This document shows, in pieces, positions 1 through 64,000 of a DNA stretch of 64,000 nucleotides (its first letter is position 1; every line of letters starts with the position of its first letter). The notes beneath the pieces are model-generated. The model was given only the letters and a program-made list of their open reading frames with translations, did not search any database and was not told where the DNA came from. The translations under genes and the position numbers were made by a program. Source of the stretch: Elusimicrobia bacterium RIFOXYA2_FULL_47_53 (GTDB taxonomy: Bacteria; Elusimicrobiota; Endomicrobiia; Endomicrobiales; XYA2-FULL-47-53). The DNA is taken from assembly GCA_001800315.1 (NCBI GenBank), contig MGVE01000013.1:1-64000 (forward strand), written 5' to 3'.

Positions 1-157
1 TGTCCCGCGGCGAAAAATCTCCCGTCTTTGGACGGGTGAAGAATGCTTCGCATTCGCCTGGGAGGTCGGCTGGTTTTATTCAAAGCATTGGGCCGTCACT
101 CCGGAATCCAGAAGTAAGACTAAAGGCTGGATCCCAGACTACTACCTCTGGGATGAC
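1..157 (+). repeat. R1 dispersed palindromic repeat, copy 1
   Basis: About 157 bp that recur almost unchanged, in reverse orientation, at 22302-22457 and 28260-28416. It contains short stem-loops (cccgtctttggacggg and gaatgcttcgcattc) and ends in an ATCCCAGA / TCTGGGAT hairpin. An open frame of about 40 codons runs through all three copies, but it has no ribosome-binding site and follows the repeat, so I do not regard it as coding. The left edge is cut by the window. Confidence 0.85.
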
Positions 158-534
158 ACCAAAAAATCCGCCGTTCACTTACAACTTACAGCTTAAAACT
201 TATAACTTAAAATGTTCAGTCTGTCTGGATACCAGCTTCCGCTGGTATGACGACTCAAAAAAAGGCCGTCTTTGCGATTTCCCGAAGGGAGAGAAGCAAT
301 CTCGGTGTAAACTGCGAGATCGCCGCGCTCCGCTCGCGAAGACAGCGAAAAAGCTGCGCGTTCCATAGAGCGCCGTCATCCTGGAGCGAAGCGAAGGATC
401 GCGAAGTTATTTTTACCGTCGAGATGCTTCACTGCGTTCAGCATGACAACAGCTCAAAGCCCTCGTTAATGGCAGTTATGACACAGTCTGTCCGCTGGTA
501 TGACGGCAGAAAGCTCCCGAACGATACCGTGACT
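158..534. repeat. Gene-free repeat mosaic
   Basis: No credible gene. The stretch strings together short dispersed repeats: the ataccagcttccgctggtat hairpin near 225-246 and 486-500, a gcgatttcccgaagggagag type near 277-296, and a gctgcgcgttcc type near 352-364. All three families recur in the gaps at 20808-21074, 22071-22978 and 28077-28606. Frames here are repeat artefacts. Confidence 0.7.
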
Positions 535-1548
535 CTATTTGTATTTATAATTCCGTTTGGTTGGAGAAAAAAGAGGTTTGTGGTTGTAAAGGATCTCGGT
601 ATCTTTCCGCGTGTTCTTTTTATAGCTACGGCCGAACGCGAAGGAAAGCGATAACCTGTGTGTGGGCCCGAGGAAAACCCCGGGAAGGTAGGAATAGCCT
701 ATGTCAAACTGTTTGATTCTGGCCCTGAACCCTGCTTGGATATTTAATTCCTCAATACCCATTCTGTATCCGGCGTTAACTGAATAATTCCCATGTCCGT
801 ATTCCAGCCCGGCCTCGGGAACATATTGTTTTTCGTTGACATAATACGCCGCGCCGGCGCTGGGCAGAAGATAATTTTCGCCCTGTTTTAGCCTGTAGCC
901 CGCCGAAACATATCCCGTCAGCGGAAGCTGGTCCGCCTTTTCTATAAATTTAGTTGACTGCCCGATATTCAAAGCCGAGACGGACACGGAAAGATTATTA
1001 AGCGGCGTATAGACAGCGCCGGCATCGGCCGCCATGGAAACAGCTGTGCTGGTCTCCGCGAGTTCGCTTGTGGCGTATTTGAAAGCCGCGCCCACATTAA
1101 GGTTTCGCGATATGCTAAAAGCTCCTGCCAGCAAACCCATAAGGTCCCTCTGGACAAAAACCTCTCTGGTCACCAGAGCGCCGTTTTCAATCCAGTTTAA
1201 TTCTTCCTTCCCGGCGTTATACGCGGCCGCGCCGGCCGCGAGGGCGAATTTGGGATATTTCAGGGCGCAGAGAACAGAATTAAAATTATCCTGCACCACG
1301 CCCAGTTCGGAATTAATGTTTACCGCGCTGGCCTCAATGTCCATGAGCATGGCGGGATTAAACAAAGCGGAGGCAACTTCCGAATTTCCGGTTGCCGTCA
1401 CAGCCGCGCCCCTGAACCGCGCCGGCTGAATTTTTTTATAAACCACCCAGCCGGTCTCGCCGAATTCCGAGCGCGCCGATGCCGCCAGCAAAATTACCGT
1501 CAGCGCCATTAAAAACAGTTTGTTGCTTACAGCCAAACTCACATTCAT
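535..1548 (-). CDS. PorV/PorQ-family outer-membrane protein
   Basis: 337 residues. Residues 1-27 form a signal peptide (hydrophobic LFLMALTVILLAASA). The rest is Gly/Ala/Tyr-rich with alternating strands and NPAxL near the N-terminus, typical of the PorV/PorQ (UPF0164) family of outer-membrane beta-barrels. In Bacteroidota PorV is the shuttle of the type IX secretion system; other phyla carry relatives of unknown role. The start overlaps the stop of the upstream beta-helix gene by 4 bp (ATGA), so the two are translationally coupled and probably act together. That protein ends in a FlgD/type-IX-like C-terminal domain, so an assembly or anchoring role for this barrel is a reasonable inference. 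A paralogue lies at 27117-28076. Confidence 0.75.
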   Translation of the reverse strand: MNVSLAVSNKLFLMALTVILLAASARSEFGETGWVVYKKIQPARFRGAAVTATGNSEVASALFNPAMLMDIEASAVNINSELGVVQDNFNSVLCALKYPKFALAAGAAAYNAGKEELNWIENGALVTREVFVQRDLMGLLAGAFSISRNLNVGAAFKYATSELAETSTAVSMAADAGAVYTPLNNLSVSVSALNIGQSTKFIEKADQLPLTGYVSAGYRLKQGENYLLPSAGAAYYVNEKQYVPEAGLEYGHGNYSVNAGYRMGIEELNIQAGFRARIKQFDIGYSYLPGVFLGPTHRLSLSFAFGRSYKKNTRKDTEILYNHKPLFSPTKRNYKYK

Positions 1549-4013
1549 CTTATTACCACTATTTTTTTCTTAGCGCTGATGCCGGGGCCCTTTACATAGG
1601 CCACATAAACTCCTGAAGCCATATTTCTTGGAAGCCACTCAAAATAGCCTTCGCTTATACCGTCTTTGGAGTCGCTCCAGACCATCTCGCCGCTTACCGC
1701 AAATACTCGGCACTCGTACAAACCCGTTCCCGAACCCTTAAAGAATATTTTTGCCGTGTCGCCTTTATCCGGGTTTACCGTGCCGCGGCCTTCCGCCGAA
1801 CCCACTATTTTAAGCTCGCCGGCGGCTAACAGAGCCGGCACATCGGACAAACTAAATGAGGTAAAAACCGAAATTTCATTGCTGTACGCCGAGTCGCCGG
1901 AGGCGTCATAGGCCCTGACCCTGTACCAGTAGGTTGTCGCCTGTGTCAGTCCGGTATCTGAATAGGAACCCCTTCCGGTGAATGCCGTTGTCTGTGCGAC
2001 TTCCGCGTAAGTTCCGCCGGAGCCGGTTTTTCTTTCTATTTTATAGCCCGTTTCCACGGCCGAGTTGTCAGTCCAGGCAAGATTGACCGATGAAGCCGAT
2101 GCCGCGGCGGCGGTTAATCCCGAAGGGGCAAGGTTTGAAAGACTGAATGATGCTTCATTGCTGTATGCTGAATTAGACGAATCATCAAAAGCCCTCACCC
2201 TGTACCAATATGTAGCCGAAGCTGTCAGCCCCGAATCGGTATAAGTGCCGGTTTCATCAAAAGCCCCCGTCTGGCCTATCTCGGCGTAGGTTCCGTCAGC
2301 GCCGGTTTTTCTTTCAACCTTGTACCCTGTTTCAATTACCGAGCTGTCCGTCCAGGTGAGAGTTGCCGCCGTAGCCGATGCCGCCGAAGCGGCGAGGCCC
2401 GACGGGGCCACCAGCGAGTACATACCCGCCGGCATAGCGTTGCCGAGGTATTCCCATATATATTTTGTCAGAGTCGTGCCGTCGGCGCAGAAACCGCGTT
2501 TGCCGGTTAGATTGCCGCTGTCGTATGAATACTCTCTCATGTGCCTCCGGATAGTGCTCTCATAAGGGAAAGGCCAGAGATCGTCCGCGGTCACATCGTT
2601 ATATCCCGCCTCGCCATAGAGAGAACCCGAGACGCCGATTTTCTTAACAATAGTCGCCCCTATGGCTCCGCCGTCACTTGCCTTGCCGGAAAGGTTGGAA
2701 CCCGACTCTACTCTGACAAGGTATTTCAGCCCCCCCGAAGTGTTCGTGCTGAAATATAGGGGGTCAAAAGCATTCGCGTTCTGGGAACAGTAGTCGTTTG
2801 CGCCGGCGCTTCCACCAGTGTAATTGCCAGTGTTGTTTGCATACAGGCAGTTATAATCAGAATCAACATATTTCAACGCATAGTATTCTAAACTATAAAG
2901 AATTGAATTCTTAGCTTCAGCACAATTGGCAATATCAGCCTCAATGCCATAATCATGACTGTCAGAACTCGTGCCACCAAAGACGCATTTTGAAAATTTA
3001 ATCAGTCCGCTTGTACTGGGAACCCTTGTCCAAAAACTCTTCGCAGTTTTCCAAAAAACAGAGTTAGAAATAGTATTGCTTGAAACATGGCTATCTGAAC
3101 CGATGAAACCGGCAAATGAGTTAGCCGTACAATTCAGAACGATACAACCATCAACAATATTGTTGTCACAATTATTCCCCGTTGAGAAGAAATTTGACCC
3201 AAACCATATCAGCTTTGGCTGGGCATAGGACTTAGGGGAATCAGCATCCAAAATATACTCTTTCTGGTCACAATCAACGGATATACAATTCTGCAAAATA
3301 CAGTAATTTGCGCCGTACAATCTGAAAGAAGCCATAAGAGAACCATCCCCGTACCCTCTATCAAAGCGATCAACACAACGCCGCAAAATGACATGTTCTG
3401 AATCAAGGATGTAAAAACGATATTTGCCGTTGCCCCAGGTATAGCAATCCTCAATAAGTATGTAATCGCCCCAGCGCACTAAAAAATTATTAAATCTGGG
3501 ATTTACAAAAGTACTGTTTGCTTCGCTAAAACCACATCTCGTAATCTTCCAATAAGTGCATTTGCTTCCGGATGCACCTATCAGACGGAATACATCCTCG
3601 CTTGAATTCCGAAATATTATACCGTCAATGGCTATATAACTTGAGCTGCCGCCAGAAAAAGGCATGCGCGTCATTTCCCCATCAATAATTACACCACCGG
3701 GAGTTTCCGCTTTTATTGTAGTGTAATTCCCACCTGTACCACCCGGAGGGTATTGTCCCGCAACGGAAGAATTAAACATATTAGATGCGCCTGTATACAT
3801 TCCATTCATCATCACAAGCGTATCGTTAGCCGACATCGAACTGAAACCCTTGTTCAGCGTAGCCCACGGATTTGACGATGAGCCGCTGCCGGATCCGTCG
3901 CTTCCTGTCGGCGACACATAATATGTAGCTGCGAAAAGCGCCGGCATGGATATCAGCCCGGACATAATCAGAGCCAGCATGGTTGACATGACGAATAATT
4001 TCACGCGTTTCAT
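1545..4013 (-). CDS. Secreted parallel beta-helix protein with two fibronectin III domains and a C-terminal sorting-like domain
   Basis: 822 residues. Signal peptide at residues 1-29 (ends SMPALFAA). A DUF1565-like start (YYVSPTGSDGSGSGSSSNPW) leads into a right-handed parallel beta-helix to about residue 500, a fold common in polysaccharide lyases and surface glycan-binding proteins. Two fibronectin type III repeats follow (about 535-630 and 632-720, both with WTDxSxxETGYKxERKTG). The last 70 residues resemble FlgD-Ig/type IX C-terminal domains (YECRVFAVSGE, ASGVYVAYVKG, KKKIVVIR). A strong GGAGG site precedes the start. The gene is coupled by a 4-bp overlap to a PorV-family gene, which suggests a cell-surface protein handled by a PorV-dependent route. 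Lyase activity cannot be judged from the sequence. Confidence 0.8.
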   Translation of the reverse strand: MKRVKLFVMSTMLALIMSGLISMPALFAATYYVSPTGSDGSGSGSSSNPWATLNKGFSSMSANDTLVMMNGMYTGASNMFNSSVAGQYPPGGTGGNYTTIKAETPGGVIIDGEMTRMPFSGGSSSYIAIDGIIFRNSSEDVFRLIGASGSKCTYWKITRCGFSEANSTFVNPRFNNFLVRWGDYILIEDCYTWGNGKYRFYILDSEHVILRRCVDRFDRGYGDGSLMASFRLYGANYCILQNCISVDCDQKEYILDADSPKSYAQPKLIWFGSNFFSTGNNCDNNIVDGCIVLNCTANSFAGFIGSDSHVSSNTISNSVFWKTAKSFWTRVPSTSGLIKFSKCVFGGTSSDSHDYGIEADIANCAEAKNSILYSLEYYALKYVDSDYNCLYANNTGNYTGGSAGANDYCSQNANAFDPLYFSTNTSGGLKYLVRVESGSNLSGKASDGGAIGATIVKKIGVSGSLYGEAGYNDVTADDLWPFPYESTIRRHMREYSYDSGNLTGKRGFCADGTTLTKYIWEYLGNAMPAGMYSLVAPSGLAASAASATAATLTWTDSSVIETGYKVERKTGADGTYAEIGQTGAFDETGTYTDSGLTASATYWYRVRAFDDSSNSAYSNEASFSLSNLAPSGLTAAAASASSVNLAWTDNSAVETGYKIERKTGSGGTYAEVAQTTAFTGRGSYSDTGLTQATTYWYRVRAYDASGDSAYSNEISVFTSFSLSDVPALLAAGELKIVGSAEGRGTVNPDKGDTAKIFFKGSGTGLYECRVFAVSGEMVWSDSKDGISEGYFEWLPRNMASGVYVAYVKGPGISAKKKIVVIR

Positions 4014-4058
4014 TCAATTCCTCCCGCACTACAACTAACTACGGCGTGTGTATCATTT

Positions 4059-5078
4059 CTACCTTCGCCTCTTCTTTGACAAAAGCGCTTTCTTTTCCAA
4101 AAATTTCATCATATTATCAGCGGTATGGCTAACAAACATATTATTATATGCGTAATCTAAAGATAGATTATCAAATAATGGCATTCTATTCCACACCATT
4201 TTCGCGAGATAAACAGGAGGCGGATCCGTAAGCAGAACGGGGACTTTTCTTTTCATCCAGAGAGCCTCGGAAAAACCAGACGGCATCATGACAAGCAGGT
4301 CACAGCGGCTCATCAGCTCCATTTCGGCAGCAAAGCCGACACCTTTTAGATAGGTCACATTAGAGGGCGGCAGGTCAAGAACCATGTCCGTGTATTTACC
4401 TTTGTAACTTCCGGCATGAAAACCATATTTAGTCAATGTTGCCAGTACTTCGGGGCTATGAACCTGTCTATGCATCCCGGCGACGAAAATATGCGCACCG
4501 TTTTCGTTTATCAAGCGCCGGAACAGTTCACTTTTAGATTTAATTATCCAATCTGCACTCTTTTGGAAGTAATTCTTCACCGCGCCGGATTCACTCCTAT
4601 AACGCCAAAGGTATCCCACGGTAAACTTCCTGCCAAAAATACTTTCATCAATGCCGTTCAGCTGCATGCTCACCGGAAGGAATTCTTTTCCAAGAGCACT
4701 CAGGGAAAGTTCCAGGCCGGACGACGCAAAATCGTGTTTTCTTATCCAGGCCCAAGGTTTATTGTTAGTCTTAAGATCAAACATCGCCCTTTTGTCTCTT
4801 GGCAGTTTATCAAATATATCCGCACGAAGCTCCGAGTCTTTAACCTGGAATTGAAAATATTCATCAACCTGTATTTCCTGTAAGCGCTCAACAGGATAAC
4901 ACTCTTCAAGCATATCAATATTGAAATGGCTTATGATGCGAAATTCCCTCTCTTCCTTATAAAACCCGATCCATTTCTCTCCATTCCGAGATTCGCGCTC
5001 TATCCTTATCGCGAGCAACTGTTCGTAATAATCCCCCAGCGCCCCGTGCAGAATTGTCCCAATTACTTTTTCAGCCAT
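4059..5078 (-). CDS. Uncharacterised protein, possibly a GT-B-fold transferase
   Basis: 339 residues, no signal peptide or membrane segment. I do not recognise the family firmly. The N-terminus (GTILHGALGDYYEQLLAIRI) and the late segment DLLVMMPSGFSEALWMKRK, followed by PVLLTDPPP, look like the nucleotide-binding half of GT-B glycosyltransferases, where a conserved Ser/Gly plus acidic motif contacts the donor. The start overlaps the stop of the deacetylase-like gene by 8 bp, so it belongs to the polysaccharide operon. A cytoplasmic sugar-transfer or lipid-linked glycan step is plausible but unproven. Confidence 0.55.
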   Translation of the reverse strand: MAEKVIGTILHGALGDYYEQLLAIRIERESRNGEKWIGFYKEEREFRIISHFNIDMLEECYPVERLQEIQVDEYFQFQVKDSELRADIFDKLPRDKRAMFDLKTNNKPWAWIRKHDFASSGLELSLSALGKEFLPVSMQLNGIDESIFGRKFTVGYLWRYRSESGAVKNYFQKSADWIIKSKSELFRRLINENGAHIFVAGMHRQVHSPEVLATLTKYGFHAGSYKGKYTDMVLDLPPSNVTYLKGVGFAAEMELMSRCDLLVMMPSGFSEALWMKRKVPVLLTDPPPVYLAKMVWNRMPLFDNLSLDYAYNNMFVSHTADNMMKFLEKKALLSKKRRR

Positions 5079-6180
5079 TAGTATTTCCTTCCAGCTCTTT
5101 TATTTTTTCAAACATCTGCCTTGCCGTGACATAATGCAATTGGTAATGCCTGCCGTCATTGTATCTCTTCTCAAGATACGAATACATTTTATCGGCAGGA
5201 TCTCCAAGAAGCGTCTCAAAATCATTCTCTTGGCAACCATGTGTATGCACTTTTACAAAAACAACATCTGATCTGCCCTTCACATGAATGTGCTGCCGTA
5301 TCCAAAGGTCTATCCTGTCAGGCGAGGGTGGATTATCGTGAGTTATCTCGCCGTTCTCTATTCTGGGCAGAATACCCCACTTTCTGTTTTTCCAATTCAG
5401 AGCAAGCGGCCCCTGAATTATCATCAAATCGCCTGAAGGCGCCCTGCCGGCCTGCACATCAACGCCGCTGTCATGGGATTTCGGCTTTCTTATATCGTCG
5501 ACAGCGTAGTAAATGCTGTTTATCTTGCTTGTCTGAGTATCGCTGGGCGCGGAGGGCAAAGTGAAATCCGCGTAACAGCCGGTTTCTTTAAGAATTTTGA
5601 GCTCGTCGTTTACCCCGCACCAGCGGCCGTCGGGCCTTGAATTGTCAAGCGCCCAGTTGCCGTGAATAAAAGCGTAGGATATCTTGCCGTTTTCATTTTT
5701 CAGGAACCCGTGCGAATCAAGAACGGCGCAGAAATCAAGCAGTTTTTTTCTCAGTCCGTCAGAAGTATCGTTGTCGTGGTGCAGATGAACCTCAACATCG
5801 CCAAAACCCTTGGAGCACAACTCCTTTAAGGCGGTTAAATGCTCCGCGCGGTACTCTTCCTGCGGGAAGAAAAATGTGTGCTGGGGAGGTTTTCCATCGC
5901 TGTCGCGGTGCCTTGCCGCGAGAAGCGGATAGTCACGGGTCCATTTTTCCACCCGCGAGCGTTCAGCCGCGATATCAGCCTTATTCCACATAGGCTCAAA
6001 ATGATCCACAAAACAAAAATACACATGAACAGTTTTGCCGGCGCGGGGTTTTTCCCTGCCGCCGAGAACGCTGTGAATATAGGGCAATATCCAGATGGCA
6101 ACATTTTTTTTGCCCAGCTCGCGCGACACCACCGCCAGGATAATTAAAAGAAAAGCTACGGTTAAAATAATTAAAATCAT
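5071..6180 (-). CDS. Membrane-anchored deacetylase-like hydrolase, paralogue A
   Basis: 369 residues. An N-terminal hydrophobic helix (about 2-18) should anchor it to the inner membrane. The rest holds conserved acidic/histidine clusters expected of a metal-dependent hydrolase: VDHFEP (Asp59, His60), PQHTFFF (His101), EVHLHHD (His132, 134, 135), FIHGNWALDNS and VKVHTHG. These recall the Asp/His metal triad of carbohydrate esterase family 4 (NodB) polysaccharide deacetylases, though the exact family is not clear to me. The protein at 11542-12642 shares all these motifs over its full length but lacks the anchor. The gene overlaps both neighbours (8 bp and 4 bp) inside the glycosyltransferase operon. 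Trimming of the growing glycan is the likely role. Confidence 0.6.
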   Translation of the reverse strand: MILIILTVAFLLIILAVVSRELGKKNVAIWILPYIHSVLGGREKPRAGKTVHVYFCFVDHFEPMWNKADIAAERSRVEKWTRDYPLLAARHRDSDGKPPQHTFFFPQEEYRAEHLTALKELCSKGFGDVEVHLHHDNDTSDGLRKKLLDFCAVLDSHGFLKNENGKISYAFIHGNWALDNSRPDGRWCGVNDELKILKETGCYADFTLPSAPSDTQTSKINSIYYAVDDIRKPKSHDSGVDVQAGRAPSGDLMIIQGPLALNWKNRKWGILPRIENGEITHDNPPSPDRIDLWIRQHIHVKGRSDVVFVKVHTHGCQENDFETLLGDPADKMYSYLEKRYNDGRHYQLHYVTARQMFEKIKELEGNTNG

Positions 6181-7310
6181 CTCTCAACCCTCTGCCATGT
6201 AACTTTTTGGCCGCCCGAGATAAACCTGACAAAACCCGCCAAAAGGCTAAAGTTCATGGCGCAAAAATAGTAAACCGGATTAAACAGTTTTAAAGAGTTA
6301 CCGACCGCCATTCTTATAAGCGCCAGGGAGTAAAATACGCATTGAAGCGCGAACAAAGCTTTATAAATCGGCCCTGAATTGTAAAGCACGAAATTTAAAA
6401 TTAAAACCGCCATCAGCATAAACGGAACCAGCCATCTTATAACTTTATGCGAAAAGTAAGCCCAGAAAGCCAGTCCCCTTAGCGGACTCAGCATTCCCAG
6501 CAGAAAAAATAAAGACTGGAAGTTGCCGGCGCCTATGCGCGTTTTTCTCGTGGATTCGTCTTTAATGCTTGCCGAGGTTTCCTCGTAAGCAAGCGCCCGT
6601 TCGTCATAGGTGACCTTAAAACCTTTTTCAAGAATTGTCATGGGCAGGACAAAGTCTTCCACTATCAGCCCGCCGGGCAGTCCGCCGTAGAGGTGTCTGC
6701 GCACGGCGTAGATGGCCCCGTTAGCCCCGAGCGTAACACCCAGCCTTCCTTCCAGTTTCTTTAGCAATGATTCGTAGGCCCAGTAAACCCCTTCGTATTC
6801 TCCGCCAACGCCCTTTTCGTGATCTTTAAGCACGAGACGGCCGCAGACGCAGCCGGTTTTCTCATCAACAAAATCAGACACAAGGAATTTCAGGGCGTCT
6901 TTTTCAAAAAGCGTATTCGCGTCCGAGAATACCAGTATGTCGCCGGAAGCGAGCTTTACGAGATCGTTTAAAACACTTATCTTTCCCCTGCGCTCTTCAA
7001 ACTTTATAACCCTTACTCTCGGGTCGCGGAAACCCGCGGCTATCTCTGCGGTAGCGTCTGAGGACCCGTCCGAACCTATAATTATTTCGCAGAGGCCGGC
7101 AGGATAATCCATACCAAGCAGGTTTTCAACGCGGGAGGCAATGACTTTTTCTTCGTTGTAGGCAGAAATGACGACGCTTATCTTAAACACCTTGCCCGGT
7201 GACGGAGGTTTCGCCCCCCAAAGCAGAGCCGCGGCGTAAAGAATCGGAAGGTAACCCAGGTAGGTATAAAATATCAGAAAAAACAATATCCAGAACACGC
7301 TTTCAAGCAT
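6177..7310 (-). CDS. Membrane-bound family 2 glycosyltransferase
   Basis: 377 residues. An N-terminal membrane helix (about 1-28) is followed by a GT-A domain with VVISAYNEEKV, the donor-binding IGSDGSSD and the metal-binding SDAN, then an acceptor-site VEDF. Three or four C-terminal helices (about 255-365) complete the layout of cellulose-synthase-like or NodC-like processive enzymes. No clear QxxRW is seen; the equivalent stretch reads TRKTRIGAG. It should extend a polysaccharide or lipid-linked chain from nucleotide-sugar at the cytoplasmic face. It overlaps its neighbours by 4 and 8 bp, so it is cotranscribed. Confidence 0.85.
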   Translation of the reverse strand: MLESVFWILFFLIFYTYLGYLPILYAAALLWGAKPPSPGKVFKISVVISAYNEEKVIASRVENLLGMDYPAGLCEIIIGSDGSSDATAEIAAGFRDPRVRVIKFEERRGKISVLNDLVKLASGDILVFSDANTLFEKDALKFLVSDFVDEKTGCVCGRLVLKDHEKGVGGEYEGVYWAYESLLKKLEGRLGVTLGANGAIYAVRRHLYGGLPGGLIVEDFVLPMTILEKGFKVTYDERALAYEETSASIKDESTRKTRIGAGNFQSLFFLLGMLSPLRGLAFWAYFSHKVIRWLVPFMLMAVLILNFVLYNSGPIYKALFALQCVFYSLALIRMAVGNSLKLFNPVYYFCAMNFSLLAGFVRFISGGQKVTWQRVER

Positions 7311-8484
7311 TTATTATATTCCCGTAAATTTCCAGCACTTTAACGGCATTATGCTTCCACAGATATTTTTCCATTATTTCTTTCCGCGCGTTGCCACCGA
7401 TAACCGCCCTCCCGTGCGCGTCCGTTACAAGGGCTTTCAGCGTCCTTACGAACATCTCCTTGTTCCCGGCGTCAAACAATACTCCGGTAACCTGATCGGT
7501 TATCACATCCTTAATAGGCCCGGTGCCGGGAGCCACGACCGGTTTCGCCATGGCCATATACTCGAACATCTTTATAGGAGACCGGAAATCGTTGGATTGC
7601 GGTATTATGCATATATCCATTGACTTGATGACGGACGGTATGGTTTTGTGCGGCACTGCCCCGGTAAAGATTACGCTCCCGCTTATGCCCATCGCCTTTA
7701 CCTGCTTTTCCACCTCACCTCTCAGCGGCCCGTCGCCTACAAGCATCAGCGCCATATCAGCGGTTGCCGTCCCGCGCAGTTCATTGAACGCGTTGAGCAG
7801 GAAACCAAAATTATGCCATTTGATAAAACTTCCCACAAACCCCAGCACAACCTTGCCCGCGAGGTTGTGCTCAGCGGAAAAACATTTATTTTCCACGCTG
7901 ACATCAAATTCTTTGTCATTTACAGCGTTCGGCAGAACATGTATCTTCGCGCTTTCAATTCCCATTGCGGATATCTGCTCTTTCAGAAAAGGAGAGACCA
8001 CGATTATCGCGTCGGCGTTCCTGAATATCCATTTCTCCGCGCTTTTGGCAAGCCGGCGGAATGACTGGCCGCGCGCTCTTTTAATGCCGCTTATCTCATT
8101 GACTTCCAATATCAGCGGAACCTTTTTCCTCTTTTTCAAATACGCCGCGGCGCAACAGAAGAATGCATATCTCTCATATATAAAAGCTATTTTTTCCTTT
8201 TCAAGTATCCCGCCTATTTTTCGGTATGCCGCCAAATTGTACGCCATCTCCATCAACTCGAATCCGAATTGAGGGATATACCTGCTGAGCCAGGACAACG
8301 CCGAAGAAACGAGCGACATCTGCCTTTCCGGGCCCGCGGAACTTTCATTACCGACCGGATCCACCCCCGGCGGCGACGCAACAAAAACCGCGTGTCCGGC
8401 GTTTCTCAGGGCTTTAACAACCTCGCGGATATGGACTCCTTCCGCCCCCCTGCCCTGCGTTCTGTGATGGTATATAATATTCAT
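7303..8484 (-). CDS. Family 4 glycosyltransferase
   Basis: 393 residues, soluble GT-B enzyme. The acceptor-side N-terminal domain starts MNIIYHHRTQGRGAEGVHIR. The C-terminal donor domain has LGFVGSFIKWHNF, LVGDGP and the E-x7-E-type segment SPIKMFEYMAMAKPVVAPG. Such retaining enzymes transfer a sugar from a nucleotide donor to a lipid-linked oligosaccharide. It overlaps the next gene by 8 bp and the previous one by 4 bp. The transferred sugar cannot be told from sequence. Confidence 0.88.
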   Translation of the reverse strand: MNIIYHHRTQGRGAEGVHIREVVKALRNAGHAVFVASPPGVDPVGNESSAGPERQMSLVSSALSWLSRYIPQFGFELMEMAYNLAAYRKIGGILEKEKIAFIYERYAFFCCAAAYLKKRKKVPLILEVNEISGIKRARGQSFRRLAKSAEKWIFRNADAIIVVSPFLKEQISAMGIESAKIHVLPNAVNDKEFDVSVENKCFSAEHNLAGKVVLGFVGSFIKWHNFGFLLNAFNELRGTATADMALMLVGDGPLRGEVEKQVKAMGISGSVIFTGAVPHKTIPSVIKSMDICIIPQSNDFRSPIKMFEYMAMAKPVVAPGTGPIKDVITDQVTGVLFDAGNKEMFVRTLKALVTDAHGRAVIGGNARKEIMEKYLWKHNAVKVLEIYGNIINA

Positions 8485-9677
8485 TCCCTGTTCCCCGCTG
8501 CCGCATTCAGTTCTTTTATAATCTTTTCGGCGTGTTCGCCCCAGCTCAAAACCGTTTCAGGGTTGTATATTTCTTTCCGCCCTTCGGACAATAGCCTTAT
8601 CAACGCCCCGGCAAGCGCTTCCGGGTCGCGCGGAGGTACAAGCAAACCGTATTCGGCTGAATTCATGATGTCCGGTATCCCTCCCACATCCGTGGCAACG
8701 ACGGGCCTCCGGCATGATAGGGTTTCCAGTATGACGTTCGGCATGCCCTCCCTTATGCTCGGCAGACAGAACACATCGCAGCTGTTGATCCATAACGGGA
8801 CCTCCGCGTGGGGTATCTCCCGTACAAAATCAACGATATCGCTTAATCCATATCCGGCGGTTTTTTCCTTTATTTTGTTCTCCAGCGCGCCTTTGCCTAT
8901 TACAATCAACCGTATCTTCCCGACGCCACGGTCTCTAATTTTCTTGAACGCTTCAATTAAATATTCTACTCCCTTCACCTCTTCGACAGTGCCTATGAAC
9001 AGTATAATCTTTTCTTCCTTATTCAGCCCCAGTTTCGACCTGCATTCGTTCCTGTCCATGGGTTTAAAAATGCCGGTATCCACCCCGTTCTGCACGACTA
9101 TGATCTTTTCCGGTTCAATACCCAGTTTCACTACATTTTCCTTCAACTGCCTGCTTACCGTGATGATACTGCGCGCATTTTTGACCGCCCAGGTTATCAT
9201 TTTTCTGCGGAGATAGAACCTGGTGTACTGGTTGATGTCGCATCCCCTGGCATGAAGCACGACAGGCACTTTCAAAATTTTAGCCAGAAGCGCCGAAGCG
9301 AAACCGTCAGGATATATCCAGTGGCCGTATATGACGTCAAAGTCAAACGACTTTCTGACTTTCAGGATTCCCGGAAGAATACACGCGAACATCAGAAAAC
9401 CGTACATGGAACGCATCATCTTCGGTATGACAAGCCATCTGGGATGGTACGTTTTAATTCCGGCTATCTCTTCTTCCGCGCTGACCAGGGAATTCACGGA
9501 CCAATTTGAAAGGAATTTAATATTCAGTGGGAACCATGGCACCGGAGCGACAACCCGTATATCGCATGGCCCGTTTATCCGCTGTAAAGACTGTTTAATG
9601 AATATACCGCGGTTCTTTTCGATATTGTTCGGGAACAGATTCGTAATAACCAGCACTTTCAAGGTTTCTGTTCTCAC
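8481..9677 (-). CDS. Family 4 glycosyltransferase
   Basis: 398 residues with two Rossmann domains. The N-terminal half begins VLVITNLFPNNIEKNRGIFI; the C-terminal half carries ILFIGTVEEVKGVEYLIEAF and the donor-site segment PSIREGMPNVILETLSCRRP, which holds the E-x7-E pair. It lies between the asnB gene and another GT4 gene, overlapping each by 4 bp. It is one of three GT4 enzymes in this locus, so it probably adds one sugar of the repeat unit. Confidence 0.9.
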   Translation of the reverse strand: MRTETLKVLVITNLFPNNIEKNRGIFIKQSLQRINGPCDIRVVAPVPWFPLNIKFLSNWSVNSLVSAEEEIAGIKTYHPRWLVIPKMMRSMYGFLMFACILPGILKVRKSFDFDVIYGHWIYPDGFASALLAKILKVPVVLHARGCDINQYTRFYLRRKMITWAVKNARSIITVSRQLKENVVKLGIEPEKIIVVQNGVDTGIFKPMDRNECRSKLGLNKEEKIILFIGTVEEVKGVEYLIEAFKKIRDRGVGKIRLIVIGKGALENKIKEKTAGYGLSDIVDFVREIPHAEVPLWINSCDVFCLPSIREGMPNVILETLSCRRPVVATDVGGIPDIMNSAEYGLLVPPRDPEALAGALIRLLSEGRKEIYNPETVLSWGEHAEKIIKELNAAAGNRE

Positions 9678-11539
9678 GCGGGGCGCCCCAAATACTCATC
9701 CTGCCAGAATGACTGGACAAGAAGCATCATAAGTAGTTTGCTGTGGTCTTCCCGTCCGGCTTCGTGCTGCGACAGCATCTTATTGACGACCTTGCCGTTC
9801 ACCCATGGCAGATGCCCCGAGGCCAGTATCTCTTTGACCGATCCGAACAATTCTCCGCCGAACCAGTTCTTTGTCGGCACCGGAAAACCCATTTTCTTCC
9901 TGTAAATTATTTCCTTCGGCAAGCGGCTTTCCATCATAGCTTTGACCAAATACTTTCCCTCTCCGTTCCGTATCTTGTAAGACGAGGGAAGCGACGCCGC
10001 CAGTTCCACGAGCCGGTGGTCAAGAAAAGGCACGCGCAGTTCTATCGAGGCCGCCATCGTCATCTTGTCGGCCTTTACCAGCAGGTCATCAACAAGCCAT
10101 GTTTTAGTATCGACGTAAAGCATTTTGTTGACGACATCCTTGTTATGCCTGACTTTCGAGAAATACGACTCAAATGTCTCTTCCAGATAGTCTCCTCTTT
10201 CGCCGCGGAAACCGTCCGCGTAAAATTCATCCTTCAGCGACGGCGTCAGGTAATTCGATGTGCCCATGTAGCGCTTTTCAAGCGGCAGAGAAAGCCAGTC
10301 GGCGTATTTGCGGTATTTCATCTTTCGCAAAACCGGCTTGAACATACCCGCCATATTGAGAAGCGGGCCCGGAATGAATCTACGCATGTTCTCTATTTTG
10401 CTCATGAACTGATAAAGATAGTAGCCGCCGAAGACTTCGTCGCTGCCCTCTCCCGATAACAGCACTATCGATTTTTCCCTCGCGAGTTTTGAAATATGGT
10501 ACAGCGCTATGGCCGCCGGCTCGACTATAGGCTCTTCGGCGTACTTAACCAGCGTTTTTATGGATTCAAGGAAATTTTCGGGTTCAAGCCGGAATACGTT
10601 ATGCTTCGTATTGAAGCGCTTGGCGACAATATCAGCGTAATATTCCTCCCCAACCTTGTATTTCTCGTCATAACCAACCGTAAAAGTATTTACCGGGCCG
10701 CTGACGATCTCATGCATGACGGCCGTGATCGCGCTTGAATCCAGCCCGCCACTTAGGAATACGCCGAGAGGCACATCGCTCATAAGACGTTTCTTCACGC
10801 TGTCATGCAGCAGTTCGTCTACCTGTCTTTTTGCGTTCTCAAAGCTTATTTCCGAAGGCGTTATGTCAGCGAAATCCCAGTATTCTGTTTCCTTTATTTC
10901 TTTCCCGGAAACCACCATGTGATGGCCGGGCTTTAATTTCATGATACCCTTGAACATGGTTTCCGGGCCCGGAACGTATCCAAGAGTGCAGTACGCGTCC
11001 ATTACCTTCGGATTTATCTCAGGTTTTACCTGGCCCGCGCTGAACAGCGGCTTTATCTCCGAAGCGCAGATGAAGGTATTTCTGTTCCAATAGTAATATA
11101 CCGGCTTGATGCCGAGCCTGTCCCTGACAATCCACATTATTTTCCTGCGGTTATCCCAGAGCGCTATTCCGAACATCCCGATGAACTTCTTAACACTCTC
11201 AGTACCCCACTCTTCATAGGCGTGTACAATGACCTCTGTATCGCAATTCGTCTTAAAAGTATGTCCTTTTGAGACCAGTTCCGCCTGAATATCCTTGTAA
11301 TTATATATCTCGCCGTTAAAAACCACCGCTATCTGCCCGTCTTCGTTAAACATCGGCTGATGCCCAAGCGAAAGGTCAATAATACTTAAACGGCGATGCC
11401 CCAAACCTATATTATCCGACACGAACATACCGCTGTCATCAGGCCCGCGATGGACCATAAGATCCGTAGCCCGTTTAACCGTCTCCGGATTGACCTTCTT
11501 AGAGGCGTCAGAATGATAAATTCCTAATATGCCGCACAT
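9674..11539 (-). CDS. asnB: Asparagine synthase (glutamine-hydrolysing)-type amidotransferase
   Basis: 621 residues, the usual length for AsnB. Met-Cys-Gly at the start exposes the nucleophile Cys2 of the N-terminal glutaminase domain, followed by HRGPDDSG and FNGEIYN. The synthetase domain has the ATP-binding SGGLDSS at 263-269 and a later GEGSDEVFGGY. The classical enzyme makes asparagine from aspartate, glutamine and ATP. Inside a surface-polysaccharide cluster such enzymes often amidate sugar acids or act in exosortase-associated modification, and I favour that here. A second AsnB-like protein (24488-26473) lies elsewhere in the locus. The gene overlaps the GT4 gene downstream by 4 bp. 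Confidence 0.88.
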   Translation of the reverse strand: MCGILGIYHSDASKKVNPETVKRATDLMVHRGPDDSGMFVSDNIGLGHRRLSIIDLSLGHQPMFNEDGQIAVVFNGEIYNYKDIQAELVSKGHTFKTNCDTEVIVHAYEEWGTESVKKFIGMFGIALWDNRRKIMWIVRDRLGIKPVYYYWNRNTFICASEIKPLFSAGQVKPEINPKVMDAYCTLGYVPGPETMFKGIMKLKPGHHMVVSGKEIKETEYWDFADITPSEISFENAKRQVDELLHDSVKKRLMSDVPLGVFLSGGLDSSAITAVMHEIVSGPVNTFTVGYDEKYKVGEEYYADIVAKRFNTKHNVFRLEPENFLESIKTLVKYAEEPIVEPAAIALYHISKLAREKSIVLLSGEGSDEVFGGYYLYQFMSKIENMRRFIPGPLLNMAGMFKPVLRKMKYRKYADWLSLPLEKRYMGTSNYLTPSLKDEFYADGFRGERGDYLEETFESYFSKVRHNKDVVNKMLYVDTKTWLVDDLLVKADKMTMAASIELRVPFLDHRLVELAASLPSSYKIRNGEGKYLVKAMMESRLPKEIIYRKKMGFPVPTKNWFGGELFGSVKEILASGHLPWVNGKVVNKMLSQHEAGREDHSKLLMMLLVQSFWQDEYLGRPA

Positions 11540-11541
11540 AG

Positions 11542-12642
11542 TTATTTATAAGCGTATGGTTTTATGATAAAATCCCGGAACTCACCCGGATTCCCGCTCT
11601 TTCCCGACTCCGCAGCTTTGATAATATTGTACATTTCGCGCGCCGTCACATAGTGAAGAGAGTAAATCTTCCCGTCATTGTAATTCTTCTCAAGATATGA
11701 ATACATCTCATCGGCAACTGCCCCGAAATTCGCCTCCCATGACTCTTCCGGAGCGCCGTGCGTGTGGAGTTTTATCAATTTCCATTCAGGGAGGCCTTTT
11801 ACGGCGATCGCGTTGTTTATCCAGTAATCTATCCTTCCGTGAGCCGGAAGATCACTTTTTCCCAGGTTTGATGATTCAATTGACGGTTTGAACCGGTGAG
11901 TCCTTGATCTCCAGCGAAATCCGATTATCCCCGGTATCATCATCAAATCGCCCCACGAACCACCCACTGCGCGCACTTCTTTCCCTTTATTATAGGACTT
12001 CGGTTTAACCGGATCGTCTTTACAGTAGTAAACCTTGTTTATCATCGCTGGCTGTGCTTCTCCTAACGACGGGAATGTGAAATCGGCGTAACAACCGCAT
12101 TCCTTAAGTATCTTGATCTCATCGTTAACTCCGCATATTTCCGGACCCCGGGAATTGTCAAGCGACCAGTCGCCGTGGATGAAACCGAATGTTCTGCTCC
12201 CGTCCGGCTGACAGAATATCCCGTGTTTTGAATAATCTTCAATGCATTTCAGTATCTTTGCCCTGAGCGTTTCTGACATGTCCGGGAACGGATCCATCCG
12301 GTTATGATGCATATGCATTTCTATCTCGCCGTACTCACCCCTGCAAAGAACCGTCAGATCGTTTAAAAACCGCATATCATGATGAGGCGGGTAAAACCAG
12401 GTGTGTTGCGGCTTGACGCCGTCCGCGTCTTTATGTTTATCCGCCATTGACGGATAATTCCTCGCCCATGAATCCACCCTTGACGCAGCTGTACCGGGAT
12501 CGGCCTTGCCGTGCCCCGGCTCAAAATGGTCCACCACGCAGATAATGATATGGGATGTTCCGGACGCTCTCGTCCGTCCGCCGCGAAATAATCGCTGCAA
12601 TGCGTATGGGACCAGCCATTTACCGTAACCCTTGGAACTCAT
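11542..12642 (-). CDS. Deacetylase-like hydrolase, soluble paralogue B
   Basis: 366 residues, no signal peptide or anchor. It shares the paralogue at 5071-6180's signature in the same order: VDHFEP (Asp38, His39), PQHTWFY (His80), EMHMHHN (His110, 112, 113), GFIHGDWSLDNS, CGVNDEIKILKECGCYADFT and KLHTHG. The conserved His/Asp groups suggest a metal centre and a deacetylase or other hydrolase acting on a sugar. It is packed 2 bp from asnB and 11 bp from the GT2 gene. Having an anchored and an apparently cytoplasmic version in one operon suggests that two stages of the same glycan are modified. Function is inferred. Confidence 0.6.
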   Translation of the reverse strand: MSSKGYGKWLVPYALQRLFRGGRTRASGTSHIIICVVDHFEPGHGKADPGTAASRVDSWARNYPSMADKHKDADGVKPQHTWFYPPHHDMRFLNDLTVLCRGEYGEIEMHMHHNRMDPFPDMSETLRAKILKCIEDYSKHGIFCQPDGSRTFGFIHGDWSLDNSRGPEICGVNDEIKILKECGCYADFTFPSLGEAQPAMINKVYYCKDDPVKPKSYNKGKEVRAVGGSWGDLMMIPGIIGFRWRSRTHRFKPSIESSNLGKSDLPAHGRIDYWINNAIAVKGLPEWKLIKLHTHGAPEESWEANFGAVADEMYSYLEKNYNDGKIYSLHYVTAREMYNIIKAAESGKSGNPGEFRDFIIKPYAYK

Positions 12643-12653
12643 TTACATTTTCC

Positions 12654-13589
12654 TTATTGTCCGGGCTTGCCGGCGCTCTTCGCGCCTGAGCCGATGATTC
12701 TTGCAATGATTATAGGAAGAAGGATCAATGTCTCTATCCTTGAAATAAAATACAACGGATTCATCACTGCGGAAATGAACAAATATCTGAGAGCCGCGGC
12801 TTTATTGCCGGATGTCAGAGACGCATTCGCCGCGAAAAAATACCTGTCGCTGTATGCTTTTTTTCTGAGGAACCACCCATAGTCATTTTTGTTGTCTTTG
12901 AATACCTTTCCCAGCACAGCCAAAGCGTTGCGCAGCATTCTTTCGGCATTGCCTTCCGAAGACATGCTATTCCCTGTTATTCTTATTTTTGTCAGCGGCT
13001 CTTCGATTATGGCAACTCCATATTCCATTGAAATCCTCAACCACATATCCCAGTCTTCGGAAGCCGTAAGGCTCTCGTCAAACATACCCGCTTTCTTGAA
13101 GCATTCCCTTCTCGCGACAACTCCGCTACCGCTTCCGCTGATCACATTCCGGATTATCAGGCGTTCAGCCAGGTCCTTACTATTCTTAAATTGGTTGCCC
13201 CTGGCAGTCCTTATGATATTACCGTCGTCATCAAAGTTTATGTACCCGCAGCCCACCAACCCAATATTCAAGTCATCGAAATACTTCATCTGCCGTTCCA
13301 GCTTTTCAGGCAGCCACATATCATCCGCGTCCAGAAAAGCCACATACTCAGCCTTAGATTCCCTTATTCCCATATTCCTGGCGGCGGACAGCCCCCGGTT
13401 ATTCTGATATATATATTTGATCTTTCCACCGTACTTACCAAGTGCCTCTTTAGTACCGTCTGCGGAACCGTCATCAACGACTATTACCTCGACATTCCCG
13501 TAACTCTGTCGCAATACGCTCTCAATGGCGTCGCAAACGCACTTTCCATGATTATAGGTAGGTATCACGGCTGTGACCAGAGGCGGCAT
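12654..13589 (-). CDS. Family 2 glycosyltransferase
   Basis: 311 residues. A GT-A domain starts at residue 3 with PLVTAVIPTYNHG, then VIVVDDGSADGT (nucleotide site), NRGLSAARNMGI and the metal-binding FLDADDMW. ASEDWDMWLR supplies the catalytic acidic pair. A hydrophobic segment near 270-300 may associate with the membrane. It abuts the pyruvyl transferase gene directly and should add one sugar from a nucleotide donor at the cytoplasmic face. Confidence 0.9.
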   Translation of the reverse strand: MPPLVTAVIPTYNHGKCVCDAIESVLRQSYGNVEVIVVDDGSADGTKEALGKYGGKIKYIYQNNRGLSAARNMGIRESKAEYVAFLDADDMWLPEKLERQMKYFDDLNIGLVGCGYINFDDDGNIIRTARGNQFKNSKDLAERLIIRNVISGSGSGVVARRECFKKAGMFDESLTASEDWDMWLRISMEYGVAIIEEPLTKIRITGNSMSSEGNAERMLRNALAVLGKVFKDNKNDYGWFLRKKAYSDRYFFAANASLTSGNKAAALRYLFISAVMNPLYFISRIETLILLPIIIARIIGSGAKSAGKPGQ

Positions 13590-14876
13590 CTATCCCCCCT
13601 CTTTCGCATAGCGCGCCGCCATCTTTGCGGCGACGCAACAATTAACCGACAGAGCTTTAATTCTATCCGGGGTTATGTACTCCTTCTGTTCGTCTGCCTC
13701 GTTCACAAGCCTTATCAACTTATCGTAGCTTTCCCCTGCGTCAAACGCGTATTTGTCATTGTTGAAAACATTGTGTAGCCCCAGTGTCTTCAATTTGTAG
13801 TACTCGTCCTGGTAAATTCCGATGGTCGGAATGCACTGAGTGATCGCGAACAGATTAAAGTGGTAAGAGACCCCGATAGCCAGGTCAGCCATTCCTATAA
13901 GAGCCTTTATTTCCTGAGGGCTGTGTAACTTCCTTAAAATCCCTATATTGTTGTTATTACTCATACCCGCTTCGCTTATCAACTCCAAACCATTATCCGC
14001 GTCTTGGGAAACATTATCCCCAGCTTTAGCCATTGAAATAAAAAGTATGTAACATTTTTTGGCGTTCAGCTCCTTTAACAGCTTTATCAGCATTTCTTTT
14101 AAATGCTGGTTCTGCCCTTTTTCCTTCCACCACGCCCTGGCGTTAAAAGCAACGATCTTTCCGTATTTTGCAATATTATCCGGGCATATACCTTCGCCTT
14201 TCAATATCTCGCGTACAGTTCCTTTCTCGGCCGATTCCAAAAGGAACGCGTCATCAACACAATCCTTTATCTGGGCGTTTCTTACCCTGACCTTGCCGGT
14301 GAGATATTCCCTGGAGAACAGGTTGTCCCTTACGGTAATGAATGTGTCACGGAAAACTCTTCTCAGCATCATGAACGACCAGCCGCCTCTTAAGGGGCCT
14401 ATACTCTGTGCCCCAAGGAAACATTTCTTTCCCAACGCCTTGGCAATTAGCAATTCTGATGCAATATGATAATAGTAATAATGATCCGTGAAGGTGCCGC
14501 CACCACACACAACAAACGCATCAGAGCTGTGAATATTAATGAGGAATTCCCTTTCGCTTTCTGAAACCCAAACAGGACTTTTATTCTTTGACATTCTTAG
14601 AGCGTTAATAATCATTTTAATTATAAATAAAACATAAAATGCCTGAGATAGCCTCCAACTCCACGCAAATTGACCTTTATTGATCTCCTTGAACAACCTG
14701 CCCAGATTAGGCAAAATATTCCCGTCATACAACTTTCTCGCCTTATCGGGATCCGGGGACAGTACGGCAATGTCGGTTATGCCGTTATCCAAAAATGTCC
14801 GCTTATTGGATATCAAAATAGCATCATCGCCTAAATTACCGTGCCCGAGTCCTGATGTTATCGTAATCTTTGACAT
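13590..14876 (-). CDS. Polysaccharide pyruvyl transferase family protein
   Basis: 428 residues. The N-terminal GHGNLGDDAILISN, the central VVCGGGTFTDHYYYYH and FLGAQSIGPL, and the C-terminal ADLAIGVSYHFNLFA fit the CsaB/WcaK/AmsJ polysaccharide pyruvyl transferase family, which adds ketal-linked pyruvate from phosphoenolpyruvate to hexose residues and so gives the polymer negative charge. A good ribosome-binding site (aggaag) precedes the start. It lies between the GT2 gene and the flippase, so it should act on the lipid-linked repeat unit before export. Confidence 0.85.
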   Translation of the reverse strand: MSKITITSGLGHGNLGDDAILISNKRTFLDNGITDIAVLSPDPDKARKLYDGNILPNLGRLFKEINKGQFAWSWRLSQAFYVLFIIKMIINALRMSKNKSPVWVSESEREFLINIHSSDAFVVCGGGTFTDHYYYYHIASELLIAKALGKKCFLGAQSIGPLRGGWSFMMLRRVFRDTFITVRDNLFSREYLTGKVRVRNAQIKDCVDDAFLLESAEKGTVREILKGEGICPDNIAKYGKIVAFNARAWWKEKGQNQHLKEMLIKLLKELNAKKCYILFISMAKAGDNVSQDADNGLELISEAGMSNNNNIGILRKLHSPQEIKALIGMADLAIGVSYHFNLFAITQCIPTIGIYQDEYYKLKTLGLHNVFNNDKYAFDAGESYDKLIRLVNEADEQKEYITPDRIKALSVNCCVAAKMAARYAKEGG

Positions 14877-14910
14877 ATTCTCTTCCTATATACTACCTTT
14901 TCCGCAGCGT

Positions 14911-16440
14911 TCAGTTCCCGTGACGCGTAAATATAAAATACATCCTCGCCACAGACCTGAAATAATCGCGCTCGTTTTTATTGAACCCAATAAAAAATGC
15001 CGTGATGACAAACACCGCTAACGCCGAAACCGCAAGTACCATGATCCTTGTGTAATCTGGGGTGACGAAGCGTCTTAAAACAATCCACAAGACCGTTATT
15101 ATTAACATTGACTTTATCATAACCGGCAAAAGCACATTCAAATAGTAATAACTCACTTTCAACCGGATCGCTTTACATGTATATATTGGCTGTATGAATA
15201 GTTTAACCGTTATCATGGGGATAGCAGTCCCTAAGGCAACCCCCAATATCCCGTAATATTTGACAAGCACTACGCTCGCAATAAGATTTAATATCCCCTC
15301 TATCGAATTAGAGACAGTGAAAAACTTATGCTTCGAAATACCGAACAGCATTTGTATGGATGGGACCTGCATCAGCGCGAATATCCTCGGTATCAGCAGT
15401 ACAAGAATGACCGAATACGACACAAGATATTCAGGCCCGGCCCAGCGTATTATGAATTCTCTTGAGAATATCGCCAGCAGCCCGCCTACCAGAAATGAAA
15501 GGTATCCGTTGATCTTAGTCATGAAGAGATACTTCTCTTTCAAAAGATCATACTGTTCGGCCGCGTGATACTGGCTGAATACCGGAGCCAGCATGCCGGT
15601 AGCAGCGGATATGAATTCCGAAAAATAAGCAATAAACCGCGCCCCTATAGAATAGGGCGTGACACTACTGAGTCCGATAAATACGGTAATAACAAGATTG
15701 TCTATATTGAAACGCAGCTGATCGGCGACTTGAGCCACAAAGGTATATACGCTGTAGCCGAAAAGCGTGCGAATCCTGCTCTTGTCAAAATATCTACTTG
15801 ACAGGACAATATGCTTATATAGCTTTCTAACGATGAAATACTTTACGGAGTACGCGTAGATGTCAAGGGTTGCCGTAATAACAGCAAGGGCAATCACTCC
15901 GTAACCATCAAGCAGGAATATGTATATCAGCAAGGTTCTTATCGCAAGCTTGCTCAGGTCCACCATACTGCTCAACTCAAAACGGATATTGGCAGCAAGG
16001 ATGCCCGCGAACACCCGAAGCGGAAACCCTATCGAGAAATTTATGCCCAAAATCAGGATCAGTTTCCTGAACAGGCTTACTTCTGTAATGTTAACAACCA
16101 GCAACGGCACAATAAAAGCAACTACAAACGACATGATCAGCGCGAATCCGCCGATAACGGTGAAGACGCCCAATGCCGTGTTGCATATCCTGTTCTCTTC
16201 TTCTATATCATTCGTTCCGACTGCCTTTGAAATGAAGCGTTGAACCGCGGAGTTGAGGCCGAAATCCATCAACCCGTAATAACCCAGAAATGAACCGACA
16301 AATATCCAAAGGCCGTACATGTGATCGCCGAGAGAATGTATGATAAACGGCATCATCACGATACCAATCACGGCGTTCGCGATAAACTCGGTGCTTCTTA
16401 AAAACGAACCGCTGATAAGACTTTTAGCTTTTTTTGACAT
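14911..16440 (-). CDS. Wzx-type oligosaccharide flippase
   Basis: 509 residues with 12 to 14 predicted membrane helices and the start KKAKSLISGSFLRSTEFIAN, followed by GLWIFVGSFLGYYGLMDFGL. This matches the polysaccharide transporter (PST/MVF) family. Wzx proteins move undecaprenyl-diphosphate-linked repeat units across the inner membrane. The Wzy-like gene is 47 bp upstream. With the initiating transferase at 35322-36764 and Wza/Wzc at 28607-31431, the locus has a full Wzx/Wzy-dependent set. Confidence 0.9.
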   Translation of the reverse strand: MSKKAKSLISGSFLRSTEFIANAVIGIVMMPFIIHSLGDHMYGLWIFVGSFLGYYGLMDFGLNSAVQRFISKAVGTNDIEEENRICNTALGVFTVIGGFALIMSFVVAFIVPLLVVNITEVSLFRKLILILGINFSIGFPLRVFAGILAANIRFELSSMVDLSKLAIRTLLIYIFLLDGYGVIALAVITATLDIYAYSVKYFIVRKLYKHIVLSSRYFDKSRIRTLFGYSVYTFVAQVADQLRFNIDNLVITVFIGLSSVTPYSIGARFIAYFSEFISAATGMLAPVFSQYHAAEQYDLLKEKYLFMTKINGYLSFLVGGLLAIFSREFIIRWAGPEYLVSYSVILVLLIPRIFALMQVPSIQMLFGISKHKFFTVSNSIEGILNLIASVVLVKYYGILGVALGTAIPMITVKLFIQPIYTCKAIRLKVSYYYLNVLLPVMIKSMLIITVLWIVLRRFVTPDYTRIMVLAVSALAVFVITAFFIGFNKNERDYFRSVARMYFIFTRHGN

Positions 16441-16487
16441 GATTTTTGATTTTCTTTTGATAAGTTACCGACTAAATACTGAAAAGC

Positions 16488-17684
16488 TCAACTAATATTT
16501 GCGTCTAACTCTGTCCATCCTGCCGGGTTTAACAGATTTTGCTTTACCGCTACAGCCAGCGCTATCAGCACATACAGGATATAGAATTGGTACCTGTTTG
16601 AAAAAAAGGCGCAGACGCAGAAACCGGCCAGCGAAGAGCAGATGAATTTATAGAGCATCGCGGCAATACTGTTATTACTTTTCCCTGATATATTCTTCAT
16701 TCTTATCAAATACACTAAAGGATAGGACACCAGAAGGAGAAAGAATACGCCGCCGAATATTCCCGATTCGGCAAATACCTGCAGCAGTGTGTTATGCGGC
16801 TGCATTCCAGGGATACCTCCGTATTGCCTCACATAGGTTGTGAACTCCCCTGGGCCGACTCCGAATACCGGATGATCCTTCAGCATACTTAATCCGACCT
16901 TCCATTGCTCAATGCGGTTTTCAGAAGAACTGTCGCCACTGAGGGCATTGAGATCGCTTCGGCTAAGGACATTCGTTATACCAACAGCAAACACCCCTGC
17001 CAGCAACCCGGCAAATAATATGGCCCTAAACAGTTTTGGCATGCGTTCAGAAAAATACAAACTTAACACCCCGACAGCAAGCAATCCCAGCAAACCGTTT
17101 CGCGAACCCGTAAACAAAATATTGAACGCGAACATCCCTGCCAAACCCAAATAAATAGTTTTTGAGACGAACGACCCGGCCGTATTAGCGAGAAGAAGCG
17201 CGAGCGGTATTACCGAAACCAGTATGATTGCGATATCGTTGGGGTTTGAATACCACCCGAATCCTCCCGCCCTGATGCCAGGCATGTAAACAACCACATA
17301 TTTGGATATGGAATAATACGACAAATATGCAACCGCAAACACTATAACAGCGGCAATGCTTCTTACCTTGTTTTCATCAACAACCGATTGAGTAATAAGA
17401 AAGTATACTATGCCCAGCCGCAGCCATAAGTTAAACGCCTCTATCCCACCCCCGAGCCAAAGCAAGGAAGCACTGAGTACCTGCATAACGACAAACAGAA
17501 GAAAATACCAATTCACTTTCTCCGCGAAAAACGGTTCCTTATTATGCTTTCTTGAAAATATATATCCCAAAAGCGCGAATATCGCGGAGTTTCTCAAAGG
17601 CTGATACTTTTCCAAAATCGGCCATACTTCCGCAGGCTGAAAAAACATTATGAATATGGTTAGACACAACAGAAAGAATGCCAC
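16488..17684 (-). CDS. O-antigen ligase / Wzy-like polymerase family membrane protein
   Basis: 398 residues with about 10 to 12 membrane helices. The family signature is the large periplasmic loop near residues 250-300, with FGVGPGEFTTYVRQYGG and the histidine of QPHNTLLQVFAESG. These Wzy_C-type proteins either polymerise undecaprenyl-linked repeat units or ligate chains to an acceptor. Next to a Wzx flippase and with Wza/Wzc in the locus, polymerase is the more likely role. Confidence 0.85.
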   Translation of the reverse strand: MAFFLLCLTIFIMFFQPAEVWPILEKYQPLRNSAIFALLGYIFSRKHNKEPFFAEKVNWYFLLFVVMQVLSASLLWLGGGIEAFNLWLRLGIVYFLITQSVVDENKVRSIAAVIVFAVAYLSYYSISKYVVVYMPGIRAGGFGWYSNPNDIAIILVSVIPLALLLANTAGSFVSKTIYLGLAGMFAFNILFTGSRNGLLGLLAVGVLSLYFSERMPKLFRAILFAGLLAGVFAVGITNVLSRSDLNALSGDSSSENRIEQWKVGLSMLKDHPVFGVGPGEFTTYVRQYGGIPGMQPHNTLLQVFAESGIFGGVFFLLLVSYPLVYLIRMKNISGKSNNSIAAMLYKFICSSLAGFCVCAFFSNRYQFYILYVLIALAVAVKQNLLNPAGWTELDANIS

Positions 17685-17699
17685 ATGACCGCCTTAGCC

Positions 17700-18845
17700 C
17701 TATTTCTCAAAAAATCGTAAGTACATTTTTTCGTATGTCCACACCATCTTATCTAGTGAATATTTCCTTTTAATAAGGCTTCTTGCTTCTCGGGACATCT
17801 CGTTCCTGGCACTTTTATCCTTGAACATAGCGTATATTCTGTCGCATAAATCGTCCGTGTCATTATAATCAACTATATATCCATTCTTGCCGTCCGCTAT
17901 AAGTTCCGATGTGCCTATTGAAGGGGTCGATATTACGGGAACTCCGGACGACATAGCTTCAAGTATAACATTTGACATGCCTTCCTTATCCGGTATACTG
18001 GTAAGAACCAGCGCATCCGCAAAGGATAATATCGCCGGTATGTCATCGCGGCGGCCAAGGAAGGCGACATATTCCTTTATTCCCGCTTCCGCGCTATATC
18101 TTTCCAGCATTTCCCGATCAGGACCTTCACCGACAAAGACAACATCAACTTCCGCGTCGGCGTACTTTTCATATAACCTCTTTACAGCTTTCAGCAGGAA
18201 TATCTGGTTTTTCAGGGGTTTCAGGCTGCCTATACTGCTTATAAACATTGTTGTATCGGAAAATGAAATCCGGTTTTTCTCTCTTAATTCCTTCTTCAAA
18301 GGCCCGGTATCGGCTTCCCCGTTAAAAAGGTTGGTATTTACGCCGTTGTCTATTACCGTGACCTTGCCGGGATCCATACCTATCTCGGTAACTATCCTTT
18401 TCTTCAACGATTCCGACACAGAAAGTGTAGCGTCGCACAAATAGGACAGCATCCTTTGGATGAATATTTGATAAGGCCTATTGAATGTCGCCCCGTGTTC
18501 CCCGTTGACAACTACTGGAACACCAGCCAATTTCGCCCCCATTATCCCGTCAAAAGAACATGCGCCCCAACCATGCGTATGCACAACATCCGGCTTTTCC
18601 TTCATGAAATACTTTGCCACAAACAAAAAGCGAGACAAATACCTTCCTTCGCTATAACCCATATTATGAACCTTAATATCTGGTTTTATCCTGGATATCA
18701 TGGGCCCGGTATCTTTTACGCAGAGAATTGATGGCACGAACAATGACCTATTCAGATCATTGCAAATGTTAACAACTCCGTTTTCCATCCCCCCGACATC
18801 AAACTTACTGAGGACATGACATACTTTGTATTTTCTGTTTGCCAT
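17700..18845 (-). CDS. Family 4 glycosyltransferase, exosortase-system type
   Basis: 381 residues, GT-B. The start VCHVLSKFDVGGMENGVVNI and the central VVVNGEHGATFNRP resemble the sugar transferases linked to PEP-CTERM/exosortase clusters (TIGR03088-like); this match is from memory. The donor domain has FISSIGSLKPLKNQ, FVGEGPD and EGMSNVILEAMSSGVP. It lies 15 bp upstream of the Wzy-like gene in the same direction. The sugar specificity is not visible. Confidence 0.85.
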   Translation of the reverse strand: MANRKYKVCHVLSKFDVGGMENGVVNICNDLNRSLFVPSILCVKDTGPMISRIKPDIKVHNMGYSEGRYLSRFLFVAKYFMKEKPDVVHTHGWGACSFDGIMGAKLAGVPVVVNGEHGATFNRPYQIFIQRMLSYLCDATLSVSESLKKRIVTEIGMDPGKVTVIDNGVNTNLFNGEADTGPLKKELREKNRISFSDTTMFISSIGSLKPLKNQIFLLKAVKRLYEKYADAEVDVVFVGEGPDREMLERYSAEAGIKEYVAFLGRRDDIPAILSFADALVLTSIPDKEGMSNVILEAMSSGVPVISTPSIGTSELIADGKNGYIVDYNDTDDLCDRIYAMFKDKSARNEMSREARSLIKRKYSLDKMVWTYEKMYLRFFEK

Positions 18846-18867
18846 ATTTTACCTTATATTACCTGAA

Positions 18868-19935
18868 TTACAGGTCCATTTCTGCGTCAAACAAGAACCA
18901 GCTTTTTTCATCTGACAATAACAGCGCAGTCTCAGCCGGAACTGCCTTGTCAATGAAAATCATGCAGGTCCTCGCGTAAGGGCGTCTGATAAAGTTAATA
19001 TGCTCTATTTCTTTTACAAACTGTTTATTGCCAAGATAGGATATCGATATTGAAGAGGCTTTCATCATTCTCATGGCAAGAGAGAAATTTAAAAGTATCC
19101 GGCGTGTCGTCTTAGGTTCAACCGCATTCATTTCCATGACAGTAGCAATATTATCCCGTATGGTAAATACGACAAAAGCCTTAATATCCCTCTTTTCGCC
19201 GTCAAAAAGACAAAAATACCTAAACTCTCCGGTGGGATAGTCGGAATAGCGCCAGTTCAGGTATGAGGAACTCTTGGTTCCCAATACCCTGCAATTCTTT
19301 TCTGTGTTCTCCCACAGCGCGTCGAAACGCTCATCGGCTCTGTCCAGGGTTTCACAGATCTCATTGTTCGAGACAAAAGCCGCGCGGCTCCTGTCCTGTA
19401 TTTCAAGAATTCTGTTTACAACCGCAGCTATCAGCTTTACCAGTGTTTTGTTCTTTACATATCCCGATAGCTTACCTTCAGAATCTAGCAGTTTTACCCA
19501 GTTCCCTGCCTCACCTACAACGCGGTATCCAGCGCGCGTAAATACACCCCTTGACGCCTTGTTCGGATACGCGAACACGAAGCTGTAGCCAACTTCGGCG
19601 ATCCCTTCCACCACCGACCGCTGCAGGCTTAACGCCGGCCCGAACACACGATATTTCTTATCGATAGCAAAGTTAACGGCAATCCCACCCTTTACCTTTA
19701 CGCCGCCTACATCGAACATTCTGGGATATATCGAACCGCTTCCGATCATCTCGTTATTCTCGGGAAGTACCGCGACGCATGTTTTTGGAGCTCCCTCAGG
19801 ATTCTTCCCGTAAAGCCAGATGAATCTCTGCGGGGCCATACTTGAAAGGTTCCTTGACCATAGCGCCACAAGAGCGGTTTCGCAATCCGCAATGACCCTG
19901 CACGTCTGAATATCCTTTATCTCATAACCGCTCAT
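18868..19935 (-). CDS. GNAT-family N-acetyltransferase-like protein
   Basis: 355 residues, soluble. The N-terminal half reads as a GNAT fold: GSGSIYPRMFDVGG, a beta-bulge GGIAVNFAIDKKYR, then FVFAYPNKASRGVFTRAGY near the acetyl-CoA site. The second half contains SSYLNWRYSDYPTG, a segment seen in GNAT proteins of polysaccharide clusters. It probably transfers an acyl group to an amino sugar or sugar hydroxyl of the repeat unit. It lies 22 bp upstream of the GT4 gene. Substrate unknown. Confidence 0.65.
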   Translation of the reverse strand: MSGYEIKDIQTCRVIADCETALVALWSRNLSSMAPQRFIWLYGKNPEGAPKTCVAVLPENNEMIGSGSIYPRMFDVGGVKVKGGIAVNFAIDKKYRVFGPALSLQRSVVEGIAEVGYSFVFAYPNKASRGVFTRAGYRVVGEAGNWVKLLDSEGKLSGYVKNKTLVKLIAAVVNRILEIQDRSRAAFVSNNEICETLDRADERFDALWENTEKNCRVLGTKSSSYLNWRYSDYPTGEFRYFCLFDGEKRDIKAFVVFTIRDNIATVMEMNAVEPKTTRRILLNFSLAMRMMKASSISISYLGNKQFVKEIEHINFIRRPYARTCMIFIDKAVPAETALLLSDEKSWFLFDAEMDL

Positions 19936-19967
19936 ATTGCCCTTTGCGCCATCAGTTCATGTTAGCC

Positions 19968-20801
19968 TTATCTGCCAGCCTCTGCGCCTATGAATTCCAA
20001 CAACCGCCTCGCTACGACCTCTCTACCGGTTTTATTCAGGTGTCCGCCGTCATCGGTATATATATGCGCCAGCGACGGATATATTTTTCCGCGCAGCTTG
20101 AAACCGGATGACTTTCCACCCGCATACTCTGCCTCGTAACGCGCGAGATCGAACAATCTACCGGTGGAAGCAAATTTATTTCTCATCATTTCGTTGTATT
20201 CCGTTCTCTTAATGTTGTCTTCGTCGCCCCAGACATTCAAACCCAGTATTCTTTTGAATCCTGCTTTTGGACCTCCGATCACTTCCCTCAGCGGGACAGT
20301 AAAGTGAATAAATCTTACTTTAGGGAACTTTGATTCCAGATACGCCATTACCTTGGCGTAATGGGCAAAAAGCGCTTTTGTATCGGTTTCAGCCGAAATA
20401 TCAATATAGCATAATTTAAAGAAAGCAATCTCAACCCTGTTACCCACCCCGGAATCCATGGTCTTCTTGAATCCGTCCATCTTTGTCAGCGGCTCCTTGT
20501 TCCTGCCAATAGCGGAATGCGCAAATACCGGAGCGCCGAAATCCTTCACGCTTGAAGTTTCGACAATCCTGATTATTCCGCTGTCCGCCCCCCCGAGAAG
20601 TTCATTAATCCCAACGACTATATTGTAACCTACAGACTGGTGGCCAAAAAATACTTTTTTTGAGGAGATTAATTCTATTTGCCTGTCTAAATTCACCTGC
20701 ACCCCTTCATTGGCGGCCATACCCTGCCTCCCGCATGACTGAAACAATAAAATGCCTGATAACACCAGAAGAAACAACCACGGCTTTTGATAGTTATTCA
20801 T
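19968..20801 (-). CDS. Probable SGNH-hydrolase-like lipoprotein
   Basis: 277 residues. A hydrophobic leader ends in FQSC (Cys23), a weak lipobox. The mature part starts at KKVFFGHQSVGYNIVVGINE and ends with DDGGHLNKTGREVVARRLLE. The late Asp/His pair (DGGHLN) fits the catalytic Asp-x-x-His of SGNH esterases, although the usual GDS block is not clear. Such exported esterases remove acyl groups from exopolysaccharides. It is the last gene before a repeat block. I am fairly sure it is exported, less sure of the fold. Confidence 0.5.
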   Translation of the reverse strand: MNNYQKPWLFLLVLSGILLFQSCGRQGMAANEGVQVNLDRQIELISSKKVFFGHQSVGYNIVVGINELLGGADSGIIRIVETSSVKDFGAPVFAHSAIGRNKEPLTKMDGFKKTMDSGVGNRVEIAFFKLCYIDISAETDTKALFAHYAKVMAYLESKFPKVRFIHFTVPLREVIGGPKAGFKRILGLNVWGDEDNIKRTEYNEMMRNKFASTGRLFDLARYEAEYAGGKSSGFKLRGKIYPSLAHIYTDDGGHLNKTGREVVARRLLEFIGAEAGR

Positions 20802-20807
20802 ATTTGT

Positions 20808-21074
20808 TTAAGTTATAAGTTTTAAGTTGTAAGTCATAAGTGAACGGCGAACTTCTGGGTCGTCATACCTTTTCCCAACAACTGAGATCCTTCTCTCCCT
20901 TCGGGAGATCAGGATGACGGCTTTTTTGGGGTCGTCATACCAGCGGAAGCTGGTATCCAGTGGTTTTTCTGGATCCCAGACAAAACATTTCTGGGATGAC
21001 AACGCTTTACGGACGCTGAGCAAGCTCAGCAGCTACAAAACCAACTAACTGCGAGATTCTGCGAAGCAGCAGTC
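20808..21074. repeat. Repeat mosaic between operon segments
   Basis: No gene. It contains the dispersed families seen at 158-534: an atcccagacaaaacatttctgggat-type hairpin near 20972-20998, the ataccagcggaagctggtat hairpin near 20937-20956, a ctctcccttcgggagatc type near 20890-20910 and the cgctgagcaagctcagcagctac type near 21013-21036. Each is a small hairpin. Confidence 0.75.
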
Positions 21075-22070
21075 TCAGCGGGACGCAAGCTTCTTTTTTA
21101 CTATCGCCATCGCCTTTTTGTTCTCGAATTTGCCGAGTTTGCTTAGCCCCTCTTTCCTTGACATAATTCCAAGACGGACCATGCCGGCTATCTCAAAGGC
21201 ATATGGATGAAAACCATGGCGGTCCAGATGAACCTTGTTGGCAAAGGAATTGAGCAGACAGTTCGTGGAATTGGCGTCCATCTCGCCCGGCTCTCTCCAG
21301 CCAAGTTTTTTTATTTTAGAGATTATGCTTTTTTCATTATAATCCGTGAAAGCGAAAGGGCTGACGGTGTACGGAAAGGCTTCCGGGGAGTCAAAAACTG
21401 AATCTTCAATAAAATACCTTGAGAGATCGGAGCCGGAGGCCTCTTCAAGCTGTTTTCTAAAAATACTCTGGGTTGATTTAAACAGGGAGGCGTTAATTTT
21501 CATAAGCGAAGACCTGACAGGCGCCTGCCCCGGAGTCCAGCCCCAGACCATGAGCGGAATTTTCTTTTCCAGGGCGGTCTTTAAAAATATGAATTTTGCC
21601 AGCCCTATGCAGGAAGTGCATATAGTGCTCGCCCGCTCCAGGGCCTTTAGCGGGAATATGGGTTCTTTAAGGCTTCTTTTTATCACATTTCTCATTACGC
21701 CGAAATCAGCCTTAATTATCAGGCTGTCAACACCAAGAGCCTCCGTGACAGTCCTGATATTCCTGAATGCCTCTTCGGATATAAAACCATTGTCAAAAGT
21801 AAGCGCGAGCGGATTTAGCTTAAAGTGTGTCTTAGCCAGGTAAAGGGCGAAAGTGCTGTCTTTGCCGCCGGAATACGCCACAGTGCAGTCGTAGGAGTAC
21901 TTTCCCCTGATATTATCAAGCAGTTCCGTGAACTTGCCATATATTTCCTTTTTTTGGGCGGAGTAATCCTCAACCGCTTTTGAATCGGAGCAGTAGTTAC
22001 ACACGCCGTATTTATCAAAACTAATACCCGGGAAAGTTTCCGGCAGAACGCACCTTGAACATATTTTCAT
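21075..22070 (-). CDS. PP-loop ATPase, N-acetyl sugar amidotransferase-like
   Basis: 331 residues. N-terminal cysteines C4, C7, C24 and C27 (CSRC and CNYC) form a probable zinc site. The ATP-pyrophosphatase loop is AYSGGKDSTFAL (SGGKDS at 67-72). A second CTSC follows near residue 150. This layout matches the WbpG/PseA group of N-acetyl sugar amidotransferases and related adenine-nucleotide alpha hydrolases, which adenylate a sugar carboxylate or carbonyl before amidation. These enzymes need an ammonia source; no HisH/HisF-like partners are next to it, but two AsnB-type glutaminases lie in the locus. Flanked by repeat blocks on both sides. Confidence 0.7.
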   Translation of the reverse strand: MKICSRCVLPETFPGISFDKYGVCNYCSDSKAVEDYSAQKKEIYGKFTELLDNIRGKYSYDCTVAYSGGKDSTFALYLAKTHFKLNPLALTFDNGFISEEAFRNIRTVTEALGVDSLIIKADFGVMRNVIKRSLKEPIFPLKALERASTICTSCIGLAKFIFLKTALEKKIPLMVWGWTPGQAPVRSSLMKINASLFKSTQSIFRKQLEEASGSDLSRYFIEDSVFDSPEAFPYTVSPFAFTDYNEKSIISKIKKLGWREPGEMDANSTNCLLNSFANKVHLDRHGFHPYAFEIAGMVRLGIMSRKEGLSKLGKFENKKAMAIVKKKLASR

Positions 22071-22301
22071 AAATGAACTCCATTTGTGTCGGTAAACTTC
22101 AGAAAGCAGTTCTGGGATGACAGCGCTTTACGGAACGCTGAGCAAGCTCAGCAGCTACAAAACCATTTAACTGCGAGATTGCTTCTCTCCCTTCGGGAGA
22201 TCGCAATGACGGCCTTTTTTGGTCGTCATACACCTTTTCCCAACAACTGAGATCCTTCTCTCCCTTCGGGAGATCGCAATGACGGCCTTTTTTTATTTTG
22301 C

Positions 22302-22457
22302 GTCATCCCAGAGGTAGTAGTCTGGGATCCAGTCTTTAGTCTTACTTCTGGATTCCGGAGTGGCGGCCCAATGCTTTGAATAAAATCAGCCGGCCTCCCA
22401 GGCGAATGCGAAGCATTCTTCACCCGTCCAAAGACGGGAGATTTTTCGCCGCGGGAC
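22302..22457 (-). repeat. R1 dispersed repeat, copy 2
   Basis: Reverse-complement copy of bases 1-157. The palindrome ATCCCAGA...TCTGGGAT at its left end is the same as in copy 1. Confidence 0.85.
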
Positions 22458-22628
22458 TGAACAATTCCGGAATGACAGCACGCTTCGCTCCAGGATGACG
22501 GCGCTTTACGGAACGCGCAGCAAGCTGCGCAGCTACAAAACCAACTAACTGCGAGATTGCTTCTCTCCCTGCGGGAGATCGCAATGACAACCTTTTTTGG
22601 TCGTCATACCCTTCCGAGCCGGTTATGA

Positions 22629-22716
22629 GCAAAAGTATTTTTGGATGCCTTCAGTCTTGCCTGTTTGACCTGCCTACAAGGCAGGGAGTTTGCAAGACTG
22701 CCTAAAATACTTTTGC
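22629..22716. repeat. Long imperfect hairpin
   Basis: Arms gcaaaagtattttt and aaaatacttttgc, then cagtcttgc and gcaagactg, close on an inner hairpin cctgcctacaaggcagg. The arms extend outward through gagcc and ggctc at 22615 and 22721. It lies between genes with no neighbouring stop codon nearby, so a simple transcription terminator seems unlikely. Confidence 0.65.
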
Positions 22717-22746
22717 GAATGGCTCGCGGGGTCGCGTTTCTTTATT

Positions 22747-22774
22747 AACTTTCTTTGAGCGCTCAAAGAAAGTT
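22747..22774. repeat. Perfect 28-bp palindrome
   Basis: AACTTTCTTTGAGC followed directly by its exact complement GCTCAAAGAAAGTT. A G/C-rich sequence ggggcagcagcccc follows near 22789-22802. It could be a protein-binding site or the end of a dispersed repeat; nothing here decides. Confidence 0.75.
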
Positions 22775-22978
22775 AGAAAGGGGTGCAGGGGCAGCAGCCC
22801 CGCGACTTTGTTTCTTTCTGAAAGAACTTTAAAATCCTGGATCCCAGACAAAACATTTCTGGGATGACAGGCCTTGATGGATTCCAGACAGAAGCACTCT
22901 GGAATGACGGCGCTTTACGGACGCGCAGCAAGCTGCGCAGCTACAAAACTCTGACAGTGCAGAACCATGAACTGAAAA

Positions 22979-24478
22979 CTATCTGAGTTCGGCTCTTTTG
23001 ACTTTGCCGGAAGCCGTCTTAGGCAGTGCCGGCGCCAACACTATTGTTTTAGGAACCTTGTACGCGGCAAGGTTTTTCTTGCAGAAAATCAATATATCCT
23101 TTTCAGAGACGGACGCGCCCTCTCTCAGCACAACCACCAGCTTAATGCTTTCTCCGAATATTTCGTCCGGAACGCCCACGGCCGCGCACTCCAGAACTTC
23201 TTTCATCATGCAAACCGCGTCTTCTATCTCCAGCGGGCTTATACGGTTTGCCCCGGACTTTATCATATCGCTTTTTCGGCTGGCTATGTAAATAAACCCA
23301 TCGTCGTCCGTTCTGGCCAGATCTCCGGTATAAAGGAATCCGTCTTTTAGCACCTTGGCGGTTTCTTCGGGCGATTTCCAGTAACCGAGCATAATATTGT
23401 CGCCGCGCGCCACTATCTCGCCGATTTCCCCGGGAACCGCGGCTTTTCCGTTTTCGCCCACAACTGAGAGTTCCACGCCGGGAATAGCTTTTCCCACCGA
23501 CCCCAGCTTGCTTTCCAAAAACCGCGGCGGCAGATAACTGAGCCTTGCCGCGGCTTCCGTCTGGCCATACATTACAAAAAATTCAACCTTGGGAAGTATT
23601 TCCCTGAACTCTCTGATGTGCGACGGGCTCATGGCGCCGCCGGCCTGCGTCACATATCTCAGCTTCGGCAGTTTATAATTTCTGAGCGCTGACTTTCTTA
23701 AAAGTATCGCGAAATGAGACGGCACTCCGGAAAACCCGGTAACCCCCTCCCTTTCCATGGTGTCAAGCACCGTATTAGGATAGAGGAACCTGTTGTCAAT
23801 CACCAGCTTTCCGCCGGCTTTAATATGAGTAGTCAAAAGCGATGTGCCGTAAGAATAAAAGAACGGGAGAACCACGGCCGCGCTGTCGTCATGGGACAGC
23901 TTCAAATATGAAACTATGGATTCCGCGTTAGAGCACATATTCCGGTGAGAAAGCATTACACCCTTGGGCCTGCCTGTCGTGCCGGAGGTGTAAATCATAA
24001 CCGCGAGGTCATTTTCGGAGACTGAACTCCGCGCGGCCTCAAGAGCCTCACCGTTTAACCCAAAGTTCTTTTCAAAATCTTCGCCCTGTGAAACAACTAT
24101 CGGCTCCGGTAAACCGCCTGCTATATTTTCCCGCGCGGCATCCACAATATTTTTAAGCCGGGGCTCGGTAATTATCGCCTTAGGCGCGCAATCCGAGAGC
24201 ACAAATTCAAGCTCACGGGGAACCATTTGAGTGTTCAAAGCCGCGACACAGGCGCCAGCCTTGAGCGCCGCAAAATACGATACGGCATATTCGCAGGAAT
24301 TATCCAGAAAAAGAGCTACTCTGTCGCCTTTGCCCAGGCCGCGCGCGGCCAAGCCTGAGGCAAAGCAGTCGGAATACCTGTCAAGCGCGGCGTAGTCCAT
24401 CCTCTGAGACAGGCAGACCACAGCCTCTTTTGACGGGTATCTGGCCGAGCTTTCTTTCAGAAAATCAAATAAACGCAT
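22979..24478 (-). CDS. AMP-forming acyl-CoA/acyl-ACP ligase
   Basis: 499 residues. ANL-superfamily motifs: the phosphate loop YTSGTTGRPKGVMLSH (163-178), YGQTEA, the ribose-binding YTGDLARTDDDGF, the hinge region SRKSDMIKSGANRISPLEIE and the C-terminal catalytic lysine in PKTASGKVKR. Such enzymes adenylate a carboxylic acid and load it onto CoA or a phosphopantetheine carrier. The acyl carrier protein gene at 26487-26741 lies just upstream with an AsnB gene between them, the arrangement seen in exosortase-A-associated clusters. It probably charges that carrier with an acyl group for polysaccharide or sorting-related modification. Confidence 0.85.
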   Translation of the reverse strand: MRLFDFLKESSARYPSKEAVVCLSQRMDYAALDRYSDCFASGLAARGLGKGDRVALFLDNSCEYAVSYFAALKAGACVAALNTQMVPRELEFVLSDCAPKAIITEPRLKNIVDAARENIAGGLPEPIVVSQGEDFEKNFGLNGEALEAARSSVSENDLAVMIYTSGTTGRPKGVMLSHRNMCSNAESIVSYLKLSHDDSAAVVLPFFYSYGTSLLTTHIKAGGKLVIDNRFLYPNTVLDTMEREGVTGFSGVPSHFAILLRKSALRNYKLPKLRYVTQAGGAMSPSHIREFREILPKVEFFVMYGQTEAAARLSYLPPRFLESKLGSVGKAIPGVELSVVGENGKAAVPGEIGEIVARGDNIMLGYWKSPEETAKVLKDGFLYTGDLARTDDDGFIYIASRKSDMIKSGANRISPLEIEDAVCMMKEVLECAAVGVPDEIFGESIKLVVVLREGASVSEKDILIFCKKNLAAYKVPKTIVLAPALPKTASGKVKRAELR

Positions 24479-24487
24479 ACCACTCCG

Positions 24488-26473
24488 TCAATTGACTGTC
24501 GTTATGCGGCCCTGAAATTTATCAAGCTTTTCTCGGAGCAAAGGCTCAAAACCGCTGATAAAATGCTTCTCCGTAAGAAGCGTCGTTATTATGGCCGTTA
24601 CAGCCATATGATTTTTGTTGCTGACAAGCCCCGGCGCCGAGTTCCTGCATTTCGCCATCAGGCCTGCCACCGCGGAGGGATTAAATATCCCGGTGTTTTT
24701 TAAATTTGATTCAGACAACAACTCTTCCACATACTCCAGCTTTCCGGCGTTTAGAAAACTCTGGCTTTCCGGAGCCCTGTAGGCCTGTTTTTTTCTGGCG
24801 ATGATATCCGCCGGCAGATAAGCCGCGGCCGCCTTTTTTAATAAATATTTTTCGCGCAGGCCCCGGATCTTGCAGCGGGGAGGCAGTGAAAGCGCGTAGC
24901 GCACAACTCTGTAATCCAGAAAAGGATATCTACCTTCAACCGAGTGAGCCATCGCGACCCGGTCGCCCTGCGAAGACAGCAGGTTGCCGGAAAGCAGGGT
25001 GAAAATTTCTATGTACTGGGCTTTCAACAGGCTGTCCCAGGACGAGAACCCGTCCGGCAGAAGGCTTTCAATTGTTTCATAGACGCTCTCGGAGGAAACG
25101 GCGCCTTTAAGATCGTCCGCGAAAAATGATTTTATGTAGGAAGTCGTATCCCATCTTGGAATATGCGAATACCAGTTTTTATCGGCGCCCGAAAGATGAG
25201 TCCTGTAAAATGCCTCAATAAACGCCGGCGCCGTTGAGGCCCCTCCGGAAATACCGGCATGAAGAATATTAAGCAGGGCGGGCCTGCATTTTGAATCCGG
25301 CTGGCGCGCCCAGAACCTGCGTATCTTCATTTCCTTAAAAAGATCGTAACCGCCCAGCATCTCGTCGGCGCCCTCGCCCGTCAGCACCACCTTGATGCCG
25401 GATTCGCGCACAAGGCGGGAAAGCATGAACATCGGCGCCGGCGCCGTCCTGACAAGGGGCTTTTCGGTATGCCAGATGACATCGGGCATGGCTTTGCCGA
25501 TATCGGCGTAAGAACAGTCTATCCGGCTGTGAGCGCTGCCGATAAAATCTGAAACTGTTTTCTGATGGGCGCTTTCGTCGTAATATTTATCGCGAAAGGC
25601 AACGGAATATGTCTGTATGCCGGGATTATATTTCTGTTTTACCAGAGACGAAATAAATGATGAATCAAGACCGCCGCTTAAGTAGGAAGCCACCGGCACA
25701 TCGGCCCGGAGGCGTATCCTGGCGGCATCGTCCAGAAGCGCCATCAGCTCTTCGGCGTAATCATCATCCTTCTTTTCCGGAGAGTGGCTCAGCCCGCCCG
25801 GCTCCACATCCCAGTAGCGGTTTATTTCCATCCTGCCACCGCTGACTGTCATAAAATGTGCCGGAGGAAGCTCAAAAACATTCTTAAAAACCGTTTTAGG
25901 AGGCAGGGGCGTCCAGAAGGTAAAGAGCTGGCCGAGGCCCCCGTAATCAAGCTCGCGCTTTATTTTTCCGGAAGAAAACAACGCCTTTATTTCCGACGCG
26001 AACAGCAGAGATCCCGCTGAAACTGAGTAGTAAAGCGGCCGTATGCCCGTCCTGTCGCGCGCCATCAGGAATTTGTTCTTTTTCTTATCCCAGATAACAA
26101 ACGCGAACTGGCCGTTTAGCTCTTCTAAAAGAGCCTCGCCTTTTTCTTCGTAGAGGTGGACTATAACTTCCGTGTCGGTTTTGGTGTAAAAACGGTGGCC
26201 CTGGCGGGCCAGGCGCTCGCGGAGTTCCGGATAGTTGAAAATTTCCCCGTTGTAGGTTATCCAGACGGACTTGTTTTCGTTATGAAGGGGTTGAAGTCCC
26301 CCTTCAAGATCTATTATGCTGAGCCGGCAGTGCCCGAGAGAAGCATTTTGCGAGGTGTGGATGCCCGCTTCGTCCGGGCCCCTGTGCGACAGGGACATGA
26401 CCATATTCCCGGTGACTGTTGCGTCGGGGGTAAGGCCCGCCATAAGGCTTATCTGTCCGCAAATTCCGCACAT
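24488..26473 (-). CDS. AsnB-type amidotransferase, exosortase-associated
   Basis: 661 residues. MCGICG gives the glutaminase nucleophile Cys2, with SHRGPDEAG and YNGEIFN following. The synthetase half has SGGLDSS at 266-272 and TGEGADEMLGGYD. It is about 40 residues longer than the AsnB at 9674-11539 and clearly diverged from it. Placed between the acyl carrier protein (13 bp upstream) and the acyl-CoA ligase (9 bp downstream), it most resembles the amidotransferases that accompany exosortase systems rather than housekeeping asparagine synthase. The acceptor is unknown. Confidence 0.82.
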   Translation of the reverse strand: MCGICGQISLMAGLTPDATVTGNMVMSLSHRGPDEAGIHTSQNASLGHCRLSIIDLEGGLQPLHNENKSVWITYNGEIFNYPELRERLARQGHRFYTKTDTEVIVHLYEEKGEALLEELNGQFAFVIWDKKKNKFLMARDRTGIRPLYYSVSAGSLLFASEIKALFSSGKIKRELDYGGLGQLFTFWTPLPPKTVFKNVFELPPAHFMTVSGGRMEINRYWDVEPGGLSHSPEKKDDDYAEELMALLDDAARIRLRADVPVASYLSGGLDSSFISSLVKQKYNPGIQTYSVAFRDKYYDESAHQKTVSDFIGSAHSRIDCSYADIGKAMPDVIWHTEKPLVRTAPAPMFMLSRLVRESGIKVVLTGEGADEMLGGYDLFKEMKIRRFWARQPDSKCRPALLNILHAGISGGASTAPAFIEAFYRTHLSGADKNWYSHIPRWDTTSYIKSFFADDLKGAVSSESVYETIESLLPDGFSSWDSLLKAQYIEIFTLLSGNLLSSQGDRVAMAHSVEGRYPFLDYRVVRYALSLPPRCKIRGLREKYLLKKAAAAYLPADIIARKKQAYRAPESQSFLNAGKLEYVEELLSESNLKNTGIFNPSAVAGLMAKCRNSAPGLVSNKNHMAVTAIITTLLTEKHFISGFEPLLREKLDKFQGRITTVN

Positions 26474-26486
26474 TTGATTTTTTTGC

Positions 26487-26741
26487 TCAGGCTGTCTTTT
26501 TTGTAATATAATCCGCCAGCTTATCCACGGAGTCCAGGTTCTCGGGGGTCATTTCGGTATCCGTGACCTTAACCTTGAAATTCTCTTCAAGAAACGCTAC
26601 CAGCTCAAGCACTCCGGTTGAGTCAATAATCCCTTTCTCAAGGAAAGAGTCGGAGTTGCCAAACTTCACCGCTTCGGCTCCGAGCAGAAAATTATTCCTG
26701 ATAAATTCCACGACACTGGTTTTAATTTCTTCTTTATTCAT
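26487..26741 (-). CDS. Acyl carrier protein
   Basis: 84 residues, four-helix carrier. The phosphopantetheine attachment serine is Ser41 in GIIDSTGVLEL, where the usual DSL reads DST. Acidic helices follow (FLEENFKVKVTDTEM). It overlaps the VanZ gene by 4 bp and precedes AsnB and the acyl-CoA ligase, so it is a dedicated carrier for this module rather than the fatty-acid synthase AcpP. Confidence 0.9.
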   Translation of the reverse strand: MNKEEIKTSVVEFIRNNFLLGAEAVKFGNSDSFLEKGIIDSTGVLELVAFLEENFKVKVTDTEMTPENLDSVDKLADYITKKTA

Positions 26742-27115
26742 TTTCGCCTTTCCCTGAAATACATGATGGACAATCCTGCCGCCACACCTGCCGCGTTAAG
26801 GGCTAAATCGCTAAGTGAACTGCTCCTGTTGGCCACGGCGAACTGAGCCAGTTCCACCGCCGCGCCCACAGCCAGGGCGCTGAAAGCGCTGATAAAAAAC
26901 CGGCGGCCGGCATTCAACCCGGCAACAGACTTTAAAATACCGGATAACATCAGCACGAATACGGCATAAACCGGCGCGTGCATAATATTGTTAAACAGCC
27001 TGAGTTTTGCCGAATCCGTTCCCAGCGGAAGCAGGGAAACTGCAACAATAGTCGCCAAATACAGCAGAAACAACAACAGCCTGAGCTTCGCGGATACGGC
27101 AGGAAGCCGGAACAT
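26738..27115 (-). CDS. VanZ-family membrane protein
   Basis: 125 residues with four hydrophobic helices and the VanZ pattern: LGTDSAKLRLFNNIMHAPVY in the first loop, then a charged VELAQFAVANRSSSLSDLAL before the last helix. VanZ-like proteins are often found in exosortase/polysaccharide clusters; their biochemical role is not settled. Coupled by overlap to the acyl carrier protein gene. Confidence 0.8.
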   Translation of the reverse strand: MFRLPAVSAKLRLLLFLLYLATIVAVSLLPLGTDSAKLRLFNNIMHAPVYAVFVLMLSGILKSVAGLNAGRRFFISAFSALAVGAAVELAQFAVANRSSSLSDLALNAAGVAAGLSIMYFRERRK

Positions 27116-27116
27116 T

Positions 27117-28076
27117 CTAATCGGCTCCGAGCTTTATAGTCAATGATAATTTGTGAAGGCCGCTGAGGGTGTCCCGGGGAATATACGCGTAGTCTAAATT
27201 CATTTCGTAAGCGTAGAAGAAGAAGACATCAACATTCTTAAGAATCAGGCCGGCCCCGTACGACAGCCCCGAATAATCCCCTCCGAGCGAATTATATCCG
27301 GCTCTTAGCGCGAATATTCTTCTTTCGCCCGGGAAATATTCCGCGCCGATGCCGTAGCCGCCCTGTGACTTGCTGTTGGTAGTATAATCGGCTCCGACAA
27401 CCAGGCTGTCTTTTAACAGCACAGAGGCGAGGCCCGCGTTTAAAGTCCTGGGCAAATCGTAACTTCCGTCTTTATACGAGAAATAGTCGGCATAATTTAA
27501 AAGTGAAATGCCGGCGGAAAGCTTGTGCCAGGGATGTCTGATAAGAATACCTGAATCAAAAGAAAAATTATCACCCGAAGAACTTCTGAACTCTTCGGAG
27601 ACGCTTTTAGCCGAAAGGCCCACGAAAACGCTGCCCAAAACGCTGTCCGAGAAAACCGGCTTAGCGTAAGTGAGCTGGGTTATCCTGTCCACGGGATGCG
27701 AAGGCGCGGCTCCCGCGGCTGACTGAAGGCCCCAGTCCAGGGCAGACATTGATACAGCCACCGCTCCGAGGTCATAGACATTGCCAACCCGGACATCCTC
27801 AAAATCATAAGCATAGGCCGCGTGCTGAAACGAGGCTCCCTCGTAAGGCCTGAAACTGGAAAATGAAAATTCATCTCTCGTGATAACGGACAGGCCCGCG
27901 GGATTTGAAAAAATAGAATCAATCCCTTCCGACATGGCGGCGCAGCGCGTTCCCATTGAGGCTATTCTGGCGCTCGGCAATACTTCAAGGGCGCGCGCCG
28001 AGGGCGTTTCTGAAAAAACCGGACGCGCGGAAGCCAAGAGAACCGCCGCTAAAAACAAACTATATATTCTTTTCAT
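27117..28076 (-). CDS. PorV/PorQ-family outer-membrane protein
   Basis: 319 residues with a signal peptide (1-22, ends PVFSE). MGTRCAAMSEGIDSIFSNPA is the family's N-terminal signature, followed by repeated amphipathic strands rich in Tyr, Gly and Ser. It is a paralogue of the protein at 535-1548. It is the first gene of a run with vanZ, acyl carrier protein, amidotransferase and ligase, starting only 2 bp upstream of vanZ. Probably an outer-membrane barrel; function inferred only. Confidence 0.75.
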   Translation of the reverse strand: MKRIYSLFLAAVLLASARPVFSETPSARALEVLPSARIASMGTRCAAMSEGIDSIFSNPAGLSVITRDEFSFSSFRPYEGASFQHAAYAYDFEDVRVGNVYDLGAVAVSMSALDWGLQSAAGAAPSHPVDRITQLTYAKPVFSDSVLGSVFVGLSAKSVSEEFRSSSGDNFSFDSGILIRHPWHKLSAGISLLNYADYFSYKDGSYDLPRTLNAGLASVLLKDSLVVGADYTTNSKSQGGYGIGAEYFPGERRIFALRAGYNSLGGDYSGLSYGAGLILKNVDVFFFYAYEMNLDYAYIPRDTLSGLHKLSLTIKLGAD

Positions 28077-28606
28077 TATTCACCGCCTGTTTTCCCCTGA
28101 TTGGGCCGATTATGGAATTTTAAGTTATAAGCTGTAAGTTGCAAGTTTTAAGCTGTAAGTTATAAGTGAACGGCCAACTTCTTTGTCGTCATTTCTTAGC
28201 AACAGAGATCCTTCTCTCCCTGCGGGAGATCGCAATGACGGCGCGCTTTGTTTTTTGGTGTCATCCCCGAGGACTCAGTCGGGGATCCAGTCTTTAGTCT
28301 TACTTCTGGATTCCGGAGTGGCGGCCCAATGCTTTGAATAAAACCAGCCGACCTCCCAGGCGAATGCGAAGCATTCTTCACCCGTCCAAAGACGGGAGAT
28401 TTTTCGCCGCGGGACAGAGGCTTTCCGGAATGACGGCGCTTTCACGGAACGCGCAGCAAGCTGCGCAGCTACAAAACCATTTAACTGACGCGCCGTTTCG
28501 GGGCCACCATCAAACCCGGAGAGGCTTTACGCCACTGAGTCTTTGGCGGGCTGTCCCGCCACTGAACCGTTGGCGGGCTGACGCGCCGTTTCGTGTTTGT
28601 GTAACT
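28077..28606. repeat. 530-bp gene-free repeat block with R1 copy 3
   Basis: No gene. R1 copy 3 spans 28260-28416 on the minus strand. Others are a ctgtaagttgcaagttttaagctgtaagtt tandem-like run near 28120-28165, a ctctccctgcgggagatcgcaatgac near 28213-28238 and the cgcagcaagctgcgcagctac hairpin near 28449-28470. Two near-identical ccgcccactgaac-type segments near 28540-28580 complete it. Confidence 0.75.
28260..28416 (-). repeat. R1 dispersed repeat, copy 3
   Basis: About 157 bp matching copies 1 and 2 except at the terminal hairpin. There the arms are ATCCCCGA and TCGGGGAT instead of ATCCCAGA and TCTGGGAT. Both arms change together, so pairing is kept. Confidence 0.85.
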
Positions 28607-30730
28607 TTAACTGTAGTAATAATCGTGCATATAACGAGGCATATAGTGATCCTGCCTCGTCATAACAAACCCGAGAACCTTAGCCCCGACCTGCCTGAGC
28701 GACGACTTGATATTGATTACATCTTTCTGGTGAGTTTTCCCGGATTCAATTGCCACAACGACCGCGTCGGAAAACTTTGAAAGCATCATGGCGTCCGGCA
28801 TATTAAGCACAGGCGGAGAATCCATCACAATTATCTCAAACTGGGACGAAAGTGAATTTATCAGTTCTTTAAAAGAAGGCGAACCCATCAACTCCGTAGG
28901 ATTTCCCTTGGCCGCGCCGCACGGCAGGAACCAGAGGTTATTTACGGGAGTCTGCCTGCACGCTTTCTGCGGATCTATGGAATTGAGCAGTATGTCCGAT
29001 ACCCCGGGATTAACGGGCGCGGAGAAAAAAGCGTGCAGAAGGCCCTTTCTCAGGTCGCAGTCCACAAGCAGAACCTTGGAGCCGCCAGCCGCTATGGCCG
29101 CGGCCAGGTTGGCCGAGGTCGTGCTTTTGCCCTCGCCGTGAATGGCGCTTGTAATGAGAAGTTTTTTTATTTTTCCGGAATCGTTGAGCCCGTGGAAAAT
29201 ATTTGTCTTTAACATCCTGTAGTCATCGGCTATACGGGAACGGGGATCGTGGTAAACCACCAGCTCGGCGGCCACCGAGGGATCCAGGCGCTTAAGCGCG
29301 ATGTGCGGCACGGCGATCCTTATTTTTGAGAAAAGTTTATTATTTCGCAGGAAATCCCTGACGGCGGCCCGGAACTCCTTTTTATCCTTATTCTGAGTTT
29401 CCATGGCTATAGTTCCGACACTGCCCAGGCCCGTAAATCCGAGAACCGCCTGCGCCTGCTCGGGGGTATGGAATGTCTTAAAAATATTCTCCAGCAGGAA
29501 AACGCCTCCGCCGCCAAGCATCAGCCCTCCGAAGAAACCAAACAGCAGTATTTTCATGAAGTTGGGTTTAACCGGCTTTAACGGCAGCCTCGCGTACTCA
29601 AGCACCGTGAATTGGTTTCCCTTTTCGGAATCCTGAAGCCGCTCGGAAACATAGGCCGACTCCAGCTGTCTTAAAAGCATCTGGTAGATATCCTCGTCAA
29701 CCCTCTTATTCCTCTCCAGATTTGCCAGGCCTTCCTCGCCCAATTTCTTAGCGCCCCTGACACTCCGGGTCAAAAGGGATTCCCTTCTTTTCTCAAGATA
29801 GCTTATTTCCATATCCATCTGCTTTAGCTCCTGCTCGGTCTGCAGATACATGGGATTAAAAGTTGATATGCTTTCTTTTACAGTTGTTTTCTCCAGCTCA
29901 CTGCTTATCCTTGCCTTAAGCCCGGTTAACTCCGTCTGCAACTCCTGAACTTTCGGGTTCCCCTCCTTGGCGTCTATCAAAAGGCGGGCAAGCTCGGACT
30001 CAATCTGACCGGCCCTCGCCTGAAGCTGAGAAACAACCGGATTCTGTTCAGTCGTAACCTGAGAGGGTATTATCTTCTGAAGATTGGCCAGGCGGTCCTT
30101 GAGCAGTGTCCTGCGGTTTTGCGCCACCCTCAGGTCGGAATCTATTTTACTGACCGTAAAATTCTGTTCGGAGTTTTCCAGCTTAGCCCGGTAAATCTTC
30201 AGCTGTTCGTTTATGAAATCAATGGCGTTTTTAGCCTCTTCCCGCTTCCCCTGAGAGCTTTCCTCAATGAAGTTCTGGGTAAGCGTGTTGGCGACCATCT
30301 GCGCGCGCCTTGGATTTCCGTCCTGATAAACGACCTGTATGATCTCCCTGTTAACAAAGCGGACATTCACGCGCTTCCTCAAATTCGTTATGTAATCTTC
30401 CATCTGTTTCTGGGAGGCGTCAACGCTCACAAGGTTGAGCTGCAGGACAAGCTGTTCAAGCTTGGGCCAGGCCATAATCTGTTTGGAGAGCGTGTTTATT
30501 TCTTCCGCTATCTGGGGAGCTACGGCTATTTCGCTTACCAGCGGGTCAATTATTTTTTTGCCGCGCACCTTAATAAGAGATGAAGCTTCGTAAACTCTCG
30601 GCATGAACAGCCCGGCCAGAACCGAGGAAAAAAATACCACGGAAAAAAGAACAAGAAAAACATTCCTTTTCCTGATTAACAGCTCCAGCATATCGGACAG
30701 ATTAAGTTGCTGCTGAGTTTCTTTTGTCAT
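28607..30730 (-). CDS. Wzc-like polysaccharide co-polymerase and tyrosine autokinase
   Basis: 707 residues. A Wzz chain-length domain with a first membrane helix (about 32-50), a long coiled coil (about 150-400), a second helix near 420-440, then a cytoplasmic BY-kinase. Kinase motifs are Walker A GEGKST (532-537), Walker A' LLVDCDLRKG (554-563) and Walker B IIVMDSPP (633-640). The tail carries a tyrosine cluster (Tyr696, 700, 704-706) for autophosphorylation. Such proteins control chain length and gate export through Wza; phosphorylation cycling regulates this. The upstream wza-like gene is 5 bp away. Confidence 0.92.
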   Translation of the reverse strand: MTKETQQQLNLSDMLELLIRKRNVFLVLFSVVFFSSVLAGLFMPRVYEASSLIKVRGKKIIDPLVSEIAVAPQIAEEINTLSKQIMAWPKLEQLVLQLNLVSVDASQKQMEDYITNLRKRVNVRFVNREIIQVVYQDGNPRRAQMVANTLTQNFIEESSQGKREEAKNAIDFINEQLKIYRAKLENSEQNFTVSKIDSDLRVAQNRRTLLKDRLANLQKIIPSQVTTEQNPVVSQLQARAGQIESELARLLIDAKEGNPKVQELQTELTGLKARISSELEKTTVKESISTFNPMYLQTEQELKQMDMEISYLEKRRESLLTRSVRGAKKLGEEGLANLERNKRVDEDIYQMLLRQLESAYVSERLQDSEKGNQFTVLEYARLPLKPVKPNFMKILLFGFFGGLMLGGGGVFLLENIFKTFHTPEQAQAVLGFTGLGSVGTIAMETQNKDKKEFRAAVRDFLRNNKLFSKIRIAVPHIALKRLDPSVAAELVVYHDPRSRIADDYRMLKTNIFHGLNDSGKIKKLLITSAIHGEGKSTTSANLAAAIAAGGSKVLLVDCDLRKGLLHAFFSAPVNPGVSDILLNSIDPQKACRQTPVNNLWFLPCGAAKGNPTELMGSPSFKELINSLSSQFEIIVMDSPPVLNMPDAMMLSKFSDAVVVAIESGKTHQKDVINIKSSLRQVGAKVLGFVMTRQDHYMPRYMHDYYYS

Positions 30731-30735
30731 AAATT

Positions 30736-31431
30736 TCAGGGGATAGGCATTACCGCGGCTCTCGCGGCCGGTACTGTATTAGAAATCGGGCTTAAAAGCG
30801 TGGAAATCAGATCAGAAATCATGCCCAGGAAATTTTTTGGCACATAAACGATATCTCCGGGTTGAAGCTTCGCGTTGTTTTCAAGCTCGCCCCTGTAGAG
30901 TATCCTGTAAAGATTGACGACCTTCGTTGAAGGCCTCTGAGGGCGCGGAGAAATAATATAAACCCTCCTGTCGGCCGCGAACCTGCCCGGCAAACCGGCG
31001 AGAATTACGGCGTCCCGAAGCGTGATGTTCTTTCCTTCGGTTGAATACCTGCCAGGCCTTGAGACCTCGCCCATAACATATATCACCTGGCTGGCGTACC
31101 TTACTATATCAATCGTCACTTTCGGGTCTTTGACATATTTCTCAAGCACCGAGGCAATGGCGACCTCGGCCCCGTCTTTAAGCAGGCCCTCAAGCTTAAT
31201 CTCGCCTATGCTCTGTATGAATATTTTACCGTCAGGCCTTATGGTAAACTCTCCGCTCCACTCGGGATGCTGCTCCGCGATAATCCGTATAATATCATCG
31301 GGGCCCAGCATGTACCCCGAGGACGGCGAGGCCGCAGGGACAACCGGCGCGGCGCCGCCTGCTTTAAAGGAGGCGCAGGAAGCAAGGGCGGCTGAAGCGA
31401 TAATAACAAGAATCATCTTGATTGAATTCAT
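30736..31431 (-). CDS. Wza-like polysaccharide export lipoprotein
   Basis: 231 residues from the internal ATG at 31431. I prefer this start over a longer frame reaching 31521: it has gagagag just upstream and begins a clean lipoprotein signal with lipobox LASC (Cys19), while the longer form would overlap epsI and lack a signal. The Poly_export domain reads YMLGPDDIIRII and FTIRPDGKIFIQSIGEI, and a SLBB-type repeat follows (YVMGEVSRPGRYSTEG). It should form the outer-membrane channel that works with the Wzc-like protein encoded next. Confidence 0.88.
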   Translation of the reverse strand: MNSIKMILVIIASAALASCASFKAGGAAPVVPAASPSSGYMLGPDDIIRIIAEQHPEWSGEFTIRPDGKIFIQSIGEIKLEGLLKDGAEVAIASVLEKYVKDPKVTIDIVRYASQVIYVMGEVSRPGRYSTEGKNITLRDAVILAGLPGRFAADRRVYIISPRPQRPSTKVVNLYRILYRGELENNAKLQPGDIVYVPKNFLGMISDLISTLLSPISNTVPAARAAVMPIP

Positions 31432-31438
31432 AACTCTC

Positions 31439-32074
31439 TCATTCGGAATATTGAGTAAGCACGGGCAAAAGCGCCTTAATAAAGTCCTCGCTGGCGCTTC
31501 TCGCGCTTTCCTTATCGTCAAATTTTATCTCGGTATAAACATTCACCGCCATACCTCTGGAGAACCCCTTGAACATCCTGTCCGTTACAATTCGCGTCTG
31601 CTGGAGATAAAAATTGCTGTAGTAGTCGCGGCCCGCCGCGTAAAAATTATGGACAAGTATGTCGTTGCCGTGGTCCGTTGAGAAAACCATCTCATTGACT
31701 TCCACAAGCCCGCCTTTAATTTCCGGAATGGCAATTGAAACGGCGCCCCGGCCGGCAAGCTCTGAGCCGGCGCCCGTCATGCAATACTCGGGCGGATGAA
31801 AAGCCGACCTGTTGTTGACTGCCTTGACGATTATAAGCTCCACGGTTCTGCCGGCTTTGTCCCGGTATATCCTGCCGATGACGGCATCGGTACCGAGAAT
31901 ATCAATGACTCTTTCCTGGAACTTGATATCTTCCGCCAGCTGCCAGGAACCTATTTTAGCGGGAAGCGTCTTAATATCAACCGAGCTGACCCGCGACCTG
32001 CCGCCGTATAAAACAAACAGCGACAACCCTGCGAAAAAAATAAAAATTAATAAAAGAACAATGCTTTTTTTCAA
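31439..32074 (-). CDS. epsI: EpsI-family exosortase-associated protein
   Basis: 211 residues with an N-terminal membrane helix (4-23) and a periplasmic domain. It carries the hallmark of the EpsI/DUF3485 family, FHPPEYCMTGAG (His93, Glu96, Cys98). EpsI proteins are encoded beside or fused to exosortases and are thought to help in exopolysaccharide or target-protein processing; the chemistry is unknown. It overlaps the exosortase gene by 4 bp. Confidence 0.9.
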   Translation of the reverse strand: MKKSIVLLLIFIFFAGLSLFVLYGGRSRVSSVDIKTLPAKIGSWQLAEDIKFQERVIDILGTDAVIGRIYRDKAGRTVELIIVKAVNNRSAFHPPEYCMTGAGSELAGRGAVSIAIPEIKGGLVEVNEMVFSTDHGNDILVHNFYAAGRDYYSNFYLQQTRIVTDRMFKGFSRGMAVNVYTEIKFDDKESARSASEDFIKALLPVLTQYSE

Positions 32075-32928
32075 GCGCCGCGTCCCTGCTGTTTAAATAT
32101 ATTATAAACCATCATAAACAAACCGAACGCGATTACCCAAAGGACTATACCTGCGCCGTCGTGAAGAATGCCGCCGGTAGCGGCCTCGGTTCCGTAAATA
32201 TAGGCCGCGATGATAAGAAAAACTATCCGGGCCGTATTCGCCAGAACCGCGATCGGCAGGGAAAACGCAACTACCGCCGACTTCCTTAACATACTGCCTT
32301 TCAGGAAATACGCGAATACCACGCTTAAGGTAAACAGCGATATGAGCGAGTTTATGCCGCTGCACTCATTTTCAACCGTCAACATACCGTTGGGAAGGTA
32401 AATCACGCTCCCTTCGCGCAGTATATTCAGGTTCATCAACCCCACGACCCAGACCGCGGCCTGCGAGGCCAGTAGCTTAAGGTTAAAGGTCAGCCATATA
32501 AGCATGACCTTCGGAACCGGCACCATGAAAATGAGAAAAGACAACGGAAAAAGCAGGGCTCTGGTAATCTGCCGTCCGAACAGGTACAAAGACGCGCCTA
32601 TCAGCGCGAAAATCAGCGCGAAACCGGAGAAAAACTTTATCCCCAGCACAAGCCCGACAAGCACATGCCCGGCGAGCGCCGCTATCAAAAGAGCTATCCC
32701 GAAATACGATGTTTCCTGCCGCATATTTTTGAGGCGCGGCAAACTTGAATATATAATATACGCCGAGAAAAACGGTATCAAAAAACCGTGCGAGTAATAA
32801 GAATCCGGCTCAACAAACCTGGCATACATCCACTGAAAAGTGTCAAAAAATGTCGCCGCGACCGCCGCGGGAAGCAGAAAAAAGGGTATGAATCCGCCGT
32901 AACTTTTCTTAATTACCGCCTGGGACAT
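32071..32928 (-). CDS. xrt: Exosortase
   Basis: 285 residues, about eight membrane helices. The proposed catalytic residues are all present: Cys189 in ENECSGINSL, Arg234 in ANTARIV and His256 in GILHDGAG. Exosortases recognise C-terminal PEP-CTERM signals (PEP motif, membrane helix, basic tail) and cleave or transfer the substrate at the outer face of the inner membrane. Candidate substrates lie at 35322-36764, 36818-37432 and 37586-38257. It is not assigned to a subtype; the acyl ligase, amidotransferase and acyl carrier neighbours are reminiscent of XrtA clusters. It overlaps epsI by 4 bp and the TPR gene by 1 bp. Confidence 0.93.
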   Translation of the reverse strand: MSQAVIKKSYGGFIPFFLLPAAVAATFFDTFQWMYARFVEPDSYYSHGFLIPFFSAYIIYSSLPRLKNMRQETSYFGIALLIAALAGHVLVGLVLGIKFFSGFALIFALIGASLYLFGRQITRALLFPLSFLIFMVPVPKVMLIWLTFNLKLLASQAAVWVVGLMNLNILREGSVIYLPNGMLTVENECSGINSLISLFTLSVVFAYFLKGSMLRKSAVVAFSLPIAVLANTARIVFLIIAAYIYGTEAATGGILHDGAGIVLWVIAFGLFMMVYNIFKQQGRGA

Positions 32929-34346
32929 TATTTCCTTTTTTCAAGCGCCCTTATTCTGCCGACGGCAGACAACGAGAGGCTGCCCGCGGGATATTGCTTA
33001 ACGAACTCTTTGTATGTTTCAGCGGCAAGCGCTTTATTTTTCAGGTTGTTCTCGTAAATCATGGCGATTTTAAACAATGCGAACTCGGACTTTTTGTCCG
33101 CGGGGAACTTGCTCCTGATGGCCTTCAGTGTTTCCACGGCCGCCGCGTATTCTTCCTTCATTATGTATGTCGCGGCCAAGAGCTCAAAAGCTTCCAGCGA
33201 AACAAGGTCAGCGCTTTTATCGTCTGTAAGCGACTTGTAGTATTTAACGGCTTCCTCAAACGAACGGTTGGCGCCGGCCTTATCGTTCTTTTTAACATAG
33301 TGGCCGGCGATTATCAGAGGCACCTGCATGGCGACCGGCTTGTCCGGAAATTCGGAGCGCAGTTTATCGTATTCAGGCAGGGCTTCCTGCCACCTGCCGG
33401 CTTTATCATAACTAACAGCCACGGCAAATTGAGCCGCGGCGCGCAGGGAACCGTCTTTTGGAAAAAGCTTGTTGACTTTGTCTCTCTCGGCGGCCGCGCC
33501 GGCATAGTCGCCCTTAAGCGCGTAAATATTGCCGATAGCCAGCTGGGCCTCGCCGGCGTATTTTGACTTTCCGTATTCCTTAACCGTTCTTGAAAAAATT
33601 TCAAGAGCCCTGGCGTTATTTTTCAGAGCTTCGGAATATATTTTAGCCGCCTCCAGCAGGGACTGAGGAGCGGCGAAAGCCTTGGGATATTTAGCGGCAA
33701 AGGAGAGAAGATATTCGGCGGTCTGGGAAGCCCGCCCCAGTTTACTGCCGGTTATGACCATAAGCGGGTGCACGGCGGACACTATTTTGCTGTAGGGATT
33801 CGTTTCAACTATGCTTTTATAGCCAGCGAAAGCATTTTCGTAGGCTTCCTTAGACTTGTCTTTCATGCCTGAGCGGGAATACAAGTCCGCCACATACACC
33901 GGCATCTGAAGGCCGAACTCGGAAGTAGGGTAACGGTCCATGATTTTTTCGTACTCAGCCACAGCCTCTTTTATTTTCCCGGCGTTCTCCTTAAGCTGTC
34001 CGAGAGCGTACCAGGCGCGAACCGTAACATCATGCCTGTCCGGGTAGTCTACAATTACTTTTTCAAACTCACCGGCGGCCGCGGAGACTCTTCCCCTGGC
34101 TGAGTTCAATTCACCAAGCATGAGCTGAAGGTCGGCGGCATTGCTCCAGGCGGGATATTTATCAATTACACCTTTTAAATCTTTTAGGGCGCCGTCAAAA
34201 TCCTTCTCGGCGGCCCGGACAGGAGACCGCAGTGTCTGGCTGTGCAGCCTGGTAACATTATAAAGCATTCTCTCGGCGTCATAATCACCGCCGCAGGATG
34301 AAAGAAATAATACGGCTGTTAATAACAGAAGATGCGTTTTCCTCAT
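32928..34346 (-). CDS. TPR-repeat lipoprotein
   Basis: 472 residues. Signal peptide with lipobox LSSC (Cys18), then about ten tetratricopeptide-like repeats of 34-40 residues with the pattern A-x-x-E-Y/F-x-x-I-x-x-x-YP (for example AEYEKIMDRYPTSEFG and ETLKAIRSKFPADKKSEFAL), resembling BamD/YbgF-type proteins. Outer-membrane TPR lipoproteins are frequent in exosortase clusters (PrsT-like), probably as scaffolds. It overlaps the exosortase start by 1 bp and the membrane protein gene by 4 bp. Confidence 0.8.
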   Translation of the reverse strand: MRKTHLLLLTAVLFLSSCGGDYDAERMLYNVTRLHSQTLRSPVRAAEKDFDGALKDLKGVIDKYPAWSNAADLQLMLGELNSARGRVSAAAGEFEKVIVDYPDRHDVTVRAWYALGQLKENAGKIKEAVAEYEKIMDRYPTSEFGLQMPVYVADLYSRSGMKDKSKEAYENAFAGYKSIVETNPYSKIVSAVHPLMVITGSKLGRASQTAEYLLSFAAKYPKAFAAPQSLLEAAKIYSEALKNNARALEIFSRTVKEYGKSKYAGEAQLAIGNIYALKGDYAGAAAERDKVNKLFPKDGSLRAAAQFAVAVSYDKAGRWQEALPEYDKLRSEFPDKPVAMQVPLIIAGHYVKKNDKAGANRSFEEAVKYYKSLTDDKSADLVSLEAFELLAATYIMKEEYAAAVETLKAIRSKFPADKKSEFALFKIAMIYENNLKNKALAAETYKEFVKQYPAGSLSLSAVGRIRALEKRK

Positions 34347-35179
34347 AACCTGCCCTCTATTTCCTTGTTTTTCATAAAGAATACAGTTACTGAAACCGTG
34401 TAAAAAATATCTGCTAATAAAATAAAAAATATTTTAGCCGCGACAAACAGGATGGATATCTCAGGAAACGATTTTTCCATCATGCCGCGCATGTTAACAA
34501 ACAAAAACGGCAGAACAATCAGATTGGGTCCCAGAACAACTAACAGAAGCTTTACGGGATAATTCTTAAACAGCGCGACCGCGCGTTTAAAAGACTGGGG
34601 GAGCTTCCTGTTTTCAACTATTACGGCGGGGATTCCGAAAGCGAACAGGGCCTGAATAAGAACCCCGAACAAAAACATAAGAAGCACGACGGCCTTTACG
34701 GAAGTGGTCACATACTCAAGCAGAAGGTATGAAGTCCTGGAAAAAGCGTAGATGAGCACAAATACGGCAACCCACAGGCCGAGCATACGGAAATATCTTT
34801 TAACAGATTTGCCGAACCCGAAAAACCAGCTTGGCTCGCCCGACTGGAACAGCTGGGCCGTCATGGAAATAGTTATGCCGGACATTATCAGGCCGAAAGT
34901 GAAATCTATGGCATTTTTTGAATAATTAAACAGCGTCGGGAACAGAATCAGGTTAAACGGATAGTGCAGGAAACGATCGCCCCAGAAAGCTTTTACTATA
35001 GGAGAAAACACCGTGGAAAGAGGATACCGCGGGGAAAGATAGACTACACACATGCCGGCGATATAAAACAAAGCGGTAAACAAAAATGGCGCCGCTATAA
35101 CCGGCTTTTTTTTAAGCAACTCATATGATTCTTTCCAAACGGAGAGAACGCTAAGTTTATTGCCCGAATTGCCACTCAT
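34343..35179 (-). CDS. Polytopic membrane protein of unknown function
   Basis: 278 residues with about six hydrophobic helices (near 28-52, 85-115, 130-165, 160-190, 205-235 and 250-270). The opening SVWKESYELLKKKPVIAAPF and the later RKLPQSFKRAVALFKNYP resemble the duplicated repeats of DUF4013-like or glycerophosphoryl diester phosphodiesterase membrane-domain proteins. I do not recognise a function. It heads the run membrane protein, TPR lipoprotein, exosortase, epsI, wza, wzc, each joined by overlap or short gap. Confidence 0.65.
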   Translation of the reverse strand: MSGNSGNKLSVLSVWKESYELLKKKPVIAAPFLFTALFYIAGMCVVYLSPRYPLSTVFSPIVKAFWGDRFLHYPFNLILFPTLFNYSKNAIDFTFGLIMSGITISMTAQLFQSGEPSWFFGFGKSVKRYFRMLGLWVAVFVLIYAFSRTSYLLLEYVTTSVKAVVLLMFLFGVLIQALFAFGIPAVIVENRKLPQSFKRAVALFKNYPVKLLLVVLGPNLIVLPFLFVNMRGMMEKSFPEISILFVAAKIFFILLADIFYTVSVTVFFMKNKEIEGRL

Positions 35180-35251
35180 AGATAACCCTTTTTAGCTGCG
35201 GCGTTTTGGTAATTATACTATATTTTCATTGCGTTTTTCAACAAAAACTAA

Positions 35252-35278
35252 GCCTGGGCTTTGTAAACCAACCCAGGC
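35252..35278 (-). terminator. Probable terminator downstream of the fusion gene
   Basis: GCCTGGG and CCCAGGC arms with a 13-base loop, followed on the minus strand by ttagtttttg. It sits between the fusion gene (stop at 35322) and the next gene start (35179), so it should partly separate the PEP-CTERM block from the exosortase block. Confidence 0.6.
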
Positions 35279-35321
35279 ATTCACATATTTATGTATTTCG
35301 CGCGGCAGGGCGCCGAATGTA

Positions 35322-36764
35322 CTATCTTGCGCCCTTGGAAAGAATGACCGTGCCGATAGTCTTGAAAAGTATCTGTATATCCATCAGCAGGCCCCTTTTC
35401 CTGGCGTAAAGCAGGTCATACCTCAGTTTTTTTCTGGTTCCCTCTACGGTATCGGTGTAGCCGTTCATAACCTGGGCAAGGCCCGTTATTCCGGGTTTTA
35501 CATAAAAACGCGTGTTGTAATTCTCTATATCGTTGTCAAGTTGTTTTACAAAAACCGGCCTCTCGGGCCTGGGGCCTATTATGCTCATATCGCCCTTGAG
35601 CACATTAATAAGCTGGGGCAGTTCGTCAATTCTCGTCATTCTGAGAAATTTACCAATGTGCGTTATCCTTGAATCGTTTTTCGCGGCCCAAACCGGGCCG
35701 GTGCCTTTTTCAGCGCCCATGGTCATGGTGCGCAGTTTGTATATTGTGAAAGGTTTACCGAGAACATCGTCGCTGCGCATTTCGCCCTGAGCGGGATTGC
35801 CGCGCGGAGCCCTGGATCTTCTTCTATTTTCGCCTACCCGTTCCTGTTTATAAAACGCCGGGCCCGTGGAGTCTAATTTAACAAGTATGGCCGCGACCGC
35901 GACTATGGGAGCCGCGAGCACTATTCCGATGGAAGCAAGAAGAATATCTAAAAACTTTCTGAACTCGCTGTACCTGCTTCTCGCGAATGATGCCAGCGAT
36001 CCCGCCAGGCCGAGCATTATCAGAACCATCGTGGAAGGTTCCGGAACCGGAGTGGGATTGATATCGGCCCTCAGCGTCAGGTAATCGTTGCCGCAGCTCA
36101 TTGTCCAGTGCAGTTTGATATCCCTGCTGGTATGCCTGTTAAAACCAAACGCGGAGAGCGGAACGCTTGCCTCAAGCACATAGTGGCTGTTGATAGCCTC
36201 GCTGAAAGCAAAGTCAACGGGAGCATCCACTGCGCAACCGGAGAGTATATTGTAGGGAGTGGAAGAATACAACCCGTTCTGCCACACGCAGTTCTTCTTT
36301 AGAACCGCGCTCTCCGAGCCGAGCACCTCAATGCCGTATTCGTAAATATTGTCGCCGTCAGTATTGATGGCTATGTCGCCGGGCCATATATATGACGGAG
36401 AGAAACCCTGCGGCGAGGCGGCGCCGTTTACCGGAAGGCCCTGCACAACGGCCATGTAGAGGTTCTCGCCGTCATTATCAAAATAAAAAGCCTCGGCATC
36501 GCACATATTGCCAAAACTGTACTGGGGGCCGACAAACCAGGCTCCGTGGCTGTAGGCCGGATTTCTGGTGTTATCCGCGTTGTCTTCAGTAATGTAATCT
36601 ATGTCCGAGCCGCCCGCGGGTGTGTCGGAATCCAGGGCGAACCTGGACCCGGCCTGCAGAAGATTTACGCCCCAATCGTCCACCAGCCCATCAATAATGT
36701 AGGAATGGGCCGCGGAAGGAAGCAATAAAGCGCAGCATAAGATTAACTTAATGTTTAAACGCAT
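35322..36764 (-). CDS. Fusion of a PEP-CTERM exoprotein with a membrane sugar transferase
   Basis: 480 residues. The chosen ATG at 36764 has GGAG just upstream and opens a normal signal peptide (MRLNIKLILCCALLLPSAAHS); a longer frame to 36800 lacks both. Residues 21-238 form a secreted domain (IDGLVDDWG, INTDGDNIYEYGIEVLGS). A complete PEP-CTERM signal follows: VPEPST at 240-245, helix 246-260, basic RSR. It runs straight into a bacterial sugar transferase (267-480) with its membrane helix, LVKLDSTGPAFYKQERVG, YKLRTM, RIDELPQLINVLKGDMS and IIGPRPERP. That domain normally moves a sugar phosphate from UDP-sugar to undecaprenyl phosphate. Topology agrees: exoprotein outside, catalytic domain inside. 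An extra segment at 313-335 interrupts the family pattern. It is the only initiating transferase in the window. Confidence 0.88.
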   Translation of the reverse strand: MRLNIKLILCCALLLPSAAHSYIIDGLVDDWGVNLLQAGSRFALDSDTPAGGSDIDYITEDNADNTRNPAYSHGAWFVGPQYSFGNMCDAEAFYFDNDGENLYMAVVQGLPVNGAASPQGFSPSYIWPGDIAINTDGDNIYEYGIEVLGSESAVLKKNCVWQNGLYSSTPYNILSGCAVDAPVDFAFSEAINSHYVLEASVPLSAFGFNRHTSRDIKLHWTMSCGNDYLTLRADINPTPVPEPSTMVLIMLGLAGSLASFARSRYSEFRKFLDILLASIGIVLAAPIVAVAAILVKLDSTGPAFYKQERVGENRRRSRAPRGNPAQGEMRSDDVLGKPFTIYKLRTMTMGAEKGTGPVWAAKNDSRITHIGKFLRMTRIDELPQLINVLKGDMSIIGPRPERPVFVKQLDNDIENYNTRFYVKPGITGLAQVMNGYTDTVEGTRKKLRYDLLYARKRGLLMDIQILFKTIGTVILSKGAR

Positions 36765-36817
36765 ACAATTCTCCATAAAAATTTGCTCAGGCCTGAACAA
36801 ACCTTACGATTCATTTT

Positions 36818-37432
36818 TTACAACAGCAGCTTCTTCCTTGAAGCCACAAGGCCTAATAAACCTGTTCCAAGCAACATTAATGTCGCCGGTTCAGGAACAG
36901 CTGTTGCGGTAGTCACCTTAAATGTAACCCCACTATTGCGATAATGGCAATCAGGATCAACACCAAACCCAAAATCATCATTAGTGGCAATGTAATTCTG
37001 AAGGTCATCAATCAATCCGAGAGAACTGAATGAATAGACCAAGTCAAAATTACGCGCTACTCCGCCAAGAGGGTCACTCCATGTGCCGACAAGGACACCT
37101 TGTCCGGCAAACATATCATTAGTGTCTCCGTCCCAAACCCCATCTGTCCCGCTAAGCGTACCTAACACTGCTGAGTCAAGCAAATGAGTGTAGAGCATGT
37201 CCCCATCTTCAACAGCCCAGTCATAAATATTCTTATAAGTAAGAACCGCTTCCTCAATGTACTCAGTGGGAGCAAGGTTAAGCTTAAGACCCCATGTGTA
37301 GAAATAAGAATGATTCAAATCCCCTAAATCATACGGGGTTGGCTGATAAGTATAAATAGCCGACTGAGATACTCCTGTGAGCACGGCCATGACAGCCGAG
37401 ATTAACAACACTTTTACTAACGCTTTTTTCAT
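36818..37432 (-). CDS. PEP-CTERM protein
   Basis: 204 residues with a signal peptide (1-24, ending GVSQSA). The body is Asp/Tyr-rich without a recognised domain. The C-terminal signal is VPEPATLMLLGTGLLGLVAS with basic RKK (179-200), the standard substrate tag for an exosortase such as that at 32071-32928. A very strong ribosome-binding site (aaaggaggtg) precedes the ATG, suggesting high expression. Probably released from its helix and linked to the surface or the polysaccharide. Confidence 0.9.
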   Translation of the reverse strand: MKKALVKVLLISAVMAVLTGVSQSAIYTYQPTPYDLGDLNHSYFYTWGLKLNLAPTEYIEEAVLTYKNIYDWAVEDGDMLYTHLLDSAVLGTLSGTDGVWDGDTNDMFAGQGVLVGTWSDPLGGVARNFDLVYSFSSLGLIDDLQNYIATNDDFGFGVDPDCHYRNSGVTFKVTTATAVPEPATLMLLGTGLLGLVASRKKLLL

Positions 37433-37585
37433 TGTTTTTCACCTCCTTTGTTTGTGAAAGGGAAAACAGCACCCTGTGTATGATGTGCTCAGACCTGAGA
37501 CTTTTTTATTATTTACACACTGCTTTTAAAAATGAGAAATAAACAACAACAGACCGCGCAACAATCTGTCCGAGATACTCTTAGA

Positions 37586-38257
37586 TTATTTCTTTATTTT
37601 TAGTGCCGCGATGCCGAACAATCCGGTTCCAAGAAGGAACAGGGTTGCCGGTTCAGGGATAGGCCTGGGAAAACCGCCGGCGCTGCTGGTCTTGGGCGAG
37701 AAATCGTCTTTCCAGTCAATCATTCCATTTTTGTTTGTATCGGCAAGAGCGAAGAAATGGTCTCCCTCGGTCATGATGCCGGTGTATGAAATAGGAGCCG
37801 TGAACATATAATAGGTTTTATTGTCCAAGTCGTTTGTGGTCTGCCAGAGGGACTGGGTTTTAGGAAGCAGAGTATTGTAATAAATGCAAGAGGGATTGTT
37901 GTATCCATCTATCTGATGATCCACATTCTGGGTAAGCGCAAGCTGCTGGTTGTTAAAGTAGAGAGGAAAATTGTCGCCGCCCGTGTTTGAAATAAAGTAT
38001 ATGTCGTTCAGCCATGGCACATAAGAAGTGAATACGGTAAGGTTTGAGCCGGAAGGCCCGATAACAAAACCATGGTAATCGGGGTTCGCGGCGGGAACTA
38101 TGGTATCGGCGAAATACTGTATATAAGTCCAGTTGACGGCATCCGCGTCAGCATACGCGTAAGTACCCGCGGCTACACCCAGCGAAGGAGTAGCGTTTAC
38201 CGGAACCGTCAAAAATAATGCCGCTGCCGCAACCAAAAACAAAAAGATTCTCTTCAT
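37586..38257 (-). CDS. PEP-CTERM protein
   Basis: 223 residues from the ATG at 38257, which has ggggaa just upstream and begins a signal peptide (MKRIFLFLVAAAALF); the longer frame to 38302 adds 15 residues that spoil it. The body contains FALADTNKNGMIDWKDDF, an EF-hand-like loop that may bind calcium. The tail IPEPATLFLLGTGLFGIAA plus KIKK (199-223) is an exosortase signal. It lies 153 bp upstream of the other PEP-CTERM gene. Confidence 0.88.
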   Translation of the reverse strand: MKRIFLFLVAAAALFLTVPVNATPSLGVAAGTYAYADADAVNWTYIQYFADTIVPAANPDYHGFVIGPSGSNLTVFTSYVPWLNDIYFISNTGGDNFPLYFNNQQLALTQNVDHQIDGYNNPSCIYYNTLLPKTQSLWQTTNDLDNKTYYMFTAPISYTGIMTEGDHFFALADTNKNGMIDWKDDFSPKTSSAGGFPRPIPEPATLFLLGTGLFGIAALKIKK

Positions 38258-38450
38258 TAAACTTCCCCTTTTAGACACATATTCCACAAGATGACAACCC
38301 ATGATTTACAGCGGACACAGCAAAAACAAAAAACGAACAGACTCCCCCGAAAGGAAAGGGCCGCTTAAAGCTGCGGCCAAATGTTACTTAATTAATCCAA
38401 ATTTGTCAACGCCCTGCCAGACTGCGTACAATTTGATAAATAATATTACA

Positions 38451-38491
38451 AAACAAGAAACCAGGTTGTCAACAAACCGGGTTTCTTGTTT
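38451..38491. terminator. Strong hairpin, probably a terminator
   Basis: Perfect 12-bp arms AAACAAGAAACC and GGTTTCTTGTTT separated by 17 bases. On the minus strand it lies just downstream of the HTH gene (stop at 38531), so it probably ends that short transcript before the PEP-CTERM genes. Confidence 0.6.
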
Positions 38492-38530
38492 ATGCCACTG
38501 ATAAGAATTTTTTATCGTCTGAGGTGTTTT

Positions 38531-38842
38531 TTATCTGAAATAGTACCTTACGGGTTTGCTATCGCTTTCAGCGGAATAGCTGACGCGGCTGGGGCGCGAA
38601 CCATTGTCCGTTTTTATCACAGCGTAGACTCTCTTGAGCGAAATATTGAACAGTTCGGCTAATTCCTGAGCGGTTTTGCCCTGTTTGCTGAACTTTTTAA
38701 TCGCGGCGTTTCTATGGACAAGAAATTGTTTATCCCTGAAACCATAATTGCCCCTTTTGGGTATCCAGATTCTCTTTCCCCCAAACTCGGCAATCAGTTT
38801 TTTATAGTTTTTCTCATCAAGCACCTCGCGCAAATGCTTCAC
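38531..38842 (-). CDS. Mor-like small HTH protein
   Basis: 103 residues from a GTG at 38842, which has GGAGGT at 7 bases; the ATG 15 bp further up has no site of its own. The middle reads GGKRIWIPKRGNYGFRDKQF followed by a helix-turn-helix (KTAQELAELFNISLKRVYAV). This resembles the C-terminal half of the phage Mu Mor/C activator family and the Mor-like regulators found in genomes. It stands at the head of the whole co-directional exosortase/polysaccharide locus and may regulate it, although a hairpin (38451-38491) separates them. Confidence 0.65.
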   Translation of the reverse strand: MKHLREVLDEKNYKKLIAEFGGKRIWIPKRGNYGFRDKQFLVHRNAAIKKFSKQGKTAQELAELFNISLKRVYAVIKTDNGSRPSRVSYSAESDSKPVRYYFR

Positions 38843-38857
38843 GGGGATTACCTCCAT

Positions 38858-39276
38858 TGTGTATTATGGTTATGGCAATTCCCATGGTAAAACAGTAAAA
38901 CTAATTGTGAAATAGTTGTGAAATGCTCAACAACTTACTGCATTTAGGGACATCACAAACCCGAAAAAACGAAGCCTGCCGTCATCCGAATGTTTCTGCA
39001 TGGAATCCATCAAGGCCTATCATCCCAGAACCGTTCAGTCTGGGATCCAGAAAAATCTCTGGATACCAGCTTCCGCTGGTATGACGACACAGAAGCGCCG
39101 TTCACTTAAAGCTTACAACTTGAGTCAATTGCGAGTATTACACCCCCGGGGTGGAATTCGGGAACAGAACTGTTGTTCTTTTCCCGCATGGATTTCAGCG
39201 GCTTCAGTATGTTTCTGGAGTTTAGTGAGGCTGGAATGCCTTAACTTTCATTGGCGGGAGATTACGAAACACCGAA
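38858..39276. other. Gene-free stretch with short repeats
   Basis: No credible gene. It contains an atcccagaaccgttcagtctgggat-type hairpin near 39022-39050 and the ataccagcttccgctggtat hairpin near 39063-39083, both members of families seen elsewhere. Upstream of the HTH gene the sequence is AT-rich (38875-38940), so its promoter should lie there, but no clear -35/-10 pair stands out. Confidence 0.6.
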
Positions 39277-40074
39277 TCAATTACGGGCGAGACGAATTAT
39301 TCTGACAGAGCCGAGCGTCACGGCAACTGCGATAAAAAAACCAATAATCAAATCCGGCAGGTTGGATTTCAGCAAATACACAAGTATACCCGCCATTATA
39401 ATGCCGGCATTTACCAGCACATCGTTAGCGGAAAATATCCAGCTTGCTTTCATATGCGTCTCTCCGTGTCGGTGCGGGGTTATCAGGTAAAGGCAGTACG
39501 CGTTGGCAAGAAGGGCCGCGCATGAAACGGTAATCATGGCAACGGATACAGGGTCGCTGCCGTATATGAATTTACCTATGACCTGAGCAAAAAGGACAAC
39601 AGCCAGCGTCAGCTGGGCAAGCCCGCTGAATAGAGTCACGCGGTTTTTCGCGCTTTGAGCCCTGCCTACGGCGTAGAGAGCGAGCGAATAAACGCTCGCG
39701 TCGGCCAGCATGTCCAGGCCGTCCCCGAACAAACCCATAGAGTCAAAAATTATACCGGCTGCCACCTCAGCAAAAAACATTGCCGCGTTTATCGCGAGCA
39801 GAATTATCAGGGTGCGGCGCTGGGCCTCATCGGTCCCGGGAACAACAACTGCTCCGGTATACTGCGCGCTTGACACCAGTTGCGCGTCCAAAGACAGCTC
39901 ATTAATCTTGTTGATTACGGTTTCGGCTTCTATTTCATGATATACCGTGAGCGATTTGGCGGGAATATCAAACTCCAGAAGCTTTATGCCGGCGATTCCC
40001 GACAAAACTCCGCGGATCTGAACCTCTTCGGAGGGGCAGTCCATCTTGTTTACCAGCAAAGTTGTTTTAAGCAT
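39277..40074 (-). CDS. CDF-like cation transporter with N-terminal HMA-like domain
   Basis: 265 residues. The first 70 residues form a ferredoxin-fold HMA-like domain starting LLVNKMDCPSEEVQIR, where the usual metal pair CxxC is reduced to one cysteine. Six helices follow with LFGDGLDMLADASVY and SANDVLVNAGI, the Asp-rich metal positions of cation diffusion facilitators. It probably exports a divalent metal by proton exchange. The start overlaps the end of a truncated glycosyltransferase frame by 8 bp. Confidence 0.8.
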   Translation of the reverse strand: MLKTTLLVNKMDCPSEEVQIRGVLSGIAGIKLLEFDIPAKSLTVYHEIEAETVINKINELSLDAQLVSSAQYTGAVVVPGTDEAQRRTLIILLAINAAMFFAEVAAGIIFDSMGLFGDGLDMLADASVYSLALYAVGRAQSAKNRVTLFSGLAQLTLAVVLFAQVIGKFIYGSDPVSVAMITVSCAALLANAYCLYLITPHRHGETHMKASWIFSANDVLVNAGIIMAGILVYLLKSNLPDLIIGFFIAVAVTLGSVRIIRLARN

Positions 40075-40291
40075 TTATTTCCTTCCAAAAGTCGTAAAAT
40101 ACCGGAACGCTGAAGGGGTGGAGCGGAGAGGAGTTAATAGCGCGCGCCGCGCTTAGAAAGGAGACATCGTCAATATGGAAAAGTTTGGCTATAAAAGACA
40201 GGTAAGCGGCAAGAGAATACAATACTATTGAGAGGAGAGGATGCTCTGTCAGCCATTTGTTTGACGAAACATATATTGTTGACTTTTTCAT
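40067..40291 (-). pseudogene. 5' fragment of a PMT-like glycosyltransferase
   Basis: About 74 codons from the ATG at 40291. A hydrophobic segment (HPLLSIVLYSLAAYLSFIAK) is followed by FHIDDVSFLSAARAINSSPL and HPFSVPVFYDFW. This pattern (acidic DD followed by A-x-x-I-x-x-x-P-L-x-P) opens the PMT/ArnT family of membrane glycosyltransferases, which are normally over 450 residues. The frame stops at the start of the CDF gene, so the rest is lost. A short genuine protein cannot be excluded. Confidence 0.45.
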
Positions 40292-40297
40292 TGGCAA

Positions 40298-40737
40298 TCC
40301 AAAATTTGATTCAATTGAAAAACCCTTAAAAATGCCCTGTCGTTGCGATCTCCCAAAGGGAAAGAAGCAATCGCGATGTTAAGACGAGATTGCTTCCCGC
40401 CACTGAACCTTCGGCGGACTGTCGCGTCGTTGCACTCCTCGCAAAGACGGGCTGAAACACTTTTTCAACTGAATCAATATATTAATCATCACGGCGCGGT
40501 TGCGAAAGTATACGGGTAATTCACGAATAACAGACTCATTATTCCCAGATCCTCAGATAGCGCCCAGGGGTTAACGGTGAAGATTTCACCGGACAGGCAA
40601 AGTCACCCTGAATGAAGTGAATGGGTCTCGCTTTTCATCCCACGACGAGATTCTTCGTCCGCCGCGGCGGACTCAGAAGGACCGTGCCGCCCTGCCGGAG
40701 GATTAGGGTTATTGAACGCCGCGCTCAGGCCGGCCGG
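40298..40737. other. Gene-free stretch
   Basis: No complete gene. It holds one ctcccaaagggaaagaagcaatcgc-type repeat near 40350-40375 and G/C-rich hairpins near 40660-40735 (gtccgccgcggcggac). On the minus strand a frame of about 35 codons (around 40490-40595, containing GEIFTVNPWALSED) has no start codon and may be the end of a lost gene. I considered a riboswitch for the radical SAM genes, but those end here rather than begin. Confidence 0.5.
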
Positions 40738-42039
40738 TTAAGCGCTGACCTGCCTGGAAATATCTCTTTTCCCGAGGCCGCCCGTAACCAGATTGCGCAA
40801 AAGATGCGGCCGACTGAGCAGCCAAACGGTACGCTCAAAAAGTTTTCCGGGAAGCCTTCTTTTGAAATATCCGGAAAGCGCTTCGTATGAGCCGCGCACG
40901 CCCTCTTCCAGCTCGGCGGGCGTCATGTTTTTCGGGACAAACATGGCGTTAGACCAGCCGTAATGAGTCCGGTCTTTGCTTTCAAGCAGGCGGCCTTCGG
41001 CCTTAAATTGTTCAAAAAGCTTTGTTCCCGGATAGAGCGTGAGAATATACATATGCACATCGTCAATATCAATTTCTTTTATCACCTCAACGGTGCGGCT
41101 GAATATATCTTTATCGTCGGTGTCAAAACCGAACATAAAAAAGCCCGTCACAAGAATCTTGTGTCTGTGCAGTTTGGCTATAATGCCTTTATATTTTTCT
41201 ATGCTGTTCTGCCGAATATCTGCCCACTCAAGCGATTTTGGATTGACGGTCTGAAAACCTATCTGAACATTAAAACAGCCCGCGTCCGCCATTTTTTTCA
41301 GCAAAACTTCGTTGTCGGCGATGGTTGTCGGGGCCTGAATGGACCAGTCCTTCTTTAAAGGCGCTATTCTGTCAAACAGCTCCATGGCGTAGCTCTGGTC
41401 CGCGAAAAGGTTATCGTCAACAAAAAAAATCGTTTTCTGCTTAATATTTTTGATTTCCTCATAGACCAGGTTTATATCCCTTTTCCGGTAGGCGCTCCAG
41501 GGCACGCTCGGCAGGTAGCAGTATTTGCATATGTTAGGACAGCCGCGCGTCGCCTGAACGCAGGCGACCCAGGATTTTTCGTTTAAAAGCTCTCTCTTGG
41601 GAAAGGGTACATCGTTCATATCCACTATTTTGTCGCTTCTATATATTCTTTTCAGCGTTCCCGCTCGCGCATCCTCTAAAAGACCTTTCCACACATATTC
41701 AACCTCGCCCGCGACAACTGCATCGCAATGCTCAAGGCATTCTTCCGGAAGCAGAGTCGGGTGAACGCCGCCGAAAACAACTTTCGCGCCCGTCTTTCTG
41801 AAAGCATCTGCTATCTTATAGGCCTGCTGGGAGGTAAAGGTAGTTACGGTTATGCCGACAAGGTCAAACTTATCCTTAAAAGGTATCTCATCCCAGTCGT
41901 TATCAATAACGGTTACCTTGTGGCCCTCGGACAAAGCCGCGATAATGCCCAGATGTATCGGGGTAAACCTGATGTTGTCAAGCATCCGGTATATCCCGCC
42001 CTTTATAAACCATTTAGGCTTGACAAGAAGAATATTCAT
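40738..42039 (-). CDS. B12-binding-domain radical SAM protein
   Basis: 433 residues. The N-terminal B12-binding Rossmann domain (1-130) includes VVFGGVHPTLLPEECL. The radical SAM core follows with the 4Fe-4S motif RGCPNICKYCYLP, giving the CxxxCxxC cluster, then FFVDDNLF and FNVQIGFQTVNP. The C-terminus resembles the DUF4070-type tails of the BchE-like group. No substrate can be given. It overlaps its partner upstream by 4 bp, so both are made together. Confidence 0.82.
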   Translation of the reverse strand: MNILLVKPKWFIKGGIYRMLDNIRFTPIHLGIIAALSEGHKVTVIDNDWDEIPFKDKFDLVGITVTTFTSQQAYKIADAFRKTGAKVVFGGVHPTLLPEECLEHCDAVVAGEVEYVWKGLLEDARAGTLKRIYRSDKIVDMNDVPFPKRELLNEKSWVACVQATRGCPNICKYCYLPSVPWSAYRKRDINLVYEEIKNIKQKTIFFVDDNLFADQSYAMELFDRIAPLKKDWSIQAPTTIADNEVLLKKMADAGCFNVQIGFQTVNPKSLEWADIRQNSIEKYKGIIAKLHRHKILVTGFFMFGFDTDDKDIFSRTVEVIKEIDIDDVHMYILTLYPGTKLFEQFKAEGRLLESKDRTHYGWSNAMFVPKNMTPAELEEGVRGSYEALSGYFKRRLPGKLFERTVWLLSRPHLLRNLVTGGLGKRDISRQVSA

Positions 42040-43262
42040 TTTCCCGTCAGGGCTCCCACCGCGCTTTTAAAATAATCTTTCATTTTATTTATGACGCGGC
42101 CTCGCTCCGGCAGGCTTTGAGCAGTTTTCTCAGTATTAAACAAAGAGCTCCACGGCTCGCGCCTTGAAATAAAATTAATGAACCTGTCGGCGTTTTTGTT
42201 CTGCATTTCCTCGTGTTCCGACCTGGTATTCTCGTCCTCGGGTTCAAAGAAGCAGTTCGGGTCGGATTCAAGGTAATCGCCGGTCTTGTAATATGCCACG
42301 GCGCGGCAGCCGCCGCAGGTGGACTTATACCTGCATTTGCCGCACTTGCCCTTCAGAGAGTTTCTTTCCCGAAGGCTTAAAAGCACGGCGTTGGTGTTTA
42401 ATATGGAAAGAAGCGGCGTTTCGCGCACATTGCCGCATTTGACTTCGCTGTCAAGCAGCTGCACGCAGGGCGCGACATCTCCCTCGGCGTTAATGCCGAC
42501 AAAACCTTTCGCGGCCTGACAGCCGAACTGCCCTATGCTTACATTGAGCTGTTTTTGTTTGGCTTCAAGAAATTCAGGGCCGGCGAAGAAGGGAGCGTAG
42601 CTTACATAGGAAAGATGATAGTCCCGCAAAACCGGATGGATGACATCTTTCATGTCCTGCGACGAGAACAGGAGTTCGGAATAGTCTTTTCCGGAACCGC
42701 GAAGCACGAAAGGCGACCTGAGCACCGGTATGCCTTTGCTCTTAAGAAACCCTATGGTCTCTTTAAAGGTATGCAGGTTGCTCTTGCTAATGGTTGAAAT
42801 GAAGAAAAAATTTATTTTTTCGCCGGCGCAGAGTTTGGCGGCCTTAACAACGGTATTAAGGCTGTCGTCGCGGCTCCATTCATGTATTTTGGACTCAAGC
42901 GAATTGAGCGAAAACACAAAAATAACTTTATTGTCCGTGGCCTCTTTAATTTTTAGAAGCAGCCCCTTGTCAAGTTTGGTGGCGTTAGTGTTGATAAACG
43001 ACCACATCCCTTTCCGCGCGGTATAACCGAGAATTTCAAGAGCGTCGGGCCTGAGCAGAAACTCGCCGCCCGAGAACGCCATCGCCGGATGCGAGCAGTA
43101 ATCCTTAAGCTGGTCAATGACCAGGCGCTTAATCTCCTCCGTGGTAAGCTCGGCGCCGCGCGGCTTATTGGTTGTCCTGGTCATACAGTAGGGGCAGTTG
43201 AGATTGCACTCACGGGTAGTCTCAAAATAACATAAAAAGAATTTCTTTCGCTCTGACAGCAT
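42036..43262 (-). CDS. Radical SAM/SPASM-domain protein
   Basis: 408 residues. The N-terminal TRECNLNCPYC holds CxxxCxxC, followed by AFSGGEFLLRPD and the SAM-binding strands. The C-terminal SPASM region has cysteines in FGCQAAKG, GDVAPCVQL and KCGKCRYKSTCGGCRA, expected to hold two auxiliary clusters. Such proteins mature ribosomally made peptides or modify enzymes; here no small precursor gene is visible. The tail after residue 355 is charged and family-specific. It overlaps the B12-type radical SAM gene by 4 bp. Confidence 0.85.
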   Translation of the reverse strand: MLSERKKFFLCYFETTRECNLNCPYCMTRTTNKPRGAELTTEEIKRLVIDQLKDYCSHPAMAFSGGEFLLRPDALEILGYTARKGMWSFINTNATKLDKGLLLKIKEATDNKVIFVFSLNSLESKIHEWSRDDSLNTVVKAAKLCAGEKINFFFISTISKSNLHTFKETIGFLKSKGIPVLRSPFVLRGSGKDYSELLFSSQDMKDVIHPVLRDYHLSYVSYAPFFAGPEFLEAKQKQLNVSIGQFGCQAAKGFVGINAEGDVAPCVQLLDSEVKCGNVRETPLLSILNTNAVLLSLRERNSLKGKCGKCRYKSTCGGCRAVAYYKTGDYLESDPNCFFEPEDENTRSEHEEMQNKNADRFINFISRREPWSSLFNTEKTAQSLPERGRVINKMKDYFKSAVGALTGK

Positions 43263-43416
43263 AGTGTATAGGCCTCGTTAAATATATTTACGGAAAGGCC
43301 CGACAGCGGCCTCGCACAGAAAATATATTGTATCTTTTTGCCCTGTATTTAGCAATTGACTTCTCGGAAAGTGCCCAGGCGGATGGGATAAAAAACATAC
43401 TGGACGGCGGGGATCA

Positions 43417-43809
43417 TCATAACGACGCTATCGTGACATTTTTAATGCGCTCTCTAATGGTGCCTTCCAGCTCAAGAATTATACACCGCAGAGAACAAGA
43501 AGCGCGGTTACCGCACAATTTCTTTCCGAACAGGCAATCGCCCAGGCTCACTGGCCCCTGAAACATAATCATAATATCAACCAGCAGTATCTTGTCCAAG
43601 GGAGTAGTTAAAACAAAACCTCCCCCCTTGCCTTTGGTAGATGTCAAGGGGCCCTTCCTGGCAAGCACCTGGAGGATCTTTCTTACAAAAGCCACCGGTA
43701 TGCCCAGCTCTTTTGAAAGCTCAATAGAAGCCGCGGACCTGCCTGGCTTTTCGGCTATCGCCTTCAATATTCTTATAGCGTAATCGGTTTCTCTGGTGAT
43801 TAATTTCAT
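43417..43809 (-). CDS. Rrf2-family Fe-S transcriptional regulator
   Basis: 130 residues. The winged helix starts MKLITRETDYAIRILKAIAE, with recognition-wing sequence TSTKGKGGGFVLTTP. A cysteine cluster at the C-terminal side (DCLFGKKLCGNRASCSLRC) can ligate an Fe-S cluster as in NsrR or IscR. It is divergent from hcp, and both promoters carry the same operator-like inverted repeat, so it most likely represses hcp and itself and is relieved by nitric oxide or a redox signal. The stimulus is inferred from the partner gene. Confidence 0.88.
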   Translation of the reverse strand: MKLITRETDYAIRILKAIAEKPGRSAASIELSKELGIPVAFVRKILQVLARKGPLTSTKGKGGGFVLTTPLDKILLVDIMIMFQGPVSLGDCLFGKKLCGNRASCSLRCIILELEGTIRERIKNVTIASL

Positions 43810-43824
43810 AACATTCCCGTCTGT

Positions 43825-43854
43825 TATAATACAACTTGGGTACTATTTTGTCAA
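43825..43854 (-). promoter_or_regulatory. Promoter and operator of the Rrf2 gene
   Basis: On the minus strand: -35 TTGACA (43849-43854), 17-bp spacer, -10 TATTAT (43826-43831). Across spacer and -10 lies AATAGTAC-N7-GTATTATA (43825-43847), the imperfect version of the site in the hcp promoter. Transcription would start near 43819, about 10 bases before the ATG. Confidence 0.8.
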
Positions 43855-43904
43855 TGCATAATATTTTACAAAAATATTCCCTGCATAAATATTTTTACTG
43901 CACC

Positions 43905-43934
43905 TTGACATAATAATACTATTTTGGTATTATT
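43905..43934 (+). promoter_or_regulatory. Promoter and operator of hcp
   Basis: -35 TTGACA (43905-43910), 17-bp spacer, -10 TATTAT (43928-43933). A perfect inverted repeat AATAATAC-N7-GTATTATT (43912-43934) covers the spacer and -10, so a bound dimer would block RNA polymerase. It matches the divergent site at 43825-43847. Confidence 0.85.
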
Positions 43935-43983
43935 CAAATGAACTTTAAAATGCCCTGAAGCTTCAGGGAACAGGAGAAGATTA

Positions 43984-45642
43984 ATGGATATGTTTTGCAG
44001 GCAGTGCGAACAAACAGCAAAAGGCGGAAAATGCGTACAGCACGGGGTTTGCGGAAAAAGCCCCGCGGTATCTACTTTGCAGGACCTTACGGTGCAGGCC
44101 CTCATAGGCCTGGCGAGCTACGGCAAGATGGCGCGCGAACTCGGCATAAAGGACAAGGCAGCGGATAAATTGATCGTTGAAGGCCTTTTTACCACGGTTA
44201 CGAATGTCAATTTTGACGAGGAACGCCTCTCAACGATAATTCACGCGATAGTAGCGGCAAGAGAGAATGTCAAGAAAGCATTCCTTGAGGAATATCAGCG
44301 GAAAAATAAAAAGGCTTTCACCGCGAAACTCAGCCCCGTCGCGGACTGGCAGCCGGCGAGCACCATTGACGGCTTACTGGAGCAGAAAAGCGAAACGGAG
44401 CTATTTTTCAGCGACAACGAGGATATCCGCAGCCTTCTTGAGATAATACTCTACGGGCTCAAAGGCATGGCGGCCTACGCCGACCACGCTTTTATCTTAG
44501 GTAAAACCGACGAAACGGTAATGGGAGCGCTCTACAAAGGCCTCGCGGCCATGCAGGACAAGACGCTTTCAGCAGATGCCCTTGTCGCGCTCGCGATGGA
44601 GCTGGGACAGGCGAACCTGAAATGTATGGAACTTCTTGACAACGCCCATACATCAACTTTCGGAAACCCGACCCCAACAAAAGTGACGACCGGAGTCAAA
44701 AAGGGCCCCGCCATAATAATTTCGGGGCACGATCTTCACGACCTTAAACAGCTCCTTGAGCAGACAAAGGGAACCGGGGTAAATATCTACACGCACGGCG
44801 AGATGCTTCCCGCGCACGGATATCCCGAACTGAATAAATACCCTCACCTCGCGGGGCATTTCGGAACGGCGTGGCAGAACCAGCAGAAAGAGTTTGACGG
44901 AGTGCCGGCCGCGATACTTTTCTCAACCAACTGCATACAGCGCCCCATGCATTCCTATAAAGACAGGCTGTTTACTACCGGCCTGGTGGCGTGGCCGGAA
45001 ATTGAACATATTGAAGAATCCAACGGCAAGAAAGATTTCAGCGCCGTAATCAAAAAAGCCGTAGCCCTCGGAGGGTTCTCAAACAGCACTACGGGCAAAG
45101 AGCTTCTGGTGGGATTCGGGCACAACACCATATTAAGCTTGGCCGACAAAATAATAGCGGCGGTAAAAAACAAAACCATCAGGCATTTTTTCCTCATAGG
45201 AGGCTGCGACGGAGCAAGGCCCGGCCGCAACTATTACACCGAGTTCGCTCAAAAGGTGCCCGCCGACAGCATAATACTGACGCTGGCCTGCGGAAAATTC
45301 CGCTTCAACGACCTGGACTTCGGCACTGTGGGAGAATTTCCGAGGCTTCTTGACATAGGCCAGTGCAACGACGCATACTCGGCGATAAAAGTCGCGGCCG
45401 CTTTGGCCAAGGCTTTCAACTGCGGGCTAAACGAACTGCCGCTCTCGCTGATACTGTCGTGGTACGAACAGAAAGCCGTTGTAATTCTCCTCACACTGCT
45501 TTCGCTCGGGATAAAAAACATACGCCTCGGGCCGACGCTTCCGGCGTTTATTTCCCCCAATGTGCTTAACATTCTTGTTGAGAAGTTCGCGATAAAACCC
45601 ATAACAACTCCGGAAGAGGATTTAACCCAAATTTTGCAATAA
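43984..45642 (+). CDS. hcp: Hybrid cluster protein (hydroxylamine reductase), class I
   Basis: 552 residues. The N-terminal cysteines C5, C8, C17 and C23 (pattern C-x2-C-x8-C-x5-C) match the class I proteins of strict anaerobes, which carry a 4Fe-4S cluster, rather than the C-x2-C-x11-C-x6-C of enterobacteria. Later ligands of the hybrid 4Fe-2S-2O cluster are visible (STNCIQRP, GGCDGARPGRNYY, LACGKFRFNDLDFG). Hcp reduces nitric oxide or hydroxylamine during nitrosative stress. The ATG has AGGAGA at a good distance. The gene has its own promoter and ends in a strong terminator; no hcr reductase follows. Confidence 0.96.
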   Translation: MDMFCRQCEQTAKGGKCVQHGVCGKSPAVSTLQDLTVQALIGLASYGKMARELGIKDKAADKLIVEGLFTTVTNVNFDEERLSTIIHAIVAARENVKKAFLEEYQRKNKKAFTAKLSPVADWQPASTIDGLLEQKSETELFFSDNEDIRSLLEIILYGLKGMAAYADHAFILGKTDETVMGALYKGLAAMQDKTLSADALVALAMELGQANLKCMELLDNAHTSTFGNPTPTKVTTGVKKGPAIIISGHDLHDLKQLLEQTKGTGVNIYTHGEMLPAHGYPELNKYPHLAGHFGTAWQNQQKEFDGVPAAILFSTNCIQRPMHSYKDRLFTTGLVAWPEIEHIEESNGKKDFSAVIKKAVALGGFSNSTTGKELLVGFGHNTILSLADKIIAAVKNKTIRHFFLIGGCDGARPGRNYYTEFAQKVPADSIILTLACGKFRFNDLDFGTVGEFPRLLDIGQCNDAYSAIKVAAALAKAFNCGLNELPLSLILSWYEQKAVVILLTLLSLGIKNIRLGPTLPAFISPNVLNILVEKFAIKPITTPEEDLTQILQ

Positions 45643-45673
45643 AGAGCAGGCGGCTTATTGTGGAAGCAAAACA

Positions 45674-45720
45674 ATACCCCGAAAGAATCCTTCACAGGAT
45701 TTCTTCGGGGTATGCGTTTT
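45674..45720 (+). terminator. Rho-independent terminator of hcp
   Basis: Eighteen-base arms ATACCCCGAAAGAATCCT and AGGATTTCTTCGGGGTAT around a TCAC loop, then gcgttttt. It lies 31 bp after the hcp stop. The SulP gene converges from the other side, so it could serve both strands. Confidence 0.9.
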
Positions 45721-45775
45721 TCAACGGTACAGGCGAGGCAAAACCGGCATATGTTCCGCTTCGCCGATTCCGCGA

Positions 45776-47452
45776 TTACAAAGAAACCAGCCTGCGCGCC
45801 AGTTCAATACCTTCCTGAGTGGTTTTACAAAAGTTTTCCTTCGGAACATATTCAAGCAGCCCGCCCCTTTCAAGTTTATGCTGCCTTTGAGCGTGAATCC
45901 CGGTAATAATAAAATTTGTTCCGTATTTTCTCAGCCGCTTAAACGACTCTCTAAGCGCATGTATTCCGGAGTCGTCCACAACAGGGACATTCTGCATCTC
46001 AATAATCAGCACTTTGGGCGGCTTACCTATCTCCGCCATCGCTTCCCTGAACTTATAAACGGCGCCGAAAAATAGAGGCCCGTCAATTTTATACATAACG
46101 GAACCTTTGGGGAGATCTTTGCGGAACTCCTGCTCTTTAACGAAGCCTTCTTCGTCCGACAAAGAATCCTCTCTAAAATCTTCCATCTCCAATGCTTTTA
46201 CAAAAGAAATATTTGTTTTTATACTCATGCGCCTGACAAACAGCATAACCGCGACGATAAGACCGACTTTAATGGCCACCGTAAGGTCAACAAATATGGT
46301 AAGCGCGACGGTTACTAGCGCCGTAACAGCGCTGCCTCTGGAAATCTTTAAAAGAGAGACCAGCGTTCTCCACTCGCTCATATGATACGCGACCAGCATT
46401 AAAATGCCGGCAAGGCAGGCGAGCGGGATGTAGGCTGCGAGTTTGCCGAAAAACAGCATAATTAGAAGCAGAACAACGGCATGAATTATTCCTGCGACCG
46501 GAGTGCGCCCGCCGCTCTTAACATTGGTGGCCGTACGCGCGATGGCACCCGTGGCAGGCATACCGCCGAATAACGGGGAGGCAACATTGGCAAGGCCCTG
46601 GGCTATAAGCTCGGTGTTGGACCTGTGCTTGCCGCCTATCATTCCGTCCGCAACAACCGCCGACAAAAGCGACTCTATCGCGCCTAATATCGCGATTGTA
46701 AATGCAGGGCCGATCAGGGCTCTGACGGTTTTGTAATCAAACGACGGCAACCCCGGAGCGGGAAACGAATTGGGAATATCACCGAACCGGACGCCGATAG
46801 TTTCAACCGGGAGCTTGAAAAAATATACGGCCGCCGAGGCCAAAAGCAATGCTATAAGCGAACCCGGGATAAGGCGGTTTATTTTTGTCAAAACCCAGAC
46901 AAGCGCGATTGTGCCGGCTGTTATCACTACGGAATATGGATTTATCGCGTAAAGATGCTGCGAAATCGCATTTAATCTGTCAACAAAATCCGGCGGCAGG
47001 TTAGTCAGCCCGATACCCAGAAATTCGCTGATCTGCCCTGTAAATATCAGCACCGCGATACCGAAGGTAAAACCGACCACGACGGAGTGCGGCACATATT
47101 TAATTATGGCGCCAAACTTTGCCAGGCCGAAAATAACAAGTATTATGCCGGACATGACCGTGGCAATGAGCAGGCCGTTATATCCGTATTGGTGGATTAT
47201 ACCGTAAACAATAATTACAAAGGCTCCCGTTGGGCCGCCAATCTGCACACGGCTTCCGCCCATCACAGAAACAATCAATCCCGCGACAACTGCCGTAATT
47301 ATCCCGTTTTCGGGGGCGGCCCCGGACGCGATAGCAAAAGCTATCGCAAGGGGCAAAGCGACTATGCCGACAATCACACCGGCCATCGCGTCTTTTGAAA
47401 AAGCTCTTAAGGAATATTTTTTAAGTGTTTCTACTATTTTGGGTCTGAACAT
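45776..47452 (-). CDS. SulP-family anion transporter with STAS domain
   Basis: 558 residues. About 11 to 14 membrane helices with AGVIVGIVALPLAIAFAIAS and GGSRVQIGGPTGAFVIIVYG, the typical SulP start, then a cytoplasmic STAS domain from about 440 (KVLIIEMQNVPVVDDSGIHA). SulP proteins carry sulfate, bicarbonate or other anions, often with sodium. The substrate cannot be told here; no sulfate assimilation genes lie nearby. It converges with hcp. Confidence 0.9.
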   Translation of the reverse strand: MFRPKIVETLKKYSLRAFSKDAMAGVIVGIVALPLAIAFAIASGAAPENGIITAVVAGLIVSVMGGSRVQIGGPTGAFVIIVYGIIHQYGYNGLLIATVMSGIILVIFGLAKFGAIIKYVPHSVVVGFTFGIAVLIFTGQISEFLGIGLTNLPPDFVDRLNAISQHLYAINPYSVVITAGTIALVWVLTKINRLIPGSLIALLLASAAVYFFKLPVETIGVRFGDIPNSFPAPGLPSFDYKTVRALIGPAFTIAILGAIESLLSAVVADGMIGGKHRSNTELIAQGLANVASPLFGGMPATGAIARTATNVKSGGRTPVAGIIHAVVLLLIMLFFGKLAAYIPLACLAGILMLVAYHMSEWRTLVSLLKISRGSAVTALVTVALTIFVDLTVAIKVGLIVAVMLFVRRMSIKTNISFVKALEMEDFREDSLSDEEGFVKEQEFRKDLPKGSVMYKIDGPLFFGAVYKFREAMAEIGKPPKVLIIEMQNVPVVDDSGIHALRESFKRLRKYGTNFIITGIHAQRQHKLERGGLLEYVPKENFCKTTQEGIELARRLVSL

Positions 47453-47784
47453 TTTTAACTCCTGCTTATATATTTACACCCTGTTAGAGAATATTTCCCA
47501 CGGACAAATATTACAACGCATGAAAGGGCGTAATATTTTAAAAACCGTTTTAACAGAATTCCCGTTACATGATAAGAAAAATTGGGGTTTCAGCGGTTAT
47601 TGCCTGCGGTCATCAGGAAGTACGGCGAGATTCTTGCGGGCAACTGCGTTATGGTATTTAATTCTACAACTTTTTTTTGCTATTAGCAATTCCCAAAACA
47701 ATAACCGGCTATCATCCGCTCTAATAGTCACGGAAAATCGCCGGTTATAATAAATACAAATAATGCAAAATTCTACAGCAACCC
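47453..47784. other. Gene-free stretch
   Basis: No supported gene. A weak inverted repeat (ataaccggc and gccggttat, near 47700-47748) lies just downstream of the eRF1-like gene on the minus strand and may terminate it. The remaining AT-rich sequence should hold nothing else visible. Confidence 0.5.
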
Positions 47785-48207
47785 CTATACCGCCGTGGTC
47801 TCCTTTTTAGCAAAATACTCTTTTGCTTTTGCCACCAATTGAGGCATTGTCATCATTCCGGCAGTCTCAACAGCAGAGATGCGCGTCGCCGGCCTATTCT
47901 TTTCCATTTGTTTTACAAACTCACCTTTTGCCTCTCCGGGACCAAGAACATATAGCGAGCCTGCTTCGCTAATGCTTGACAAAACATCGCCAAAGTAGGT
48001 TTTCAGGTGTTCCGTATTAATTCTCTCCTTAACATCATCAGAAACGGCGCCTCTGTGCCCATTGGGGTTGCCCAAAGGCAGACTGTTATCTGAATCCGTA
48101 ACTTTTTCAATACCCGATTTAACAGTCATTGTTTCAATATTGTTATTTCTCAATGATACTATTATCGCCTCCCTGTGGTCTATCCATAAAACAGTTTTAT
48201 TACTCAT
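47785..48207 (-). CDS. Small eRF1-like (baeRF-type) protein
   Basis: 140 residues, cytoplasmic. VLWIDHREAIIVSLRNN at the start and LYVLGPGEAKGEFVKQM in the second half are the signature of a bacterial family related to the third domain of eRF1/pelota, often annotated as host attachment or translational machinery protein. A role around ribosomes has been proposed for that group but is not shown. The ATG has GGAGG upstream. Encoded alone between two gaps. Confidence 0.55.
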   Translation of the reverse strand: MSNKTVLWIDHREAIIVSLRNNNIETMTVKSGIEKVTDSDNSLPLGNPNGHRGAVSDDVKERINTEHLKTYFGDVLSSISEAGSLYVLGPGEAKGEFVKQMEKNRPATRISAVETAGMMTMPQLVAKAKEYFAKKETTAV

Positions 48208-48520
48208 AAAATCCTCCTTACAGGCAACGATTTTTCCAATAAAACCGGCTCAATACTTTCGCGTTTCCTCCCCAACTACATGCTATCTCTTTATGCGGAA
48301 TAATGCAACACTAATTCAGTCTTTTTCAGCGTACCGAGAACCTGACTCGCCGTCTTCGCCTTCCTTTCAGGAAACTCAGAAATGGCTCCGCCCTTCAAAT
48401 CTCAACTATACCAAAACCTGCTGTGGATAAATTTCACCTGAGCTTCATTTTATAGCTGCAAAACCATTAAACAAGCATCAGCAAAAGCAAACTGAAATCA
48501 AAATCCAATAAATATTTAAA
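48208..48520. other. Gene-free stretch
   Basis: 313 bp with no supported gene, clear hairpin or recognised repeat. The segment just upstream of the eRF1-like gene (48208-48260) should contain its promoter. Confidence 0.5.
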
Positions 48521-49429
48521 CTATTGTCTGGGCCCGATCTTTTTAAAAGCTTCCGCGATTTTTTTCTTCATATCAACGGCAGATCTATCTATTGCCTGAC
48601 AGTAGGCGTTCACGCCTTTATCAGTAAGATGAATCGCGTTTTTCCGCAAAAGGCCGACCTTGTCGCCTTCAAAGCGTGTGCCCTGTCCTTTGGAAATAAG
48701 CGCGGTTTTAACCGCAAGCTCACCGTCCTTATTTACCACAACCAAAGCCGAGCTGATATTAGGTATAGCCGGATCATCGCCGATCAACTTAAGCGACATC
48801 ATGGGTTTCTTGTACCCCATATCTAATTCCACTATCGCAACCGCGTCAACCTTGAGATCCTTGCATAGCTTAATGAGCGCCTTGCGCATATTTTCTTTAG
48901 GATCTTTTGCATCGCCCGCGTAAACATGGGTTCCGCTTTGAGCCACGCTTTCAATGGGGATATGTATCATATTGGGGGCGACAAAGTAGTTTGCTGACGC
49001 CAAAACCGAACCAACTTTTACCAAAGCTCCGGCCGGATTTTCTCTTGCCGTGAGGTTGACAAAATTTTTATAGACGCTGCTCTGCAGAACACTTGAAACC
49101 GGAAGCCATTCCCAATCACCAACATCGTTAAGCTGTTCGGAATAGGCCTTAACCGCGTAAGATACAATCATCTTTTGTTTTTCCGCGAAAGCATTGTCCA
49201 GCATATCCATCACACCCGTTGCCTTTGCGGTGGCCCGGCCCAATGTTTTTAGCGCTGCCGCGCCCTCAGACGCCTTTGGAGCTTTAACATCATAAAACTC
49301 CCTATTCATATAAACGCTTATCAGTGCGACCTTCTTAACTTTATCAACCGCGGGCCTGATAAGTATACTGCCGCAGCCGCCCAAAAACACTAACGCACCA
49401 ACCACTAATACTGGCACCAGCTTCTTCAT
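48521..49429 (-). CDS. Putative lipoprotein of unknown function
   Basis: 302 residues. Signal peptide with lipobox LGGC (Cys19). The body starts KVKKVALISVYMNREFYD and contains LKVDAVAIVELDMGYKK, then AIPNISSALVVVNKDGELAV. The alternating beta/alpha pattern resembles periplasmic TolB N-domain or CsgG-like lipoproteins, but the match is loose. It stands alone. I do not recognise the function. Confidence 0.6.
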   Translation of the reverse strand: MKKLVPVLVVGALVFLGGCGSILIRPAVDKVKKVALISVYMNREFYDVKAPKASEGAAALKTLGRATAKATGVMDMLDNAFAEKQKMIVSYAVKAYSEQLNDVGDWEWLPVSSVLQSSVYKNFVNLTARENPAGALVKVGSVLASANYFVAPNMIHIPIESVAQSGTHVYAGDAKDPKENMRKALIKLCKDLKVDAVAIVELDMGYKKPMMSLKLIGDDPAIPNISSALVVVNKDGELAVKTALISKGQGTRFEGDKVGLLRKNAIHLTDKGVNAYCQAIDRSAVDMKKKIAEAFKKIGPRQ

Positions 49430-49515
49430 AATTACGCTCCCTTTATTAAATTCCGTCCGGTGTCAGGATTGACTTAATGACACGCGGACGCATCCTGAAA
49501 ATATTACTGAACATC

Positions 49516-49799
49516 ATTCAAAGCTATTGAATTTCAAATATTGTTGTTTTGTTGAGAATATTTTTATCCTGCTCCATTTTAAAACTAAACTGAAATGCGC
49601 CGCACTATGTAGGCTTTATTTTGAAGGTTAAATTTTTCAGGAAACTGTTTTAAGGCAACAACTTTTCTATTTTTAACCAGCAGAAGGAATACGCCATCGT
49701 TTTCCTGGTTATATTTAGCAATTTTTTCTGCCAAACCCTGATCTATCTTGCTTGCCTGCTTGCATCAGGAATTGTTCACTTAACGAATAACCTTCCGTC
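49516..49799 (-). pseudogene. Frameshifted copy of the 54962-55453 gene
   Basis: About 284 bp that align, at roughly 85 percent identity by eye, with the 3' part of the gene at 54962-55453. The translation can be followed through EGYSLSEQFLMQ and then, after a 4-base insertion near 49745, KYNQENDGVFLLLVKNRKVV in another frame. A short deletion near 49595 shifts it again. The 5' part is missing; the copy ends exactly at the stop codon of the FMN reductase-like gene. Confidence 0.8.
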
Positions 49800-50603
49800 T
49801 TATTCTTTTTTAGCTAACTCTTTTTTCTTTTTATCTGATATGTAATTTCCGATTATTTCCGCCATAAAACCTACAGCCCGCTTTGATAAACCCAACTTGA
49901 CTGGATAATAATACGAGCTTTCAAACCAGCCATTTTCATTAAAATATTTATAATCTTTCAATGTATTTTTAATATTTTTTTTGATTGATGTACGGACAAG
50001 CCTGAACAAGAACAACTTACCAAACGAGGGAACCATATTTTTTGAATGATTCAAAACTCCATGAAATCTTTTTACGGCCTTTGAAATGTTGTTTTCAATT
50101 TTCTGCTCTTCCGACAAGGTTCTATCATTTGTCTCCGGCAAAAATGTAAGAACCAGTGCCTGCGCATTTGTAAAACCCCAAAAACTTGCGACTTCCTTAA
50201 GATATTTGGCTATATTATCTCCTCCGTAAACTGCCTGAGTTATTATTGCAAGGAATGACTTATTGAAAAATCTGGGACGATGAAATACAAATGCCAGCCT
50301 ATCAAGGAAATTCTTCATTAGCGCAGGCACCTGCAGAGCATAATTTGGGACTGCAAAAATAACTCCATCCGCGTTATCCAATAAAGCGATCAGCAAATCC
50401 CTATCATCCTTATGCGGGCAATATTCCTCGCCTTTTGTAAGGCAGTTAAAACACCCGACACATGCATGCAAGTTTTTTTCCTTTAAAATTATGTATTCAA
50501 ATTCAGTTTTTTCAAATTCATCAAGTTTCTTCTGTGTCCTTTCAAGAACCTTAAATGTTTCACTTTTTCTGGGACTTCCCATTATTGCGACTATCTTTTT
50601 CAT
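49800..50603 (-). CDS. NADPH-dependent FMN reductase/flavodoxin-fold protein
   Basis: 267 residues. The flavodoxin-like fold opens KKIVAIMGSPRKSETFKVLE, giving the FMN phosphate loop GSPRKSET. The motif CVGCFNCLTKGEEYC resembles the cysteine cluster of iron-sulfur flavoproteins. FAVPNYALQVPALMKNFLDR is the second FMN loop. It is about 70 residues longer than simple reductases because of a C-terminal basic extension (KNIKNTLKDYKYF, SDKKKKELAKKE). An electron-transfer or quinone-reducing role is likely. Confidence 0.75.
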   Translation of the reverse strand: MKKIVAIMGSPRKSETFKVLERTQKKLDEFEKTEFEYIILKEKNLHACVGCFNCLTKGEEYCPHKDDRDLLIALLDNADGVIFAVPNYALQVPALMKNFLDRLAFVFHRPRFFNKSFLAIITQAVYGGDNIAKYLKEVASFWGFTNAQALVLTFLPETNDRTLSEEQKIENNISKAVKRFHGVLNHSKNMVPSFGKLFLFRLVRTSIKKNIKNTLKDYKYFNENGWFESSYYYPVKLGLSKRAVGFMAEIIGNYISDKKKKELAKKE

Positions 50604-50725
50604 GACCTATCCTTTTACACAATAAGCCCAGCGTCACCTGCGAAAGAAAAAGTCAAGGCGACACCGTTTATTCAGCGGTACTTTAATGTAAATCTTTATA
50701 ACCTTTCGGCTTAGTATTATGGTTT

Positions 50726-50890
50726 TCAAAAATACTTCTTTTTCATTTTAAACAATGGCACCAAATAGGCATGTTCATTTTCTCTAATAATTGACATTTT
50801 TTGGCCTTTATACTTTTCTTGGTTCGGATGTTCTATCATTTCAAGGATATATCCCTTTTCAATGCATAGCATTACAATATGATAGATGTG
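50726..50890 (-). pseudogene. Remnant of a BrnT-like toxin gene
   Basis: A 55-codon frame without a start codon, directly after the stop codon of the membrane-protein gene and in the same frame. It contains GYILEMIEHPNQEKYKGQKM and AYLVPLFKMKKKYF, which match the second half of small BrnT-like toxins (D-x-x-E-x-x-E-H-P-N-x-E-K-Y-x-G-Q ... Y-x-Y-L-V-P). The N-terminal half and any antitoxin are gone. Confidence 0.5.
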
Positions 50891-51760
50891 TTAATTTATC
50901 TGTTCTTTATAATTTCTGACAACATATACAAAACCGGCCGCAATTATCGCGGCAAGGGCAAGAAATACCACAAGGTCCCGCAACAGGAAGGTCGGGTCAT
51001 GATTTATATACATAACAATCCCCATTGCATTGACCGCGATTATCATAGTAAGAAAGAAACCATAAAACAAAAACTGCACCGAGTAGGTTGTCTTTGGCCT
51101 TGTCCAGAGCAAATATACGCTTATCAATCCCAGGGGAATTGAAAAACCGAGATCAAAGATCCTGACAAGCCAGAAAGCTGCCGGCGCAAGCCCGTATCCG
51201 CGCGCGGTTCCGGTTGTAATTACCTCATTAACTTCCTTCAGCCACATTGAAGCAAATATAAGAAGAAAAACCGTAAACAGGGCGGAGTATACTATCAGGC
51301 TGTTTTTCTTAAAACATGTTTCCGCGTTTTTGGGAAAAATTGATAAAGAGTATAGAAGGATTATGAGCGAAGATATCAATACGAAGAGGAAGTGAAAAGT
51401 AAATGCTTCACTATTCCCCAAATATTGCGGCGAACTCCATTCCCATCCTATTGTATAGCTTAACGCGTAGTAAATAAGGAACAACGGGGTTGAAATCAGG
51501 AGATATCTTGAAATCGGTTTTTTCAGGTAAAGCGTAATCCCGCCAAATATTAAAATGGGGCTTATCAGAAACATGTTCACGGCATCCTGCCCGATCAGCT
51601 GATTATTAATGATTTCAGCTGTTTTGTATTTGATAAGGCCAAAAAACAATGGGCCGTTTGCCGCCAGATAGACGAGAGTTACCCCAGCCGCGACCGAAAT
51701 CAGCGACACGAATATTCTTTCAAAATTACTGCCGAAAATATCAGCGTATTTATCGCTCAT
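50891..51760 (-). CDS. Polytopic membrane protein of unknown function
   Basis: 289 residues with eight hydrophobic helices (near 15-35, 60-75, 85-105, 120-142, 155-172, 190-212, 225-245 and 258-280). Short conserved-looking loops are TARGYGLAPAAFWLVRIFDL and YINHDPTFLLRD. No family was recognised. It is transcribed away from the NSS transporter gene in the same direction, 103 bp downstream of the small MetS-like gene. A truncated toxin frame follows its stop codon. Confidence 0.6.
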   Translation of the reverse strand: MSDKYADIFGSNFERIFVSLISVAAGVTLVYLAANGPLFFGLIKYKTAEIINNQLIGQDAVNMFLISPILIFGGITLYLKKPISRYLLISTPLFLIYYALSYTIGWEWSSPQYLGNSEAFTFHFLFVLISSLIILLYSLSIFPKNAETCFKKNSLIVYSALFTVFLLIFASMWLKEVNEVITTGTARGYGLAPAAFWLVRIFDLGFSIPLGLISVYLLWTRPKTTYSVQFLFYGFFLTMIIAVNAMGIVMYINHDPTFLLRDLVVFLALAAIIAAGFVYVVRNYKEQIN

Positions 51761-51863
51761 CAGACATCCTTTTCAGTCTTTGATTGGACAACCCCGCAGC
51801 GGTGTCAGACTGCCTGACACCGGTACGATATTTCAGGATCTCCTGGCTGGCCCCAGTGTTCGG

Positions 51864-51980
51864 TCACTTGTTTTCAGGCGAACTCTTATCGTCTTTCAAA
51901 ATCCTGAAGAAACAATAAACCGCGGCGCCAAGTATCAGTGTCCATGAAACGGCGAAGAAAATCCAGCCCGCGAGTGTCAT
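51864..51980 (-). CDS. MetS-like small membrane subunit of the NSS transporter
   Basis: 38 residues, too short for most gene finders. It starts with MTLAGWIFFAVSWTLILGAA, one membrane helix, and ends in a charged KDDKSSPENK. Its ATG overlaps the NSS transporter stop by 4 bp (ATGA). Very small single-helix proteins of the MetS type accompany some bacterial NSS transporters, as in MetP/MetS of Corynebacterium glutamicum, where the small subunit is needed for methionine uptake. The order, size and overlap fit well. Confidence 0.8.
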   Translation of the reverse strand: MTLAGWIFFAVSWTLILGAAVYCFFRILKDDKSSPENK

Positions 51981-53554
51981 GGCTTTACCCCCTCGGCGGG
52001 AAGGCCCTTGTTTCTGTTCCTCCACGCCACATTCACGAAAACCCCAAGAAGCGCTATCATGCCGAACAGCATAAACCGCGTCATCAGGACATACGGCTTA
52101 TTCGCGGCAGGAACATTCTTCATCAGTATGGTGGAGATGCCGTCCTGATAGAACCAGCTTGCAAGAATAACAATGAGGAAAACCGGAGTGACATATTTGA
52201 CAATGAATTTATATATCTTTGGTATCTTCATGGCGGCGCCGTGATGTATCTCCTCCCAGGCCTTGTCTATGCCGAAGACCCACGAGAAAAGCACGGTTTC
52301 TATCGTCGCGAAAAGCACCAGGCAAAAGGTTCCGCCCCAGAAATCCAGTTCATCCACAACCCCGTTTGCCAGCAGGAAGACAGCCGGCTGACAGAGGATG
52401 AAAGTAATGGTTCCAAACAGCAGAACCGCGTCTCTTTTAGACACACTGAACTCGTCTTCAAGAAACGAAACCGCCGGCTGAGCGAGGGAAATGGACGAAG
52501 TTATTCCCGCGAGGAAAAGCAGCGCGAACCACAGGAAGGAAAAAAACTGGCCCAGCCAGAGCTTTTCAAAAATCAGCGGCATAGTGACAAAGCCAAGATT
52601 AAAAGAACCGCTTTTGGCTATATTCATTATTTCACCCGGGCCAAAAAAAACGAAGGCCGCGGGGATGATTATGCTCCCGCCGAGTATCACTTCGGCAAAC
52701 TCATTGGTGGCCGATGAAGCAACCCCTGAAAGCACGACATCGTCCGATTTATCAAGGTAACTGGCGTAGGTGAGGATTACGCCAATGCCGACGCTTAAGG
52801 TGAAGAAAATCTGGCCGGCCGCGGCCAGCCACACCCTGGCGTCAAGAAGCCTGCCGAAATCAGGGTTCCATAAAAACCCAAGCCCGTTTAAAAGGTTCCA
52901 TTCAGGTTTTTCCAAATCAGGCGTGCCGAGCGTCAATACCCTGGCGGCAATGATTATACCGAGCAGAAACAACACCGGAAGCGCTTTTGTGCAGAATTTC
53001 TCAATGCCTCCCTTCAACCCCTTGTAAATGACGGTTATGTTTAAAATAAAGGTTATTATGAAGAAAAAATATGCAGTGCCTATTCCTGAGAAATGGCTGT
53101 TTGATTCTATACCCTGGTACCCCCTCAGGAACGCCTGCATCCCGTCGGTTCCGGCTACCTTTCCCAGGGCGCCGGTCAGCGAGAAAAACGCGTAGCCGAG
53201 CAGCCATGACTCTATATATGTATAGTAAATCAGTATGACTATCGGCCCGAATATTCCCACAATGCCGAAGTATTTAATAAAACGGTTCTTGCTCCACATG
53301 GAATGAAAAATGCCCGGCGCGGTCCCATGCCCGAAACCGCCTCCAAACCTCCCCAAAGTCCATTCTATCCACATAAGCGGCAAACCCATTAGAAGCAGAG
53401 CTACGAAATACGGAATCATGAATGCGCCGCCGCCGTTATTGGCCGCCTGCACCGGAAACCTTAAGAAGTTGCCCAGCCCAACCGCACTGCCAGCCACTGC
53501 TAAAATGATACCTAACTTGGATCCCCACTTCTCGCGTTTTTTAGTTTCCGCCAT
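51977..53554 (-). CDS. Sodium-dependent amino-acid transporter, NSS (LeuT-like) family
   Basis: 525 residues from the ATG at 53554, which has AGGAG just upstream; a longer frame to 53635 adds 27 residues without family match. The first helix carries AVAGSAVGLGNFLRFPVQAA, the sodium and substrate site of LeuT, then NNGGGAFMIPY. About 11 to 12 helices follow. The substrate is probably an amino acid; the adjacent MetS-like gene points to a MetP-like methionine or alanine carrier. The two are translationally coupled. Confidence 0.92.
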   Translation of the reverse strand: MAETKKREKWGSKLGIILAVAGSAVGLGNFLRFPVQAANNGGGAFMIPYFVALLLMGLPLMWIEWTLGRFGGGFGHGTAPGIFHSMWSKNRFIKYFGIVGIFGPIVILIYYTYIESWLLGYAFFSLTGALGKVAGTDGMQAFLRGYQGIESNSHFSGIGTAYFFFIITFILNITVIYKGLKGGIEKFCTKALPVLFLLGIIIAARVLTLGTPDLEKPEWNLLNGLGFLWNPDFGRLLDARVWLAAAGQIFFTLSVGIGVILTYASYLDKSDDVVLSGVASSATNEFAEVILGGSIIIPAAFVFFGPGEIMNIAKSGSFNLGFVTMPLIFEKLWLGQFFSFLWFALLFLAGITSSISLAQPAVSFLEDEFSVSKRDAVLLFGTITFILCQPAVFLLANGVVDELDFWGGTFCLVLFATIETVLFSWVFGIDKAWEEIHHGAAMKIPKIYKFIVKYVTPVFLIVILASWFYQDGISTILMKNVPAANKPYVLMTRFMLFGMIALLGVFVNVAWRNRNKGLPAEGVKP

Positions 53555-53653
53555 TTCAAGCTCCTGATGTGCCAGTGGATTTGCTTTGTCAGAGAGCATT
53601 ATATTTATTTTATCGCGCCGAAGCAAATAATCCAAATGAATTTAGGGGGCTTG

Positions 53654-53895
53654 AACCCTGCGGGTTGTAGTCAAGGCTTGTCACTTGAGTTTTGGTTTCG
53701 GGGGTTATTCGCGTAGCATTTCATGCGAAACAAAAAGAAACTTTGCCGCATGGCATAGGGGGGAGCATTTGAATGCTCCCCCACTGGGATGGTAGTAGAG
53801 GGGGGTGCCGGCAACGCTACGAAAGGCAAAGTTTCTTAAAGTTGCAGCTGAAAGATTAATCTCGCAGTAGAGAATAATCCCCGAAACCAAAACTC
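53654..53895 (+). repeat. R6 dispersed repeat, copy 1
   Basis: Begins aaccctgcgggttgtagtc and ends aaaccaaaactc. It matches 58663-58860 in the same orientation, including ggcaaagtttcttaaagttg, but carries an inner insertion with a ggggagcatttgaatgctcccc palindrome (about 53758-53785). Several inverted repeats give a frame of about 65 codons that I do not call a gene. The gene-free stretch runs from 53555 to 54005 and holds nothing else visible. Confidence 0.8.
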
Positions 53896-54005
53896 CCATC
53901 ATGGGACGATGTTCGAACTTATTTCAAGACAATCATTTGCAGACAACACATTGAATTTGCAATTAATAAGAAGTATTCCTAATCAGCAATTATCTGAGTT
54001 GCACA

Positions 54006-54236
54006 TCAAGCGGCATGATGCATGACATAATAATCAATTATTTTCCTTATCATTGTCTGATAATGCCCATGTGATTTTTTGGCATATTTCTTGAAAAAAT
54101 CAACGCTGTTTTGGCTAAGTGTAATCGTTACCTTAACATTCTTTTCCTTGAACGCAAAATGCTCCGGAGCCGGCAAAAAGTCCTTCACTTCTTTAAAGTT
54201 CATTGGCTCATTTGTGTAGCTTATTTTTTTCTTCAT
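54006..54236 (-). CDS. BrnA-like antitoxin
   Basis: 76 residues from the ATG at 54236, which has GGGAGGTCAT just upstream; a longer frame to 54272 lacks such a site. A short N-terminus (KKKISYTNEPMNFKEVKD) is followed by a ribbon-helix-helix-like VTITLSQNSVDFFKKYAKKS and HYQTMIRKIIDYYV. This is typical of CopG/BrnA antitoxins that neutralise BrnT and bind the operator. The gene overlaps the toxin gene by 29 bp. Confidence 0.8.
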   Translation of the reverse strand: MKKKISYTNEPMNFKEVKDFLPAPEHFAFKEKNVKVTITLSQNSVDFFKKYAKKSHGHYQTMIRKIIDYYVMHHAA

Positions 54237-54498
54237 AATATGACCTCCCTTTTCTCCAATAACCGGCTCCAATTATCCTTATTATATTGCCCCTATAAGT
54301 GAAACGGACCGTTATGATGCCTTTGTCTACCTTCCCAATGCAATAGTATCTCTTTTCATCTTTACTATGCTCTAAGTCCTCAAGAATAACGCGATGAGGA
54401 TCGGCAAACGCAAATTGCGCGTCAAAGAAAGATATACCATGCTTGCTAAGATTTACTTCGTCTTTCTTTGGATCCCAATCGAATACCGTCTTATTCAT
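54208..54498 (-). CDS. brnT: BrnT-family toxin
   Basis: 96 residues. FDWDPKKDEVNLSKHGISFF opens the fold, with the catalytic-type histidine in SKHGISF. The middle reads DSKDEKRYYCIGKVDKGIIT-like strands and the end GAGYWRKGRSYYEEK, matching BrnT ribonuclease toxins (RelE-like fold), which cut mRNA under stress. It is transcribed first, then the antitoxin, as in brnTA operons. Its 5' side borders a repeat cluster. Confidence 0.85.
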   Translation of the reverse strand: MNKTVFDWDPKKDEVNLSKHGISFFDAQFAFADPHRVILEDLEHSKDEKRYYCIGKVDKGIITVRFTYRGNIIRIIGAGYWRKGRSYYEEKNKLHK

Positions 54499-54568
54499 AT
54501 GGGTATATTACCATACCTTTATACATATGTCAAGAGTATTCCAAATGAAATATCCCTATAATATCATC

Positions 54569-54767
54569 AAAACCCTGGTAGCAGGATTCCCTCTCGCCCA
54601 TCCTCTTGGGGGCTTCGGGGCGGGGCGCTCACCGACTCCCCTTCGGGCGAGGGCTCGTGCCGACACTCTCCCGCGCCTGTCTTATCCTGACCTATTCGTC
54701 AGGATAGGCGCCCCACTGCTACCACGAGCTCGTTATTCCTCGCTCAGCAACCCTGCGGGTTGTAGTC
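54569..54767 (+). repeat. R5 dispersed repeat, copy 1
   Basis: About 199 bp that match 58472-58681 in the same orientation, with long identical stretches such as cctgacctattcgtcaggat. It begins aaaaccctggtagcagga, a decayed version of the tRNA-Asn-end motif seen in copy 2. It lies at the left edge of the AT-rich island. The gene-free stretch 54499-54961 holds this repeat and a terminator only. Confidence 0.85.
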
Positions 54768-54785
54768 TCGCACCCTAACAACAAA

Positions 54786-54826
54786 ATAGTCCGAAAGAAC
54801 CCCTTTAGGGGGTTTCTTCGGACTAT
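54786..54826 (-). terminator. Terminator at the end of the AT-rich island
   Basis: Arms ATAGTCCGAAAGAACCCC and the matching GGGGGTTTCTTCGGACTAT around TTTA. On the minus strand it is followed by ttttgttgtt. It should end the transcript of the genes at 54962-58292. Confidence 0.8.
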
Positions 54827-54961
54827 ACTCCCATTATAAAACGATGTTCGAACCTATTTTAAGAATACTATACGATAAAACACCTTAATAATACAATGTA
54901 TCTGCAATGTTTGAATATATATTTCACACAACCGGAAAATAATAATGAAGATCTTTCAAAG

Positions 54962-55453
54962 CTATTGAATTTCAAATATAGTTGTTTTATTGAGATTATT
55001 TTTATCCTGTTCCACCTTAAAACTAAACTGATTTTGACTTTGCACTACATAGGCTTTATTATGAAGGTTAAATTTTCCAGGGAACTGTTTTAAGGCAACA
55101 ACTTTTCTATTTTTAACCAACAGAAGGAATACACCATCGTTTTCCTGGTTATATTTAGCAATTGATTTTGCCAAACCCTGATCTACCTTGCCTGTTTGCA
55201 TCAGAAATTGTTCACTTAATGAATAACCTTCTGTCAAAATCAAATATTGAATATTAAATCTATTTGGTATCGTAATTGTAGTGCCCGTTCTTACTGCGGC
55301 AAGATTTTGCACAATTTCGTTAGCATAGTCTCTATATTTTGTATTTGAATTATGCTCTATTTTCCTTAGCATGAATACAATAAGGATACATGCTATTGAA
55401 AATATAATGAGCCAGAAAATACTTTGGACGATATGTTTGATAATAATTTTCAT
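54962..55453 (-). CDS. Small membrane-anchored protein of unknown function
   Basis: 163 residues with an N-terminal signal anchor (about 8-28) and a basic KIEHNSNTK after it. The soluble part contains LTEGYSLSEQFLMQ and KYNQENDGVFLLLVKNRKVV. No family is recognised. Its sequence is AT-rich compared with region 1 genes. A frameshifted duplicate of the 3' half lies 5 kb away (49516-49799), so the gene has been copied within the genome. It is the last gene of the island and is followed by a terminator. Confidence 0.6.
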   Translation of the reverse strand: MKIIIKHIVQSIFWLIIFSIACILIVFMLRKIEHNSNTKYRDYANEIVQNLAAVRTGTTITIPNRFNIQYLILTEGYSLSEQFLMQTGKVDQGLAKSIAKYNQENDGVFLLLVKNRKVVALKQFPGKFNLHNKAYVVQSQNQFSFKVEQDKNNLNKTTIFEIQ

Positions 55454-55484
55454 AAAAATCCGTTTCTCTTTGATAAAATATTAT

Positions 55485-55661
55485 TTATTTAAGCTTTTTA
55501 AGTTTATCCAACTTACCCATTATTTCATCTGAAATTCTATCCTCATCAGTTATGTCATTATTTTTGAGATCTTGCCATTGAATATATCTGACACATGAAT
55601 CAAAAAAAAGGCTTACCGTAATTACAATGGCAAGCGAAATTCTACATTGAATATTTTGAAT
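55485..55661 (-). other. Possible small frame without a standard start
   Basis: A 58-codon open frame with a hydrophobic stretch (ISLAIVITVSLFFDSC) and a charged, lysine-rich end (DEIMGKLDKLKKLK). No ATG, GTG or TTG occurs at its head; the frame begins after a TAG. It could be a small membrane protein or lipoprotein with a lost start, or a chance frame in AT-rich DNA. Confidence 0.25.
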
Positions 55662-55684
55662 CCTTAACTACTAAATGCTTTAAC

Positions 55685-56137
55685 CTAAGGTATTTTAAAT
55701 GTCACGATATCGCTTATTCTCTTATATCCATCACCAAAATAACAACTCATATATGCTTTATACTTACCAGGGCTTGGAAACCTAAACTGAGTACTAGTTG
55801 CAGCATTCCTAGTGAGTCTATGAGCGTCAGTTTTTGCATCAACAATAACCCAGCTAATACTATGATTTATTATATCCTCATCTAAGACATCTCTATTCAG
55901 GGTTCCTTCATCATCTACCCAAAGACGAATAAATGGCGCTGGATCATGCAACTTTTCAAGTATTTTCCTTTCTATGCCAACTTGCTTAACTTTTTGCCAT
56001 TTAACTTTTATCTCTATTTCCGTCACTCTATTTTCAAGCTTCTGTATTTGAGTATCAAATGGTTTATTACCCTCATAGCATTTGACAGATAATTGGCTCA
56101 ATATTATAACAGCAATAACCAAGAATGTCTTCTTCAT
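55685..56137 (-). CDS. Secreted protein with coiled coil and C-terminal beta domain
   Basis: 150 residues. Signal peptide (1-20, VIAVIILSQLSVKCYEG), then a short coiled coil (DTQIQKLENRVTEIEIK, about 28-44). The C-terminal part ends KYKAYMSCYFGDGYKRISDI, clearly similar to the end of the protein encoded next upstream (KGVYTVYLEQFIDGGYKVIS). So the two share a beta-rich, Ig-like domain. No function is known. AT-rich codon use. Confidence 0.55.
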   Translation of the reverse strand: MKKTFLVIAVIILSQLSVKCYEGNKPFDTQIQKLENRVTEIEIKVKWQKVKQVGIERKILEKLHDPAPFIRLWVDDEGTLNRDVLDEDIINHSISWVIVDAKTDAHRLTRNAATSTQFRFPSPGKYKAYMSCYFGDGYKRISDIVTFKIP

Positions 56138-56144
56138 AGAGAAC

Positions 56145-56858
56145 CTATTTAATCTTATAACTCACAACATTACTAATTACTTTATAACCACCATCGATAA
56201 ACTGTTCCAAATATACAGTGTAAACACCTTTTTTATCATTTTTGTACTTAAATGATTTCGCTACTCCACCGGATTCGTAAACGGTATTCCCATTGTAGAT
56301 AATAACCAACATGGCATTACTTCCTGTATCATTTTTGATATCACCCATATGAATAGTGTTGTCTTTATCAACCCATATTATGACTGAAGTCTGGGTTGGC
56401 TTGTAATTTTCCTTCAGCCTCTTCCTTCGATCATCCTTTTCTCTATTTGGTTTTTCGATTTCGGCTTGGTGAATTTCAAGACCATATAATTGTTTTTCTA
56501 ATTCTGACACCTTGTCTTCCAATACCCTGATTCTCGATGCGGATTGAGATTGCTCCTGCTTATCTTCAAGAGTGACAATATTTACAATGATATCCTTTTC
56601 CCGACCCGACAACCTACTATCACTAAAGTTCTTGTCAGGTTTATACCAAACCTGGCTAGAAAAATACTGATTTAAATCACTATTATCAAACATCTTTCCA
56701 TGCCTTGCATAAATTTCGTTTTTCAAAAGACGAAGTTCTTCGATACTTTTTTCTCCAATGTTGTCATATTTCGCAAGCCAATCCTCAGCATATAGTCCTT
56801 GCAAGACGAATAAACTTGCAGCGAAAAGATACCACAGCACAATGTTTTTTTTATTCAT
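56145..56858 (-). CDS. YARHG-domain secreted protein
   Basis: 237 residues. Signal peptide (1-24), then a YARHG domain: ELRLLKNEIYARHGKMFDNS and LNQYFSSQVWYKP. YARHG modules are found in secreted bacterial proteins and are thought to act at the cell surface or bind peptidoglycan. A coiled coil (about 85-125) and a C-terminal beta domain shared with the 55685-56137 protein follow. It lies 7 bp upstream of that gene, so they form an operon. Confidence 0.75.
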   Translation of the reverse strand: MNKKNIVLWYLFAASLFVLQGLYAEDWLAKYDNIGEKSIEELRLLKNEIYARHGKMFDNSDLNQYFSSQVWYKPDKNFSDSRLSGREKDIIVNIVTLEDKQEQSQSASRIRVLEDKVSELEKQLYGLEIHQAEIEKPNREKDDRRKRLKENYKPTQTSVIIWVDKDNTIHMGDIKNDTGSNAMLVIIYNGNTVYESGGVAKSFKYKNDKKGVYTVYLEQFIDGGYKVISNVVSYKIK

Positions 56859-56879
56859 ACATTCCTACCCATAAATACT

Positions 56880-58292
56880 CTAATCTGCAAAACATAAACC
56901 TTCAAAATAGTCCCCGGGATATTCCCTTAAATAGTTTATACTAAACCAGCCTTTTTCACCATTAATATTTTCAACAAGGCACCATTCTTTATCATCTGTC
57001 ATAGTAATTGTAGCCTTGTCTCCAGGCATTAGCACCAAACTAATTCGAGAGTCATATGGCGTTTTTTGAAGCTTAAGCTCTTTTAATATAGCGACCTTTG
57101 TATTCATCTCAATAACACCTTGCTGAATTGGTTCAACCTTATGATCTTGATTTAGCCTATTTCTTTGTTTATAGAACCATGTATGCAGTATATTTCCTCT
57201 TTCATGGGAATCAAAAGTACCCGAACCATCAATAACTACTCCGTATCTGAGTAAACCACCAACTGTGCCCATGGGAACAAATTCACTATCATTGTAATAA
57301 TAGAAACTTGTGCTGTAATCATCACTGGGCCCCTCATCATCCATTGCTACTTCTATATATTTATCACTTTTATCTATATCAACAAAGCCCCAAGTGGAAC
57401 CAGTCCCAACCACCGGGAGATAGGCATTATTAACAACAAGGATGTCACCCTTAGCCTCGATAATATAAACATTTTCTTCTTTTCCATCACCATTTAAATC
57501 TACACTCTTCATTTTATATAAGCCATCAAATACTTCTGCAGTGCTCATTCCTATACCCCGAATAATATGAAACTTATCGATTGCAAACCATCCCTTCAAG
57601 CCATCCGTGTTTTCTATCATACACCATTCAATCTTATCCGTTTTAATAATTTTTGCTTTATCTCCTGTCTTAAAAGTACAAGCTATGCGAGCATCTATAG
57701 GCGAAACTTGAAGCTGAATCGGTTTTTTCAACACCACATCAATGTCAACATCATATTGGTTACTATTTGTCGTAATTTCTTCAAGTAAGTGTTCTTTTGT
57801 AAGCCTATACATCGGAGTAAACATCTCGCCAGATAATAAATTCGCCCTAATAGCTCCCTTTACTATCCCTGTACCATCAGCCACAATCTTATACGATTTT
57901 TCAATAGCCCCCATATCGACTATTATATTTCTATCGAATGACAACAATTTTACTGTATTATCATAGCTTTTACCATAACAATATGTCTCTATTTCCACAA
58001 ATTTGTCATTTTTATCAATATCTATTATTTTGTAGAAACTGTAAGGGTTCCATACGATTTTTGCAGCTTTTTTGTCATTTATATATAGAAATGTAACATT
58101 CCGGTTTTCCTCCTGCTCATAACTGACTCTTATTTTTTCATTCCTACCATCCCCATCCAAATCAATTTCTTTCTTGAATTTATCAGTAAATTGAGTGGGA
58201 TCAAATTGATTGACTTCAGCGCCAGCGTTCACATACATCAATATAGACAATAATATTACAAAAACGACATTCTTTCCTATTCCAAATCTCAT
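56880..58292 (-). CDS. Secreted protein with two FG-GAP-like and SH3-like modules
   Basis: 470 residues with a signal peptide (1-25). The protein is two copies of one unit: a calcium-loop-bearing repeat (IDLDGDGRNEKIRVSY, then VDLNGDGKEENVYIIEAKGD) followed by an SH3b-like domain with GDKAKIIKTDKIEWCMIENT and GDKATITMTDDKEWCLVENI, each ending GWFxI. Such SH3b domains bind peptidoglycan. With the YARHG gene 21 bp downstream it is probably a cell-wall or surface protein. AT-rich; first gene of the island operon. Confidence 0.7.
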   Translation of the reverse strand: MRFGIGKNVVFVILLSILMYVNAGAEVNQFDPTQFTDKFKKEIDLDGDGRNEKIRVSYEQEENRNVTFLYINDKKAAKIVWNPYSFYKIIDIDKNDKFVEIETYCYGKSYDNTVKLLSFDRNIIVDMGAIEKSYKIVADGTGIVKGAIRANLLSGEMFTPMYRLTKEHLLEEITTNSNQYDVDIDVVLKKPIQLQVSPIDARIACTFKTGDKAKIIKTDKIEWCMIENTDGLKGWFAIDKFHIIRGIGMSTAEVFDGLYKMKSVDLNGDGKEENVYIIEAKGDILVVNNAYLPVVGTGSTWGFVDIDKSDKYIEVAMDDEGPSDDYSTSFYYYNDSEFVPMGTVGGLLRYGVVIDGSGTFDSHERGNILHTWFYKQRNRLNQDHKVEPIQQGVIEMNTKVAILKELKLQKTPYDSRISLVLMPGDKATITMTDDKEWCLVENINGEKGWFSINYLREYPGDYFEGLCFAD

Positions 58293-58470
58293 TGCAAACC
58301 CTTTTTTTGCTATATCTTATTACCAGCTCGTTCTGTTCGAGAATTGTATCAGTAAAATAGCACGAAATCAAGTTCAATAAATATTACTATATCCACATAT
58401 AAATTTCCCAATAAATACAAAAAAAAGAAAACCACACATATTCAATCGTTTTATCGACGGACTTAAAAGT

Positions 58471-58871
58471 CAAAACTCTGGTGGTAGGAGTTTCTCCCCT
58501 CACCCATCCTCTTGGGGGCTTCGGGGCGGGGCGCTCACCGACTCCCCTTCGGTCCAGGGCTCGTGCCGACACTCTCCCGCGCCTGTCTTATCCTGACCTA
58601 TTCGTCAGGATAGGCGCCCCACTGCTATCACGAGCTCGTTATTCCTCGCTCAGCAGCCCTGCAACCCTGCGGGTTGTAGTCAAATCTTGTCACTTGAGTT
58701 TTGGTTTCGGGGGTTATTCGCGTAACGAGAGATTAAGATTTCAAGCGAAACAAAAAGAAACTTTGCCGCGGCGTAGCAACGCTACGAAAGGCAAAGTTTC
58801 TTAAAGTTGCAGCTGAAAGATTAATCTCGCAGTAGAGAATAATCCCCGAAACCAAAACTCTGGTGGTAGGA
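58471..58871 (+). repeat. Element bounded by tRNA-Asn-end direct repeats, with R5 and R6 inside
   Basis: Exact 19-bp direct repeats caaaactctggtggtagga at 58471-58489 and 58853-58871 bound about 360 bp. Inside are R5 copy 2 (58472-58681) and R6 copy 2 (58663-58860). The last 15 bases of the flank equal the 3' end of the tRNA-Asn gene at 59249-59263. No coding gene is inside. The AT-rich, gene-free stretch between 58293 and 58470 shows nothing else. Confidence 0.75.
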
Positions 58872-59207
58872 TGCCCGCCGTTGGCGGGGACTCGGTCACA
58901 AGTAAATTTGCTGACGCAAATTTCTCGCGGGCACCCCTTCCATCACATATCCCAGCGGGACACCGCTCCGCGGTTTCCCCTACCCACTTCTCGCGGTTTG
59001 AGCCTTTCGCTTCGCTCAAACTCAAACATCGCTCCGCCTTTCGAATCCTACCGCCTTTCAATTGCATTATTTTAGTTAGCAATTGAAAGCCCGGGTTCTC
59101 ACGAACTCGAACCCGCGCATTATCTCGCCTCCAGTTCCCAAATGCCATTCAGGCATTTAACTCTCGGCATGCGCCCAAGCAGTTGGCTTGCTCCACCAGA
59201 GAAATAA
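58872..59207. other. Gene-free stretch downstream of tRNA-Asn
   Basis: No supported gene. A frame of about 115 codons runs here on the minus strand, but it is repeat-like, without signal or family match. A partial tRNA-like stretch (ccaagcagttggcttgctcc, near 59174-59193) lacks a full cloverleaf. The remaining sequence contains G/C-rich short inverted repeats. Confidence 0.45.
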
Positions 59208-59248
59208 ATATCCCAAGTTCACTCCGATTAGGAGTTAACTTGGGATAT
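59208..59248 (-). terminator. Terminator of tRNA-Asn
   Basis: Near-perfect 18-base arms ATATCCCAAGTTCACTCC and GGAGTTAACTTGGGATAT around gatta, followed on the minus strand by tttatttctctgg. It begins immediately after the tRNA 3' end. Outer arms ccaccagag and ctctggtgg extend it. Confidence 0.8.
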
Positions 59249-59249
59249 A

Positions 59250-59321
59250 CTCTGGTGGTAGGATTCGAACCTACAACCCTCCCGTTAACAGCGGGATGCT
59301 CCACCGTTGAGCTACACCAGA
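59250..59321 (-). tRNA. tRNA-Asn (anticodon GTT)
   Basis: 72 bases on the minus strand. Acceptor stem TCTGGTG/CACCAGA with discriminator G, D-arm AGCTCAACGGTGGAGC, anticodon loop CTGTTAA in the stem TCCCG/CGGGA, and T-arm GTAGGTTCGAATCCTAC. No CCA is encoded. A terminator follows at once. Confidence 0.95.
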
Positions 59322-59349
59322 ATGTTTGCAACGATATTTATTTTAACCG
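59316..59349 (+). repeat. 34-bp direct repeat at the tRNA 5' end, copy 1
   Basis: accagaatgtttgcaacgat and the following 14 bases, repeated exactly at 59445-59478. It begins inside the tRNA acceptor stem. Between the copies lies gctcaacggtggag, an inverted copy of the tRNA D-arm sequence. Confidence 0.85.
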
Positions 59350-59444
59350 CTCAACGGTGGAGTAAACTCCACCTGCCGTTGAGCCGGGCGCTCACTTCTC
59401 GCGCCCGCCGCTGTCTCGCGCTCGTTATCCCTCGCGCTGCGGCT

Positions 59445-59478
59445 ACCAGAATGTTTGCAACGATATTTATTTTAACCG
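59445..59478 (+). repeat. 34-bp direct repeat at the tRNA 5' end, copy 2
   Basis: Exact copy of 59316-59349, next to the stop of the DUF2442 gene (59487). It starts with a trace of the tRNA end (ctaccaga). Confidence 0.85.
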
Positions 59479-59486
59479 GCACGGAA

Positions 59487-59753
59487 TTACCTGAAAATCA
59501 GAGGATAATTCTCTAAATTTGAAAGTGACTTGATACTCAAATCAATATCTAATTTAGGCCAGTACAAATGCTGTGAATGAACAACCTTAACTTCAGCTAT
59601 ATCGCTTACCCTTGCATCTTTAAACCACGGGAAATCCTCGTATCTCAAAAAATACTCATGGCCGGCGCATAAAAGCCACAACCCCCGCGGAGTAATATCC
59701 AGGACTTCAGCGCCTGAAATGTTTTTTCCAGCTACTCCTGATTTCACTTTCAT
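59487..59753 (-). CDS. DUF2442 family protein
   Basis: 88 residues. EVLDITPRGLWLL, then YFLRYEDFPWFKDARVSDI and HLYWPKLDIDLSIKSL, ending ENYPLIF, match the DUF2442 family closely over its full length. Its start lies inside the DUF4160 gene (47-bp overlap), the usual order for this pair, which has been proposed to be a toxin-antitoxin-like module. Function not shown. Confidence 0.8.
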   Translation of the reverse strand: MKVKSGVAGKNISGAEVLDITPRGLWLLCAGHEYFLRYEDFPWFKDARVSDIAEVKVVHSQHLYWPKLDIDLSIKSLSNLENYPLIFR

Positions 59754-59946
59754 GCTCCTTGACTATTTCCTGAATTTTCAAAAGCTCCCGCGCAGACAGC
59801 CCGTAATTCTCGGCCAGGGAAACGATCGGATCAATCCAAAATTTCGCCTCGCCTTTTGAGGACTGCACATGAACATGCAGCCTTTTCTCTTCACGCGAAA
59901 AGAAAAAGAAACGATATTCACCTTTTCGGAACACGGTTGGGCTCAT
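59707..59946 (-). CDS. DUF4160 family protein
   Basis: 79 residues from the ATG at 59946; the family usually begins MSPTVFR and an upstream TTG adds only four residues. FRKGEYRFFFFSREEKRLHV followed by HVQSSKGEAKFWIDP matches DUF4160, with conserved histidines. Paired with DUF2442 in many bacterial genomes; possibly a toxin-antitoxin-like unit. Confidence 0.8.
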   Translation of the reverse strand: MSPTVFRKGEYRFFFFSREEKRLHVHVQSSKGEAKFWIDPIVSLAENYGLSARELLKIQEIVKEHESEIRSSWKKHFRR

Positions 59947-60018
59947 AAAAGTTTTCAAGACAGCATAACTGCGTTTCCAGGGAAGCAGTCAAATTTCAAT
60001 CTAATTTAAACTTACCGC

Positions 60019-60945
60019 TTATGACGCCTGGCCGCACAATTTTAGCAATTTTTCCCACTTGCGGTCAACCTCTATCTGCATTGCGTCAAGGATTCCCTTA
60101 TTCTCGGGTTTGAACAAATGCTTAAATCTGCCCTGGGGTTTAAGGAATTCAACGATGGGCTTTTTCTCTTTCGGCTTCATGCTGAGCTTGTATTCGCCGT
60201 TAACGACTTCATAAACCGGCCACATGCATGTCTCAACTGCCATTCTGCCGAGCACCATGGTATCTTCGGGTTTGTAGGCCCAGCCCAGGCGGCAGGGCTG
60301 AAGCACATTTATAAATGAAGGGCCGTCGGTAGCGAGAGCTTTCTGAACTTTAGAAATAAAATCATTCCAGTGCCCGACGACAGACTGCGCGACATAAGGT
60401 ATCTCGTGGGCAACCATTATCGCGGTCAGGTCTTTGCGGTTCTGTTCCTTGCCCTGTTTAACTTTTCCGGCCGGAGCGGTCGTTGTGTGGGCTCCCAGAG
60501 GCGTTGCGCCGCTTCTCTGAATACCGGTGTTCATGTAGGCTTCGTTGTTGTAGCAGATATAAAGCATCTTGTGTCCGCGTTCCATGGCTCCGGAAAGGGA
60601 CTGGAGGCCGATATCGTAGGTTCCGCCGTCACCGCCGAAGGTTATGAACTTTATGTCGCCTTTAAGCTTGCCCTGTTTGAGCAGGCTTCTGTAGGCCGAT
60701 TCCACTCCGCTCATGGTCGCGCCGGCGTTTTCAAACGCCGAGTGAATGAAAGGGACTTTCCACGCGCTGTAAGGGAATATTGTGGTGGAAACCTCAAGGC
60801 AGCCTGTCGCGCTTCCGATAACTACGGGCGTATCGGCGGCAAGCAGCACCTGACGGGCAATGGCGCCGGCTCCGCAGCCTGAGCAGAGGCGGTGTCCGCC
60901 GGTCAGCAAATCTTCTTTTTTACATAATTCTTTTAAATTAGCCAT
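60019..60945 (-). CDS. porB: 2-oxoacid:ferredoxin oxidoreductase, beta (TPP) subunit
   Basis: 308 residues. GHRLCSGCGAGAIARQ opens the TPP domain, with GSATGCLEV and LQPCRLGW giving further cysteines for the 4Fe-4S cluster. The TPP/Mg motif is GGDGGTYDIGLQSLSGAMER with NNEAYMNTGIQRS. Together with the alpha, delta and gamma subunits encoded just upstream it oxidises pyruvate (or another 2-oxoacid) to acyl-CoA and CO2, reducing ferredoxin. TGIQRSGATPLGAHTTT favours pyruvate over 2-ketoglutarate. Last gene of the operon. Confidence 0.93.
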   Translation of the reverse strand: MANLKELCKKEDLLTGGHRLCSGCGAGAIARQVLLAADTPVVIGSATGCLEVSTTIFPYSAWKVPFIHSAFENAGATMSGVESAYRSLLKQGKLKGDIKFITFGGDGGTYDIGLQSLSGAMERGHKMLYICYNNEAYMNTGIQRSGATPLGAHTTTAPAGKVKQGKEQNRKDLTAIMVAHEIPYVAQSVVGHWNDFISKVQKALATDGPSFINVLQPCRLGWAYKPEDTMVLGRMAVETCMWPVYEVVNGEYKLSMKPKEKKPIVEFLKPQGRFKHLFKPENKGILDAMQIEVDRKWEKLLKLCGQAS

Positions 60946-60991
60946 CTTTCTTCTCCTTGCCCGCCGAAAAGACGGGCTTGACGATTAAGTT

Positions 60992-62191
60992 TTATCGCAG
61001 ATTAATATATTTCAGAATTTCGCCGACCTTAGCTCCGTCTTTTATCTCTACAAGCCTGTCAAAGACTTCGCCGACATGCTCAAGCGTTATGTCTCTGCCG
61101 CCGAGGCCGTAAACATAGTTTACAACCTTGGGAGCCTTGCCGCCTGAATGGGTGAAGAGCGCCGATGTAACCTCGGCGTAAAGAGGGGCGGTGCTTGCCG
61201 CGCAGGAATCCGAACGGTCTAAAACAGCGACGGCTTTAACATTGGCAAGGTCTTTCGCAAGCTCCTGATGCGGGAACGGGCGGAAAACCCTTATCTTTAT
61301 CAAGCCGGCTTTAACGCCTTTCTCTCTGAGCTCGTCTACTACGACTTTGGAGGTGCCTGCCGCGGAACCGATAATGACAAGCGCGACCTCGGCGTCGTCC
61401 ATGCGGTATTTTTCGTACAAGTCGTATTTTCTGCCGAATTCCTTTTCAAAATCTTTGGCGACATCAAGTATTATCTGTTTTGATTTGTTCATCGCGTCCG
61501 CCAGCTGGTAGCGGTGTTCAAAGTAGTAGTCCTGAAGGTCAAGTGCTCCGAGCGTATAGGGCTTTTTAACATCAAGAAGCGCTCTCTCGGGCTTGTATTC
61601 ACCCACGAATTTCTTTACCATATCATCCGGCATGGTTTCAACGACTTCCATGCAATGGCTGATGATAAATCCGTCAGTCGTGACCATCGTGGGAAGCTTT
61701 GCCTGCTCGGCTATTTTCATGCCCTGAATCATATTATCATAAGCTTCCTGCGAGTTTTCGGAATATATCTGAATCCATCCCGCGTCGCGAGCGCCCATGG
61801 TGTCCGACTGGTCGCCGTGAATGTTTATAGGGCTTGAAAGCGCGCGGTTAACAACGGCCATCACTATCGGGAGCCTCAGGCCGGCGGCTATGTAAAGCAT
61901 CTCCCACATAAGCGCAAGGCCCTGCGAGGAGGTGCCGGTCATGGTGCGTGCGCCGGCGGCTGACGAGCCTATACAGGCCGACATCGCCGAATGCTCGCTT
62001 TCCACGGCCACATACTCCGTAGGAACCACGCCGTCTGCCACAAACTGCGAAAAAATCTGAACTATTTCCGTTGCCGGTGTAATCGGGTAAGCCGCGACGA
62101 CATCGGGAGCGATCTGGCGCATAGCTTCGGCCATGGCTTCATTGCCGGTCTTGGCTACTATTTTTCCTTTTGGATTAGTTGTAAGAACCAT
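60992..62191 (-). CDS. porA: 2-oxoacid:ferredoxin oxidoreductase, alpha subunit
   Basis: 399 residues. GNEAMAEAMRQIAPDVVAAY, TPATEIVQIFSQF and VAVESEHSAMSACIGSSAAG are typical of PorA domain I. The C-terminal domain II carries IIGSAAGTSKVVVDELREKG. It holds part of the CoA/2-oxoacid site. An upstream ribosome-binding site and close packing (11 bp from porD) show cotranscription. Confidence 0.93.
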   Translation of the reverse strand: MVLTTNPKGKIVAKTGNEAMAEAMRQIAPDVVAAYPITPATEIVQIFSQFVADGVVPTEYVAVESEHSAMSACIGSSAAGARTMTGTSSQGLALMWEMLYIAAGLRLPIVMAVVNRALSSPINIHGDQSDTMGARDAGWIQIYSENSQEAYDNMIQGMKIAEQAKLPTMVTTDGFIISHCMEVVETMPDDMVKKFVGEYKPERALLDVKKPYTLGALDLQDYYFEHRYQLADAMNKSKQIILDVAKDFEKEFGRKYDLYEKYRMDDAEVALVIIGSAAGTSKVVVDELREKGVKAGLIKIRVFRPFPHQELAKDLANVKAVAVLDRSDSCAASTAPLYAEVTSALFTHSGGKAPKVVNYVYGLGGRDITLEHVGEVFDRLVEIKDGAKVGEILKYINLR

Positions 62192-62202
62192 TTAATTTCT
62201 CC

Positions 62203-62508
62203 TTATTTCTTTTCTGCTTCCATAATAATCGCTTTTACGGGTTTTACCGGGCATTCTTTCGCGCAGATTCCGCAGCCCTTGCAGTGTTCAAAATCTATAC
62301 CTGTCATTTTGCCGTCTTTGACTATGATTGACGAGTCGGGGCAGGCGATCCAGCAGAACATGCAGTTTATGCACTTGCCGCCGTCCCACACCGGTTTCTC
62401 GGTGCGCCAGTCGCCCGTGATAAACTTCGCGGCCGTACCGGCTTCAAGAAGATCGCCATCCGGTAATTCTTTCCATGATAGTTTCTTTTCTTTTTCCCTG
62501 GTTTTCAC
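62203..62508 (-). CDS. porD: 2-oxoacid:ferredoxin oxidoreductase, delta (ferredoxin) subunit
   Basis: 101 residues with two 4Fe-4S motifs: cysteines 46, 49, 52, 56 (CINCMFCWIACP) and 76, 79, 82, 86 (CKGCGICAKECP). The N-terminal GTAAKFITGDWRTEKPVWD is typical of PorD. It passes electrons from the TPP site to ferredoxin. Confidence 0.95.
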   Translation of the reverse strand: MKTREKEKKLSWKELPDGDLLEAGTAAKFITGDWRTEKPVWDGGKCINCMFCWIACPDSSIIVKDGKMTGIDFEHCKGCGICAKECPVKPVKAIIMEAEKK

Positions 62509-62580
62509 TTTTCATTCTCCTGTATTAATTTGGCATCGCCTTCCCCGGCTTTTAAAAGGCCGGAGCGCGCTTGTATATTA

Positions 62581-63165
62581 TTAGGCGCCCTGCACTTCGT
62601 TGAACGCCCTGCGGATAGACTGAAGGTTGCCCTCTATAACCTGGGGTTTGTGGCGGAACTTCAGCTCAAGTTTTTTCTTAGTGTCGTCTAAAACGCTCTC
62701 AAGGTTTAAATCTCCGACTACTTTGACAAGCGCTCCGAACATCGGGGTGTTGGGTATGTTCATGCCGATAGTTTCAACCGCTATCTGGGAGGCGTTGACC
62801 ACATAAACCTGGCTGGAAGGAATGCCCAGATGTTTGGCGGTATCTTCAACGGAGAAAGATGTATTGACAATAACTTTCCCCTTTCCGCCGATCCCGTCTG
62901 TTACCGGCACGGAATCCATGAGGCTTGGATCCAGAATAACAACAAAATCCGGCTCCGTAACCGCGCAATGAACCGTAATGGGGCTGTCGCTTATGCGGTC
63001 AAAAGACTGCACCGGCGCTCCCATTCTTTCCGGTCCGTACTCCGGGAAAGCCTGCACATACTTACCAGTCGCAAGCACTGTCTCCGCAAACAACAACGCC
63101 GCTGTCTTGGCGCCCTGTCCGCCGCGTCCGTGCCAGCGGATTTCAATCATCTTTTTCTCTGCCAT
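62581..63165 (-). CDS. porC: 2-oxoacid:ferredoxin oxidoreductase, gamma subunit
   Basis: 194 residues. EIRWHGRGGQGAKTAALLFA is the family start, followed by EYGPERMGAPVQSFDRIS and AVTEPDFVVILDPSL. First gene of the porCDAB run. Gap to porD is 72 bp. The gamma subunit takes part in CoA binding and assembly. Confidence 0.95.
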   Translation of the reverse strand: MAEKKMIEIRWHGRGGQGAKTAALLFAETVLATGKYVQAFPEYGPERMGAPVQSFDRISDSPITVHCAVTEPDFVVILDPSLMDSVPVTDGIGGKGKVIVNTSFSVEDTAKHLGIPSSQVYVVNASQIAVETIGMNIPNTPMFGALVKVVGDLNLESVLDDTKKKLELKFRHKPQVIEGNLQSIRRAFNEVQGA

Positions 63166-63178
63166 GTGGCCGCTCCTT

Positions 63179-63808
63179 TTATTTAATTTGTTTTTTTTGT
63201 TTTTCTTTTGCTTCTTTGATGGCGGCTAAAATCGCTTCGTCCTTTGTTGAAGACTCTATCCGCGAGAGCGATTCTTCCGAAAACCTGCCGCCTATGCCAG
63301 CTATCGCCTCAACGCAGGTTTTATTGAGCGCCGGGTACTGGCTGGCCGCGGCGGCTTCCAGCGAAGGAATCGCGAGCTCGTCTTTTATTATTCCAAGAAC
63401 TCTAGCTATCTGAATTCTCACATAGGTTCTTTTATCTTTCAGCAGATAGTCGTTCAGGTGCGGCACCGCTTTTGAGCCGAGCTTTACAAGCTGGTTTTTT
63501 CCGAAAGTCTGATCAGATATCTGAGCTGTTGACCCGAGCTTGTTGACATAAAGCTTTACCCTGCCCGCGAGGTCCTTGGGCGCTCCGCCGGCCGGCTGGG
63601 GCTGGTCTGACTGAATCATCGGAATGGGCTGCGCGGCAACCGTTGAACTGGATTTGTCCGTATAGCCGTACTTCTTAATGTATTCCTGAATCTCGGCGTT
63701 AGCGTCGGCAGGCGGCTGCTGCTGTTCGCCCTGCTCAGCGCCGTAAATTTCAGTTTGAAGCGTAATAATAGCGGCAAAAATCAAGCAAACAAAAATTATT
63801 CTGCTCAA
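63179..63808 (-). CDS. Secreted HEAT-repeat-like protein
   Basis: 209 residues. Signal peptide (1-23), then a Gln/Pro-rich stretch (about 26-75). The C-terminal half holds two or three HEAT/PBS-type repeats: LVKLGSKAVPHLNDYL, VRIQIARVLGIIKDELAIPS and LEAAAASQYPALNKTCVEAI. A periplasmic scaffold or adaptor is likely. It lies between recR and the por operon, 13 bp from porC. Confidence 0.65.
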   Translation of the reverse strand: MSRIIFVCLIFAAIITLQTEIYGAEQGEQQQPPADANAEIQEYIKKYGYTDKSSSTVAAQPIPMIQSDQPQPAGGAPKDLAGRVKLYVNKLGSTAQISDQTFGKNQLVKLGSKAVPHLNDYLLKDKRTYVRIQIARVLGIIKDELAIPSLEAAAASQYPALNKTCVEAIAGIGGRFSEESLSRIESSTKDEAILAAIKEAKEKQKKQIK

Positions 63809-63838
63809 AGGTAACCTCTGAAGGCATTCAAATTTGAT

Positions 63839-64000
63839 TTACAGCATTTCGCGGCGGCCTTCCAAAGCCCGGGAGAGGGTAATCTCGTCTGCGTACTCCA
63901 AATCCCCTCCGACAGGAAGGCCGTAACCAAGGCGGGTAACTCTTATTCCAAGTGGTTTAATCTGTTCTGCCAGGTATAAAGCCGTGGTTTCGCCTTTTGA
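63839..64000 (-). CDS. recR: Recombination protein RecR, C-terminal part
   Basis: Only the last 53 codons are inside the window. [20 protein letters not shown], then [20 protein letters not shown] and EGRREML, are the Toprim end and C-terminus of RecR, which acts with RecF and RecO in gap repair. The 5' part lies beyond 64000. Confidence 0.93.

Follow-up and report, generated by a model that had tools for sequence, protein, structure and literature searches.

Proteins of the PEP-CTERM/exosortase (EpsH, Xrt) system carry a signal peptide and a sorting tag made of a P-E-P motif, a hydrophobic helix and basic residues, and the genes for the exosortase, EpsI and polysaccharide synthesis are clustered (PMC1569441). 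In the survey by Haft et al. (2006), 87% of the tags lay at most 10 residues from the C-terminus, tags with long tails were regarded as possibly non-functional, and PF02397 genes were observed in PEP-CTERM clusters (PMC1569441). The monotopic phosphoglycosyl transferases (PGTs) Campylobacter PglC (8e37/8g1n) and WbaP (8t53) have a catalytic core with an Asp-Glu dyad and a re-entrant helix. PglC carries no signal peptide or sorting tag, and WbaP has a four-helix bundle and a cytoplasmic domain instead. In bifunctional monoPGTs (Bi-PGT), as described in PMC10942596, functional domains are carried on the core. Archaeosortase ArtA is a sortase-type enzyme with both genetic and functional ties to lipid-making enzymes: its substrate processing needs the colocalised PssA and PssD, and in Methanosarcina the artA and pssA genes are neighbours (PMC7157517).

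The window, a stretch of 64,000 nucleotides from Elusimicrobia bacterium RIFOXYA2_FULL_47_53, has the hallmarks of a PEP-CTERM/exosortase locus, except that one tag is internal and is followed by a 216-residue enzyme predicted to be cytoplasmic. A preliminary description had recognized here a single frame encoding a signal peptide, a secreted domain, a PEP-CTERM tag and a complete sugar transferase. Open reading frame analysis, Pfam and NCBIfam bore this out at the same coordinates, and the gene was on the minus strand. A GGAG precedes the start codon, and the 480 codons are free of stops. Proteins with this layout (signal peptide, periplasmic segment, PEP-CTERM tag, monotopic PGT) are named PEP-PGTs here. 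The parts of the window gene are:

35322..36764 (-), complete fused gene, 480 aa, with ATG at 36764 and stop at 35322-35324
36702..36764 (-), putative signal peptide read from the sequence, about residues 1-21, ending in LLLPSAAHS and followed by YIIDG
36060..36701 (-), secreted domain, about residues 22-235, predicted to fold as a CBM9/DOMON-like beta-sandwich; its homologues in Omnitrophota include stand-alone PEP-CTERM exoproteins encoded close to the PGT
35976..36050 (-), internal PEP-CTERM tag, residues 239-263, with VPEPST, hydrophobic helix and RSR
35325..35972 (-), monotopic PGT domain, residues 265-480, with re-entrant helix containing Pro286, Asp380-Glu381 and GPRPER

The tag matched Pfam PF07589 (PEP-CTERM) over residues 239-259 with 26.2 bits (cut-off 20.7) and NCBIfam TIGR02595 (PEP_CTERM) with 19.5 (cut-off 16). 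As in other PEP-CTERM proteins, a hydrophobic segment and an AHS/Y site at the N-terminus point to a signal peptide, and the genome encodes an exosortase, at window positions 32071-32928. Unlike in them, the tag is not at the extreme C-terminus, 217 residues coming after it.

Pfam PF02397 (Bac_transf) matched the enzyme over about residues 266-474 (201 bits, cut-off 27, positions 2-178). An insert of ~20 residues after GENRR splits this match in two; the homologues from L004, an Elusimicrobia metagenome-assembled genome (MAG), and G001, from the window's own family, share the insert. The core, with the catalytic Asp380-Glu381 and GPRPER, aligned with PglC and WbaP, and D380, E381, P400 and P286 were invariant columns across 31 relatives. 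The predicted activity of the enzyme is transfer of a sugar-1-phosphate to undecaprenyl phosphate. In the AlphaFold model, a confident tag helix (243-263) runs straight into the PGT membrane helix (265-298), which is predicted to be re-entrant at the helix-breaking Pro286; with Foldseek, the PGT model matched PglC at 3.7e-11. The topology proposed earlier, with the tag helix running from outside to inside and the PGT on the cytoplasmic side, is sensible. The usual PGT of XrtA/PEP-CTERM clusters is EpsB_2 (TIGR03013). The window protein shares its enzyme family and genomic setting, but scored 243.3 against a cut-off of 393.35 and has no counterpart of the N-terminal half of EpsB_2.

The scanned neighbours, from 4 to 38 kb of the window, were all on the same strand as the fusion, which forms an operon with the exosortase and EpsI genes:

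37586..38302 (-), second ordinary PEP-CTERM exoprotein, upstream
36818..37432 (-), ordinary PEP-CTERM exoprotein just upstream, ending in VPEPATLMLLGTGLLGLVASRKKLLL
34343..35179 (-), conserved multi-pass membrane protein that matched neither Pfam nor NCBIfam, homologues in 37/58 PEP-PGT loci
32928..34346 (-), TPR lipoprotein, homologues in 36/58 PEP-PGT loci
32071..32928 (-), exosortase (TIGR02602, 158.8 bits, cut-off 105.55), with no second one found in the genome
31439..32074 (-), EpsI, exosortase-associated protein (TIGR02914, 63.8 bits, cut-off 42.8)
30736-31521 (-), polysaccharide export protein
28607-30730 (-), chain-length determinant/tyrosine autokinase
16488-17684 (-), Wzy/O-antigen-ligase-type gene of the same polysaccharide cluster
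14911-16440 (-), flippase-type gene of the same polysaccharide cluster

Glycosyltransferases, the flippase and the Wzy-type gene lie beyond the chain-length/tyrosine kinase gene, on the downstream side. Two asparagine-synthase-like genes (9674-11539 and 24488-26473) and a WbuX-like N-acetyl sugar amidotransferase (21075-22070), all (-), suggest amidated sugars in the window polysaccharide. PorP/SprF-like and PorV-family outer-membrane proteins, families familiar from type IX secretion, are encoded at 535-1548 (-) and 27117-28076 (-), flanking or inside the exosortase/polysaccharide cluster. Homologues of the membrane protein at 34343-35179 (e.g., L206:6275-7150 and L221:7380-8210) stand beside the PEP-PGT even in the exosortase-less G001, and this family is a candidate PGT partner. 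The fusion had been described as the only initiating transferase seen in the window, and hence as no spare copy. This holds within the window, where it is the sole PF02397 protein, but not genome-wide, a second PF02397 PGT being encoded at G000:C1:31729-32292, within a 467-residue frame.

The window genome is a draft of 20 contigs, and two genes wrongly joined in sequencing or assembly could in principle give such a frame. Full-length fusions of the same architecture were, however, intact in two other genomes, G1125 (L275, 497 aa) and G1122 (L276, 503 aa), the L004 fusion was interrupted only at an "nn" assembly gap, and the tag-PGT unit was conserved in >50 other genomes. The independent intact copies refute a join, to which we assign a negligible probability, and the fusion is real.

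A first scan gave two full-length relatives, L004 and L005 (Omnitrophica MAG). The L005 protein consists of signal peptide, short linker, HAPEPST, helix and PGT, and lacks an exoprotein domain. A profile spanning the tag to the end of the PGT, built after L005, was run on Omnitrophota genomes, and the count of fusions rests on the N-termini of strong matches and of most intermediate ones. Signal peptide, short linker, PEP-CTERM tag and PGT were found together in 53/384 sampled Omnitrophota genomes, a count that includes L199, whose frame starts at the tag. Among 340 genomes of the window's own phylum, only the window genome and G001 had the layout; the best untagged matches there (L087-L089) were small PGTs without signal peptide or tag and were set aside. 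All 5/5 genomes of the class holding L004 had it. Altogether, some 60 other genomes have the same tagged enzyme, and an exosortase gene nearly always adjoins it. No PEP-PGT fusion was seen in samples of 194 genomes from the G725 phylum (Verrucomicrobia) and 198 from the G728 phylum (Desulfobacteraceae). Among the matches listed for these two phyla, only one, in a 588-residue frame of G1043, started close to the tag (at profile position 10), and the best ones read had no tag. Within these listed matches, the idea that the fusion is common to all exosortase bearers was rejected.

The tagged proteins grouped together when a quick tree was built from the PGT domain (4 label changes, against 36 for shuffled labels), and they may have a single origin. 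Around the window the order of branching is uncertain, many deep forks having SH-aLRT <95.

The tag could be a mere membrane anchor and a relic of the fusion between an exoprotein gene and a small-PGT gene, with its helix now spanning the membrane unrecognised by the exosortase; sister PGTs do have other transmembrane segments, without PEP. Yet an anchor needs hydrophobicity and would not by itself require P-E-P, and in the 55 PEP-PGTs compared Glu was present in 55/55, the first Pro in 54/55 and the second Pro in 51/55. The spacing from the tag to K-R-x-x-D, at the opening of the PGT, was 28-29 residues (five counts of "21" came from an earlier R-K pair caught by the pattern), while the linker ahead of the tag varied freely. 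All four Pro codons and both Glu codons were common in the tags, which argues for selection on the protein, not recent descent. The tag of the PGT was similar to the exoprotein tags of the same loci. By this pattern of conservation, the tag is under purifying selection in the relatives.

The occurrence of the exosortase also bears on the anchor reading. An exosortase was found in 51/53 of the Omnitrophota fusion genomes, in all cases on the same contig with a median gap of 1235 bp, and in 74/331 Omnitrophota genomes without the fusion (Fisher p 2.5e-26, an optimistic value, as related genomes were treated as independent). In the two fusion genomes without exosortase, the fusion was on contigs <4 kb. 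Where read, the gene between exosortase and PGT in the relatives was EpsI, and homologues of exosortase and EpsI were present in 50/58 PEP-PGT loci, many of which are incomplete. This near-universal adjacency speaks against an anchor or relic, and so does G001: no exosortase was detectable in this genome, which is 91% complete, and in its PGT the tag is replaced by PPPEAASP, signal peptide, helix and enzyme being kept. G001 is a single case, and the absence of its exosortase could be an assembly gap.

Other cases fit an anchor better. In a subclade of eight genomes inside the PEP-PGT tree (L183, L185, L191, L222, L223, L234, L235 and L249), PEP has been lost from the PGT, mostly replaced by xPYG or similar, and signal peptide and helix are kept. 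Most of these genomes have an exosortase gene, and the neighbouring exoproteins retain PEP, so that the tag, and any coupling through it, is not essential everywhere. In the L004 class, tags were intact but no exosortase was found in 3/5 genomes. These three are fragmentary and at least two of them carry other PEP-CTERM proteins; the exosortase gene may therefore be missing from the assemblies. Weighing both sides, we consider it rather unlikely that the tag is only an anchor or relic.

On the tree, PEP has been lost in G001, in the eight-member subclade and in L232 (G698:C7), a paralogue that lacks the tag but retains signal peptide and helix, in a genome that also has a tagged PGT. Related small tagless PGTs, several without an N-terminal membrane segment, were found in exosortase-bearing genomes too, some adjoining the exosortase gene. 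A weak exosortase match in G340 was rejected, the frame reading as a phosphate-permease-like membrane protein.

The exoprotein part is modular. Homologues of the window ectodomain were found as stand-alone PEP-CTERM exoproteins near the PGT in ten Omnitrophota genomes, directly downstream of it in L220, L209, L199 and L005; those with E ~1e-40 had 45-51% identity to the window domain. The window, L004, G1125 and G1122 have this domain joined to the front of the tag-PGT unit. In G1124 (L286:7864-9243) the unit carries an exoprotein of another, unrelated kind, similar to the cistern PEP-CTERM family (41 bits, below the family cut-off of 60), and G1123 has an ectodomain stub in one copy and none in the other. 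Most relatives have no folded periplasmic domain, only a short variable peptide of some tens of residues. Since the exoprotein is usually absent, split off or swapped, comparison of the sequences points to tag plus PGT as the constant unit and to the exoprotein as exchangeable cargo. The preliminary description had centred on the release of the exoprotein by a cut at the tag. As a general point this is not supported: with mostly a short peptide ahead of the tag, exoprotein release cannot be what the arrangement originally or mainly serves.

Because the full-length AlphaFold model was poor for the ectodomain (pLDDT <50), this domain was modelled separately. VIA-align gave Z of 8.1-8.9 to CBM74, CBM9 and ethylbenzene dehydrogenase gamma, only a little higher than unrelated immunoglobulin rows at 7.3; there was no Foldseek match under 1e-3 and no Pfam family. 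A CBM9/DOMON-like fold has modest support from modelling. With such a fold, the periplasmic part might be a sensor that binds glycan and regulates the PGT through the helix, shedding by the exosortase being optional; there is precedent for PGT regulation by partner proteins (PMC12802240). Against a sensor, most relatives have no folded domain to sense with, one carries an unrelated domain, and the separate exoproteins of the same family, each with a tag of its own, stand free of any PGT. We regard a sensor as improbable.

The explanation we favour, with a probability of roughly 0.6, is that the exosortase recognises the tag of the PEP-PGT, which places the enzyme making the sugar-lipid beside the enzyme cutting exoproteins, and that the window gene is a lineage-specific elaboration. 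The tag helix would cross the membrane from outside to inside, leaving the monotopic PGT on the cytoplasmic side, where it would make the first undecaprenyl-PP-sugar. The exosortase from the neighbouring gene would recognise the tag and hold or process the PGT, and the PGT would thereby be brought alongside the enzyme by which PEP-CTERM exoproteins are cut and probably transferred. A cut would separate the periplasmic part from helix plus PGT; in the window lineage, one cut would also free a whole exoprotein at the site of chain synthesis. Recognition of the tag, already put forward in the preliminary description, is likely, given the purifying selection on the tag in the relatives and the single exosortase gene 2.4 kb off. 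As the piece cut off would be small in most members, placing or controlling the PGT at the exosortase is more likely their purpose than the release of cargo. These observations suggest a physical link between the making of sugar chains and the sorting of surface proteins.

By analogy, ArtA with PssA and PssD offers a precedent for coupling between a sortase and lipid enzymes (PMC7157517). That link consists of gene neighbourhood and colocalisation, whereas in the PEP-PGT the enzyme of the lipid-linked sugar itself carries the sortase tag, as its sequence reveals. A further and tentative idea is that the exosortase holds the PGT as a tagged substrate whose product, undecaprenyl-PP-sugar or its chain, would be the acceptor for PEP-CTERM exoproteins, which would then be ligated to the glycan or its lipid. 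If so, the PEP-PGT would be the missing link to what exosortases attach their substrates to.

Like Bi-PGTs, PEP-PGTs have a second part fused to the PGT core. Compared with the Bi-PGTs described in PMC10942596, the difference lies in the addition, which in PEP-PGTs is constantly a membrane-crossing, periplasm-facing sorting tag; the window's extra domain is fused to the core too, but is missing from most relatives. In the literature searched we found no description of a fusion between tag and sugar transferase, and prior mention is possible in key subscription papers and domain databases, which lay outside the search. The same literature held no paper joining PEP-CTERM with Omnitrophota or Elusimicrobia. 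What may be new here is the way in which two familiar elements, the tag and the enzyme, are combined, which alters the possible purpose of the tag.

Internal PEP-CTERM tags, set aside until now as probably non-functional, can be conserved, and searches confined to the C-terminus therefore miss a class of them. How exosortases act on their substrates, and why they are found in polysaccharide clusters, has been a standing question since 2006. A tag within the very enzyme that initiates the chain would give a direct physical handle on the link between exosortase and polysaccharide.
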